From: an uncultured Verrucomicrobiota bacterium
GTDB taxonomy: Bacteria; Verrucomicrobiota; Kiritimatiellia; RFP12; UBA1067
DNA: 41,361 nucleotides
Direction of reading: 5' to 3'
Assembly (NCBI GenBank): GCA_946623785.1
Contig: CAMORM010000007.1
Span: 1-41,361, forward strand
A program made the position numbers and the translations under genes. This document shows, one piece after another, positions 1 to 41,361 of this stretch; positions within the stretch are counted from its first letter, which is position 1, and every line of letters starts with the position of its first letter. The notes beneath the pieces were generated by a model, which searched no databases, had not been told where the DNA came from, and worked only from the letters and a program-made list of their open reading frames with translations.

Positions 1-1
1 C

Positions 2-949
2 CTACCCCAGGCGGACGCGGGGGTCGAGCCAGGCGTAGAGGAGGTCCGTGAGCATGTTCACGACCTGGTAGAGGAGCGCTCCCAGCACAACCACGGCGCG
101 CACTACCGCCATGTCCGAAGAATGGATGGCGTTTATCGACACGCTTCCAAGCCCCGGTATGCCGAAAAACGTCTCGAGCATGAGCGAGCCGGTGAAGAGG
201 AACGGTATCGACAGCGAAATGTACGTGGAAACAGGTATGAGCGAATTGCGCAGCACGTGCACAAGCAGTATCCTCGCGCGCGAAAGGCCTTTCGACTGGG
301 CCGTGCGCACATACGGCTTGTTGATTTCGTCGAGGACGGCGGCCCTGTAGAACCGAACGTCCGGCCCGAGCGAGGAAAAGACGCCGATCAGCACGGGCAA
401 TGCGAGGTACGCCGCGCTTTCGTATCCCCACACGGGGAACAGCCCCGCCTTGTACGAGAGGAAATACTGACCCGCGAGAATCCACACAACGTAGTTCACG
501 CTCATCAGCACAGTCGAGCCGACAAGCACCGCGTTGTCCACCCTCCCGCCGCGAAACGCCGCGCAGAGGAGCGCAAGCGAAAGCGCGATTACCGTCCCGC
601 CGACGAGTATCGGGACCGTGAGCGAAAGCGAAGGCCCCACACCACGCGCAAGGACGCTCGCGACCGGTTCGTCGTATTCAGTAGATATGCCGAAGTCGCC
701 CTTCGCGAGGTCGAACATGAAGTTGAAGAACTGCGAGTCGAGCCGGCTGCCTTTCTCGCCGACCACGAGCGGCTTGTCGTAGCCATACTTGTGGTTGAAC
801 GCGGCGATCGACTCGGCCGTCGCGTTCTTGCCGAGTATGACCTCCGCCGGGCTTCCGCCGACAACGTTGAAAAGCAGAAACGAAAGCACCAGTATCCCGA
901 TGGTCGTCGGAACCGCCTCCGCAATTCGTCTCAGCGCATAGCGAAACAC
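2..949 (-). CDS. Oligopeptide-type ABC transporter permease (DppB/OppB/YejB-like)
   Basis: Inner-membrane permease of a peptide-type ABC importer, 315 aa. The N-terminal FRYALRRI followed by a long hydrophobic helix is typical of the DppB/OppB family. A large periplasmic loop follows, then five further membrane segments. The C-terminal half holds the coupling region (VLRNSLIPVSTYISLSIPFLFTGS) and the family motif around ETFFGIPGLG. I chose the GTG start at 949 because AGGGGAGG (957-964, minus strand) lies 7 nt upstream; an in-frame ATG at 1030 would add a basic, unrelated-looking stretch inside nadB. The gene starts 16 bp after nadB, so it is probably co-transcribed. The stop is TAG at 2-4; partner genes (second permease, ATPases, binding protein) would lie outside the window. 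The substrate cannot be told from sequence. Confidence 0.85.
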   Translation of the reverse strand: MFRYALRRIAEAVPTTIGILVLSFLLFNVVGGSPAEVILGKNATAESIAAFNHKYGYDKPLVVGEKGSRLDSQFFNFMFDLAKGDFGISTEYDEPVASVLARGVGPSLSLTVPILVGGTVIALSLALLCAAFRGGRVDNAVLVGSTVLMSVNYVVWILAGQYFLSYKAGLFPVWGYESAAYLALPVLIGVFSSLGPDVRFYRAAVLDEINKPYVRTAQSKGLSRARILLVHVLRNSLIPVSTYISLSIPFLFTGSLMLETFFGIPGLGSVSINAIHSSDMAVVRAVVVLGALLYQVVNMLTDLLYAWLDPRVRLG

Positions 950-965
950 AGGACGGCCTCCCCTG

Positions 966-2615
966 TCAGCGCCGGCACGAGCCCTGCGCGCCGAACCTCC
1001 TAATATGCGAGGACGCAATGGAGGCGTCAACGTCGAATCCGGGCAGTACGGTGGGCTCGCCCTTGCGCTTCGTCGACGGATAGTCGAGCGTGTAGTGCAG
1101 GCCGCGGCTCTCGTGGCGCTTCATTGCGCTCCGGATGATGAGCTCCGCGCAGAGCGCGATGTTGCGCAGTTCGAGGACGTCGGGCGTCACAAGGTAGTCG
1201 AAGTAGTACTCGCGGATTTCGCGGCGGAGCGTCTTCACGCGCCTGAGCGCGCGCTCCAGGCGCTTGTTGCTGCGGACGATCCCAACGTAGTCCCACATCA
1301 GGCGGCGGATCTCGTCCCAGTTGTGCGCAACAAGCACGGCTTCGTCGGGCGTGACCGCGTGCCCAACGCGCCAGTTAGGAATCTTGAGCGGTTCGGGGAG
1401 GCTCTCCGGATGCGGGCCTAGGCGCGCGGCCGTGAGGCGCGCGCAGACGAGCGCCTCCATGAGCGAGTTGGACGCAAGGCGGTTCGCCCCGTGCAGGCCG
1501 GTGCATGCCGTTTCGCCGACGGCCGAGAGCCCCGGCAGGGAGGTGCGGCCGTCCGTAGTCGCCTGCACTCCGCCGCAGCAGTAGTGTGCGGCGGGCACGA
1601 TCGGGATCAGGTCCTTGGCCATGTCTATGCCGAAGTCGAGGCACGTCTTGTATATCTTCGGGAATCGCCTCTTCAGGAAGTCGCGCCCCTGCGAGCGTAT
1701 GTCGAGGCAGCAGTACGGCGCGCCAGTGCGCTTCATCTCGCTGTCGATCGCGCGTGCCACGATGTCGCGCGGCGCAAGCGAGCCGCGGTCGTCGTACTTG
1801 TGCATGAAAGGACGCCCATGCCTGTCCGTTATCACCGCGCCTTCGCCGCGAACGGCCTCGGAAATGAGGAAGCGCTTCGCCTTGGGGTGGTAGAGGCAAG
1901 TCGGGTGGAACTGGATGAACTCCATGTTCTCGATCGTTGCGCCCGCGCGCCACGCGAGCGCGATGCCGTCTCCAGTGGCGGTGTCCGGGTTGCATGTGTA
2001 GAGATAGACCTTGCCGCAGCCGCCCGTCGCGAGGATCGTGTTCGCGGAGCGCACGGCGTAGATCTCGTTCTCCGCCGTGTCCAAAACGTACGCGCCGACG
2101 CAGCGGTTGGGGCCCTTTATGCCGATGCGCTTCGTTACCACGAGGTCGATGACCATCGAATGCTCGCGGAGCTCTATGCCCCGGCACTTGAGGACCGTCC
2201 GGATAAGCGCCGCCTCGCAGCGCTCGCCCGTGATGTCGCCTGCGTGGAATATCCGGCGCGCCGAATGACCGCCCTCGCGCCCGAGGTCCCAGAAGCCGTC
2301 CTCGCGCTTCGTGAAGCGGACTCCGCAGTCGATTAGGTCGCGTATCCCGGCAGGCGCCTCGGAAACGAGCTGCCGCACGACCGCCTCGTTGCACAGGTTC
2401 GCGCCGGCGACAAGCGTGTCCTCCACGTGGGCGTCGAACGTGTCCTCCGGATCCGCCACGCAGCAGATCCCGCCCTGCGCGAAGTTCGAGTTGCAGTCGG
2501 CGAGCTTCTGCTTGGTGGCCACCACCACCTTCCCGTAGGGCGCCAGGTGGAGGGCCGTCATGAGCCCGGCCATGCCGGAGCCCACCACAAAATAGTCGCA
2601 GTCAACCGTCTTCAT
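966..2615 (-). CDS. nadB: L-aspartate oxidase NadB
   Basis: Flavoprotein that oxidises L-aspartate to iminoaspartate, the first step of de novo NAD synthesis in the cytoplasm; 549 aa, normal for the family. Visible signs: N-terminal FAD-binding Rossmann motif (VVGSGMAGLMTALHLA, residues about 11-26), the SNFAQGGI segment, HSARRIFHAGDITG, the substrate-side EFIQFHPTCLY motif, SEAVRGEGA, and the C-terminal flavin segment with HGANRLASNSLMEALV. The R and H residues shared with succinate dehydrogenase/fumarate reductase flavoproteins are present, and the GANRLASNSL form favours NadB over SdhA. It follows the PilB/GspE gene after 7 bp and precedes the permease gene, so all three may share a transcript. 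No nadA or nadC is seen in the window. Confidence 0.95.
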   Translation of the reverse strand: MKTVDCDYFVVGSGMAGLMTALHLAPYGKVVVATKQKLADCNSNFAQGGICCVADPEDTFDAHVEDTLVAGANLCNEAVVRQLVSEAPAGIRDLIDCGVRFTKREDGFWDLGREGGHSARRIFHAGDITGERCEAALIRTVLKCRGIELREHSMVIDLVVTKRIGIKGPNRCVGAYVLDTAENEIYAVRSANTILATGGCGKVYLYTCNPDTATGDGIALAWRAGATIENMEFIQFHPTCLYHPKAKRFLISEAVRGEGAVITDRHGRPFMHKYDDRGSLAPRDIVARAIDSEMKRTGAPYCCLDIRSQGRDFLKRRFPKIYKTCLDFGIDMAKDLIPIVPAAHYCCGGVQATTDGRTSLPGLSAVGETACTGLHGANRLASNSLMEALVCARLTAARLGPHPESLPEPLKIPNWRVGHAVTPDEAVLVAHNWDEIRRLMWDYVGIVRSNKRLERALRRVKTLRREIREYYFDYLVTPDVLELRNIALCAELIIRSAMKRHESRGLHYTLDYPSTKRKGEPTVLPGFDVDASIASSHIRRFGAQGSCRR

Positions 2616-2622
2616 TTCAGCT

Positions 2623-4314
2623 TCACTGGTCCTCCGTCACACGCATGATCTCCTTCACGCTCGTGACGCCCTTGAACACCTTGTCCCAGCCGTCCTCGCG
2701 AAGCGTCTTCATCCCTCGCTGGAGCGCGAGGTGGCGTATCTCCGTGGCGTTGGCGCGCTTCACGATGGCGGTCTCGATATCCTCGTCTACCTCCAGCACC
2801 TCGAAAAGCGCGCGGCGTCCCTTGTAGCCCGTGCGGCTGCACGAATCGCATCCCGCGGGCTCCCATACCGTCTCGCGGACGGGCGGGTACGAAAGCGTGT
2901 AGTACTTGCGGTCCAGCGGGACCTCGCGCTTGCACTTCGGGCAAAGGCGCCTCGTGAGGCGCTGGCCCATCACGCCGGCGATGGCGGACGCGATCAGGAA
3001 CGGCTCAACGCCCATGTCGGTGAGGCGCGGAAACGCGCCGGCTGCGTCGTTGGTGTGGAGCGTGGAGAACACCATGTGGCCGGTGAGCGACGCGTTGATG
3101 GCGATTTCGGCAGTCTCGCGGTCGCGGATTTCGCCCACCATGATCTTGTCGGGGTCCTGGCGGAGGAAGGCGCGCAGCGCGCGGGCGAACGTCATGTCGA
3201 TCTCGCTGTCCATCTGGACCTGCACTATGCCGTCCATCTGGTATTCGATCGGGTCCTCTGCCGTAAGGATTCGCACGTCCATCGTGTTCACCTCGTGGAG
3301 GAACGAGTAGAGCGATGTCGACTTTCCGGAGCCCGTCGGGCCCGTGACGAGGAAGATGCCGTTCGGGCGGTGGATGATCTTGTCGACCACGGCGAAGTCG
3401 CGGTCGTTGAACCCGAGGTCGCACATCTTGACGAAGTTGCCCGCCTTGGCGAGTATGCGCAGCGAGATGGACTCGCCCCACGCGGAAGGCATCGTGGACA
3501 CACGGATGTCGATGTCTTCTCCGCCGATCCTGATGCCGATGCGGCCGTCCTGCGGCAGGCGCTTCTCGGCGATGTCGAGGTTCGCCATGACCTTCACGCG
3601 CGAGATGATCGCGCTCTTGAGCCTGTTCAGCTGCGGAGGTACGTCCACCTTGTGGAGCATGCCGTCGATCCTGTAGCGGATTCGCAGTTCCGTCTCCTGC
3701 GGTTCGATGTGGATATCCGTCGCGCCCTGGCGGTCCGCCTCGGCGATGATCTGGTTCACGAACTTGACGATCGAGGCCTCTTCGCCCTCCGCGCCGACGT
3801 CGATCTTCTCGATGGAGCCGAGCGAGTCGTCGACGGCGTAGCGGCCGTCCTCAAGCATCTTCTGGATGGCCTCCGCGCCTACGCCGTAGAACTTCTTTAC
3901 GGCCTTCTCGATCTCCTCCTTTGTCGCGAGGACGATCGTCACCGGGCATCCGGCGGCAAGGCGTATTCCGTCCTGTATCGTGGTGGAGAACGGGTCATGG
4001 CTCGCGACCACGAGCGAACCGCCTTCCATCCTCAGCGGCAGGACGCCGTACTGGTTGGCCGCGGCCGGAGGGAGCTGCTTGAGGACGTCCGCGCTGGGGG
4101 AGGCCTTCTCGAGCGAGGTATAGGAATATCCGAGAACGGCTCCGACCTTCTCTAGGAACTCGTCCTCCTTGATCCCGCCGAACTTGACCGCCGCCTCCGC
4201 TACGCCCATCTCGGGGTTGACTGCGACGCCTTCCGCTATGCGCGCCACGGCCTCTTCGGAATAAGCCCCCGACGCCTTGAGCACCGAAAGCGCGACTCGT
4301 GAGATTTCTGCCAT
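2623..4314 (-). CDS. pilB: Type IV pilus / type II secretion assembly ATPase (PilB/GspE family)
   Basis: Cytoplasmic hexameric ATPase that powers pilin or pseudopilin assembly, 563 aa. The N-terminal about 150 residues resemble the MshEN/GspE-N domain. The ATPase core shows Walker A GPTGSGKST (about 323-331), an Asp box (ILTAEDPIEY), Walker B (KIMVGEIRDRETAEIA) and a His box (FSTLHTNDA). A four-cysteine zinc site (CPKC then CDSC) follows, as in PilB/GspE and unlike the retraction ATPase PilT. The ATG at 4314 is the only good start; upstream is a 67-bp gap to the C39 peptidase gene. No platform protein gene is adjacent; the partners appear to be the PilMNOP/secretin operon at 8698-14557, the pseudopilin at 24245 and the peptidase at 40779. 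PilB versus GspE cannot be settled from sequence. Confidence 0.92.
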   Translation of the reverse strand: MAEISRVALSVLKASGAYSEEAVARIAEGVAVNPEMGVAEAAVKFGGIKEDEFLEKVGAVLGYSYTSLEKASPSADVLKQLPPAAANQYGVLPLRMEGGSLVVASHDPFSTTIQDGIRLAAGCPVTIVLATKEEIEKAVKKFYGVGAEAIQKMLEDGRYAVDDSLGSIEKIDVGAEGEEASIVKFVNQIIAEADRQGATDIHIEPQETELRIRYRIDGMLHKVDVPPQLNRLKSAIISRVKVMANLDIAEKRLPQDGRIGIRIGGEDIDIRVSTMPSAWGESISLRILAKAGNFVKMCDLGFNDRDFAVVDKIIHRPNGIFLVTGPTGSGKSTSLYSFLHEVNTMDVRILTAEDPIEYQMDGIVQVQMDSEIDMTFARALRAFLRQDPDKIMVGEIRDRETAEIAINASLTGHMVFSTLHTNDAAGAFPRLTDMGVEPFLIASAIAGVMGQRLTRRLCPKCKREVPLDRKYYTLSYPPVRETVWEPAGCDSCSRTGYKGRRALFEVLEVDEDIETAIVKRANATEIRHLALQRGMKTLREDGWDKVFKGVTSVKEIMRVTEDQ

Positions 4315-4381
4315 TGCCGTATTTCCGCCGAAAGTTGTTTGCGGGCTGCGTTCTTTTTTCCAAGGCTGGCGCTTGCGCCCC

Positions 4382-5713
4382 CTATTGCCTTGGCTTCAGG
4401 AACATGCAGCTCGTGGTGATCGTCCAGGCCCAGTCCTCGGGCATGCGCTTGAGCTCATGGCCGGGGCCCCAGGTGTCGGTGTAGAGCACTTCCTTCGTCT
4501 TGTCGTTGTATCCGATGATGAGCCGCATGTGACCGCCGGACGCCTGGGGTATCTCGGGCTCCGGGTAGTGCCCCAGCATGACGCTCCAGAAAATCGGCAC
4601 GCCCGCGTTCACCTGCTTGTGGATTTCGTCGTGGAAGCGCTTCTGCTGGCCCGAGAGCTTCGCCCGGGCCGCCTTGAGGATCTTGGGCTTCATCGCCTCC
4701 ATTATGGCCCCTGCGTTGATCGACATGCCGGACATGTACTGCTGCCAGTCGATCGTCGGCTCCTTGGCGGACTTCGCCGCCTGGTTGTAGAGCTGGAGCG
4801 TCTTGTAGATGTCGGACTTCTCCCACTCGCCGCCGCTGGCAGAACGCACTATGTCCTCCTTGCGGAGCCCCACCTTGTTGCCGACGCGCGTTACGGCGTC
4901 GACCATCGCGCCGGACTCCGTTCCTCCCGTGGCCGACGTTCCGGCGAGCTGGGCGATTTCGTGCTCGTCCATCTCCAGGCCGTAGTAGCGCAGCACGCGC
5001 TCGCTCGTAGCCGCGGCGCAGTAGCCCTTCTGGCCCTGGTTGACCATCGGGACGCCCGATATGAACACGTCGCCGTTCGCGTTCTTCTGGACGTTCTCCT
5101 TTATCTTCCGCACGCCTTTCGTCGCCTGCCTGGACGTCGTCATCTCCCGCCGCGCAGCCGAGGCGTCCTCCGCCCCGATGAGGTTCAGCCTGACGTACTC
5201 CGGCTTGATCTCGCGCTTCCCGCCCTCGCGCGACTCGCGCCACGCCCACGACAGTTCCGCCGCAGGGAATGTCTTGTCCCAGCGCTGCACGCGCCTGTAC
5301 ATCCCCGACGCAAGGGTCTCCTTGGTCGTGTCGGGAAGCCTGGCGCCCTCCGGGTTTACGCTGCTCCTGACCTTCTCCACCAGTTCGAGGAACTTGTCCT
5401 TGCCGATCGGGTCAAGGTCGCCCTTGTTGTAGACCGAGATCTCTATCTTCTTGACCTTGCCTTCGCCGAAATAGACGCGTGTCTCCGCGACGGGCACGCC
5501 CTTGTACTCCACAAGGCCCTCGCCCATCGCAACGGCGCAGTCGCGCTTCTGGTCGACGAACCGGAACCCGGCATCCTTGTGGTCGATGTTGAACTCGACC
5601 GGGTCGGCGGTCCACTTCTCCTTGTCGGCGAAATCAGCGCCGATGTCATAAGCCCCGAAAACAGCGGACGAAACCGCACAGGCGACAAACGCCAAGATGT
5701 CTTTTGTTTTCAT
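4382..5713 (-). CDS. Secreted C39-like cysteine peptidase
   Basis: Exported protein of 443 aa with a cleavable signal peptide (MKTKDILAFVACAVSSAVFG). Residues about 25-205 are a region I do not recognise. The C-terminal half looks like a Peptidase_C39_2 papain-like fold: VPMVNQGQKGYCAAAT holds the oxyanion Gln and nucleophile Cys (about residue 230), GGHMRLIIGY holds the catalytic His (about 394), and TDTWG supplies the Asp. This layout is that of stand-alone bacterial C39-like peptidases, without the ABC module of bacteriocin exporters. Its target is unknown. The gene has its own extended -10 box (TGATATAAT, 5720-5728) only 6 nt before the ATG and no Shine-Dalgarno, so the mRNA may be leaderless. 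Confidence 0.82.
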   Translation of the reverse strand: MKTKDILAFVACAVSSAVFGAYDIGADFADKEKWTADPVEFNIDHKDAGFRFVDQKRDCAVAMGEGLVEYKGVPVAETRVYFGEGKVKKIEISVYNKGDLDPIGKDKFLELVEKVRSSVNPEGARLPDTTKETLASGMYRRVQRWDKTFPAAELSWAWRESREGGKREIKPEYVRLNLIGAEDASAARREMTTSRQATKGVRKIKENVQKNANGDVFISGVPMVNQGQKGYCAAATSERVLRYYGLEMDEHEIAQLAGTSATGGTESGAMVDAVTRVGNKVGLRKEDIVRSASGGEWEKSDIYKTLQLYNQAAKSAKEPTIDWQQYMSGMSINAGAIMEAMKPKILKAARAKLSGQQKRFHDEIHKQVNAGVPIFWSVMLGHYPEPEIPQASGGHMRLIIGYNDKTKEVLYTDTWGPGHELKRMPEDWAWTITTSCMFLKPRQ

Positions 5714-5719
5714 ATTGCC

Positions 5720-5728
5720 ATTATATCA
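5720..5728 (-). promoter_or_regulatory. Extended -10 promoter of the C39 peptidase gene
   Basis: The minus strand reads TGATATAAT, then GGCAAT, then the ATG at 5713. A sigma70 start site about 7 nt after the -10 box would fall on the A of the ATG. No recognisable -35 box at 17 bp (GTGTGG). Confidence 0.6.
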
Positions 5729-5863
5729 GATTCCGTGGCGGACCACACGCCGAAAATCACGTGCAAATGAGCTCGCGCATGCCTTTCGCAACACTGGCCC
5801 TCGTCTCTGTAACGCATGCCGAACGCGGCGATGACAGGCCGAGGCATTCCGCACGACGAAACG

Positions 5864-5891
5864 CAGGGAGCCGCCGGACGGCGGCTCCCTG
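5864..5891 (-). terminator. GC-rich hairpin after the 5928-6323 gene
   Basis: Perfect 12-bp stem (5864-5875 with 5880-5891) and a GGAC loop, 36 bp past the stop codon of the gene at 5928. Only a weak T-run follows on the minus strand (TGCGTTTCG). The core is nearly the same as the hairpin at 34367-34389. Confidence 0.6.
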
Positions 5892-5927
5892 AGGATCCAG
5901 CGCCAGGGCCGGAATGTCAGCAGCGGC

Positions 5928-6323
5928 TCACTTGACGCCGCCGAAATGCTGCTTCGAGAAGTTGAAGAACGGGAAGAACGGCAGGAAGCCCTCCTTGTTG
6001 AAGCAGAGGAGGCCGAACTGCAGCGCGGCGCCGTCGGCAACGTTTACGAAGCCGACCTGCGGCCCGTTGTTCACGACATCGGCCTTGTTGTAGGCGATCG
6101 AGACCTGCGCGCCGGCGCGGACCGTCCCCGTGACGTTGAAGAGAAGCGAGACCTGCGCTCCAGTTATGGACGCCGTCTCGGACGCGATTCCGAGCGCACA
6201 GCCCGAAACGTCCTTCTTCGCGTTCTCGGACGGCGCGTTCGTCCACCAGCTCCAGATCACCTCGGATTTCGCGGATGCCACGCACATCACCGCCACCGCC
6301 ATTGCCATCATGAGTTTCTTCAT
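5928..6323 (-). CDS. Small exported repeat-containing protein
   Basis: A 131-aa protein with a clear signal peptide (MKKLMMAMAVAVMCVASAKS). The mature part has short beta-type repeats: ITGAQVSLLFNVTG, RAGAQVSIAYNKA, NNGPQVGFVNVA and AALQFGLLCFNK, spaced about 17-22 residues, ending in an aromatic FLPFFPFFNF. This pattern recalls the LA_2272-type surface repeat proteins (inference from memory), so a small cell-surface or outer-membrane-associated beta structure is likely. The start at 6323 has an AAAGGAAAA Shine-Dalgarno about 7 nt upstream. The gene follows the beta-lactamase-family gene after 79 bp with no clear promoter between them, and ends before the hairpin at 5864-5891. Function unknown. 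Confidence 0.72.
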   Translation of the reverse strand: MKKLMMAMAVAVMCVASAKSEVIWSWWTNAPSENAKKDVSGCALGIASETASITGAQVSLLFNVTGTVRAGAQVSIAYNKADVVNNGPQVGFVNVADGAALQFGLLCFNKEGFLPFFPFFNFSKQHFGGVK

Positions 6324-6402
6324 TTTGTTTTCCTTTCGTTTTCTGCCCTTGCGGGCCTTGGTTGTTCTTGCTAAAAACCAGCCTTGCCGCGCAGCACCGG
6401 CT

Positions 6403-7662
6403 TCACTTCACCCTTCCGGTGTACGCGTCGACGCCCGACGTGTCGACCGCCTCCTTGAAGAACCTGTCGGCCGCCGCATGGCGATCCTTGTCCCAGGGCC
6501 GCGGATTGCCGTTGAGCTGGACAACCCAGAGGTTGAGCATCTTCTTGCGCCAGTTGACCATGCAGTTCGTTCCCCATGCCCCGCCGTGGCCGAACCACGC
6601 TTCCTCGTTGTCCTTCTCCGGCTCTGGCGCGGCCAGCCCGAGCGAATAGCCGCCAAGACCCTTCGGACGCGTCGAGACCGAGAGGAGCGACTTCACCGTC
6701 TCCTCCTTCAGGATGCGGACCCCGTTGTCGCCAACGCCAAGGTTCATAAGCATCTTGTAGAACTTGTACTGGTCTCTGGCCGTCGTCCAGAGGCCCGCGC
6801 CTGCGGACGCGAACACATGGCCGTCGTTGTACGGACGCTGCTGCATTCCGTTCTCGAGGCGGTACTTGGCGGGGGCCTCCTTCTGGCACTCGTACATCTC
6901 GACCTGCGTCTTGAGCTGTTCGTCCGTAGGCCAGAACCAGGTGGACGCCATGCCCAGCGGGTCGAGAACCTCCTTCTTGAGGTAGTCCTCCCACTTCATT
7001 CCCGTGACGACCTCCACGACCGCCGCGCCAACGTCGATGCCTGTGTTGGAGTACTGCGTCTTCGTGCCGGGCTCGAAGAGGATCGGCGAAGCGGCCGCGA
7101 TCGCCGCGGTCTGGCGGAGCGGAGCGCCGCCGGACCAGCCACCGCCCCTGATGTTGCCCTGCTTCGCGCAGATTTCGAACGGGAAGCCGCCGGTGTGGTT
7201 GAGGCACATGCGCACGGTAAGCACGTTCTTCGCCTTCACGAGCGTCACGGTGTCGTTCGTCTGCGAGGCCTTGATCCAGAGCGTCTTGAACTCGGGCAGG
7301 TACTTGGACACGGGGTCGTCCAGGCTGATCTTCCCCTCCTCCACGAGCTTCGCCACGGTTACGCCGCAGAAGCCCTTGGTCTGCGAGCACTGCATGAAGG
7401 CGTCGTCCATCGTGATCTTCCGCTTCGCCTCTACGTTCGAGTAGCCGATGCACTCCGCCTCGGCAACGCCGTCCTTGTAGAGGATGCTTATGGCGCCCGG
7501 GCACCAGCCCTTGTCCACGTACGGCTGCACCGCGTCGCGCACGTAGTGCGTGCCCGAGTCTCTCCACGAAGGCGCGGCTGCCTTGTCAGACGAGACGGTT
7601 GAACATCCTGCCAAAGCGGCGGCTATCGCCGCTGCAACTACAAGCTTCATTTTTGCATTCAT
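6403..7662 (-). CDS. Serine beta-lactamase-family lipoprotein (esterase / DD-peptidase-like)
   Basis: Class C-like serine hydrolase (PF00144 type), 419 aa. It begins with a lipoprotein signal, MNAKMKLVVAAAIAAALAGC, with Cys20 as the likely lipidated residue. The three active-site motifs are visible: SQTK (about residue 93, nucleophile Ser and Lys), YSN (about 204) and HGG (about 358). Such proteins range from esterases to DD-peptidases and only some are true beta-lactamases, so resistance should not be assumed. I chose the ATG at 7662 because it starts the lipoprotein signal; the in-frame ATG at 7704 lies upstream of the promoter. An extended -10 box (TGCTATAAT, 7670-7678) sits 7 nt before the ATG, and the intervening bases are ACCTCCT, the opposite of a Shine-Dalgarno. 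Confidence 0.87.
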   Translation of the reverse strand: MNAKMKLVVAAAIAAALAGCSTVSSDKAAAPSWRDSGTHYVRDAVQPYVDKGWCPGAISILYKDGVAEAECIGYSNVEAKRKITMDDAFMQCSQTKGFCGVTVAKLVEEGKISLDDPVSKYLPEFKTLWIKASQTNDTVTLVKAKNVLTVRMCLNHTGGFPFEICAKQGNIRGGGWSGGAPLRQTAAIAAASPILFEPGTKTQYSNTGIDVGAAVVEVVTGMKWEDYLKKEVLDPLGMASTWFWPTDEQLKTQVEMYECQKEAPAKYRLENGMQQRPYNDGHVFASAGAGLWTTARDQYKFYKMLMNLGVGDNGVRILKEETVKSLLSVSTRPKGLGGYSLGLAAPEPEKDNEEAWFGHGGAWGTNCMVNWRKKMLNLWVVQLNGNPRPWDKDRHAAADRFFKEAVDTSGVDAYTGRVK

Positions 7663-7669
7663 AGGAGGT

Positions 7670-7678
7670 ATTATAGCA
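7670..7678 (-). promoter_or_regulatory. Extended -10 promoter of the beta-lactamase-family gene
   Basis: Minus strand TGCTATAAT, then ACCTCCT (7 nt), then the ATG at 7662. This implies a 0-2 nt leader. No convincing -35 box. The region up to 7811 is a 149-bp divergent gap shared with the plus-strand gene at 7812. Confidence 0.6.
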
Positions 7679-7772
7679 AAACCGTGCATGGCAGGATAGA
7701 CCAAAAGAGCCGTCCGCGCAGCTCCCGGGCTGCCAATGGCGTGAAAATATGGTGTAGATTAACCACGGCGAA

Positions 7773-7778
7773 TATGAT
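7773..7778 (+). promoter_or_regulatory. Possible -10 box of the plus-strand gene at 7812
   Basis: TATGAT on the plus strand, about 34 nt before the ATG at 7812, with AAGGGG (7796-7801) as a rather distant Shine-Dalgarno. No clear -35. Confidence 0.35.
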
Positions 7779-7811
7779 AGACTACCTGCCCAAACAAGGG
7801 GAACCATAAAA

Positions 7812-8603
7812 ATGAAAAAAATTGCAATCGCAATTGTGTTCATCGCTGGAGCCGCCTGCGGCTTCTTCGGCCACAGCCTGTACAGCGGAAAATCGGCGGC
7901 CAAGCCGGCCGACGAGGGTGCGACAGCGGTCACCAAGAAGAAGAACTCCTCGAGAGTCGAGGAGCTCGAGCGCGAGCTCGCAAAGGCGCGCGGCGAGATA
8001 GCCCGCCTGACAAAGCTCAACGAGGCGGCCGAAAAGGCTGTCGCGCAGGCTCTGAACGACAAGCCCGAAAGACCGGAGAACATCGAATTCCCGACGAACA
8101 TCGACTTTAACGCCGAGATGAAGAAGAACCTCTCCGACGAGCAGTTCACAGCGGCGACGAACGCCATAGCCGGATTCCGCGCCAGACTCGCGGCGCGCGC
8201 CAAGGGCAGGATCGACTTCCTCTCGTCCGTGGATGTTTCCAGGATGTCCGCCGCCGACCGCGAGAACCACGAGAAGTACCTCGCGCTCATGAAGCAGCGC
8301 GAAGAGCTCATGGGCAAGAACAAGAACGGATTCCCCGACATGGACACGATCCAGAAGATGATGGAGATCCAGATGCAGATGGGACCAGCCGCCAAGAAGG
8401 AACGGTCTGCGCTCGTCAACGAAGTCACTCGCGAGCTCGGCTACCAGGGGGACGACGCGGTCGTCGTGCAGGATACGATCAACAGCATCTACGACTGCAC
8501 AAGCGGCGGCGGACTGATGGGCAACCTCGAGGACGCGATGGAAGCATTCGGTCCGGGAATGGGCCCTGGCATGGGCGGACCTGCCGGTGCCCCCAACAAA
8601 TAA
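7812..8603 (+). CDS. Membrane-anchored coiled-coil protein of unknown function
   Basis: The only plus-strand gene in the window, 263 aa. It begins with a hydrophobic segment (KIAIAIVFIAGAACGFFGHSLY), more likely an uncleaved anchor than a lipoprotein signal because the residues before Cys do not fit a lipobox. Residues about 40-85 form a charged coiled coil (RVEELERELAKARGEIARL). The rest is mainly helical and charged, and the tail is Gly/Pro/Met-rich (GPGMGPGMGGPAGAP). I do not recognise a family. It is divergent from the beta-lactamase-family gene and convergent with the secretin gene, with a strong terminator at 8626-8665. It could be a periplasmic adaptor or chaperone-like protein, but nothing proves that. 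Confidence 0.72.
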   Translation: MKKIAIAIVFIAGAACGFFGHSLYSGKSAAKPADEGATAVTKKKNSSRVEELERELAKARGEIARLTKLNEAAEKAVAQALNDKPERPENIEFPTNIDFNAEMKKNLSDEQFTAATNAIAGFRARLAARAKGRIDFLSSVDVSRMSAADRENHEKYLALMKQREELMGKNKNGFPDMDTIQKMMEIQMQMGPAAKKERSALVNEVTRELGYQGDDAVVVQDTINSIYDCTSGGGLMGNLEDAMEAFGPGMGPGMGGPAGAPNK

Positions 8604-8625
8604 CACACAAAACCTCCCCTAGACG

Positions 8626-8665
8626 AAATTCGACCGCCGGACTCTGCCAGGCGGTCGAATTTTTT
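8626..8665 (+). terminator. Intrinsic terminator between convergent genes
   Basis: A 13-bp perfect stem (8626-8638 with 8650-8662), 11-nt loop, and a run of six T at 8660-8665 on the plus strand. It ends the gene at 7812 and lies 33 bp beyond the secretin stop codon on the other strand. Confidence 0.9.
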
Positions 8666-8697
8666 CACCCTCATGCGCGGCGCGGCAAGGCCGCGCG

Positions 8698-11115
8698 TCA
8701 CTTGTCGCTGAGAAGGTCCTCTACCGATGTTGCGGTATCGGGGTTCACCAGCGGGGCGGGCTCGGGCTTGGATTCGTCCTGCTGCACGGACGCAGGAGCA
8801 GGAGCGGCGGCGGACGGATTCTCCTGCGAAACGCGGCGGACGGAGACCGAGCCGTCTACGCTCGTGGACATGTCTGGTCTCGGCTCAGGGTCGTCGCCGG
8901 ACAGCTTGATTACCACCGCACCGCTCGACTCGCCCTTCTTCCCGCCGGACGACTCGGGCTCGGCCTTTGCGGGATGCGCCGCACGCTCGTCGAGCGGACG
9001 ATCGTCGAGCCTGTTGAAATCCTGCAGCACGTTCTGGCGGTCGCCTGGCTCCAGACGCGTTCCAACAACATACTCGCGGCCCATGACGGCGTTCTTTGGC
9101 AGGCCGATGTCGGAAGGAAGCGCCCGGGGATCGGCTATGCCGACCGTCACGAAGACGATGATCTCCTTCTGGACCTTCTGCCTGCTCGTCCACCCGAAGA
9201 GCCTGCGTCCGATCCAGGGGATCTTGCGGAGGAACGGGATTCCCGAGTCGATGTCCTCCTCGATCGTCCTAGAGAGCCCGCCTATTACCGCCGTTGCGCC
9301 GTCCATCATCGTGAAGTCCGTGGTAAGGCGCTTGACTTCGATGACCGGGTACTTCGTGTATGGCGTGTCGCTTTCCTGGCTGGACTGGACGGTCGCGTAG
9401 TCGGTGCAGTCGCTGATCGTCGGGACGATCTCCACGTTGATCAGGCCGTCGGGCGAGATCCTGGGCTTGACGGTGAGCATGATGCCCCAGGAGAAGAACG
9501 CCTCCTTCGCGAACATCTGCTTGTCCTCGCCGGGGATCGTGTCGAGCTTCGTCGACACCGAAAGCGAGTTCTGGTTCTGGCCGGTGAAGTTGGAATCAAT
9601 AGTGACGTTCGGATACTTCTTGGTCATGTCGACCTTCGCCTCCTTGCCGTTCGACACGATGATCTTCGGATTCGAGAATACGCGGCCTTCGCCGAGCTGC
9701 TCGAACGCGCTCATCGCAAGGCGGAAGTCGTCGACGGAAAGCTGGCCCGAAAAGCCGCGGGCGTTTCTCCACGACATCGAGTTGGCGGTCCGGTTCGCGC
9801 CGTCGGCCGCCGTGATCGCATTCGGGACGAGGCCGGTGTACGTCTTCGCGTCGCTGAGGGACGTCGAAGTGCTCGTCGTCCCCTTGCCCTCCGCGTCAAG
9901 CGAAGTCGACGACGATGGGCTGGTGGTGGACGTGACCTGCGAGAGCTTCGACCCGTAGTTTGCGGCACGCCCGCTGTTGTACTCCCATCCGCCGCTCAGG
10001 CCCTTGACTGTCGCGCCCCAGCTCGAAAGCGAATCCCACTGCATGCCGAGCTTGCGAAGCGCCTCGTTCGATATCTCGATGAAACGGGCCTCGATGTAGA
10101 CCTGCGACACGGGCCTGTCGACTGCCTTGATGATCAGCTCGCAGTCGCGAAGGACCTTCTCGGTTGTCGTGACAACCACGACGTTCGCCCCGGGGAATGC
10201 CGTTGCAACCGGCTGGATCGGCACGCCCTGCGCGTTCTTGGCTGAGTATGTGGCGTTGAAGAGCCTCGCAAGCTCCTCCGACGACGCATGGTTCAGCGTA
10301 TATGCGCGCGTGAAAAGGGGGTCAAGCTGCTTGTCCTCGCTCACGAAGTAGATGCCTTCGCGCGGCTCAAGCCTGAAACCGCGGGAATTCAGTATCGACT
10401 GGAGCGCCTGCAGCCACGGCACGTGGTTGAGATTCACGGAAACGCGGCGCAAAAGGTTCGTGGAGTCGCCCGAGATTATGTTCGCGCCGGTCGTCTTGCG
10501 GAACTGGCGGAGAATGTCGGCCAGGGTAGCGTCGTCGCAAGAGATGTCCACGAGCGCGCTCTCGGAAGAGTTGGAAACCGCAGGGGCCGTCCTTGCCGGA
10601 ACGGCGGGAGCCGCAGCGGCGGCGGACTGCTGCGACTGCGCAGCGGCAGGCTCGGCGGGAACGGACGATGCGTCTGCGGCAGGAGTCTCGGCAGCCTGCG
10701 CGGCCGGCTCGGGGGAAGTCTGCTCCGCCTGAACCTGTTCCGGCTGGGCTATGAACTTCACTGTGGGGCGCTTCGCCGCGTCGGCAGAATCGTCGACTTC
10801 CTCAAGGTCTATGTCGTCTTCGCGGTCGGGATGTGCCGCGCCCTGGTTGGCGGCAGTGTCCTGCGCCGCAGCTGGCACCGCAGCAGCGGGCTCTGCTGCA
10901 GGTTTCGCCGCAGGCTCTGCAGCAGGTTTCGCCGCCGCCTCTGCTGCGGACTTCTCGGCATCGGCGGCAGGCTTGGCCTCTTCGGGCTCGGCAGCTGCCG
11001 GCAGGCCCGCGTCTGGCTGGGCCGGTGGCTGCTCGGCCGGCTGCGCGGAATCGGCGGCAAACGCGCCGAGCGAGAGGACAAGCGCGAAAAGGAACGCGCA
11101 CTGTAGCTTCTTCAT
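8698..11115 (-). CDS. Secretin (PilQ/GspD family)
   Basis: Outer-membrane secretin, 805 aa. Order: signal peptide (MKKLQCAFLFALVLSLGAFAA); a long Ala/Pro/Glu-rich stretch to about residue 180 containing KPAAEPAA repeats; an STN/N0-like domain from LVDISCDDATLADIL (about 187-260); an N1-like domain (RAYTLNHASSEELARLFNA); then the secretin barrel with SNPKIIVSNGKEAKV (about 483) and the hallmark IPFLRKIPWIGRRLFG (about 625-640). A 160-residue acidic, Pro-rich tail follows. The ATG at 11115 overlaps the upstream stop (ATGA) and starts the signal peptide; a longer open frame to 11604 is only an artefact. It is the last gene of the PilMNOP-like operon. It would form the pore for a pilus or secretion pseudopilus. 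Confidence 0.92.
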   Translation of the reverse strand: MKKLQCAFLFALVLSLGAFAADSAQPAEQPPAQPDAGLPAAAEPEEAKPAADAEKSAAEAAAKPAAEPAAKPAAEPAAAVPAAAQDTAANQGAAHPDREDDIDLEEVDDSADAAKRPTVKFIAQPEQVQAEQTSPEPAAQAAETPAADASSVPAEPAAAQSQQSAAAAAPAVPARTAPAVSNSSESALVDISCDDATLADILRQFRKTTGANIISGDSTNLLRRVSVNLNHVPWLQALQSILNSRGFRLEPREGIYFVSEDKQLDPLFTRAYTLNHASSEELARLFNATYSAKNAQGVPIQPVATAFPGANVVVVTTTEKVLRDCELIIKAVDRPVSQVYIEARFIEISNEALRKLGMQWDSLSSWGATVKGLSGGWEYNSGRAANYGSKLSQVTSTTSPSSSTSLDAEGKGTTSTSTSLSDAKTYTGLVPNAITAADGANRTANSMSWRNARGFSGQLSVDDFRLAMSAFEQLGEGRVFSNPKIIVSNGKEAKVDMTKKYPNVTIDSNFTGQNQNSLSVSTKLDTIPGEDKQMFAKEAFFSWGIMLTVKPRISPDGLINVEIVPTISDCTDYATVQSSQESDTPYTKYPVIEVKRLTTDFTMMDGATAVIGGLSRTIEEDIDSGIPFLRKIPWIGRRLFGWTSRQKVQKEIIVFVTVGIADPRALPSDIGLPKNAVMGREYVVGTRLEPGDRQNVLQDFNRLDDRPLDERAAHPAKAEPESSGGKKGESSGAVVIKLSGDDPEPRPDMSTSVDGSVSVRRVSQENPSAAAPAPASVQQDESKPEPAPLVNPDTATSVEDLLSDK

Positions 11116-11639
11116 TTGGTCTTTCCTTTCTCGGGTTCCTTGGCTGCGTCCTTGTCGGGTTCCTCGACCTTGCGGACGCGGACGCGCACGAGCTTGAGCA
11201 CGTCGGAATCGTTCAATCCAACCACTTTCCACGTAAACCGCCTTCCGGAATGCGTGATCGAGACATAGTCGCCGTCCGCATACGCCTTGCCGTTGATCAT
11301 CACGCTCGAACGGCGCGAGCCGTCCTTCCCCTTCACGATGAGCGGACTTCCAACGGCAAGCGTCTTGCGCGCCGCAATCCAGTGCTGCGACGTAGCGGAC
11401 TCGGCCATCATCGTTGCCGCGGCGTTCGCCGCGACGTCGGCGGCGGTAAGGGTGTCGTCGTCTCGCCCGGAGGCCGCAGGGATCGCGATCTTGACGCGGG
11501 GCTCTGCGGTGATGACAGCCCGTTCGCCCTCGTAGCCTATCGGCCAGAACGGATTGCGCACAGGAACGGGAGCGGGGCCTCCCTGGGCGAAAGCAGTGGC
11601 GCACGAAAGAGAAACCATCAATGCGGCGGCAAGCTTCAC
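11112..11639 (-). CDS. PilP/GspC-like periplasmic protein
   Basis: A 175-aa exported protein sitting in the pilP position, between the PilO-like and secretin genes. The signal peptide is VKLAAALMVSLSCATAFAQ, followed by RNPFWPIGY, a short motif often seen at the start of the mature part of such linker proteins. The C-terminal half (VMINGKAYADGDYVSITHSG) has the beta-rich 'homology region' look of GspC/PilP, which touches the secretin N0 domain. The tail is Lys/Glu-rich. I chose GTG at 11639: it overlaps the PilO-like stop as GTGA and has GGGAGG 6 nt upstream. The open frame extends to 11975 without signal-like sequence. Family assignment rests largely on position. Confidence 0.75.
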   Translation of the reverse strand: MKLAAALMVSLSCATAFAQGGPAPVPVRNPFWPIGYEGERAVITAEPRVKIAIPAASGRDDDTLTAADVAANAAATMMAESATSQHWIAARKTLAVGSPLIVKGKDGSRRSSVMINGKAYADGDYVSITHSGRRFTWKVVGLNDSDVLKLVRVRVRKVEEPDKDAAKEPEKGKTK

Positions 11640-12250
11640 TTTCTGCCTCCCTTCGGGGCCGGAACGGTGCTCTCGCCCATCACTGGCCATTCGAACACTA
11701 TGTCGCCGCGCTGCGTTTCCGGGTCCTGCTGCGCGTCCAGCCTGAACGACTGCATCGACACATACGGAAGGTCCTTCTCGACGCGCATGAGGAACGAGAC
11801 TATCTCCGCGTAGCTTCCGCGGCACGACACCTTGATCGGCCGGCGCGCGAAGAGCTGCTTCGGGAGCGGCTTCGGCACTGGAAGCGCGCGGACGGGAAGC
11901 TCGGAGTAGTCGATGTTCAGGAGCCCGGCCTCGGCCGCCAGGATGTCGAGCTTGGACTTCGCCCTCATCGCCCACGACTCCAGGAGCGGGGTGAGCATCG
12001 CCTCCTTGTACGGCGCCATCGCGGCGTCAAGCTTCTCAAGCCTGACCTTCACCTTGGCGGCCTCGCGCAGGTCGCGGTCTATCACCTGCTTCTTGGACCT
12101 CAGCTGCTCGAGCGTCTGCTTTGTCTTCTCGAGCGATTCGCCGCACGGCTGTACGGCGAACATGTACAGCACAACCGCCACGGCCGCGATGGCGAGCGTG
12201 ATCACGAACGAGCGCTGGGCGTTCGGGGCCATCTGGGAAATGGACTTCAT
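11636..12250 (-). CDS. PilO-like inner-membrane assembly protein
   Basis: A 204-aa bitopic protein: short cytoplasmic N-terminus, one membrane helix (SFVITLAIAAVAVVLYMFAV, about 14-33), a coiled coil (ESLEKTKQTLEQLRSKKQVIDRD, residues about 38-75), and a ferredoxin-like periplasmic domain with CRGSYAEIVSFLMRVEKDLPYV, the typical PilO motif region. PilO pairs with PilN and contacts PilP in the alignment complex. The start ATG at 12250 overlaps the PilN-like stop by 4 nt (ATGA). Confidence 0.83.
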   Translation of the reverse strand: MKSISQMAPNAQRSFVITLAIAAVAVVLYMFAVQPCGESLEKTKQTLEQLRSKKQVIDRDLREAAKVKVRLEKLDAAMAPYKEAMLTPLLESWAMRAKSKLDILAAEAGLLNIDYSELPVRALPVPKPLPKQLFARRPIKVSCRGSYAEIVSFLMRVEKDLPYVSMQSFRLDAQQDPETQRGDIVFEWPVMGESTVPAPKGGRK

Positions 12251-12993
12251 TTCTTCTTGTCCCCCTTCCCCTTGCCCGCCTCATCCCTGGAAGGCTCGGG
12301 CGGCTGCGGCTTTTCAAACACGCGAGGTTGGCACCTGTACTCGATGTCGAACAGCAGCAGACGCGAACCGTCCTCCGTTGTGCTGCCGTCCTGCCTGAAC
12401 GAATGGACCTTTGGGCTGGCGTCTGGCAGGCGCGGGTCCTTGACGACCACGAGGGTGTTCGTGAATTCCGGGGCCTCCAGCGACTCCATGAGCGAGAGCA
12501 CGGGCGTCTCCTTCGGGGTGCGCCCCATGATGCGCATCGACATGCGCTCCACCGTTCCGGTAGGCCCCCAGACGGGCTTGCCCTTCCCGCCAGGCGGCAT
12601 GAGGTTCTGCGGCGGCTGCTCGGGAATTTCTATCTTCGTGATCTGCACCCTGATCGGCATTACCTCGGCAAGGCGCGCAAACATCCCGCCGTAAAGGTTG
12701 CGCGCCGCCGAGTACATCTCGAGCTGGTCGAGCTGCGCCTGCTTTTCGCGCGCCTCCGTCATCTGCGCGAGGATGTTGGCGTGGGCCTTCTCCTTCCCCG
12801 CTATGTCGTCCTGGAGCGACGACACCTGCGTTTTCACCAGGAGCAGCTGCGTGGCGAGCATGGCCCACCACACGAGGCATCCAGCGCACGCAAGGAGAGC
12901 CATCACCGGCAGCATCACGCGGAGGCGCACTGGAGACGAGGAAAGCTTCTCCGTGTCACGCAGGAGATTCAGGTGAAGGCGAGAGCTCTTCAT
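12247..12993 (-). CDS. PilN-like inner-membrane assembly protein
   Basis: A 248-aa bitopic protein. The cytoplasmic start MKSSRLHLNLLRD resembles the PilN segment (INLLP-type) that binds PilM. A membrane helix follows (VMLPVMALLACAGCLVWWAML, about 26-47), then a coiled coil (VSSLQDDIAGKEKAHANILAQM). The periplasmic domain is larger than usual, with a Pro/Gly linker (PPQNLMPPGGKGKP) and a Lys-rich tail. Its start overlaps the PilM-like stop (ATGA). Confidence 0.8.
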   Translation of the reverse strand: MKSSRLHLNLLRDTEKLSSSPVRLRVMLPVMALLACAGCLVWWAMLATQLLLVKTQVSSLQDDIAGKEKAHANILAQMTEAREKQAQLDQLEMYSAARNLYGGMFARLAEVMPIRVQITKIEIPEQPPQNLMPPGGKGKPVWGPTGTVERMSMRIMGRTPKETPVLSLMESLEAPEFTNTLVVVKDPRLPDASPKVHSFRQDGSTTEDGSRLLLFDIEYRCQPRVFEKPQPPEPSRDEAGKGKGDKKK

Positions 12994-14183
12994 TCGCCCA
13001 CCTCCATCGCGGCCACCGCCGCGCCGATCGCGCCGAGGAACACCTGCGACTGGGCCTCGTCCATCTCCGGCACGCGGTTGCCCTTGGCGGGCATCTCAAG
13101 CCCCGCGAACGCCGAAGGCGTCACAAGCGGCACCTTGAGCGCGTCCTCCGACATCCTGCTCCAGTACTGCGCGCCGGACGGAAGCCCCAGCAGGAAGACC
13201 CTGTCGACATGGAGGGCGTGGCGGCGCGAAAGGTAGTCCATCGAAATCTCCAGCTGCTGGAGAATGGGCCGCGCGAACGGCTCCAGCACGGGCGTAGGGT
13301 CGATCAGGGACTCGTTGAGCACGGAGTCGACCATTTCCTCGTCGAGCCCCAGCCGCTTCTTCACGGTCTCGCGTATGAACAGGTGGCCTTGCGCCCCGGG
13401 GCACTCGCGCAGCAGCAGGAGCCGCCCCTCCTGGTACCCGGCGAAAAACACGGAGTCGCGCGTCATGAAGAGGACGAGCGCATTGCCGTCCGCCTCCACG
13501 AACTCGGGCTGGTTCAGCACGCTCGACAGGAGCGCGGCATTGTACGTCTGCACCGACACGGCCGTGGGGCGCTTTCCCTCGGGCAGGAGGCGCGAAAGCC
13601 AGAGGACCTGGTATTCGGGCATTCCGCTCTCCACGATGAAAGACTCGTCCGCAAGAGGCTGCACTACGAACCTCGTGCCGTTGTTTGAAGTCGCCACACC
13701 CGCCGGAGGCGCGGGAGCCTTCCCTGCAGAGCCGGCGACCGGAGCAGGCTCCTGCTTGACCGACCTGAGCCCGATCTTCTTCCTGCCAGGCTGCTCAAGC
13801 GCGGCCTTCGGCGCGGACATCGAGTTGGCAGTCAGCGCGTCCGGTGTCGTCTGCCGCAGGAAAACGTCCGCCGTGGACACGGCCAGCGCGGCGCCAGGCG
13901 CCTGGTATTCGACGGGCAGCGCCCATGTCGCCTGGTTGGAAAGCTCCTCCCACGACTGCGGGATCTCCCCCTCCGGAGGCTTGACGAAACCTGCCGCGTA
14001 TACGTGGAGCCGGCCCTTTTTCCTGGTCAGGCGGACAGCAGGGCATCCACGCGGATCGCCAGACCCGAACTCCACCCCCACGACGTCCGAAGGCCCGCGC
14101 CGACGTGAGCCGCCGCTTCCCCCACCGCCTCCAAACGGAAGCTTGACCTCGATCGTCTTTGTCTTTGTAAGCTGTATCTGCAT
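12990..14183 (-). CDS. PilM-like (GspL cytoplasmic-type) protein
   Basis: A 397-aa protein in the pilM position. The N-terminus has VKLPFGGGGGSGGSRRRG followed by VVGVEFGSGD, which may be the start of an actin-like fold. The middle is Ala/Pro-rich (about 135-165). The C-terminal half contains VLWLSRLLPEGKRPTAVSVQ, ALVLFMTRDSVFFAGYQEGRLLLL and RVFLLGLPSGAQYW, which suit the PilM/GspL ATP-binding fold. Similarity is weak and the call depends on operon order. The ATG at 14183 shares its A with the preceding TAA (TAATG), indicating coupled translation; an alternative GTG at 14195 would add four residues. Confidence 0.68.
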   Translation of the reverse strand: MQIQLTKTKTIEVKLPFGGGGGSGGSRRRGPSDVVGVEFGSGDPRGCPAVRLTRKKGRLHVYAAGFVKPPEGEIPQSWEELSNQATWALPVEYQAPGAALAVSTADVFLRQTTPDALTANSMSAPKAALEQPGRKKIGLRSVKQEPAPVAGSAGKAPAPPAGVATSNNGTRFVVQPLADESFIVESGMPEYQVLWLSRLLPEGKRPTAVSVQTYNAALLSSVLNQPEFVEADGNALVLFMTRDSVFFAGYQEGRLLLLRECPGAQGHLFIRETVKKRLGLDEEMVDSVLNESLIDPTPVLEPFARPILQQLEISMDYLSRRHALHVDRVFLLGLPSGAQYWSRMSEDALKVPLVTPSAFAGLEMPAKGNRVPEMDEAQSQVFLGAIGAAVAAMEVGE

Positions 14184-14557
14184 TACTTGTCCCACGACGC
14201 CTTTGGAGGCGCCTTGTCACGCCATTCCTGAAGCGAAATCATGTTGCCCGCGCTCTCGCGTCCCGCAAGATACGCCTCCGCCACGTATTCGCGCTTCTCC
14301 TTCATCTGCGCAAGCAGGCTCCTTATCTCGATTACGGCGTCATAGCACATGTCGAGTATCTGAGCAGCCGTCTCGCGGTCGGTGCTGTCCATCCTGAGCA
14401 GCTCTATGCTCGAGAGCAGGACAGTGGCGGGCTGTCCAAGTGCATGGCAAAAGCCGGCAAGCGACTCCATGACTACCTTGGATCGCTCAACCTGCATCTC
14501 CGCAAAGGCAAGCCGCTTCGCTATGACCTCGGGACTCTCTTTCTCTTCGTTGTCCAT
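14183..14557 (-). CDS. Orphan DHp (HisKA-like) helical protein
   Basis: A 124-aa, almost entirely helical protein, first gene of the PilMNOP/secretin operon. Residues 30-50 (SLAGFCHALGQPATVLLSSI) match the H-box pattern of histidine-kinase dimerisation domains (H-x-L-x-Q-P), with His38 in the phospho-acceptor position. A second long helix (residues about 60-90) completes a DHp-type hairpin. There is no sensor domain before it and no ATP-binding domain after it. It could be a phosphotransfer or scaffold protein that links signalling to pilus assembly, but a chance resemblance of a helical hairpin is possible. No strong Shine-Dalgarno; a weak -10 (TAAAAT, 14591-14596) overlaps the stop codon of the upstream gene. 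Confidence 0.65.
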   Translation of the reverse strand: MDNEEKESPEVIAKRLAFAEMQVERSKVVMESLAGFCHALGQPATVLLSSIELLRMDSTDRETAAQILDMCYDAVIEIRSLLAQMKEKREYVAEAYLAGRESAGNMISLQEWRDKAPPKASWDK

Positions 14558-14593
14558 GACTCGCGTTAAGCAATTTCCGTGCCACCGCGTATT

Positions 14594-15499
14594 TTAGCGA
14601 ATATCAGCCGAAGGTTCAAGCGCGGAAATGCGCCTTGCGATGTTCTTCGAAACAAGGCTTTCCGAGTCAATCTTCCTCGCCTCGGCAAGATAGCCCGAAA
14701 GCTCCTTCGCGCCGCCGCGTTTCGCCGCAATGGCGGAAAGATAGTCGAGTATGTTCAAAAACACCTCCGCATCGTGCCCCGAAAGCACAGAAACGTCGGA
14801 GCCGCACGAGCTGAGGCCAAGGCGCCTCGCATTCGCGAAGGCCGTTTCCGAAGCGGCCATGTTCCCCTTCCCGCCCCGGTAGAGAAAGCGCCCCTCCGCA
14901 AGCGCAATCTCCATGCTGCGCGGGTTCGCCGCTTTTGCATCTGCGAGAATGGAAGCGGCAAGTTTCTCGTTTTTGATAATGCGGTCAGCGATGTACAGGG
15001 CGGTTGTCCACGCCTCCACGTTGTGCGGATCGGCCTTAACCGACGCCCAGAACCACGGCATGAGCTCGACAGCCTTCTCGCCCTCGAGGTGGCGCTCCAC
15101 CTCGGGCGCGCGGATGCGCTCGTTAATCCATGCCCACGGATCCAGTCCGCCGTCCGAATCGTGGTCGTGCCCTTCGTGGTCATGGCCGTCGTGGTCATGG
15201 CCGGGACCTCCGTGGGCATGTTCGTGTCCGTGGTGTTCGTGGCCGCCGTGATCAAGGTCGTGTTCGGCGCTGCCGTCGTAATGGTGGCGGCAAGAGCATT
15301 CCATGTCAACGCCGCCGTGGAAATAGCTGTCCGCCTGGCGGAACATGGCGTCGCTGATGGCAGCCTTCGCGCCGCCGAACGCCACGGAGAGCGCGTCGCC
15401 TCCACGCGCCAGCTGCGGCATCTTGCCGGAAGGCGCAGCGCCGATTGCGAACGCCGCGCCTGCGGCGCATAGCGCGGAAAAGGGAAAGAGTCCCTTCAT
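14594..15499 (-). CDS. Exported protein with His-rich insert and TPR-like region
   Basis: A 301-aa protein, last of the seven-gene ABC operon. An N-terminal hydrophobic segment (LFPFSALCAAGAAFAIGAA) is followed by FGGAKAAISDAMFRQADSYFHGG, then residues 68-113 with CSC and 16 histidines alternating with Asp, Glu and Gly. After that comes WFWASVKADPHNVEAWTTALYIADRI and further helical pairs, as in TPR-containing envelope proteins of PVC bacteria (recalled, not searched). The His-rich stretch can be expected to bind Zn, Ni, Cu or similar. I chose ATG 15499 because it overlaps the permease stop (TGATG) and begins the signal; the longer open frame is not coding-like. Role: possibly a metal-binding partner of the exporter. 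Confidence 0.75.
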   Translation of the reverse strand: MKGLFPFSALCAAGAAFAIGAAPSGKMPQLARGGDALSVAFGGAKAAISDAMFRQADSYFHGGVDMECSCRHHYDGSAEHDLDHGGHEHHGHEHAHGGPGHDHDGHDHEGHDHDSDGGLDPWAWINERIRAPEVERHLEGEKAVELMPWFWASVKADPHNVEAWTTALYIADRIIKNEKLAASILADAKAANPRSMEIALAEGRFLYRGGKGNMAASETAFANARRLGLSSCGSDVSVLSGHDAEVFLNILDYLSAIAAKRGGAKELSGYLAEARKIDSESLVSKNIARRISALEPSADIR

Positions 15500-16281
15500 C
15501 AGAGCTTCTTCCTCTTGAGCACCGCGGCAGAAAGCGACAGCAGCGCGACCACGTAGAACGCGGCGTATCCGAGCACCGCCAGGAAGACCGTCCATTCGAC
15601 GCCGCCCCAGCCGTGGACTACGCGCTGGCGCATGTCGAAGAACTCGGCGTGAGGCGCCACGGCGTACGCCGCCCTCACGAGCCACGAAAGCGGAGCCGAC
15701 ACGGTGTCGGCATACGCGGGCAGGCGGCGTCCGAAGAAGAACATCGCCACAAGCGCGATCGACGAAAGCGTGAGGTTGGCGGACGGCGTTACGAGCAGGG
15801 AGCCGAGCAGCGACACCGCCACCGCGAGCGCGGAGAACGCGAGGTGCAGGACGAACGCCTGGGCGAAGTCCGCGCCGTAGCCGAACCCGCCGTGCACAAG
15901 CGACGCAACTGCGAACATCGCGTAGAAGAACGCGAGTGCCGACCATGAAGCTGCGACCGCGCCGGCGAACTTCCCCACGAGGAGCGCGCCCCGCGATATC
16001 GGCTTCGCGAGAAGCGTGTACACCGTGCGGCTCTCGAACTCGGGCGGGAACAGGCGAGCCCCCGTGCCAAGCGAGATGAAAAGCGAATACGCCCACACGA
16101 GAAGCAGCGCCGCCTCGTCGAGGTAGCGCGTCGCGCCCTTCGTGCCGAACGGCGCCGACATCGACAGAGGCACCATCAGCGCGAGCGCGAGGACGAACAT
16201 GGCGAAGATGTCGTTGCGTCGCCACAGCTCTGTGAACGAAAGCTTCACGAGCGCGCGGACCTGCCGGAGGAAAGTCTTCAT
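15499..16281 (-). CDS. ABC-2 type exporter permease (NosY-like)
   Basis: A 260-aa integral membrane protein with about six helices. The N-terminal MKTFLRQVRALVKLSFTELW with FPPEFESRTVYTLLAKPISR is the cytoplasmic coupling region of ABC-2 permeases (compare NosY). The start ATG at 16281 overlaps the ATPase stop (ATGA), and its own stop overlaps the His-rich gene (TGATG). It should pair with the ATPase at 16278-17009. The substrate is unknown. Confidence 0.86.
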   Translation of the reverse strand: MKTFLRQVRALVKLSFTELWRRNDIFAMFVLALALMVPLSMSAPFGTKGATRYLDEAALLLVWAYSLFISLGTGARLFPPEFESRTVYTLLAKPISRGALLVGKFAGAVAASWSALAFFYAMFAVASLVHGGFGYGADFAQAFVLHLAFSALAVAVSLLGSLLVTPSANLTLSSIALVAMFFFGRRLPAYADTVSAPLSWLVRAAYAVAPHAEFFDMRQRVVHGWGGVEWTVFLAVLGYAAFYVVALLSLSAAVLKRKKL

Positions 16282-17009
16282 TCCGCATCCTCCAGCTTCT
16301 TCAGGAACAGGCGCTCGAGGTTTGTGGCGCCGTCTCCGGCAATGTCCTTCACCGGCCCCTGGTAAACGCACCTGCCCTTCTTCATTATCGCGACCTTGTC
16401 GCACAGCAGCTCCGTCTCGCCGAGCTCGTGCGAGGAGAAGAAGATTGCCTTGCCCTTCCCGCGCAGCGAGCGCATCAGCTCGCGGAAATGGATGCGGGCA
16501 AGCGGGTCGAGCCCGGTGAACGGCTCGTCGAGGACGAGCAGGTCGGGGTCGTTTAGGAGCGCTTGCGCGATGCCTGCGCGCTGGAGCATGCCCTTGGAGT
16601 ACGTCCTGAGCGGTCGTTTCGCCGCCTCGGCGAGCCCCACGGCCTCAAGCAGCTCGCCCGTGCGGCGTTTCACCACGTTTGGGTCGAGGCCGCATATCCC
16701 GCCGTAGAACGAGAGCAGCTCACGCGCGTCGAGGTAGGGGTAGTAGTACGCTATCTCAGGCATATAGCCGATGCGCGCGCGGACGGAGGCCCGCGCGGGG
16801 TCTCCGCCGAACACCGAGACCTCGCCCTCCGTCGGGGGGATCAACCCCAGCATCATCTTTATCGTGGTCGTCTTCCCCGCGCCATTTGTGCCGAGGAAGC
16901 CCATGACCTCGCCCGGAGCAAGCGACAGCGAAAGCCCGTCCACCGCCTTCACGGAGCCAAAAGTCCGAGAGACGCAGCAAATGTCCACCGCACTGGCGGA
17001 GCCGATCAT
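16278..17009 (-). CDS. ABC exporter ATPase (CcmA/NosF-like)
   Basis: A 243-aa nucleotide-binding subunit. Walker A is GTNGAGKTTT (about residues 39-48), the signature is YSKGMLQRAGIAQALL, Walker B is LLVLDEPFTGLD with the normal catalytic Glu, and the H-loop is SSHELGE. The ATG at 17009 has a strong AGGAGG about 6 nt upstream; the open frame continues 76 codons further but through another gene. Overlaps on both sides are 4 nt, so it is translated as part of the operon and pairs with the permease at 15499. Confidence 0.9.
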   Translation of the reverse strand: MIGSASAVDICCVSRTFGSVKAVDGLSLSLAPGEVMGFLGTNGAGKTTTIKMMLGLIPPTEGEVSVFGGDPARASVRARIGYMPEIAYYYPYLDARELLSFYGGICGLDPNVVKRRTGELLEAVGLAEAAKRPLRTYSKGMLQRAGIAQALLNDPDLLVLDEPFTGLDPLARIHFRELMRSLRGKGKAIFFSSHELGETELLCDKVAIMKKGRCVYQGPVKDIAGDGATNLERLFLKKLEDAE

Positions 17010-17665
17010 TCCCCCTCCTTTGCAAACTTCAGGATGTCCGCGGCCACAAGCGGGTTGCGGAAGGTAAATGCGCATCGCTCGCTGGACGAGCCGACGCCTG
17101 CCTCGAAGACGATTCCGCCCGGCTGGACCGTAAACGACCGGAGCCTGTCGAACGGCACGCCGAAGTCCAGGTCCTTGCCCGCGAACGCAACGCGGCGGTT
17201 TGTGAAATAGCAGTGTGTCCGCTGCGCTATGCGGCACTTTCTCCTGAACCCGGGGAACGCAACGTCGCTCGGACGTCCCACCGGGCGGGCGGGCTGCCCC
17301 TCTGCGATGGCGCCACGAGGCGACGCAGCGTCGATGTACAGCGTCCCCTTTTCGTGGAAGTGAGCGAGCTCCCCCGGCTCAAGCGCCAGGCGCGCGTTCC
17401 TTGCGGGCCGCTCGCGTACGGTCGAGAGCCCGCCCTCCGCAAGCCACTGCCTGTAGCGCTCTTCGTTCTGGAGGCGGCGGCGGCGAATCCTGAAGCGCAC
17501 CACGACCATTGGTATCAGCAGCCAGAACAGCCCGAAGAGAATTGCTATCATGCCGAGCGCGTGCATGAACCACGGCTTGTTCAGGTTGTCCAGGTCCTGG
17601 TATATGAGCCAGAACATCCCCGCGAGGAACACAAACGCAATCAGCTTTCTCAACGCGTACAGCAA
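17006..17665 (-). CDS. Two-helix membrane protein with a PH-like soluble domain
   Basis: A 219-aa protein between two ABC modules. Two membrane helices (LIAFVFLAGMFWLIYQDL and HALGMIAILFGLFWLLIPMVVV) are followed by a basic linker (RFRIRRRRLQ) and a cytoplasmic domain of alternating beta strands: THCYFTNRRVAF, LDFGVPFDRLRSFTVQPGGIVFEAG. The strand pattern 'T-N-R-R-(hydrophobic) ... (hydrophobic)-P-F-x-x-(hydrophobic)-x-S' resembles the bacterial PH (bPH) fold, which is an inference. I prefer the TTG start at 17665, which has AAAGGGG about 8 nt upstream; a TTG at 17698 overlaps the DUF4340 stop and has no Shine-Dalgarno. The end overlaps the next start (ATGA). Confidence 0.66.
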   Translation of the reverse strand: MLYALRKLIAFVFLAGMFWLIYQDLDNLNKPWFMHALGMIAILFGLFWLLIPMVVVRFRIRRRRLQNEERYRQWLAEGGLSTVRERPARNARLALEPGELAHFHEKGTLYIDAASPRGAIAEGQPARPVGRPSDVAFPGFRRKCRIAQRTHCYFTNRRVAFAGKDLDFGVPFDRLRSFTVQPGGIVFEAGVGSSSERCAFTFRNPLVAADILKFAKEGE

Positions 17666-17687
17666 TTCGCATTCCCCTTTCCCGGCT

Positions 17688-19304
17688 TCAAATCCCAAAA
17701 GCCGCCAGGGCCGATGGCGACAGCGTGAACACCGTTGCGGCGCCCGAGAGCATCACGTACCGCGAACCGTCCGCAAGAGTCGCGCCGACTATCAGGTTCC
17801 TGCGTATGGAGTCCGACGACTTCAGGTCTATCGCCACGGTCCGGTAGGGCTTCGCGAGGCCGAACCTCTCGAGCTCCTCGGGCGATGCCGAGAGGTTCAC
17901 CACCGACACGGCCACGAGGTTCGCAAGCGCCTCCGTGACCGCGCCAGGCAGCGGCTCGCCGGCTACGGCCGGCCAGATCACCGTGGGCGAATCCTGCCCG
18001 CTGACCGTGACCTTCACGATATCATGCGCCGCGAGCGAGAGCATGGTGCGCGTGTGGAAGGAAGCCAGCGTCTCCGCGCTAGGCAGGGAAGCGGGAAGCG
18101 CTGCGGAGACCCCGCCTATCTTCACCGTCACCGCGTCTGCCGGGACAGACGACGTCGCCGACGAGTCGAGGGAGAGCATCCGCTGTATGAACGCCGTGAC
18201 CCTCTCCTGGTTCGCCGGCGCAACGACAGGCGACTCGAGCGACCACGTGTCCCCCTCGCGGCGGAGGATGCACACGCCGTCCGACGAAGACACGGTAAAC
18301 GAGTCCACCTGCGACTCGGCCACAGGGAAGAGCCGCGTGTCGCGGAACGATTCAGGCGGCACAGCGCATGCAGCCCTCAGGGACGCGGGGACCTTTACGA
18401 CAGCTCCGCCGTTCTGCACAAGCGCATATACGGAATCGCCCTCCACCGAATCGCCAAACACTATCTGCATCGACTCGCCTGGCCCGTACACGGTCACGAG
18501 GAGGCTCTTGTCCGGCTCTATCTTGTAGGTGGCAAGCTTGGAAACAGGGATCGGGGACCCAGTGTCTACATACGCCTGTATCTCCGCGCCGGCCAGCGCG
18601 CCGACAAGCGCCGTCACAGCCGAAGGAAGCGCCGGCGCGGAGTTGCTCGACTTCAGCTGCCAAGACCCCGCCGTGCGCGTGAGCTTCACGAACGCGGCGT
18701 CCGGCACGCGCACGTCGAGCGCAGTGACAAGCGACGGCTCGAACGGAAGCAAGCGCAGCGGACGGAACCCGTCAACCGACTTTGGCACGGCCGCGGCCAC
18801 GGCTGCCGGCAGGGTGAAGACGCTCATCGCCCCCTGCGCCATGACGTACACCTCCGAGCCGGAAGACGTCTTGTACCCGAGCGACACACCCACCCGCTTC
18901 CCCTTGCCGGACGACACAAGGCCTATCGACACCTCTGGCGGGGACAGCCCGAAATCGGCCGGCGCGAGGTTGTTCTTCCGAAGCTCGTCGAACGTAAGCG
19001 CGTCCCCCACCTGCGAAAAAGCAAGGGAGTCGACAAGCTTCATAACCGCAGACTGGTCGGCCGCGGCTTTCCCCTCAGGAAGCCTGAGGAACCAGCGGGC
19101 CGGCGAAGACGCGCGTACGACGCTCACGGTGTATCCCGGCGCGGAAATCTCAACCTCCGTGACGTCGGAGGGATCGACGTCGGCAAGCGTCGTGCGGACG
19201 ACCTGCGCCGATACCGCCGCAGAGCGTATGTTGAGCCCCCACAACGCAGCGGAGACGGCGAATATGCCGATGAGTAGCCTCAATATGACGCCGCGGTTGC
19301 TCAT
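17688..19304 (-). CDS. DUF4340-type envelope protein
   Basis: A 538-aa protein with an N-terminal anchor (GVILRLLIGIFAVSAALWGLNI) and a long extracytoplasmic part made of repeated beta-rich modules, of the type YTVSVVRASSPARWFLRLPEGKAAADQSAVMKLVDSLAF and later copies (SWQLKSSNSAPALPSAVTALVGALA, TWSLESPVVAPANQERVTAFI). This module pattern is that of DUF4340 proteins, which usually lie next to Gld-like ABC exporters. The start ATG at 19304 overlaps the GldFG-fusion stop (ATGA), in line with a shared complex. Function is not established. Confidence 0.84.
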   Translation of the reverse strand: MSNRGVILRLLIGIFAVSAALWGLNIRSAAVSAQVVRTTLADVDPSDVTEVEISAPGYTVSVVRASSPARWFLRLPEGKAAADQSAVMKLVDSLAFSQVGDALTFDELRKNNLAPADFGLSPPEVSIGLVSSGKGKRVGVSLGYKTSSGSEVYVMAQGAMSVFTLPAAVAAAVPKSVDGFRPLRLLPFEPSLVTALDVRVPDAAFVKLTRTAGSWQLKSSNSAPALPSAVTALVGALAGAEIQAYVDTGSPIPVSKLATYKIEPDKSLLVTVYGPGESMQIVFGDSVEGDSVYALVQNGGAVVKVPASLRAACAVPPESFRDTRLFPVAESQVDSFTVSSSDGVCILRREGDTWSLESPVVAPANQERVTAFIQRMLSLDSSATSSVPADAVTVKIGGVSAALPASLPSAETLASFHTRTMLSLAAHDIVKVTVSGQDSPTVIWPAVAGEPLPGAVTEALANLVAVSVVNLSASPEELERFGLAKPYRTVAIDLKSSDSIRRNLIVGATLADGSRYVMLSGAATVFTLSPSALAAFGI

Positions 19305-21346
19305 GGACGGTTAAGCCGCCTCCTTCCGGCGAAGGCGAAGACAATGAACAGGAAAAGCGGATAGCCGACGGCCGAAGCGACGGCGAACGGAACATACGAC
19401 TCGCGCGCCATCCCGAGGTGAAGCTGCAGCGGCGAGGTGCTTGTCGCAGAGGCGAAGTCGACTCCCGCAAGCCACTCCACGGCGTTGAGGAAGAAGTCGC
19501 GGTTCGCCGCACCCTTCTCGCCAAGCGCGCCGTTCATCACGAACGAGTCGTTCCCGACGACGACGATGCGCGTCGGGCGGAGGGCGATGTCGTTCGCCGT
19601 CACGCCGCGCTGCAGCGCAGCCGCCACGACCTCGTTCGTGCGCACGGAAAGAAGCGGCGTGAACACTATGCGGTCGGCGGCCGAGGCGCCTTCCGACGAG
19701 GTGGCGGAGGGACGCACGAGAAGCGGCTTGTCAAGCACCACCGATCCGTCGACAAGCGGCTTCGTCACGGCGTGGCCGCCGGAAGGCGAAAGGACAGTGT
19801 CCTCGCCGGACGACGTACGCACCGGCACGGCGGTTTCGTCGGAAACGACCGCGCCCCACGGCTCAAGGCCGTTCTCTGCGCGGTGCGCCAGGTAGAGAAG
19901 CCGACCGCCATGCCGCAGCCAGCTGTCCACAAGCTCCCTTTCCACGCGCGGGAGCGGGTTGCGCGGACCTGCCATCACCATCACCGAGCAGTCGCTTGGA
20001 ACGGCCGGGAGCGTCGCAAGGTCAAGCCTGGACACGGTGTATCCGTTGCGCACAAGCTCGCGCGCGATGTCGGAGAAGCCGCTCACCGGATCGTACGACT
20101 CTGGATCCGCTTCGCCGTGGCCGGCGATGAAGCATACGTGGCGCTCCCGCCGCGGGACAAGCAGTCTGTGGAGCGCCGCGGCCAGCGCGTCCTCCCCTCC
20201 GCTCGCCGCGGCGACCTCGCGCCGCCGGCCGCTGTATAGGACGATCGAGCCCTCCTTCACCCCCTCGCGCGACAGGCGGGACGATCGGGCGAGGTCCCAG
20301 CGCGGGTTCACGTACTCCACCCGCACCTCCGCACCCGCCGCGGAGCGCGCGGCGTTTTGCATGACACGCATGAGGCGGTCGGCAGCGCGGAACGCCGGGG
20401 TCTTTTGCGGCACGTAGCACACCGCACGCAGATCGCCGAGCGTGTTCCGCTTGAGAAGCTCGTACAGTCGAGGGGACACAGCCTCGCCCGACTCCGGGCG
20501 GGCGAGTTCGACGGACAGGTCGAGCCGCCGCGCAAGGGCGGTCGCGAGAACGGAGAACACGGCGGCAAGGATTACCGCCGTGAAGGAAGACAGCTTCACT
20601 GCATTGCAGCCGCGGTGCCTGAAGCGCAGGGACGCGACCTGCTTGGACGCGAAGAGAAGCGCGAACCCCGTCCAGATGACGCACGAAATCGCGGCAGACG
20701 TGGAGACCAGGCCCGTGGCCATGTCATACACGTGCGCCTCGGGGAGGTACGTGGCCACGGCGGACCTGTACGCGGGGAGCCACGCGATGGCGGCGGAATG
20801 CAGGGCGCGCGGAATGCCCTCGCACACGAGGACTGAGGCGGTGAAGGCGATTGCCGGGTGCGTGGTGCAGGCCGAGCTCGCCGTGCCCACCGCGCACCAG
20901 AGCGCGCCCTGAAGCGCCAGCGCGATGAATGCGAGCGAATAGCTTCCGCTCGCCGGACCGGGCTTGTAGTGGAAGAACAGCGAGAGCATCGCGGGGACGG
21001 CGAGATATAACGCAATGGACAGGAGCAGCCCGGCATACGAGCCCACGAACTTCCCAGCCACCATCTCGCGCTCGCGCACGGCAGTGGACATCAGCAGCTC
21101 CAGCGCGCCGCTGCGCCGCTCCTCGGCGATTGTGCGCATCGTGAGCGCCGCAGCCAGAACCGGGAGGAAGGGAGCCGCGGCAAGCACCCATATCGCGCTC
21201 GCCGGCAACATCCCGCCCTCGCCCGTTCGCATGTGCCACGCGAAACTGGACGCGGACGCCGCGAGGAACAGCGCAACCACCGCCCCGCCGAAGGAGGTCG
21301 CAAAGGACGAAAACGTCCGCATTGCCAGCAGTCGAACGGCTCTCAT
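19301..21346 (-). CDS. Gld-type ABC permease fused to a GldG-like domain
   Basis: A 681-aa fusion. Residues about 1-240 form an ABC-2 permease (GldF-like) with six helices and the coupling segment TIAEERRSGALELLMSTAVRE. A seventh helix (about 253-272) leads into an extracytoplasmic GldG/ABC_transp_aux-like domain (HVCFIAGHGEADPES, VMVMAGPRNPLPRVERELV, LVDSWLRHGGRLLYLAHR) to about 640, and a C-terminal membrane helix near PLFLFIVFAFAGRRR ends the chain. In gliding Bacteroidota GldF and GldG are separate proteins. The ATG at 21346 shares its A with the ATPase stop (TGATG), so I prefer it to the ATG at 21388. Confidence 0.86.
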   Translation of the reverse strand: MRAVRLLAMRTFSSFATSFGGAVVALFLAASASSFAWHMRTGEGGMLPASAIWVLAAAPFLPVLAAALTMRTIAEERRSGALELLMSTAVREREMVAGKFVGSYAGLLLSIALYLAVPAMLSLFFHYKPGPASGSYSLAFIALALQGALWCAVGTASSACTTHPAIAFTASVLVCEGIPRALHSAAIAWLPAYRSAVATYLPEAHVYDMATGLVSTSAAISCVIWTGFALLFASKQVASLRFRHRGCNAVKLSSFTAVILAAVFSVLATALARRLDLSVELARPESGEAVSPRLYELLKRNTLGDLRAVCYVPQKTPAFRAADRLMRVMQNAARSAAGAEVRVEYVNPRWDLARSSRLSREGVKEGSIVLYSGRRREVAAASGGEDALAAALHRLLVPRRERHVCFIAGHGEADPESYDPVSGFSDIARELVRNGYTVSRLDLATLPAVPSDCSVMVMAGPRNPLPRVERELVDSWLRHGGRLLYLAHRAENGLEPWGAVVSDETAVPVRTSSGEDTVLSPSGGHAVTKPLVDGSVVLDKPLLVRPSATSSEGASAADRIVFTPLLSVRTNEVVAAALQRGVTANDIALRPTRIVVVGNDSFVMNGALGEKGAANRDFFLNAVEWLAGVDFASATSTSPLQLHLGMARESYVPFAVASAVGYPLFLFIVFAFAGRRRLNRP

Positions 21347-21963
21347 CACTCGAACTCCATAAAGCGCGTCACGAACTTCGACAGGCACTCGCGTTCGTGC
21401 CCGGTCACGACCACCGTCGACGTCGCGGAAACGGTCTTGAGCGCCGCGACCACCGCATTGCGCGACTCCTCGTCTATGCCGGCTACCACGTCGTCGAGAA
21501 GGAGCAGCCTCGGGCGGAGCAGTATCGCGTCCGCAAGCGCAACCCGCTTGCGCTGCCCCTGGGACAGGAATCGTATCGAGGTCTTCATCAGGTCGCCGAG
21601 GTTGCAGTCGTCGCAGGCCTCGCGAACGCGGTAGCGGATCCTGATGATCTTCTCGCCCTTGAGCCGGGCGCGGTGGTAGAGGAACTCCTTCACCGTCATG
21701 TCGTCGTAGAGCGGAAAGGCGTCGCCCATGTATCCGAGCTGCCTGCGGTAGCGGAGGGGGGAGTCCGAAGAGTCCACGCCATCAACGACAATCCGCCCGC
21801 GCCGGGGGAGGTAGATTCCCGCAAGGATCTTCACGAGAGTCGTCTTGCCCACGCCGTTCGGGCCCCACAGGGCCACAATCTCACCCGTGGCGACGTCGAA
21901 CGTGAGGTCGTCGATAACGTCCTTGCCAGAATAGGCGAACGAAAGATGTGATACCGAAAGCAA
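21346..21963 (-). CDS. ABC exporter ATPase (GldA-like) with altered Walker B
   Basis: A 205-aa nucleotide-binding subunit and first gene of the seven-gene operon. Walker A is GPNGVGKTT (34-42), the signature is LSQGQ (133-137), and the H-loop is His189. Walker B is LLLLDD (153-158): the catalytic Glu is replaced by Asp158, which usually lowers ATPase activity strongly. The start is TTG at 21963, preceded by GGCGGAAAAA; no in-frame ATG or GTG is available upstream. An extended -10 promoter at 22038-22067 overlaps the priA stop codon and gives a leader of about 68 nt. Partner permease: the GldFG fusion. Confidence 0.87.
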   Translation of the reverse strand: MLSVSHLSFAYSGKDVIDDLTFDVATGEIVALWGPNGVGKTTLVKILAGIYLPRRGRIVVDGVDSSDSPLRYRRQLGYMGDAFPLYDDMTVKEFLYHRARLKGEKIIRIRYRVREACDDCNLGDLMKTSIRFLSQGQRKRVALADAILLRPRLLLLDDVVAGIDEESRNAVVAALKTVSATSTVVVTGHERECLSKFVTRFMEFE

Positions 21964-22037
21964 TTTTTCCGCCGTTGTTTTCCGTTTGTTCCCGACATGG
22001 CACGGAGCGTCTTCCTGTTAGCCCCGAAACCTCTGAT

Positions 22038-22067
22038 ATTATAGCAAGTTCACGGCGTCCATATCAA
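22038..22067 (-). promoter_or_regulatory. Promoter of the double-ABC operon
   Basis: Minus strand -35 TTGATA (22062-22067), 18-bp spacer, extended -10 TGC TATAAT (22038-22046). The -10 overlaps the end of priA. Predicted start near 22031, leader about 68 nt. Confidence 0.7.
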
Positions 22068-24243
22068 GTGCGAGACGGACCGTATTTGGAACGGGACGCA
22101 CCCCGGAGATCCACCGATAGGCACCGACTATGCTCCGCGGGGACTTCGACCTAAGCACGATCTGGTACCTGAACCACCCTTCCGCCTTCTCAAGCACGGC
22201 CGGCACCGGATCCCCCACAAGCAGCCGCGAAGCGCCGGAAAGCTTCGCGGCGTAGGACTGGAGCGACTTCGCGTACAGCGCGCACCATGCCGACGCAAGC
22301 GGCTCCTCCTTCGACTTGAAGTTCACCGTGGCAAGGCGCCAGAACGGCGGGAGCATCGCGGCCTCGCGCTCTGCAAGCTCCACCTCGGCAAACGGGACGT
22401 ATCCCGCATCCGACGCCGCGGCACGCACGGCCGACGCGTCCGGGTTGAACGTCTGCAGGTACACCTCGCCCGGGAGCTCGGCCCGGCCCGCGCGTCCAGA
22501 CACCTGCGCCAGAAGCTGGTACGTCCTTTCCGACGCCCTCGGATCCGGCAAGTTTAGAGAGGAATCGGCATTGAGCACTCCGACTAGCGTGACGTTCGGG
22601 AAGTCGAGCCCCTTCGCTATCATCTGCGTGCCGATCAGGATGTCGATGGCGTTCGCGCGGAAGCGCGAGAGTATCTCGTCGTGCGAATGGCGGCGCGACA
22701 CTGAATCGGCGTCCATGCGCTGGATGCGCGCCCGCGGGAAGCACTTCACAAGGGCCTCCTCGGCGCGCTGCGTGCCGATTCCTCGGCAGCGGAACGACGG
22801 CGCCCCGCACTCGGGGCACTTGTCGGGAGGCCGCTTCCAGCCTCCGCAGACATGGCACCTGAGGCAGTCGTCCACGCGGTGGTAGGTATACGCCACCGAA
22901 CAGTCGGGGCACTCCTCCACGTAGCCGCACTCCGGGCACGCGTAGGAACTCGAGTAGCCCCGCCTGTTGAGGAAGAGTATCGTCTGCTCCCCGCGGTCGA
23001 GCCGCGACCGTATCGCGTCCATGAGCGGCGCGGAAAATATCGGCGCGCATCCCGAGCGGGCCTTCTCCTCCTCCATGTCCACGATCCGCACCTCGGGCAT
23101 CGGATGGTTCATCGCGCGGTGCGGCATCGAGGCCAGCACATATTTCCCTCGCTTTGCGTTCAGCCAGCTCTCAAGCGACGGCGTCGCCGAGCCGAGCACC
23201 GCCTTCGCACCCTCGATCCCCGCCCGCACCACGGCCATGTCGCGCGCGCTGTATCGCGGCGACTCCTCCTGCTTGTACGAGGAGTCGTGCTCCTCGTCCA
23301 CGACTATCAGCCCGAGATTCCGCACCGGCGCGAACACGGCGCTTCGCGGCCCAACAACCACCCGCGCCTCGCCGCGTCGTATGCGGTGCCATTCGTCGTA
23401 CCGCTCGCCGTCCGAAAGCGCCGAATGGAGCACGGCCACGAGCGGCCCGAAGCGCGACGCAAAGCGCTGGACCGTCTGGGGCGTAAGCGATATCTCCGGG
23501 ACGAGCACGATTGCGCCGCGTCCTGCCTCGAGTTCGCGGGCGATGGCCTGGAGGTAGACCTCCGTCTTGCCGCTGCCTGTGACGCCGTGCAGAAGAACGG
23601 GGCGCGGGTCCTCCGACGCAATCGCCGCGAGCGCCGCGGCCTGCTCGGCGTCGAGCGTCTTCGGGCGCGAGCGGACGAGGGCCTTTCCTCCGAGAGGATC
23701 GCGGCGCGAGACCTTCCGGGAAATCTGCACGCACCCCTTCGCGGCCAGCGCCTTGATGGTGGCCGGAGAGGTCGAGAACTCGCCGCACAGCTGGCTCAGC
23801 CATCCGCCGTCCACGCGCACGATATCTGCGAGAAGCACGCTCTGACGCGGAGTGAGGCCAGAAGCCGCGGCGTCCTTCACGGGCTCAACGAAGAGAAGCT
23901 CCTTGGGCCGCGCGTTAGGCTTGAGCACCGCCGCGGGAACGGCCGCGCGAAGGACCTGCTCCACTGGGGCCGCGTAGTACTTTGCTGCCCACTTGACGAG
24001 TTTGAGCAGCTCTACGGTGAAGAATGGCGACTCGTCCTCTATCGCCATCACCGGCTTGACCGCGAACTTCGCCCCCGGCACGGAATCGCCCTCGGACAGC
24101 TTCATGCTGAAGCCGCGCGCGATCCGTCCAGAAAAGGGAACGCGGAGAAGCTGACCTGTTTTCAGCTTCCCCGCGAGTTCGACCGGCACCGAGTAGGTGA
24201 AAAGCCGGTCGAGGGCGAGATCTATCGCTACCGATACGAGCAA
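22039..24243 (-). CDS. priA: Primosomal protein N' (PriA helicase)
   Basis: Replication-restart helicase, 734 aa, normal length. N-terminal DNA-binding domain (VAIDLALDRLFTYSVP); Walker A GVTGSGKTEVYL (about 220); DEEH box (IVVDEEHDSSYKQ); a zinc-binding insert with paired cysteines (CPECGYVEECPDCSVAY, then CLRCHVCGGWKRPPDKCPECGA); helicase motifs IGTQMIAKGLDFPNVTLVGVLNAD and QVSGRAGR; C-terminal domain. The start is TTG at 24243, one base after the pseudopilin stop, so the two genes are probably co-transcribed and PriA translation may be coupled or low. Confidence 0.95.
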   Translation of the reverse strand: MLVSVAIDLALDRLFTYSVPVELAGKLKTGQLLRVPFSGRIARGFSMKLSEGDSVPGAKFAVKPVMAIEDESPFFTVELLKLVKWAAKYYAAPVEQVLRAAVPAAVLKPNARPKELLFVEPVKDAAASGLTPRQSVLLADIVRVDGGWLSQLCGEFSTSPATIKALAAKGCVQISRKVSRRDPLGGKALVRSRPKTLDAEQAAALAAIASEDPRPVLLHGVTGSGKTEVYLQAIARELEAGRGAIVLVPEISLTPQTVQRFASRFGPLVAVLHSALSDGERYDEWHRIRRGEARVVVGPRSAVFAPVRNLGLIVVDEEHDSSYKQEESPRYSARDMAVVRAGIEGAKAVLGSATPSLESWLNAKRGKYVLASMPHRAMNHPMPEVRIVDMEEEKARSGCAPIFSAPLMDAIRSRLDRGEQTILFLNRRGYSSSYACPECGYVEECPDCSVAYTYHRVDDCLRCHVCGGWKRPPDKCPECGAPSFRCRGIGTQRAEEALVKCFPRARIQRMDADSVSRRHSHDEILSRFRANAIDILIGTQMIAKGLDFPNVTLVGVLNADSSLNLPDPRASERTYQLLAQVSGRAGRAELPGEVYLQTFNPDASAVRAAASDAGYVPFAEVELAEREAAMLPPFWRLATVNFKSKEEPLASAWCALYAKSLQSYAAKLSGASRLLVGDPVPAVLEKAEGWFRYQIVLRSKSPRSIVGAYRWISGVRPVPNTVRLALDMDAVNLL

Positions 24244-24244
24244 C

Positions 24245-25027
24245 TTACTGCGGAGCCTGCTGGCCGTCCGGGGCGAGATAGGTGAACTCGGCAGTGTCCT
24301 CTCCTTCGTCGGAGATCTCGAACGCCTGCTTGTTGTAGATGATCTGGTAGGTGCAGTAACGGCCGCCTTCGCCGCTGATGACGACGCCGCCCTTGGTCAC
24401 GAGCACGAAGCCCTTGTTGGAGAACGGAGTGTCGAAGTTCGCGCCGTTGGCAGTTCCAAGGGAGACCTTGGTGTTCTTCGTGCCGTCGTACTTCTTGAGA
24501 AGGTCCGACGCCTTCATGTTGCGCGTCAAGAGAACGGGGATGATGTCGTCCAGCTCGTCCTGAACGTTCGCAGCCACGGTCCAGGTCACGTTGTCCTTCT
24601 CGAGCTGGGTCGCACCGCCCTTCGGAGGCTCGACGCCGTTTCCGTAGAGCGTCTTGAACGCATCCTTGGACACGAACGGCTCCCACTTCTTGGTGTCGTT
24701 CATGTTCTGCATGTCGAACAGCTCGGTGAAGTACTGGGCGGAGTTGCTGCACGGAATCTCGGCGATGTCCTTCTGCTCGCCGCCCGAAGAACCGCTGGAA
24801 TCGGGGTTCGTGCGCGGCCAGACATTGCCGAGGCCAAGCTTCTGGCGCTCCGTGTTCGCGTCGAAGATGGCGGTGTAGAGCGTACGCCCGCGGACGCCGA
24901 CTGCCGTCATCGCGGACTTGAACTGGACCGTTGAAACGGCCGGGAAGAGCACCGACATCAAGACACCGAGAATGCCGAGCACCACAAGAAGCTCGACGAG
25001 CGTGAAACCTTTCTTACCAGCTTTCAT
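24245..25027 (-). CDS. Type II secretion / pilin-like protein (pseudopilin)
   Basis: A 260-aa prepilin. The type III signal MKAGKKG is followed by FTLVELLVVLGILGVLMSVL, with the Gly before the cleavage site and Glu at position +5. The rest is a globular C-terminal domain of about 220 aa, larger than a usual GspG major pseudopilin and more like the many 'DUF1559-type' or GspH/PulG-like pilins of PVC bacteria (inference). It would be processed by the peptidase at 40779 and assembled by the PilB/GspE ATPase. The ATG at 25027 has AAAGGAG about 10 nt upstream, and a promoter at 25065-25093. Confidence 0.88.
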   Translation of the reverse strand: MKAGKKGFTLVELLVVLGILGVLMSVLFPAVSTVQFKSAMTAVGVRGRTLYTAIFDANTERQKLGLGNVWPRTNPDSSGSSGGEQKDIAEIPCSNSAQYFTELFDMQNMNDTKKWEPFVSKDAFKTLYGNGVEPPKGGATQLEKDNVTWTVAANVQDELDDIIPVLLTRNMKASDLLKKYDGTKNTKVSLGTANGANFDTPFSNKGFVLVTKGGVVISGEGGRYCTYQIIYNKQAFEISDEGEDTAEFTYLAPDGQQAPQ

Positions 25028-25064
25028 TTTGGAGAAACTCCTTTGCGTTTTTTATTGTGCCTAT

Positions 25065-25093
25065 ATTATGCCAAAAAACTGTCGGGGACGCAA
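25065..25093 (-). promoter_or_regulatory. Promoter of the pseudopilin-priA operon
   Basis: Minus strand -35 TTGCGT (25088-25093), 17-bp spacer, extended -10 TGG CATAAT (25065-25073). Leader of about 30 nt contains the Shine-Dalgarno AAAGGAG. Confidence 0.6.
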
Positions 25094-25143
25094 GGGCAAA
25101 GTGACGACGCGCGGATGCCGCCCGACAAGTCCGGCGGGAAGGC

Positions 25144-26517
25144 TCAAAAGCGCGGCATCTTGGAAAGGGAGTCCGCAAGGCCGCCTTCGCGGTTGCGGAG
25201 CCTCCAGATGCGGCCGTGCTCCTCACGCAGTGCGCGAAGCCTGCCTTCGTCGCGGCGATGGCACGCCGCGTCCACCAAGTTGGCCATGTAGACGATCTCC
25301 TGCGCCCACACGTTCCCGCTCCCGGCGTATCTCTCCGCCTGCATCCTGCATCCATGCGCGAGGGACGAAATCTCGTGCAGGATGGAGTCGGTGAGGCCTG
25401 GGTGGCGCGAGTATCCGTGGTCGTTCGAGAGTATGCGGTAGAGTTCGCTTGCGTTCGCGCGAAGCGCGCCACCGCGGAGGTAGAGGACGCCGAGCCGAAG
25501 CAGCGTTCCGCCGAGGGGCACTCCCATTATGCCGTTCAGAGAGTCCTCGAGATTCATCTTCGCCGCCTTCGGCCCTTCCATGGCGAACGTCCCCCCGAGG
25601 ATTAGCCCAGGCAGCGAGGCCGCCAGCGGCTGCCAGTGCCCGCCGTCGCCCCAGTCGGTCATCATGAAGCCCTTCGCGCCGCAGAGGCGCCCCGCCTTTT
25701 CCGCGGCCTCCACGTTCGAGCGCATGTTCTCCACGCGTCCGCAAAGGGAATTCCAGCTAGACGTCCCCGGGCACACGTAGAAGTCGAGCCCGGCCTGCGC
25801 GAACGCCTTCGCCTCGCGCTCGAAGGGATGGTCCGCCTCGTAGCCCCAGTCGAGCGCGATCATGTCCTTCGGGAGCATCGGCACGAGTTCGGGATGCTTG
25901 AGGATGATGTCGCCCCAGAACATCGGGCGCTTCCCGCGCATGCGCACGAGCGTCGCCACCTGACGGAGGAAGTCGAGGTAGACCCTTCCCGCGCCCTTCT
26001 CCTTCACGGCCGCCGCTGAGCGGCCATAGGGAGACAGGAGGTCGAACGTCTCGTCGCAGCCGATGTTGAAGAGGCCCGACCTGAAGTTCGGAAGCAGCTC
26101 GTCGTAGAGGCCCGAGAGGAACTCGAGCGAAGCCGGGTCCGTCGGGCAGAGCGTGGTAGGGTCCTTCTTGATGGCCCCCCACGGCGTGATCGCGCCGCCT
26201 TTCGGGAGCTCGGCGAGGTGGTTGTACTCTGGGTGGACGAGCCATCGCTCGAGGTGTCCGAACGAGTTCTGGTTGGGCACAAGCTCAATGCCCTGCATCT
26301 CGCAGTAGAGCGACAGCTCGCGTATCTCGTCGGCCGTCATGGGCGACGCGTCCCTCCACACGGCCTCGTGGCGCGAGTAGGCGAACGTGTGTTCCGTGTA
26401 CAGCTGGAACTGCGTGTAGCCGAAGCGCATGAGCAGATCGACGATCTGCTTGAGCGTGGACATCGTGGGGACCTTGTCCCTGCTGATGTCGAGCATGTAG
26501 CCTCTTGTTGTGAACAT
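25144..26517 (-). CDS. Glycoside hydrolase family 20-like enzyme
   Basis: A 457-aa protein that begins almost directly with the GH20 barrel: RGYMLDISRDKVPTMSTLKQIVD (from residue 5), ELSLYCEMQGIELVPNQNSFGHLERWL, and FNIGCDETFDLL with the Asp-Glu catalytic pair at about residues 154-156. GH20 enzymes are mostly exo-beta-N-acetylhexosaminidases. The N-terminal beta domain found in most longer GH20 proteins is missing and there is no signal peptide, so this would be a cytoplasmic enzyme or a shortened gene. A GAGG lies about 9 nt before the ATG at 26517. It follows tlyA by 21 bp, at the end of the tadC operon. Confidence 0.83.
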   Translation of the reverse strand: MFTTRGYMLDISRDKVPTMSTLKQIVDLLMRFGYTQFQLYTEHTFAYSRHEAVWRDASPMTADEIRELSLYCEMQGIELVPNQNSFGHLERWLVHPEYNHLAELPKGGAITPWGAIKKDPTTLCPTDPASLEFLSGLYDELLPNFRSGLFNIGCDETFDLLSPYGRSAAAVKEKGAGRVYLDFLRQVATLVRMRGKRPMFWGDIILKHPELVPMLPKDMIALDWGYEADHPFEREAKAFAQAGLDFYVCPGTSSWNSLCGRVENMRSNVEAAEKAGRLCGAKGFMMTDWGDGGHWQPLAASLPGLILGGTFAMEGPKAAKMNLEDSLNGIMGVPLGGTLLRLGVLYLRGGALRANASELYRILSNDHGYSRHPGLTDSILHEISSLAHGCRMQAERYAGSGNVWAQEIVYMANLVDAACHRRDEGRLRALREEHGRIWRLRNREGGLADSLSKMPRF

Positions 26518-26538
26518 GTGGTGCGGCCTCGTCGTGAA

Positions 26539-27273
26539 TCAGCGCTTTCGCCAGTACGCAAGGTACTCGATGTTGCCCTTCTCCCTGCCGCGTATCGGCG
26601 ACTCCGCCGTGCCGACGAGCTCGAGCCCGAGTTCGCCGGTGCCGAACCTCGCGATGTCGTCGAGAACGGCCTGCCTCACCGCCGGATCGGAGACCACGCC
26701 GCCAGGCGCATTGCCGCGCCCGGCCTCGAACTGAGGCTTTACGAGCGACACGATCTCGCCGCCGGGCTTCAGGACCTCGGCCATTGGCGGCAGGATCAGC
26801 TTGAGCGAGATGAAGCTCACGTCCGTGACTGCGCGGTCTGGGAGCTCGGGCAGATCGGAGGCGGTCATGTACCTGGCGTTGAACTTCTCCTTCACCCACA
26901 CGCGGGGGTCTACGCGAAGACGGTACGCCAGCTGGTTCGTCCCAACGTCGACAGCCATCACGCGCCTTGCGCCATGCTGGAGCATGCAGTCGGTGAAGCC
27001 GCCTGTTGACGAGCCGACGTCAAGGCACGCAAGCCCCTCGACCTTCCATTCCGGAAACGCGGCAAACGCTCCCTCCAGCTTCTCACCCCCGCGCGAGACG
27101 AAGCGAAGCGGCTGCTCGACTTCAATCGACGAATCGCCTGACACGGCCTGCGACGGCTTGGCGGCGACCTGCCCGTCCACCCGCACTTCGCCCGCCATGA
27201 CGAGCGCCTGGGCGGCGGTTCGCGACGGAGCGAGCCCGCGCGCGACCAGCGCGATGTCCAGCCGCTCTGACAT
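26539..27273 (-). CDS. tlyA: TlyA family rRNA 2'-O-methyltransferase
   Basis: A 244-aa protein with an N-terminal S4 RNA-binding domain (ERLDIALVARGLAPSRTAAQALVMAGEV) and an FtsJ-like SAM-dependent methyltransferase (LDVGSSTGGFTDCMLQHGA, VDVGTNQLAYRL, DVSFISLKLILP, LVKPQFEAGRG). TlyA enzymes methylate the 2'-OH of rRNA cytidines; older annotation as 'hemolysin' is not supported. I give the ATG at 27273; a GTG at 27279, overlapping the PEGA stop as GTGA, is equally possible. Confidence 0.93.
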   Translation of the reverse strand: MSERLDIALVARGLAPSRTAAQALVMAGEVRVDGQVAAKPSQAVSGDSSIEVEQPLRFVSRGGEKLEGAFAAFPEWKVEGLACLDVGSSTGGFTDCMLQHGARRVMAVDVGTNQLAYRLRVDPRVWVKEKFNARYMTASDLPELPDRAVTDVSFISLKLILPPMAEVLKPGGEIVSLVKPQFEAGRGNAPGGVVSDPAVRQAVLDDIARFGTGELGLELVGTAESPIRGREKGNIEYLAYWRKR

Positions 27274-27275
27274 GG

Positions 27276-28586
27276 TCACTCGATCGGCTTGACGCTCTTC
27301 ACGTCATCGGAGTCGATGACTTCAACAAGTCCGGGACGAGTCTCGATGCGGTAGCTGCCAAGCGCCGTCTGCTCCAGGAGCTGCCCGCGCTTCACGGTTC
27401 CGTTCACGGTGGTGATCTCGATGTCGGGCAGGAAGATGCGCTTCAGCTTGACGCGCAGCTCGGTCGTCTTGCTCGGCGCGACCTCGAAGCGCTTGCTCGC
27501 CTCCTCGTAGCCCTTCATCTTGACGGTGACCAGGTGCTCTCCGTCGAGAAGCTCCTCGACCGCGAACGGCAGCGACGTCTGTGCGCCTTCCTTGCTGCTC
27601 TTCGTAATGCCGCGCTTCTTCCTGTCTACCCATATCTCCGCCCCGACAGGAGTTGTCGTGATCTCGAGTCGCCCGAGAACGCTCTTGAGGCGGAACTCCT
27701 CGGTGACGCTCCCGCCGTTCGGCACTTCCACGGTGCGCGACATGGGCGCATAGCCCGGAAGCTCCGCGCGGACGCGATGAGTACCGCCCTCCACGGACAC
27801 GTTCACGGGCGAACGGCCCTGGAACTGGTCGTCCACGTACACGCGCGCCCTCTCGGGAATCGACACCACGGAGAGGCGCGTCGGACGGCCCTTCATCCGC
27901 ACCGACAGGTTTTGCTTGTCCCCGGCCGTGATCTTGACCTCGCGCGTCAGGTCCTCGTATCCCTCCTTCTTGAGGACGATCGTCGCGATGCCGCGCGGCA
28001 CGCGCTCGACGCGCACGGGGGAATTGCCCTTGCTCACGCCGTTTACGATGACCTCGGCACCTACCGGGTCCGACACGATGTCGAGGATGCCCGAATCCAG
28101 GGTGAGCGTTTCGTCGACCACCTTCGGTCGGCGTCCGTCGAGAGTGACGTTGACGGTCTTCTTGCCGTATCCGTTCTGCGAAAGCGTAAGCTGGTACGAA
28201 TTCCCGGCGGAAAACGTCGTTATGAGCAGCGGCGTGACGCCGAGGGAGAGCCCGTTGTACGAGACATCGCATCCCGCCGGGTCCGTGCGCACGAGCAGCA
28301 GGCCCTTCTCGGGACGAAGCTCGAAGTTCTTCTGGGTGTACGCGCCCTTCTGGAGGACGACAAACTCGTCGTAGGTCCTGTATCCAGGGGACGAAACGGT
28401 CACAAGCCTCTTGCCGGGCTTGACGTCCAGGAGCGTGAGCGGCGTCACGCCGCGCACTTCGCCGTCAATCGCGACCGTGGCCTCGCTGGGCTGGGACGTG
28501 ATGTCGAGCCTTATGAACTCCTGTTCCGCGGCAAATGCGGCGAACGCCGCAAGAAGCGCGAAAAGCGATGCAATTGTCTTCTTCAT
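27276..28586 (-). CDS. Exported multi-PEGA-domain protein
   Basis: A 436-aa protein with a signal peptide (MKKTIASLFALLAAFAAFA) and five tandem PEGA-type beta domains. Their openings are ITSQPSEATVAIDGEVRGVTPL, VRTDPAGCDVSYNGLSLGVTPL, IVSDPVGAEVIVNGVSKGNSPV, VVSIPERARVYVDDQFQGRSPV and ITTTPVGAEIWVDRKKRGI, about 70 residues apart. A short C-terminal module (GTVKRGQLLEQTALGSYRI) ends the protein. PEGA domains are common in envelope proteins and S-layer-related architectures; the molecular role is unknown. It starts 19 bp after the FHA gene with GGAGG 8 nt before the ATG. Confidence 0.87.
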   Translation of the reverse strand: MKKTIASLFALLAAFAAFAAEQEFIRLDITSQPSEATVAIDGEVRGVTPLTLLDVKPGKRLVTVSSPGYRTYDEFVVLQKGAYTQKNFELRPEKGLLLVRTDPAGCDVSYNGLSLGVTPLLITTFSAGNSYQLTLSQNGYGKKTVNVTLDGRRPKVVDETLTLDSGILDIVSDPVGAEVIVNGVSKGNSPVRVERVPRGIATIVLKKEGYEDLTREVKITAGDKQNLSVRMKGRPTRLSVVSIPERARVYVDDQFQGRSPVNVSVEGGTHRVRAELPGYAPMSRTVEVPNGGSVTEEFRLKSVLGRLEITTTPVGAEIWVDRKKRGITKSSKEGAQTSLPFAVEELLDGEHLVTVKMKGYEEASKRFEVAPSKTTELRVKLKRIFLPDIEITTVNGTVKRGQLLEQTALGSYRIETRPGLVEVIDSDDVKSVKPIE

Positions 28587-28605
28587 TCCGCTGTCCTCCG
28601 CAAAA

Positions 28606-29964
28606 TCACTTCCTCTTCATTCGGCCCTCGACGTCCATAAGCTTCGCCGCCGCGTCCGCATGGCGCGGGTCGTCTTCGTCGGGCACCATCTCGCAGAGTA
28701 TCTTGAGCTCCATCTGGGCCTGCGGCCAGTCCTCGAGGCGAATGGCGCGGTCGCACTGGAAGTTCTGGTCGCGGTAGCGCGAGTCGAGCTCGTCCTTCGC
28801 GGCAGAAAGCTTCTCCACGAGCTTCTCGTGGAACTCGGGCTTGGGGTTGACCGTCTCCAGGTCCACCACGGCCTCGCGGTAGTGGCGTATCGCCGCCGCG
28901 ATGTTGCCGTACTGCACGTCGCGCTCCTCCCATTTCGCGTCTCCGCTCCTCATGGCGGCCTCCGCCATCTCGGCGAGCTTGTCGGTTGAGTACTGGATCG
29001 CCCAGATGCCGAGCTCGTTCTTCGAGAAGGCCTCCAGCTTCGCGCTTGCGTCCCTGAACTCGTCGGGCAGAGTCGTGTTCTCGGCGGACACCTCGAATAT
29101 GTCGTCGTCCGTGACCACCTTGAGGCGGGAGCTCCTGAGGTCGTTTGACTTCGCGGCGATCCCGGTGTATTCCTTGTCGAGATTGGTGACGCCCGAGGCG
29201 GAGATGATCTTCGCGAGCTTGGCGACCTTGTCCTGAGTGAGCTCGGTCGACTTCTCGATGTGGCGGTTGTCCGTGAGCGCGTCGTCCACCGTTACGGAGA
29301 GCACCACCTTGGAGCCCTGCTCGTCCTTGACGCCGCCAACCTGCATGGCATAGCGGAATATGCCCTCGGACGAAGCCTCCACCTTCTCGTAGTAGAGGGA
29401 CATCAGGTTGGACCTGCCGTCGCGCGTGTCAACGGCAAACCGCCGCGGGCCTTCGGAATCTCCGCCGGGGGAGAGGAGCAGGAACGCGAAAGCCCCGAGC
29501 ACGACAACGCCGCACACGCCCCAAAGCGCCGTACGCAGCATGTTGCCGCTCTTCGCCACTGAATCGGCCTCGGGCGCGCCGGCCCTGCTGAACCCCAGGT
29601 CGACCGGCGCAATCTCCCCCGGGGCCGGAAGCTCGGCCGCCGGGGCGGCAGGCGCCGCCGGTCCCTCGCCGGCCTTCACAAGCACAACGGCCGAATCGCC
29701 AACGACCACCCTGTCGCCGAGCGAAAGCTCCTTTTCGGTCACGGGCTCGCCGTTGACCTCCGTTCCGTTGGCGCTCGCGAGGTCGGTGACCCACACCGAT
29801 TCGTCGCGCAGCTCGAACAGGCAGTGGTTTCGAGAAAGCGATGGGTCGGTTATCGCGATGTCGCACGACGACGCTCGGCCGAGCTTGAGCCCGGCTTCCG
29901 TTGGCGTGAACCGCGCGCCCTTCGCAGGGCCTTCCGTCACAAGCAGTTCAAGGGATTCGCTCAT
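28606..29964 (-). CDS. FHA-domain membrane protein
   Basis: A 452-aa protein. Residues about 8-95 form an FHA phosphothreonine-recognition domain with the usual GRASSCDIAI, LSRNHCLFEL and ANGTEVNGEPV motifs. An Ala/Pro-rich linker leads to one membrane helix (LRTALWGVCGVVVLGAFAFLLL, about 143-164), followed by a soluble domain ending in helical, TPR-like repeats (AAIRHYREAVVDLETVNPK, RAIRLEDWPQAQMELKIL). FHA proteins often regulate secretion machines through Thr phosphorylation, which fits its place beside tadC. The gene starts 51 bp after tadC. Confidence 0.85.
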   Translation of the reverse strand: MSESLELLVTEGPAKGARFTPTEAGLKLGRASSCDIAITDPSLSRNHCLFELRDESVWVTDLASANGTEVNGEPVTEKELSLGDRVVVGDSAVVLVKAGEGPAAPAAPAAELPAPGEIAPVDLGFSRAGAPEADSVAKSGNMLRTALWGVCGVVVLGAFAFLLLSPGGDSEGPRRFAVDTRDGRSNLMSLYYEKVEASSEGIFRYAMQVGGVKDEQGSKVVLSVTVDDALTDNRHIEKSTELTQDKVAKLAKIISASGVTNLDKEYTGIAAKSNDLRSSRLKVVTDDDIFEVSAENTTLPDEFRDASAKLEAFSKNELGIWAIQYSTDKLAEMAEAAMRSGDAKWEERDVQYGNIAAAIRHYREAVVDLETVNPKPEFHEKLVEKLSAAKDELDSRYRDQNFQCDRAIRLEDWPQAQMELKILCEMVPDEDDPRHADAAAKLMDVEGRMKRK

Positions 29965-30015
29965 TTATTTTTCCTGGGTTTCTTTTTCGCTGTTAAGTCC
30001 GCCGGCCGGAGCCCC

Positions 30016-30936
30016 TCAGGTGATCAGGCCGATGTTCTGGAGGATCAGGGGCCCGAGGAGTATCACGAACACCGCCGGGAAGATGCAGAGCATCAGCGGG
30101 CCGAGCATCTTCACGGGCGCCTCGTTCGCAAGCTTCTCCGCGCGGTCGAACCGGCGGCTGCGCAGCTGCTCCGACTGTATGCGCAGGATCGTGCCGATCG
30201 ACACGCCGAGCTCGTCCGCCTGTATGAGCGCGTAGGCGACGCTCTTGAGGTCCGGCTGCTTCACGCGCTCCGCCATGTTCTTGAGCGCCACGCGGCGCGG
30301 CGTGCCGACCTGGATCTCGCGCGTCATGCGGATCAGCTCCTCGTTCAGCGGGTCGAGCTTGCGCTTCTCGCAGTTGCGCTGCATCGCGCTCATGAAGTCC
30401 ATTCCGGCCTCGACGCTGAGGGTGAGGAGGTCCAGGACGAACGGCAGTGCGCGCATGATCGACAGGTGCCGCGCCCTGAGCGCCGAACGGAGCCACATTA
30501 TGGGCTGGAAGTAAAGCAGCACCACGCCTGCGGCGATCAGCATCCCGCGCGCGTCGGTGAAGATCGAGTCGGGGAGGATGGCACCCAGCAGGAGGACGAA
30601 GAGAGCCCAGAACACGCCGCCTACTACCGGCATCAGTATCTTCAGCGCCACGAACTCCGAGCCGCTCAGAAGGCCCTCGAAGCCCGCCGACACAAGCATC
30701 TCGCCCGCTATGCGGCGGGAGTTGTCGAACGCAGGACGCGACACGAGCCCGGCAAGGTTCGGCACAAAGGGAAGAAGAAGCCGGAACAGCAGCGGTATCG
30801 ACCGCTCCTGCTTTCTGCCGTCCGCAAGCGTCACGTACGTGATCTCGCGCGCCATCGCCCCCGCATAGGCGGCAAGCCCAGCGGCGCACGCGCCCCACGC
30901 CAGCACTGAAAGCCACATCATCAGGTTTTGGTTCAA
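30016..30936 (-). CDS. tadC: TadC-like type II secretion F-domain protein
   Basis: Inner-membrane platform protein of a Tad (Flp pilus) system or related machine, 306 aa. Four membrane helices in the TadC order, with the T2SSF domain core LRARHLSIMRALPFVLDLLTLSVEAGMDFMSAM, then ADELGVSIGTILRIQSEQLRSRRFDRAEKLA, and a terminal pair of helices. No TadA ATPase or TadB lies beside it, so it is either an orphan or works with distant genes. The start is TTG at 30936 with GGGGAG 6 nt upstream; the in-frame ATG at 30921 is less well placed. A promoter lies at 31003-31031. Confidence 0.85.
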   Translation of the reverse strand: MNQNLMMWLSVLAWGACAAGLAAYAGAMAREITYVTLADGRKQERSIPLLFRLLLPFVPNLAGLVSRPAFDNSRRIAGEMLVSAGFEGLLSGSEFVALKILMPVVGGVFWALFVLLLGAILPDSIFTDARGMLIAAGVVLLYFQPIMWLRSALRARHLSIMRALPFVLDLLTLSVEAGMDFMSAMQRNCEKRKLDPLNEELIRMTREIQVGTPRRVALKNMAERVKQPDLKSVAYALIQADELGVSIGTILRIQSEQLRSRRFDRAEKLANEAPVKMLGPLMLCIFPAVFVILLGPLILQNIGLIT

Positions 30937-31002
30937 ATTCGTCTCCCCGGCTCATGCGGGCCGCGAGGCCCGAATCCGCCCGTGGGCTCCTTTCGGACGC
31001 AG

Positions 31003-31031
31003 ATTATACCATAAACACGCGAAGCGGGCAA
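31003..31031 (-). promoter_or_regulatory. Promoter of the tadC operon
   Basis: Minus strand -35 TTGCCC (31026-31031), 17-bp spacer, extended -10 TGG TATAAT (31003-31011). Leader about 60 nt, ending in the GGGGAG Shine-Dalgarno. The operon probably runs tadC, FHA, PEGA, tlyA, GH20. Confidence 0.68.
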
Positions 31032-31048
31032 TATGCCAACGAGCGCGT

Positions 31049-31070
31049 CCGCGGGAATCCGGCCCCGCGG
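31049..31070 (-). terminator. GC hairpin after the gph-like gene
   Basis: 7-bp perfect stem (31049-31055 with 31064-31070), 8-nt loop, just past the stop codon at 31077. No T-run on the minus strand, so this is only a weak terminator candidate. Confidence 0.35.
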
Positions 31071-31076
31071 CGGAAG

Positions 31077-31724
31077 TCAGTCCTCGGGCTTCAGGAATCG
31101 GAGGAGTTCGTCGAAGCGGTTTATGCGCTCGTTGAAGCGGCGTCCGTCGATGCGCCCGATCCCGTAGGTGCAGAAAGCCGACTTGATCCCGGCGTTCGCG
31201 GCGGCTTCGAGGTCTGTCCAGTTGTCGCCGACCATCCAGTCGTGCGACGAGAGCCTGTGCCCGCCCATCCTCGAAGCCGCCTCGCGTATCGGGAGCGCGG
31301 CCGGCTTCATCTCGACGCAGTCCCCTCCCGCGACGATCGCGTCGCGGAAGTAGCGCCTGAGCCCGAAGTGCTCTATTATCGCCACGGTCGCCTCGCGCGG
31401 CTTGTTCGTCACGACCCCCATCTCCCAGCCGCGGTCCGCAAGCGCGCCGAGCGTGCGGATGACGCCGGGATAGGGCGTGGTGGTGTCGAGGGCATGCTCG
31501 TTGTACGTCGCGAGGTAGAGCGGCAGCACTTCCTCGATGGCGTCAGCCTTTTCGGGGATTGTGCGCTCGAGGAGCTTGCGCGCGCCGTTCCCCACCGCCG
31601 CCACTACGGCCTCCTTCGGGATCTCGGAGAACCCGAGCTTGACGCGGGTTGCGTTCACACCGGCCGCAAGGTCGCCAACCGTGTCGAAGAGCGTGCCGTC
31701 CATGTCGAAGAAAACTGCGCTCAT
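31077..31724 (-). CDS. gph: HAD hydrolase, phosphoglycolate phosphatase-like
   Basis: A 215-aa cytoplasmic HAD phosphatase. Motif I is FFDMDGTLFDT (nucleophile Asp and the acid Asp), motif II lies in VVTNKPREA, motif III is Lys in EMKPAALPI, and motif IV is MVGDNWTDLEAA. The cap insertion (GARKLLERTIPEKADAIEEV) and the sequence around TPYPGVIRTLGALADRG match the Gph/PGP subfamily, which removes 2-phosphoglycolate. Related HADs can have other substrates. Its ATG (31724) overlaps the dsbD-like stop by 4 nt. Confidence 0.85.
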   Translation of the reverse strand: MSAVFFDMDGTLFDTVGDLAAGVNATRVKLGFSEIPKEAVVAAVGNGARKLLERTIPEKADAIEEVLPLYLATYNEHALDTTTPYPGVIRTLGALADRGWEMGVVTNKPREATVAIIEHFGLRRYFRDAIVAGGDCVEMKPAALPIREAASRMGGHRLSSHDWMVGDNWTDLEAAANAGIKSAFCTYGIGRIDGRRFNERINRFDELLRFLKPED

Positions 31725-33037
31725 TTTGCCTCCTCCCCCTCAACCGGCTGCACGGGGAAGTCGGCGGCCTGGGACGGGAACACGGCGTACGCCGGGAGCC
31801 CTGTTATCTTGAGCGGCTTGAGGAACCCGTAGTCCGCGAGCTCGGCGAAGTCGTTGATCTTGATCTTTATGACGGTAAAGCCCTCGAGCGCCTTGACGAC
31901 CTCTTCCTCGCGCAGGACGGACCTGTCCATGGCGGTGCAGTTCTTGCACCACGGCGCGCCGACCTTCACGAACACCGGCTTAGTGCTTTCCTCGAACATC
32001 CTCGCGGCGGCCTCCGGCGGCACGGATCCTGCGGAATCGGTACCGGAGAAGGAATCCCATGCCGTTTTGCAGTAGTAGATGGCGAGCACTACGAGGAAAA
32101 GCCCCATCGCGCGCTTGACCCACGTCATCCACGTGCCTGGCTTCGGAAGCGCGGAGATACCGGCGCCAAGCAGCGGCCAGGGTGCCGCCATTCCGATACC
32201 GAGCGCAAACGGCACCGCTATCGCAAGTCTGCTGCCCGACGCCACGGCATCCGAAGTGTAGACAAGCGCAGCCGCAAGGACAGGCGCCGTGCAGGCCCCA
32301 GCCAGAACGGCCGCGAGCGCGCCCATCACGACGAGCGACGCCACTCCCGCGCCCTTCCCCGCTGAGCCGAACTTCCCGCGGAACCGGCTGAAGTCCAGGT
32401 TGAAGACGTCGAACATCGCAAGCGCCAGCAAGAGGAACAGAACGGCCGCGCCTATCTGGAACCAGCCGGACGACTGGATCGACCCGAACGCCATTCCGCC
32501 GAACGCCGCCGCAATCCCAAGGGCTCCGTACGCAATAGCCATCCCAGCGCCGTAGGCAAGCCCCGCCGCGAAGCCGCGCCCGCCCTTTCCGCCGCCGCGC
32601 TTCGCGATGATTGCGGCGTTGATCGGGACAAGCGGTAGCACGCACGGCGTCAAGTTGAGCGCAAGTCCGCCCAGGAACGCAACCAGGAGCACCACCAGGA
32701 GCGAACGGTCCGCGAACGGCGAGGCGTCCGCCTGGCTCTCGTCCTTGAGGAACGCGAGGAACTTGTCCTTCGGCATGTAGCCGAACGCGACGCGCGCATC
32801 GGGCTCGGAGTCCTGCCCTTCCGCAAGCTTCTTCATCTGCGCAAGGAATTCGGCGAACTTGCCGTCTGAAAGATGCTCGACCTTCTCCACGACGGCTGTG
32901 GACGCCTCGCCGTCGTCAGGCTCCAGATAGCATACGCCGTCCTTGCACACGACCTTCGCCTGTGCCGTTGTTGCAGCCACGCACGCCGCGACTGCCAGCG
33001 CGCCGGCGAACCTTGTTATCGCTGAAAGAATTTTCAT
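31721..33037 (-). CDS. dsbD: DsbD-like thiol:disulfide interchange protein, short N-terminus
   Basis: A 438-aa membrane protein that would carry electrons from cytoplasmic thioredoxin to the periplasm. Signal peptide to about residue 27; a short exported segment with Cys31 and Cys36 (VVCKDGVCY); then eight-helix DsbD-type transmembrane core with NLTPCVLPLVP (about 125) and GACTAPVLAAAL, each with a conserved Cys; then a C-terminal thioredoxin domain with WCKNC (about 362) and cis-Pro in ITGLPAY. The usual DsbD-alpha immunoglobulin-like domain is missing. An extended -10 (33046-33054) ends 8 nt before the ATG with no Shine-Dalgarno. Confidence 0.87.
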   Translation of the reverse strand: MKILSAITRFAGALAVAACVAATTAQAKVVCKDGVCYLEPDDGEASTAVVEKVEHLSDGKFAEFLAQMKKLAEGQDSEPDARVAFGYMPKDKFLAFLKDESQADASPFADRSLLVVLLVAFLGGLALNLTPCVLPLVPINAAIIAKRGGGKGGRGFAAGLAYGAGMAIAYGALGIAAAFGGMAFGSIQSSGWFQIGAAVLFLLLALAMFDVFNLDFSRFRGKFGSAGKGAGVASLVVMGALAAVLAGACTAPVLAAALVYTSDAVASGSRLAIAVPFALGIGMAAPWPLLGAGISALPKPGTWMTWVKRAMGLFLVVLAIYYCKTAWDSFSGTDSAGSVPPEAAARMFEESTKPVFVKVGAPWCKNCTAMDRSVLREEEVVKALEGFTVIKIKINDFAELADYGFLKPLKITGLPAYAVFPSQAADFPVQPVEGEEAK

Positions 33038-33045
33038 ATGCGCCG

Positions 33046-33074
33046 ATTATACCATACCCACAGTGCCATTACAA
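33046..33074 (-). promoter_or_regulatory. Promoter of the dsbD-gph operon
   Basis: Minus strand -35 TTGTAA (33069-33074), 17-bp spacer, extended -10 TGG TATAAT (33046-33054), then 8 nt (CGGCGCAT) to the ATG at 33037. The -35 overlaps the arm of the hairpin at 33072-33112. Confidence 0.7.
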
Positions 33075-33112
33075 ACATTGGAAAACAGGTCAGACCCGAA
33101 TTCCAATGTTTG
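33072..33112 (-). terminator. Inverted repeat after the Cof-type HAD gene
   Basis: Perfect 12-bp stem (33072-33083 with 33101-33112) around a 17-nt loop containing GGTCAGACCC, starting 6 bp past the stop codon. A T-poor tail (GTAATGG) follows, so it may end transcription or be a REP-like palindrome. Confidence 0.55.
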
Positions 33113-33118
33113 GGACCG

Positions 33119-34009
33119 TCAGATTATGCCGAAATGGCGCAGAGCGGCGGCAACGCCGTCCTCGTCGTTCGACGAGGACACGTAGTTGGCCGCGGCAAGG
33201 ACCTCAGGACAGGCGTTCGCCATCGCGACGCCCGTTCCGGCGGCCTTGATCATGGAAAGGTCGTTCATGCCGTCGCCGAACGACATGCAGTTGTCCGCCG
33301 TCCAGCCGAAGTGCTCCGCGAACCTGACGAGCGCCCTTCCCTTGTTGGCCGACGCGATGTTGATCTCGATGTTGTTCCATGTGGACGACGTCACGGAAAG
33401 ACCGGGGAACTTCGCCGCAAGCTCGTCCGCAAGCGCCTTCAGGCAGCCTGTGGCGGGCTCGCGCTGGACATCGTCCGGCACGCCGTCGGCGCGAAGGCGC
33501 GAGAAGAGCATGATCTTCTGCACGTCGCCGTCCCGCGGAGTCGCCTCTATGTGCGCCTTGAGCTCGGGCACGCCGTTGCGGAACTCGCGCACCATCCTGA
33601 TGTAGTGCACGTTCGTGGCGTAGTCCTCTACCTTCTCCTTGAACGCCTGGGTCATCCACCCCCAGTTGCCGCGGTAGCAGTCGTAGACCACGTCGTAGCG
33701 GTCGAGCACCTTCATCACCTCGACGGCCATTGCGCGAGGGATCTCCTCGCGGACGATCGCCGTGTCCGTCTCGCGGTCGTACACCTGCGCGCCGTTGATG
33801 GTGATCGCGTAGCGCACGAACGGGAGGTTGCGCACGCACTCCGGCATCATGCCGAAGAAGCGGCCGGTGGTCGGGACAACAAGAACGCCCTTCGCCGCGG
33901 CAGCGGCAAGGGCGTCCCTGTTGGCGTCCGACAGCCGCTTCTCCGAGTCGAGCAGCGTGCCGTCGAGGTCAAGGGCGAGTATGCGTATCTGGTGTGGATC
34001 CTGTGGCAT
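33119..34009 (-). CDS. Cof-type HAD phosphatase
   Basis: A 296-aa cytoplasmic HAD hydrolase of the Cof/YidA (IIB) subfamily. Motif I is ALDLDGTLLDS; the second motif is PTTGR; the large C2-type cap runs from about 85 to 200; motif III is Lys in NIASANKGRAL; motif IV is SFGDGMNDLSMI, followed by AMANACPEVLAAANYV. Substrates are usually sugar phosphates or related small metabolites. I chose ATG 34009: an upstream ATG at 34018 would lie inside the -10 box. The promoter -10 (34017-34025) ends 7 nt before this start. Confidence 0.88.
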   Translation of the reverse strand: MPQDPHQIRILALDLDGTLLDSEKRLSDANRDALAAAAAKGVLVVPTTGRFFGMMPECVRNLPFVRYAITINGAQVYDRETDTAIVREEIPRAMAVEVMKVLDRYDVVYDCYRGNWGWMTQAFKEKVEDYATNVHYIRMVREFRNGVPELKAHIEATPRDGDVQKIMLFSRLRADGVPDDVQREPATGCLKALADELAAKFPGLSVTSSTWNNIEINIASANKGRALVRFAEHFGWTADNCMSFGDGMNDLSMIKAAGTGVAMANACPEVLAAANYVSSSNDEDGVAAALRHFGII

Positions 34010-34016
34010 GGCCGAC

Positions 34017-34045
34017 ATTCTACCACACCACCCCCCGCCGCGCAA
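34017..34045 (-). promoter_or_regulatory. Promoter of the Cof-type HAD gene
   Basis: Minus strand -35 TTGCGC (34040-34045), 17-bp spacer, extended -10 TGG TAGAAT (34017-34025), then 7 nt to the ATG. The heptamer tract begins 17 bp upstream of the -35. Confidence 0.6.
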
Positions 34046-34062
34046 TGGCGAGTTTGGCGTTA

Positions 34063-34139
34063 GTAGCTAGTCGTTAGTTCAAAGTTCAATGTTTGATGTT
34101 CAAAGTTTGATGTTTGAAGTTGCTAGTCGTTAGTCGCTA
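34063..34139. repeat. Heptamer-phased repeat tract (11 units of GTNNNNW)
   Basis: Eleven consecutive 7-bp units without a break: GTAGCTA, GTCGTTA, GTTCAAA, GTTCAAT, GTTTGAT, GTTCAAA, GTTTGAT, GTTTGAA, GTTGCTA, GTCGTTA, GTCGCTA. All begin with GT and end in A or T; outer units are of the GCTA/GTTA kind and inner ones of the TCAA/TTGA kind. The tract is AT-rich against a GC-rich background and starts 17 bp upstream of the -35 of the HAD gene. Confidence 0.9.
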
Positions 34140-34157
34140 GGGTTGGGGAGTGCTGTG

Positions 34158-34343
34158 TTTTGGGGCCATCCTTTCGTCTCGGCGAAAATTATTAACGCAG
34201 AGGCGCAGAGGCGCAGAGGGCGCAGAGGTGTTTTGGAGTTGGCTCGCTACGCGAGCTCGCTGGGGAACAGATTGGGAGGGCGCGTGTCCTCACGCGCCGT
34301 AATCATTGGATATTTGCACATTAAGCGAAAGGATGGTCCAAAA
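34158..34343. repeat. MITE-like element with imperfect terminal inverted repeats
   Basis: Ends are TTTTGGGGCCATCCTTTCG (34158-34176) and CGAAAGGATGGTCCAAAA (34326-34343): inverted copies with one mismatch and one indel. Inside are four CGCAGAGG units (34196-34228), a hairpin at 34242-34256 (GCTCGC/GCGAGC) and a hairpin at 34279-34298 (GGCGCGTG/CACGCGCC, loop TCCT). No coding sequence. No clear target-site duplication. Confidence 0.65.
34196..34228 (+). repeat. CGCAGAGG octamer repeat, four copies
   Basis: Units at 34196-34203, 34204-34211, 34212-34219 and 34221-34228, with one extra G before the last. Lies inside the inverted-repeat element. Confidence 0.9.
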
Positions 34344-34366
34344 TGCGCGACCTCATCCGCAATAGC

Positions 34367-34389
34367 CGAGCCGCCGGGACGGCGGCTCG
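34367..34389 (-). terminator. GC-rich hairpin after the DUF6259 gene
   Basis: Perfect 9-bp stem (34367-34375 with 34381-34389), loop GGGAC, 5 bp past the stop codon at 34395. Core GAGCCGCC/GGCGGCTC is the same as in the hairpin at 5864-5891. Confidence 0.55.
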
Positions 34390-34394
34390 CCATG

Positions 34395-36488
34395 TCACCA
34401 ATCACCAACCTGTAGAAGCAGTTCGCGGGGGGAGAGGCGGAGGAGCTTGTCGGGCGAGTCTGGAGACGGCAGACGCACTTCCTGCTCCTTGTCCGTGGCG
34501 TTGGCAAGCACGAGCGCGCGGCGTCCGTCGAGCGACTCGTATGCGGCGGCGAAAACAGCGGGACCAGTCGTCTTCTCCTTGCCGTACGCCACCGGCACAT
34601 CGGCGCAGACGACGCGCGGAGGCTTCACGCGCCTGCCGTGCGCAAGCCATGGACGCCCCGCGCCGTGGAAGAGTCCGACCCAGCGCCGCATGTACTCGCC
34701 GCGCCATGAACCGTCCTTGCGCCGACCAAACTCCTCCATGTCGGCCTTGTCGGGCACCAGGTTCGGCAGCTGCCCCATGGCGGCCGTGTACGCCATCTGC
34801 CTCAGCGACTGCGGCCTGTTGGCGGGCTGGAAGACAGGCACGTACTCGTGGTAGATGTATCCGTAGAGGCTCGCCCACTCGACCTTTGTCCGCGCGTCGC
34901 GCAGCAACTGGATGCCAACGAGGTCGTTCATCTGCTCGTTCGGCTCCTCGTACGCCGCCGCGGCTTCGCCGCGCACCCTGCGGATCGACGCGAGCATCCC
35001 CTCCATCTGGCGCCTCGCCGCGTCGGTCTTCCATCGGCCCTCGCCCGGCGGATGCCCGTGCACGCAGCTCCAGCACGACGGGAACCCGCCGCCGTTGTTC
35101 TGGTCCGCCTGGATTATCCGGCAGCCGCGCTTCGCAAGCTCGCTCGCGACATCTTCGTTCCACCAGCGCTGCGTCCACCCGTCGCCGCCGCACATCGCCG
35201 ACATGGATCCGCCCTTCAGCCAGTTGCCGCCCGGCGTGCGCTCGTACAGCTTCCCGTCGCGGTTTACGCATGCATGCGCCGCGGCCCTGTTCGTGAAGTC
35301 CGACCGCCAGTCGTGGATGAACGAGCCGTCGTCCTGCCTGCCGTAAGTGAGCGTCCAGTGGTATCCGCTGGGCCAGGGATAGACGTGGACGTTCCTGTCC
35401 GCAAGATCCGACACCACCGACGCAAACGCCTCGTCCGACGGATTGCACGGGAAGTACGGGTGGACCCAGGTGTCGTAGCGCTCCCATCCCCACGAAGCGG
35501 CGACAAGCGGAACGTCCTTCGACACGTTGGCACGGTACGCCTCAACCCACCTTCGCATGTCGTCCGGCCTGTCGAACCACTGCCGCTCGAAGAGCGTGAA
35601 CGCCGGCGCATCGGCGAGCCATCCCGGGATATCCTTCCGCTTTGCGGTCGGAACGGAGCAGAAGCGGGTCTTGCGCGCCCATTCGCGGTAGAGCTCAGCG
35701 CCGTCGTACCACGTGGCGGGATTCTCCGCGGTGCCGCAGACTGCCGACATGGTGAAGTCGTAGTCGAGCCGGACGGGCGCGGCGTCGAAGCAAAGCCTCC
35801 TCCAGCGGAACGAAATGCCGTCCTTCTCGCGTTCGACTACGAGCTGCTTTACGTCGCCCTTGTCGTCTTCCGCCGCGAAGTAGAAGAGCGCCGACGCATC
35901 CCACCAGAGCGCCGCCTGCACCGAGAGATCGCCGGGCTGCTTCCTGGCGACGAGCCTGCGCGGCTTCGGGTCGGATCCGGGCGCGTGCTGTATGCCGCCC
36001 CACGCCTCGCCCGTGAGCAGACGGTCGTCCGATGCGTCTGCGCCTATGCGGTCAGCGAGCCTTATGCGCGGATACTCGGCGCACGTCACCGCCCATCCGT
36101 CGGCCGGCTCGAACGAAAACCCGAAGCGGACCTTCCCGCTTGCCTTGTCGGCTCGGATCGTGCACTCGACGCGCTTCAGCCTGCCGGCAATGTCCTCCCA
36201 CACGAACTTCACGCCGTCCGGCAGGGTCTCTCGCGACATGCGCGCGGTCTGCGAAGGCAGCACGTGCGAAAACGCGGAGAAGTCGTCAGTGCGCGTGAGG
36301 TCGAACGCGAACAGGTCGCATGCGCTTGCGGCGGAAAAGTCCGTCCCGTTTGCGGCGCGGACGCCTGTTATGCGCCCGCTGGCGTCGTCAAGCTCCAGCG
36401 CCAGCGTAGAAGACTTGACGGCGGCGCCTCGGGCGAAAAACGCCCAGAACGCCGCCGCCGCGAAAAGCATCCCTGTCAGACGCTTCAT
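34395..36488 (-). CDS. Secreted DUF6259-type glycoside hydrolase-like protein
   Basis: A 697-aa exported protein with a signal peptide (MKRLTGMLFAAAAFWAFFARG). Residues about 25-290 form a beta-rich N-terminal domain (LALELDDASGRITGVRAANG). A barrel-like domain with many aromatic residues follows: ADAPAFTLFERQWFDRPDDMRRWVEAY, HVYPWPSGYHWTLTYG, IQADQNNGGGFPSCWSCVHGHPPGEG, and YEEPNEQMNDLVGIQ. The last part is a beta domain (RRALVLANATDKEQEVRL). This resembles DUF6259 proteins, predicted carbohydrate-active enzymes (recalled, not searched). The ATG at 36488 overlaps the stop of the truncated esterase gene (ATGA). Substrate unknown; the neighbour suggests a pectin-type polysaccharide. Confidence 0.77.
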   Translation of the reverse strand: MKRLTGMLFAAAAFWAFFARGAAVKSSTLALELDDASGRITGVRAANGTDFSAASACDLFAFDLTRTDDFSAFSHVLPSQTARMSRETLPDGVKFVWEDIAGRLKRVECTIRADKASGKVRFGFSFEPADGWAVTCAEYPRIRLADRIGADASDDRLLTGEAWGGIQHAPGSDPKPRRLVARKQPGDLSVQAALWWDASALFYFAAEDDKGDVKQLVVEREKDGISFRWRRLCFDAAPVRLDYDFTMSAVCGTAENPATWYDGAELYREWARKTRFCSVPTAKRKDIPGWLADAPAFTLFERQWFDRPDDMRRWVEAYRANVSKDVPLVAASWGWERYDTWVHPYFPCNPSDEAFASVVSDLADRNVHVYPWPSGYHWTLTYGRQDDGSFIHDWRSDFTNRAAAHACVNRDGKLYERTPGGNWLKGGSMSAMCGGDGWTQRWWNEDVASELAKRGCRIIQADQNNGGGFPSCWSCVHGHPPGEGRWKTDAARRQMEGMLASIRRVRGEAAAAYEEPNEQMNDLVGIQLLRDARTKVEWASLYGYIYHEYVPVFQPANRPQSLRQMAYTAAMGQLPNLVPDKADMEEFGRRKDGSWRGEYMRRWVGLFHGAGRPWLAHGRRVKPPRVVCADVPVAYGKEKTTGPAVFAAAYESLDGRRALVLANATDKEQEVRLPSPDSPDKLLRLSPRELLLQVGDW

Positions 36489-36811
36489 TTCTTCTTGAAC
36501 TCCTCCTCCTCGACGAGCTTGTTCTTCGAGGCGTCGTTGATGCCGAACTGGATGATAACGAAGTCGCCCGCCGATATCTTCGCGAGGCTCTTCTGCCAAT
36601 CTGGCTTGGTGGTGCGCACAGTGCGTCCGCCGATCGCGCGGTTGACGATGTCGTTGCCCTCGGCGAGATAGGGCTTGAGCGCTGCGCCCCAGCTTCCCTT
36701 GACGGTTTTTTCGTCGCGCGGGGCGAGTGTGGAGTCGCCAACCAGCACTAGATTGGCGGCGGAGGCGGCCAGGGAGAGGACCGCTGCGGAAAGTGCGACA
36801 AGTGTTTTCAT
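36485..36811 (-). pseudogene. Truncated SGNH esterase (rhamnogalacturonan acetylesterase-like)
   Basis: A 108-aa open frame with signal peptide (MKTLVALSAAVLSLAASA), block I GDST (25-28, nucleophile Ser27), block II NRAIGGRT (57-64) and block III QFGIND (88-93). The family is normally about 230-260 aa and needs a C-terminal D-x-x-H, which is missing: the frame ends at EEEEFKKK and overlaps the DUF6259 start by 4 nt. Downstream frames hold no remaining esterase sequence, so the 3' half appears deleted. It may be a remnant or could still serve as a translated leader for DUF6259. The promoter at 36819-36847 is intact. Confidence 0.72.
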
Positions 36812-36818
36812 GTCGCCA

Positions 36819-36847
36819 ATTATAGCAGATCGTCTGCGGCGATTCAA
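36819..36847 (-). promoter_or_regulatory. Promoter of the esterase-DUF6259 operon
   Basis: Minus strand -35 TTGAAT (36842-36847), 17-bp spacer, extended -10 TGC TATAAT (36819-36827), then 7 nt (TGGCGAC) to the ATG at 36811. Confidence 0.75.
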
Positions 36848-36875
36848 GCCGCGCGGCGGCGGTCGCACAGGAGCA

Positions 36876-36885
36876 ATTGTACAAT
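36876..36885. promoter_or_regulatory. Perfect palindrome ATTGTACAAT upstream of the promoter
   Basis: A 10-bp palindrome in the GC-rich gap between lepA and the esterase gene, about 30 bp upstream of the -35. It could be a regulator's half-site pair; no regulator gene is adjacent. Confidence 0.3.
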
Positions 36886-36949
36886 CAAGCGAGTCTAATC
36901 GGAAAGGCAAGGTCTCAAGGTGGAGGACGGAGGCAAAGAAGCAGCCAGG

Positions 36950-38767
36950 TCAAGTCTCCTTGACCGTGCCTTTCAACACCGCGATGAAGGCGCTCTGCGG
37001 CACGTTGACGTGTCCGAACTCCTTCATGCGCGCCTTGCCGCGCTTCTGCTTCTCGAGCACCTTCATCTTGCGCGTAACGTCGCCGCCGTAGAGCTTGGCG
37101 AGGACGTCCTTTCGGAACGGCTTGATGTCCTCGCGCGCGATGATCTCGCGTCCGATCGCAGCCTGCACCGGTATCTTGAACATGTGCTGCGGGATCGTGT
37201 CTGCCAGCGCCTTGCACATCTGCTGCCCGCGCGCGCGCGCCTTGGAGCGATGCACCATCGTCGCGAACGCGTCGACCGTCTCGGAGTTGAGGAGGATGTC
37301 CATCTTCACGATGTCGGAGACCTGGTAGCCCGCTGGCTCGTAGTCCATGGAGGCGTAGCCGTGCGAGACGCTCTTCAGCGTGTCGTGGAAGTCGAGCAGA
37401 ATCTCGTTGAGCGGCAGCATGCAGTGGAGCATCACGCGGTGCGCGTCGACGGTTTCCGTGCCCTCCACCTGGCCGCGGCGGTCCATGACGATGCGCATCA
37501 CGTCGCCGATGCTCTCCGACGGCGTTATGATTCGAGCCTTCAGGATGGGTTCTGAAATCGACTCGAGCACGCTCGGGTCGGGCATCTGCTGCGGATTGTC
37601 GAGGTCTCGCTCCTCGCCGCTCTTCAGCTTCAGCTTGTAGATAACGCCGGGCGTCGTGGATATGATGTCCAGGTTGAACTCGCGCCTCAGGCGCTCCTGC
37701 ACGATCTCCATGTGGAGGAGCCCGAGGAATCCGCAGCGGAAGCCGAACCCGAGCGCGAGCGAGCTTTCGTGGTGGAAGGTGAACGCGCTGTCGTTCAGGT
37801 GAAGCTTCTCGAGGCCCTGGTGAACCTTCTCGAACTCGTCCGTCGACATCGGGTATATGCCGCAGAACACGGTCGGGCGAAGCTCCTTGAATCCAGGCAG
37901 CGGCTCATCGCTGCCAAGGCGCGCAGTAGTCACCGTGTCGCCGATCTTGATGTCCTCCGGGTCCTTCACGGTGCCTACGAGATATCCCACCTGCCCGGCG
38001 GAAAGGCGCTCGCACGGCTTCTTCGACGGCGAGAAAATGCCGACTTCGTGGAGCGTCGTCGTAACTCCGGACGCCATGAACTTCACGGGGTCGCCGGCTG
38101 CGATGGACCCGTCCACTATGCGCACGTACGTTATCACGCCGCGGAACTCGTCGAACACCGAGTCGAACACAAGCGCCCTTAGGGGGGCGTCGGCTCCGCG
38201 CGTCTTTGGCGGCGGAATGCGCTTCACGATCGCCTCCAGCACAGCGGGGCAGCCAACGCCGGTCTTAGCGCTCACGAGAAGCGGGTCGTCCATCGGTATC
38301 GCGAGAATGTCCTCGATCTGCTGGGACACGCCCTTCACGTCCGCGCCCGGAAGGTCGACCTTGTTGAGCACCGGGACGATCTCGAGCTTCGCGTCCTGCG
38401 CGAAATACGTGTTCGCGACAGTCTGCGCCTCCACGCCCTGCGCCGCGTCCACCACAAGCACAGCCCCCTCGCACGCCCCCATCGAGCGCGAGACCTCGTA
38501 GGCGAAGTCGACGTGTCCAGGCGTGTCGATGAGGTTGAAGAGGTACTCGTTGCCGTCCTCCGCCTTGTACATCATCGACACCGGGTGGCTCTTGATGGTG
38601 ATTCCGCGCTCGCGCTCCAGGTCCATCGCGTCGAGGGTCTGCTCCTTGAGCTCCCTGAGCGGAACCGCCTTGGTCAGCTCGAGGATTCGGTCGGAAAGCG
38701 TGGTCTTCCCGTGGTCCACGTGGGCTATGATGCAGAAGTTGCGTACGTTGTCTAAAGTCTGTTCCAT
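36950..38767 (-). CDS. lepA: Elongation factor 4 (LepA)
   Basis: Ribosomal GTPase, 605 aa. G1 is AHVDHGKTTL, G2 and switch I lie near LERERGITIK, G3 is DTPGHVDF, and G4 is NKVDLP. Later domains include the LepA-specific C-terminal sequence with YGGDVTRKMKVLEKQKRGKARMKEFG. EF4 helps back-translocate stalled ribosomes and is non-essential. The ATG at 38767 has an extended -10 (TGGTATAAT, 38775-38783) 7 nt upstream and no Shine-Dalgarno. Confidence 0.96.
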   Translation of the reverse strand: MEQTLDNVRNFCIIAHVDHGKTTLSDRILELTKAVPLRELKEQTLDAMDLERERGITIKSHPVSMMYKAEDGNEYLFNLIDTPGHVDFAYEVSRSMGACEGAVLVVDAAQGVEAQTVANTYFAQDAKLEIVPVLNKVDLPGADVKGVSQQIEDILAIPMDDPLLVSAKTGVGCPAVLEAIVKRIPPPKTRGADAPLRALVFDSVFDEFRGVITYVRIVDGSIAAGDPVKFMASGVTTTLHEVGIFSPSKKPCERLSAGQVGYLVGTVKDPEDIKIGDTVTTARLGSDEPLPGFKELRPTVFCGIYPMSTDEFEKVHQGLEKLHLNDSAFTFHHESSLALGFGFRCGFLGLLHMEIVQERLRREFNLDIISTTPGVIYKLKLKSGEERDLDNPQQMPDPSVLESISEPILKARIITPSESIGDVMRIVMDRRGQVEGTETVDAHRVMLHCMLPLNEILLDFHDTLKSVSHGYASMDYEPAGYQVSDIVKMDILLNSETVDAFATMVHRSKARARGQQMCKALADTIPQHMFKIPVQAAIGREIIAREDIKPFRKDVLAKLYGGDVTRKMKVLEKQKRGKARMKEFGHVNVPQSAFIAVLKGTVKET

Positions 38768-38774
38768 TGGGCGG

Positions 38775-38783
38775 ATTATACCA
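38775..38783 (-). promoter_or_regulatory. Extended -10 promoter of lepA
   Basis: Minus strand TGGTATAAT, then CCGCCCA (7 nt), then ATG at 38767. The -35 at 17 bp (TGGCGC) is weak, so the extended -10 would carry the promoter. Confidence 0.6.
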
Positions 38784-38837
38784 AAAACCCCTTCGCCGCG
38801 CCATATCTCATAGCGGCGCCCAATGGCGGAACGCAGG

Positions 38838-40766
38838 TCATGGGCGGGCTGCGCCGAGCGCGGAAACGTCCATTTCCCGCACGGCGCGCTCCCACGGCGC
38901 GCGCTGGAACGTGTGGACTAGCATCTGGAGCTCCAGCCGCGCGCGGTCGTTCTCCGGCGACGAGTCGGCCGGCATCGCGCCGAGCCGCCTGCGCACGGCC
39001 GCGGCCCAGGCGCTGCGCAGGAAGTCGCGGAAAAGCGTGGGCGCGTCGCGCTCGCCGATCTGCGTGGTCTTGTCCGAGAACACGATGTCGGAGAACCACT
39101 TCGACTCCACGTCGCCAAGCGTCTTGCCGAACGACGCAAGCTCGTCCTCGCCAGTGTCGAACTCGAGCTTCCACGCGTCGACGAACCCGCGTGCGAACGG
39201 GTGGCCGAGTATTTCGGCGGGGAGATATTCGAGCAGCGCCGCGAGCGACCTGTCGCGCTCGTGCTCGAACAGGAACTGGCACAGCTCCAGCTCGAGCCTG
39301 CACGGCGGGTTGTTCGCCGGCGCCGACGCGGAATCGCTGGCCGGCGAGGGGTCGCCCGCGGAACCGACTTCCCGCTCGGGCGGAAGGTCCTCGGCCGGTC
39401 TTTCCCCCGGCTGGACGCGCGCCGCCCTGAACACGGCCTTCTGGCGCGCAGACTCGGCCGCCTTCTCGTAGTCGGACTCAAGCGCGGACACGGGCAGGTT
39501 CATGAGCTGCGCCGCCTCCTGCATGAGGGACGCCCTCAGCACGGCGGATGGGCAGCGCGAGACTGTCTCGAGCACGGCGTGCGAAACGCGCTTCACGGCG
39601 TCTATCGAATCTGGGTTCCTCTCCGCCGCGCGCAGCGTGCGCACCTGGTAGGCCGTTATGGACTCAGATTCGTCGAGGCACTTCTGGAACTCCTCCGGGC
39701 CGCGCTCGAGGAGCATCGAGTCCGGATCGTGCCCGCCAGGAAGCGTGGCCACGCGAACCGGCACCTCCGCCGCCAGGAACTCGCCTCCCGTGCGCACTGC
39801 GGCCTTGTGCCCCGCAGCGTCGTCGTCGTACACAAGCACCACGCTGTCTGCAACGCGCTTGAGGAGCGCCACATGCTCGCCCGTAAACGCGGTGCCCTGT
39901 CCCGCCACTGCAACGGGAAACCCGCTTATGTGGCAGCGGATGACGTCTATCTGCCCTTCGCACACGATGGCCTCGCGCCTGGGAGCCTTGGCGATGTTTG
40001 GCGCGGCGGCGTCGAGCGCGTAGAGGACATTCGACTTCTTGAAGACGAGAGTCTCCGGGGAGTTGACGTACTTCCCGCCGTGGACCTTCGACTTGTCCTT
40101 CTCGAGCGTGCGGCAGGAGAACGCGACCGCGCGGCCCGACCTGTCGCGGATGGTGAAGACCAGCCTGCCGCCGAAGCGGTGGTAGCCGGACTCGCCCGGA
40201 CGGCGCGGCTTGAGGACCACTCCAGCCGCGTCCATCTCGTCCGCGGTGAAGCCGTACTTCGCCGCCCACTTCATCATCGTGGCAGCACCGACAGGCGCAT
40301 AGCCGATCTGGAACTTCTCGCCGGCCTCCTCCGGTATCTTTCGCTCCGCCAAGTAGATCCTCGCCCTCTCGGCCTCCTTCATCTTGAGAAGGCAGCGGCG
40401 GTAGAACGCGGCGAGCTCGGCGTGGAGCGTGTAGAGCCGCTTCCTTAGGCCTGCGCTGGGGTCGTCGCGCTCTTCGATTTCGACCCCCGCGCGCTGCGCG
40501 AGCTTCTTCACGGCCTCGATGAACGTGAGCCCTTCCTGCTCCTGCACGAACTTGATCGCGTCGCCGGACTTCCCGCACCCGAAGCAGTGGTAGAACCCCT
40601 TGTCCGGCTGTATGCTGAACGAAGGCGTCTTCTCGTGGTGGAACGGGCAGCACGCCATGTAGCTCGACCCGGAGCGCTTCAGGTCGACGCCGTACGACGA
40701 AATGAGGTCGGCAAGGTCGACCCTCGCCTTTATCTCCTCGATCGCGCTGTCTGGTATGGACGCCAT
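38838..40766 (-). CDS. dnaG: DNA primase DnaG
   Basis: Replication primase, 642 aa. The N-terminal CHC2 zinc finger is visible as CPFHHEKTPSF and HCFGCGKSGDAI. The catalytic core follows, with the Toprim Glu in VCEGQIDVIR and the Asp pair in VLVYDDDAAGHKA. The C-terminal third is helical and Pro/Ala/Glu-rich, where the DnaB helicase interaction domain is expected. The ATG at 40766 has a GGAGG about 4-5 nt upstream and lies 12 bp after the peptidase gene. Confidence 0.96.
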   Translation of the reverse strand: MASIPDSAIEEIKARVDLADLISSYGVDLKRSGSSYMACCPFHHEKTPSFSIQPDKGFYHCFGCGKSGDAIKFVQEQEGLTFIEAVKKLAQRAGVEIEERDDPSAGLRKRLYTLHAELAAFYRRCLLKMKEAERARIYLAERKIPEEAGEKFQIGYAPVGAATMMKWAAKYGFTADEMDAAGVVLKPRRPGESGYHRFGGRLVFTIRDRSGRAVAFSCRTLEKDKSKVHGGKYVNSPETLVFKKSNVLYALDAAAPNIAKAPRREAIVCEGQIDVIRCHISGFPVAVAGQGTAFTGEHVALLKRVADSVVLVYDDDAAGHKAAVRTGGEFLAAEVPVRVATLPGGHDPDSMLLERGPEEFQKCLDESESITAYQVRTLRAAERNPDSIDAVKRVSHAVLETVSRCPSAVLRASLMQEAAQLMNLPVSALESDYEKAAESARQKAVFRAARVQPGERPAEDLPPEREVGSAGDPSPASDSASAPANNPPCRLELELCQFLFEHERDRSLAALLEYLPAEILGHPFARGFVDAWKLEFDTGEDELASFGKTLGDVESKWFSDIVFSDKTTQIGERDAPTLFRDFLRSAWAAAVRRRLGAMPADSSPENDRARLELQMLVHTFQRAPWERAVREMDVSALGAARP

Positions 40767-40778
40767 CCCGCCTCCACG

Positions 40779-41361
40779 TCATGCGCCGGGGCGCAGCACC
40801 GAGAGATACCACGACACGATCGCAGGTCCCCAGAACGCCCACAGCACGGCGGCGGTCGCGATGTACGGACCGTACGGGATTGCCGTATACCCTCCCAGCC
40901 TCGCCCTTCCGCGCAGGATCATCGCGAAGCCGACGACAGACCCGACCAGGGACGAGACGATGAGGCAGAACAGCACCGCCACCGGCCCGAAGAACGCGCC
41001 GATCGCGCCCATCAGCTTAACGTCCCCGAAGCCCATCGCGTCCTTCTTGAATATGCGGCTGAACACCTCGCCCACGAGCCACAGCAGCCCGAAGCCCGAC
41101 ACAAGCCCCACGACCGACCAGACAAGCGCGCCAGTCCACGTCGTCTCGCGCTGCAGCTCCGGCACGAGGCACGAGAGCGGCACGCCTATGATCATCCCGC
41201 CGATCGTGACGCGGTCGGGGATCCACTGGTGGTCGATGTCCACGAACGAGCCGAGGATCAGCCCGGCGAACGCGAGCCACGTCGCGAGGACCATCGGGAA
41301 GCTCCTGTACATCACCATCCCGAGCGGCGGGTAGTACATGGAGCGGAACACGCCGGCGGGG
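40779..41361 (-). CDS. Prepilin peptidase (PilD/GspO/TadV-type), 5' end outside the window
   Basis: Membrane aspartyl protease that cuts prepilin leaders. The visible part runs to the stop at 40779; the frame is open to 41361. Two catalytic Asp are present: DIDHQWIPD and GFGDVKLMG. Five or more membrane helices are seen. The four-Cys zinc domain and methyltransferase part at the N-terminus, if any, lie outside the window. It should process the pseudopilin at 24245-25027. Confidence 0.88.
   Translation of the reverse strand, partial: PAGVFRSMYYPPLGMVMYRSFPMVLATWLAFAGLILGSFVDIDHQWIPDRVTIGGMIIGVPLSCLVPELQRETTWTGALVWSVVGLVSGFGLLWLVGEVFSRIFKKDAMGFGDVKLMGAIGAFFGPVAVLFCLIVSSLVGSVVGFAMILRGRARLGGYTAIPYGPYIATAAVLWAFWGPAIVSWYLSVLRPGA

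Follow-up and report, generated by a model that had tools for sequence, protein, structure and literature searches.

Gene content of the locus

The DNA analysed here (41,361 nucleotides at its full length, hereafter referred to as the window) originates from a draft genome of 2.79 Mb in 257 contigs, which is 78% complete and 4.6% contaminated. Seven densely packed open reading frames, all on the minus strand, lie between positions 14594 and 21963. We designate them A to G in the direction of transcription and assign them to module 1 (A-B-C) and module 2 (E-F-G), with D as a loose companion of the latter:

22038-22067, minus strand: promoter-like site before A (TTGATA-18-TATAAT, matching the consensus at 11 of 12 positions and overlapping the 3' end of priA)
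21346-21963, minus strand: A, ABC ATPase of module 1 (TTG start; PF00005, 3.6e-28)
19301-21346, minus strand: B, GldF-type ABC-2 permease fused to a GldG-type auxiliary domain, module 1 (PF12679, 35.7 bits, and PF09822, 43.8 bits, both above cut-off)
17688-19304, minus strand: C, DUF4340 membrane-anchored protein, module 1 (PF14238, 132.2 bits, cut-off 25)
17006-17665, minus strand: D, two-helix membrane protein with a predicted PH-like domain, loose companion of module 2 (TTG start likely)
16278-17009, minus strand: E, ABC ATPase of module 2 (PF00005, 2.5e-28)
15499-16281, minus strand: F, ABC-2 permease of module 2 (PF12730, ABC2_membrane_4, 31.1 bits, and PF12679, ABC2_membrane_2, 27.8 bits)
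14594-15499, minus strand: G, exported His-rich TPR protein of module 2 (TPR matches in orthologues; TPR model)

The gene calls of an initial annotation of this DNA hold, with Pfam assigning A and E to ABC_tran, C to DUF4340 and B and F to permease families, and so does the operon-like packing it had described. A and B share 1 nt (TGATG), B and C 4 nt (ATGA), D/E and E/F overlap by 4 nt each and F/G by 1 nt, and the one gap, of 22 nt, lies between C and D. The single promoter proposed before A is real as a pattern; three promoter-like sites scoring at least 9 of 12 were seen between 13900 and 22500, compared to 0.7 expected. Both ABC modules are arranged head to tail and may share a transcript now.

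Separation of the two modules

The initial annotation had regarded the seven genes as one undescribed machine and had named the gene order in relatives as a test. Our comparison covered Kiritimatiellae and other Verrucomicrobiota, many of them from rumen or gut according to their record titles. Two sets were used: 58 relatives (59 genomes including that of the window) and 78 distinct E-F-G loci from the best 80 of 104 relatives, obtained by a search of contigs; several of these loci are the same records as loci from the 58 relatives, hence the two sets overlap and are not independent.

The gene order contradicts a single machine. In all 27 of the 58 relatives having both halves (by strong F matches), B/C and F reside on separate contigs; in draft genomes this does not prove distance, a part of the argument that the fetched flanks supply. 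G-like proteins occur in 26 of the 59 genomes and F in 29, once as a weak match. G is flanked by F, E or both in each of the 26 fetched G loci, and neither B nor C was found in them. Among 50 E-F-G loci with 5 kb or more of sequence before E (best 80 of 104 relatives), B or C was near a single one, as a GldF-like fragment approximately 8 kb away, and D, F, G or a close E were near none of 28 A-B-C loci. E-F-G itself is complete in 68 of the 70 loci with enough flank (of the 78 from the best 80 of 104 relatives), and the triad occurs in Kiritimatiellae, other Verrucomicrobiota and Omnitrophota. Module 1 is widespread in the relatives and module 2 is optional: C is present in 56 of the 59 genomes, B-like stretches in all 59 (some being general permease matches only), and A-B-C is kept in nearly all relatives, with or without E-F-G. 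A-B-C and D/E-F-G are very likely two independent modules and not one conserved machine.

How the two may have come to adjoin each other in the window is suggested by the genes upstream of A:

22039-24243, minus strand: priA, upstream neighbour of A (PF17764 and helicase domains)
24245-25027, minus strand: prepilin-like protein upstream of priA (PF07963 N_methyl, 5.1e-08)

The order in the window is prepilin, priA, A-B-C, D, E-F-G and H, the latter being a small protein described below. Two loci of relatives, L160 and L165, show the order prepilin, priA, MlaE-like protein (named by eye), Mla-type ATPase, MlaD, one gene of no known kind, E-F-G, GspE-type ATPase and H, and their Mla-type module (5428-9270 in L160) thus takes the place held by A-B-C in the window. 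The slot before E-F-G hence takes different ABC modules across lineages, which argues against a fixed seven-gene machine as well as against a simple assembly error. The gene order suggests that two transporters became neighbours in the lineage of the window. A joint function of all seven genes, for which the unbroken packing with junctions of 1-22 nt and the single promoter-like site would speak, is very improbable given the separation of the halves, the occurrence of A-B-C where E-F-G is absent and the exchange of the module in this slot.

It is similarly far-fetched that C and D were merely joined during assembly, the genome being metagenome-derived, and that the modules are not neighbours at all. 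The draft state of the genome, a foreign contig (C69) in the same bin and the restriction of this junction to the window among the genomes examined are consistent with such a join; however, composition is even across the window, the frame of prepilin, priA, slot, E-F-G and H recurs in L160 and L165, and A-B-C fits this known slot with a clean 22-nt spacer. Contig C69 (G000:C69, identical to locus L048) carries a second D-E-F-G copy, which we rejected as a paralogue: it shares 98.4% and 96.0% identity with contigs C94 and C130 of G035, a genome of another genus, and is thus contamination. An apparent F-G fusion gene in L138 was also discarded, since the near-identical L163 has two distinct genes and bases towards the end of F are missing from L138. 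Long 'fused' reading frames of 435-564 aa in the frame of G (window, L149, L151) are out-of-frame read-up through F.

Module 1

Based on its domains, A-B-C appears to be a Gld-type complex of an ATPase, a permease fused to a periplasmic GldG-like domain and a DUF4340 protein. The Pfam matches of B comprise ABC2_membrane_2/_3, ABC_transp_aux (PF09822; cut-off 34.7) and DUF4350; its counterpart is one long reading frame in several relatives of the same family and two in others, and C comes after B in relatives. A sequence search of the PDB with B gave no match, and the matches of C, mostly antibody chains, were taken as chance. A-B-C shares the type of ATPase, permease and GldG-type auxiliary domain with the GldA-GldF-GldG system of gliding Bacteroidota, but scores far below the NCBIfam equivalog cut-offs (GldA 128 bits, cut-off 402.6; GldF, TIGR03518, 55.9 bits, cut-off 288.5; GldG 18.5 bits, cut-off 389.85), and the top match of A, PQQ_ABC_ATP with 132 bits, is also far under its cut-off. 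Further differences are the fusion of the GldF and GldG parts and the DUF4340 partner. Module 1 probably fulfils a general task in the cell envelope. It merits attention because it is nearly universal in the relatives and because Verrucomicrobium spinosum has a DUF4340 protein, VSP_RS39600, whose gene is reported as essential (PMC12283558).

Proteins of module 2

The initial annotation had divided the genes into a Gld-like half and a NosFY-like half, the latter with a partner, G, of metal-binding appearance. This division is borne out; the inclusion of D as a fixed part of the second half is not, as D is present in only 15 of 78 E-F-G loci (best 80 of 104 relatives). No Pfam family matched D above cut-off. 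It has two hydrophobic stretches, and its structural model (pLDDT 86) displays two long helices and a PH-like domain. Among the fold matches listed, all within residues 60-219, PH, PTB, FERM or Ran-binding domains prevail (Z 8.5-10.6; rmsd mostly 2-3.5 Å over 81-118 residues), and Foldseek returned no match at E up to 0.001. According to the model, D carries a PH fold. It was found in 5 of 59 genomes (one weak match included) and, within the family, in 27 of 114 (weak matches only in a few). Of 20 fetched D loci, 13 contain E and F as well, with D sometimes located after G or 1.4 kb off. D is a loose companion of E-F-G and no fixed part of it.

In a phmmer search of the PDB, NosF (7o0y) was the best bacterial match of E (2e-50), although similar ATPases exist in other exporters and E also resembles ABCA-type lipid exporters. 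F has a mean column identity of 65% in alignment A1 of 23 sequences, its PF12679 match is only just above cut-off, and its profile found no sequence match in the PDB at E up to 1. For the G protein of the window, no Pfam family was above cut-off, but TPR_14 matched 17 of 29 orthologues and the model consists of a TPR solenoid with a low-confidence linker. This linker contains 16 His within 51 residues (3 to 23 His in the orthologues, median 8). H61 and H137 are conserved in all 29 orthologues, C68 and H103 in 27 of 29. These conserved His and Cys residues, together with the His-rich linker, probably bind metal. Foldseek found no match for G at E up to 0.001; fold matches of the model include the type IV pilus TPR proteins PilF and PilW (Z 14.0 and 13.6), at a level with many unrelated TPR proteins. 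By its model, G would share the TPR fold with PilF/PilW, which are outer-membrane lipoproteins, whereas G has no clear lipobox as judged by eye.

These features bring up the main rival to a pilus-related function, namely a metal exporter or maturation transporter of the NosFY type, in which E and F move metal-bound or sulfur-containing cargo, G acts as periplasmic metal chaperone and the pilus genes nearby are incidental. The nos genes are arranged in the order nosF-nosY-nosL, which the order ATPase, permease and putative chaperone in E-F-G recalls; the NosF-like ATPase, the small ABC-2 permease and the metal-binding-looking periplasmic partner likewise resemble NosDFYL, the maturation system of nitrous oxide reductase. 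In contrast, the profile of F has no PDB sequence match at E up to 1, G belongs to the TPR proteins and showed no likeness to NosL or NosD in the searches made, and E-F-G co-occurs with PilM. Those window genes that were scanned with Pfam included none recognisable as NosD, NosL or N2O reductase, and the neighbours inspected included no recognisable NosD-like or metal-enzyme gene. We consider a NosFY-type function unlikely, but G and the likeness of E to NosF keep it live.

Genomic neighbourhood of E-F-G

The half of the locus formed by E-F-G adjoins a type IV pilus/type II secretion locus, a point that was absent from the initial annotation:

14183-14557, minus strand: H, orphan HisKA-like (DHp) protein downstream of G (PF00512, E 0.013, under cut-off)
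12990-14195, minus strand: presumed PilM/GspL-like protein, named from position and family features (no Pfam or NCBIfam match)
12247-12993, minus strand: protein which we take to be PilN-like from its features and its position between the PilM-like and PilO/GspM-like proteins (no Pfam match)
11636-12250, minus strand: PilO/GspM-like protein (PF04612, 21.4 bits, and PF04350, 19.1 bits, both under cut-off)
8698-11604, minus strand: secretin (PF00263, 9.3e-30)
2623-4314, minus strand: GspE/PilB-type motor ATPase (PF00437, 1e-138, and MshEN)

A serine hydrolase of the beta-lactamase family (6403-7704) and a C39-like peptidase (4382-5713) are encoded between the secretin and the GspE-type ATPase. 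On the other side of the seven genes, positions 27276-30955 hold genes for a PEGA-repeat and an FHA-domain protein along with one that matches T2SSF above cut-off (30055-30435); this group may be a further part of the secretion or pilus locus. H is a stand-alone protein of 124 aa without a kinase domain and is far better conserved than its neighbours (e.g. L160 14336-14701; G001:C148:43923-44276): it is 72-83% identical in relatives, where it is found beside E-F-G or PilM. It is co-directional in the window and on the opposite strand in several relatives.

Genes of the PilM, PilN, PilO, secretin and GspE types were detected in 13, 12, 12, 12 and 6 of 78 E-F-G loci (best 80 of 104 relatives), compared to none of 28 A-B-C loci; these counts used proteins of the window as queries and are weak for distant taxa. 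With a profile built from the loci themselves, a prepilin gene on the same strand was found at most 3 kb before E (or D) in 15 of the 56 loci with sufficient flank (18 loci without the flank condition). The corresponding figures are 0 of 56 on the downstream side, 4 of 47 for the upstream interval of 3-6 kb and 5 of 34 for that of 6-9 kb (all from the best 80 of 104 relatives), and 0 of 18 before A. A prepilin in these first 3 kb or a core pilus gene in the locus marks 28 of the 78 loci from the best 80 of 104 relatives; the other 50 show neither in the stretch examined, many flanks being short. Prepilins directly before E also occur in distant Verrucomicrobiota, in which F is only 31-38% identical to that of the window; in other relatives the pilin lies on the upstream side, in many cases behind an NtrC-type regulator (as named by eye). 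Within groups, the adjacent pilins are alike beyond the common N-terminus, related members share C-terminal parts, and the family has a conserved Cys-containing C-terminal motif. Prepilin-type genes are not rare, however, since the genome of the window alone has 26 N_methyl matches.

F and PilM also co-occur: over 58 relatives, both were found in 22, F alone in 5, PilM alone in 2 and neither in 29 (Fisher 3e-9, a value that ignores the tree and is inflated by shared ancestry). Counted by genus, the numbers are 16, 1, 0 and 13, and the association holds in both genome-size halves. The link to pili is not strict, as seen from the five relatives with F but without PilM, from G001, which is rated 100% complete and has PilM, D and H while F and G are absent, and from loci with other neighbours, i.e. 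LptD in 7 E-F-G loci and HisB/RdgB in others. In two Pedosphaera loci, a further ABC ATPase gene follows G (L182, 3865-4365; L187, 11717-12337), and the ATPase before F was not detected in L187.

The LptD loci (L155, L156, L158, L159, L164, L166 and L172; names assigned by eye) carry E-F-G directly or nearly downstream of LptD, and in most of them it comes after PBP2-FtsW-RNaseG. Together with the resemblance of E to lipid exporters of the ABCA type, this is consistent with a role of E-F-G in handling a component of the outer membrane or envelope (lipid, LPS or glycan), with the pilus as one of several envelope contexts. We regard such a role as rather improbable: the LptD context is confined to one group of loci, whereas the pilin context covers both Kiritimatiellae and distant Verrucomicrobiota.

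A possible pilus-linked exporter

From neighbourhood and co-occurrence, a link of E-F-G to pili appears fairly likely, and its specific mechanism is rated lower than this link. Our preferred reading, to which we assign a probability of roughly 0.5, combines the two-module result with the proposal that E-F-G, as an exporter of three parts, serves a machine of the type IV pilus type in a manner resembling PilGHI of Myxococcus xanthus. With regard to substrate, direction and all other biochemistry, we infer that E would hydrolyse ATP to drive F, which would move a substrate across the inner membrane or insert it there, the most likely substrate being the pilin or an assembly factor. In the periplasm, to which it is either exported or anchored, G would then receive or position this substrate via its TPR arm, with its conserved His and Cys residues and His-rich linker probably binding metal.

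In M. xanthus, a single operon comprises pilA, pilG, pilH and pilI (PMC3546991), and PilGHI (MXAN_5782-5780; TC 3.A.1.144.5 as cited in PMC3924187) is described as required for pilus assembly and PilA export, with its members listed as receptor, ATPase and membrane parts (PMC3924187; PMC3724824). By layout rather than by tested sequence, PilGHI would be the best parallel to E-F-G. Both consist of an ATPase, an ABC-2 permease and an extracytoplasmic accessory protein in one operon (for E-F-G in 68 of 70 loci). PilGHI is encoded beside a type IV pilin and close to PilMNO/secretin genes; for E-F-G, a prepilin shortly upstream or a core pilus gene is seen in 28 of 78 loci and neither in the other 50 (all counts from the best 80 of 104 relatives). 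They differ in gene order, which is ATPase, permease, accessory protein in E-F-G and accessory protein, ATPase, permease in PilGHI, in the nature of the accessory protein, a His-rich TPR protein in E-F-G, and in the companion D; the metal role proposed for E-F-G is not part of the PilGHI model. Matches to PilGHI were reported from almost all bacteria studied in PMC6060248, and the mere presence of such ABC genes therefore says little.

A more daring version would see in E-F-G(-D) a metal-gated exporter of pilins, so far undescribed, that Verrucomicrobiota and Omnitrophota have built around a PilGHI-like pump; this we consider quite doubtful. Equally speculative is the role that G would have in it, namely that of a His-rich TPR chaperone which senses or carries metal and hands the pilin to the base of the pilus. 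In the literature searched, with subscription literature outside the scope, we found no account of the E-F-G triad or of pilus-linked ABC exporters in Kiritimatiellae.

The comparison replaces one candidate new machine by two testable ones. If the triad is indeed a pilus exporter, ABC pumps encoded beside pilins would be widespread among Verrucomicrobiota, and their long-debated contribution to pili could be approached by comparison.
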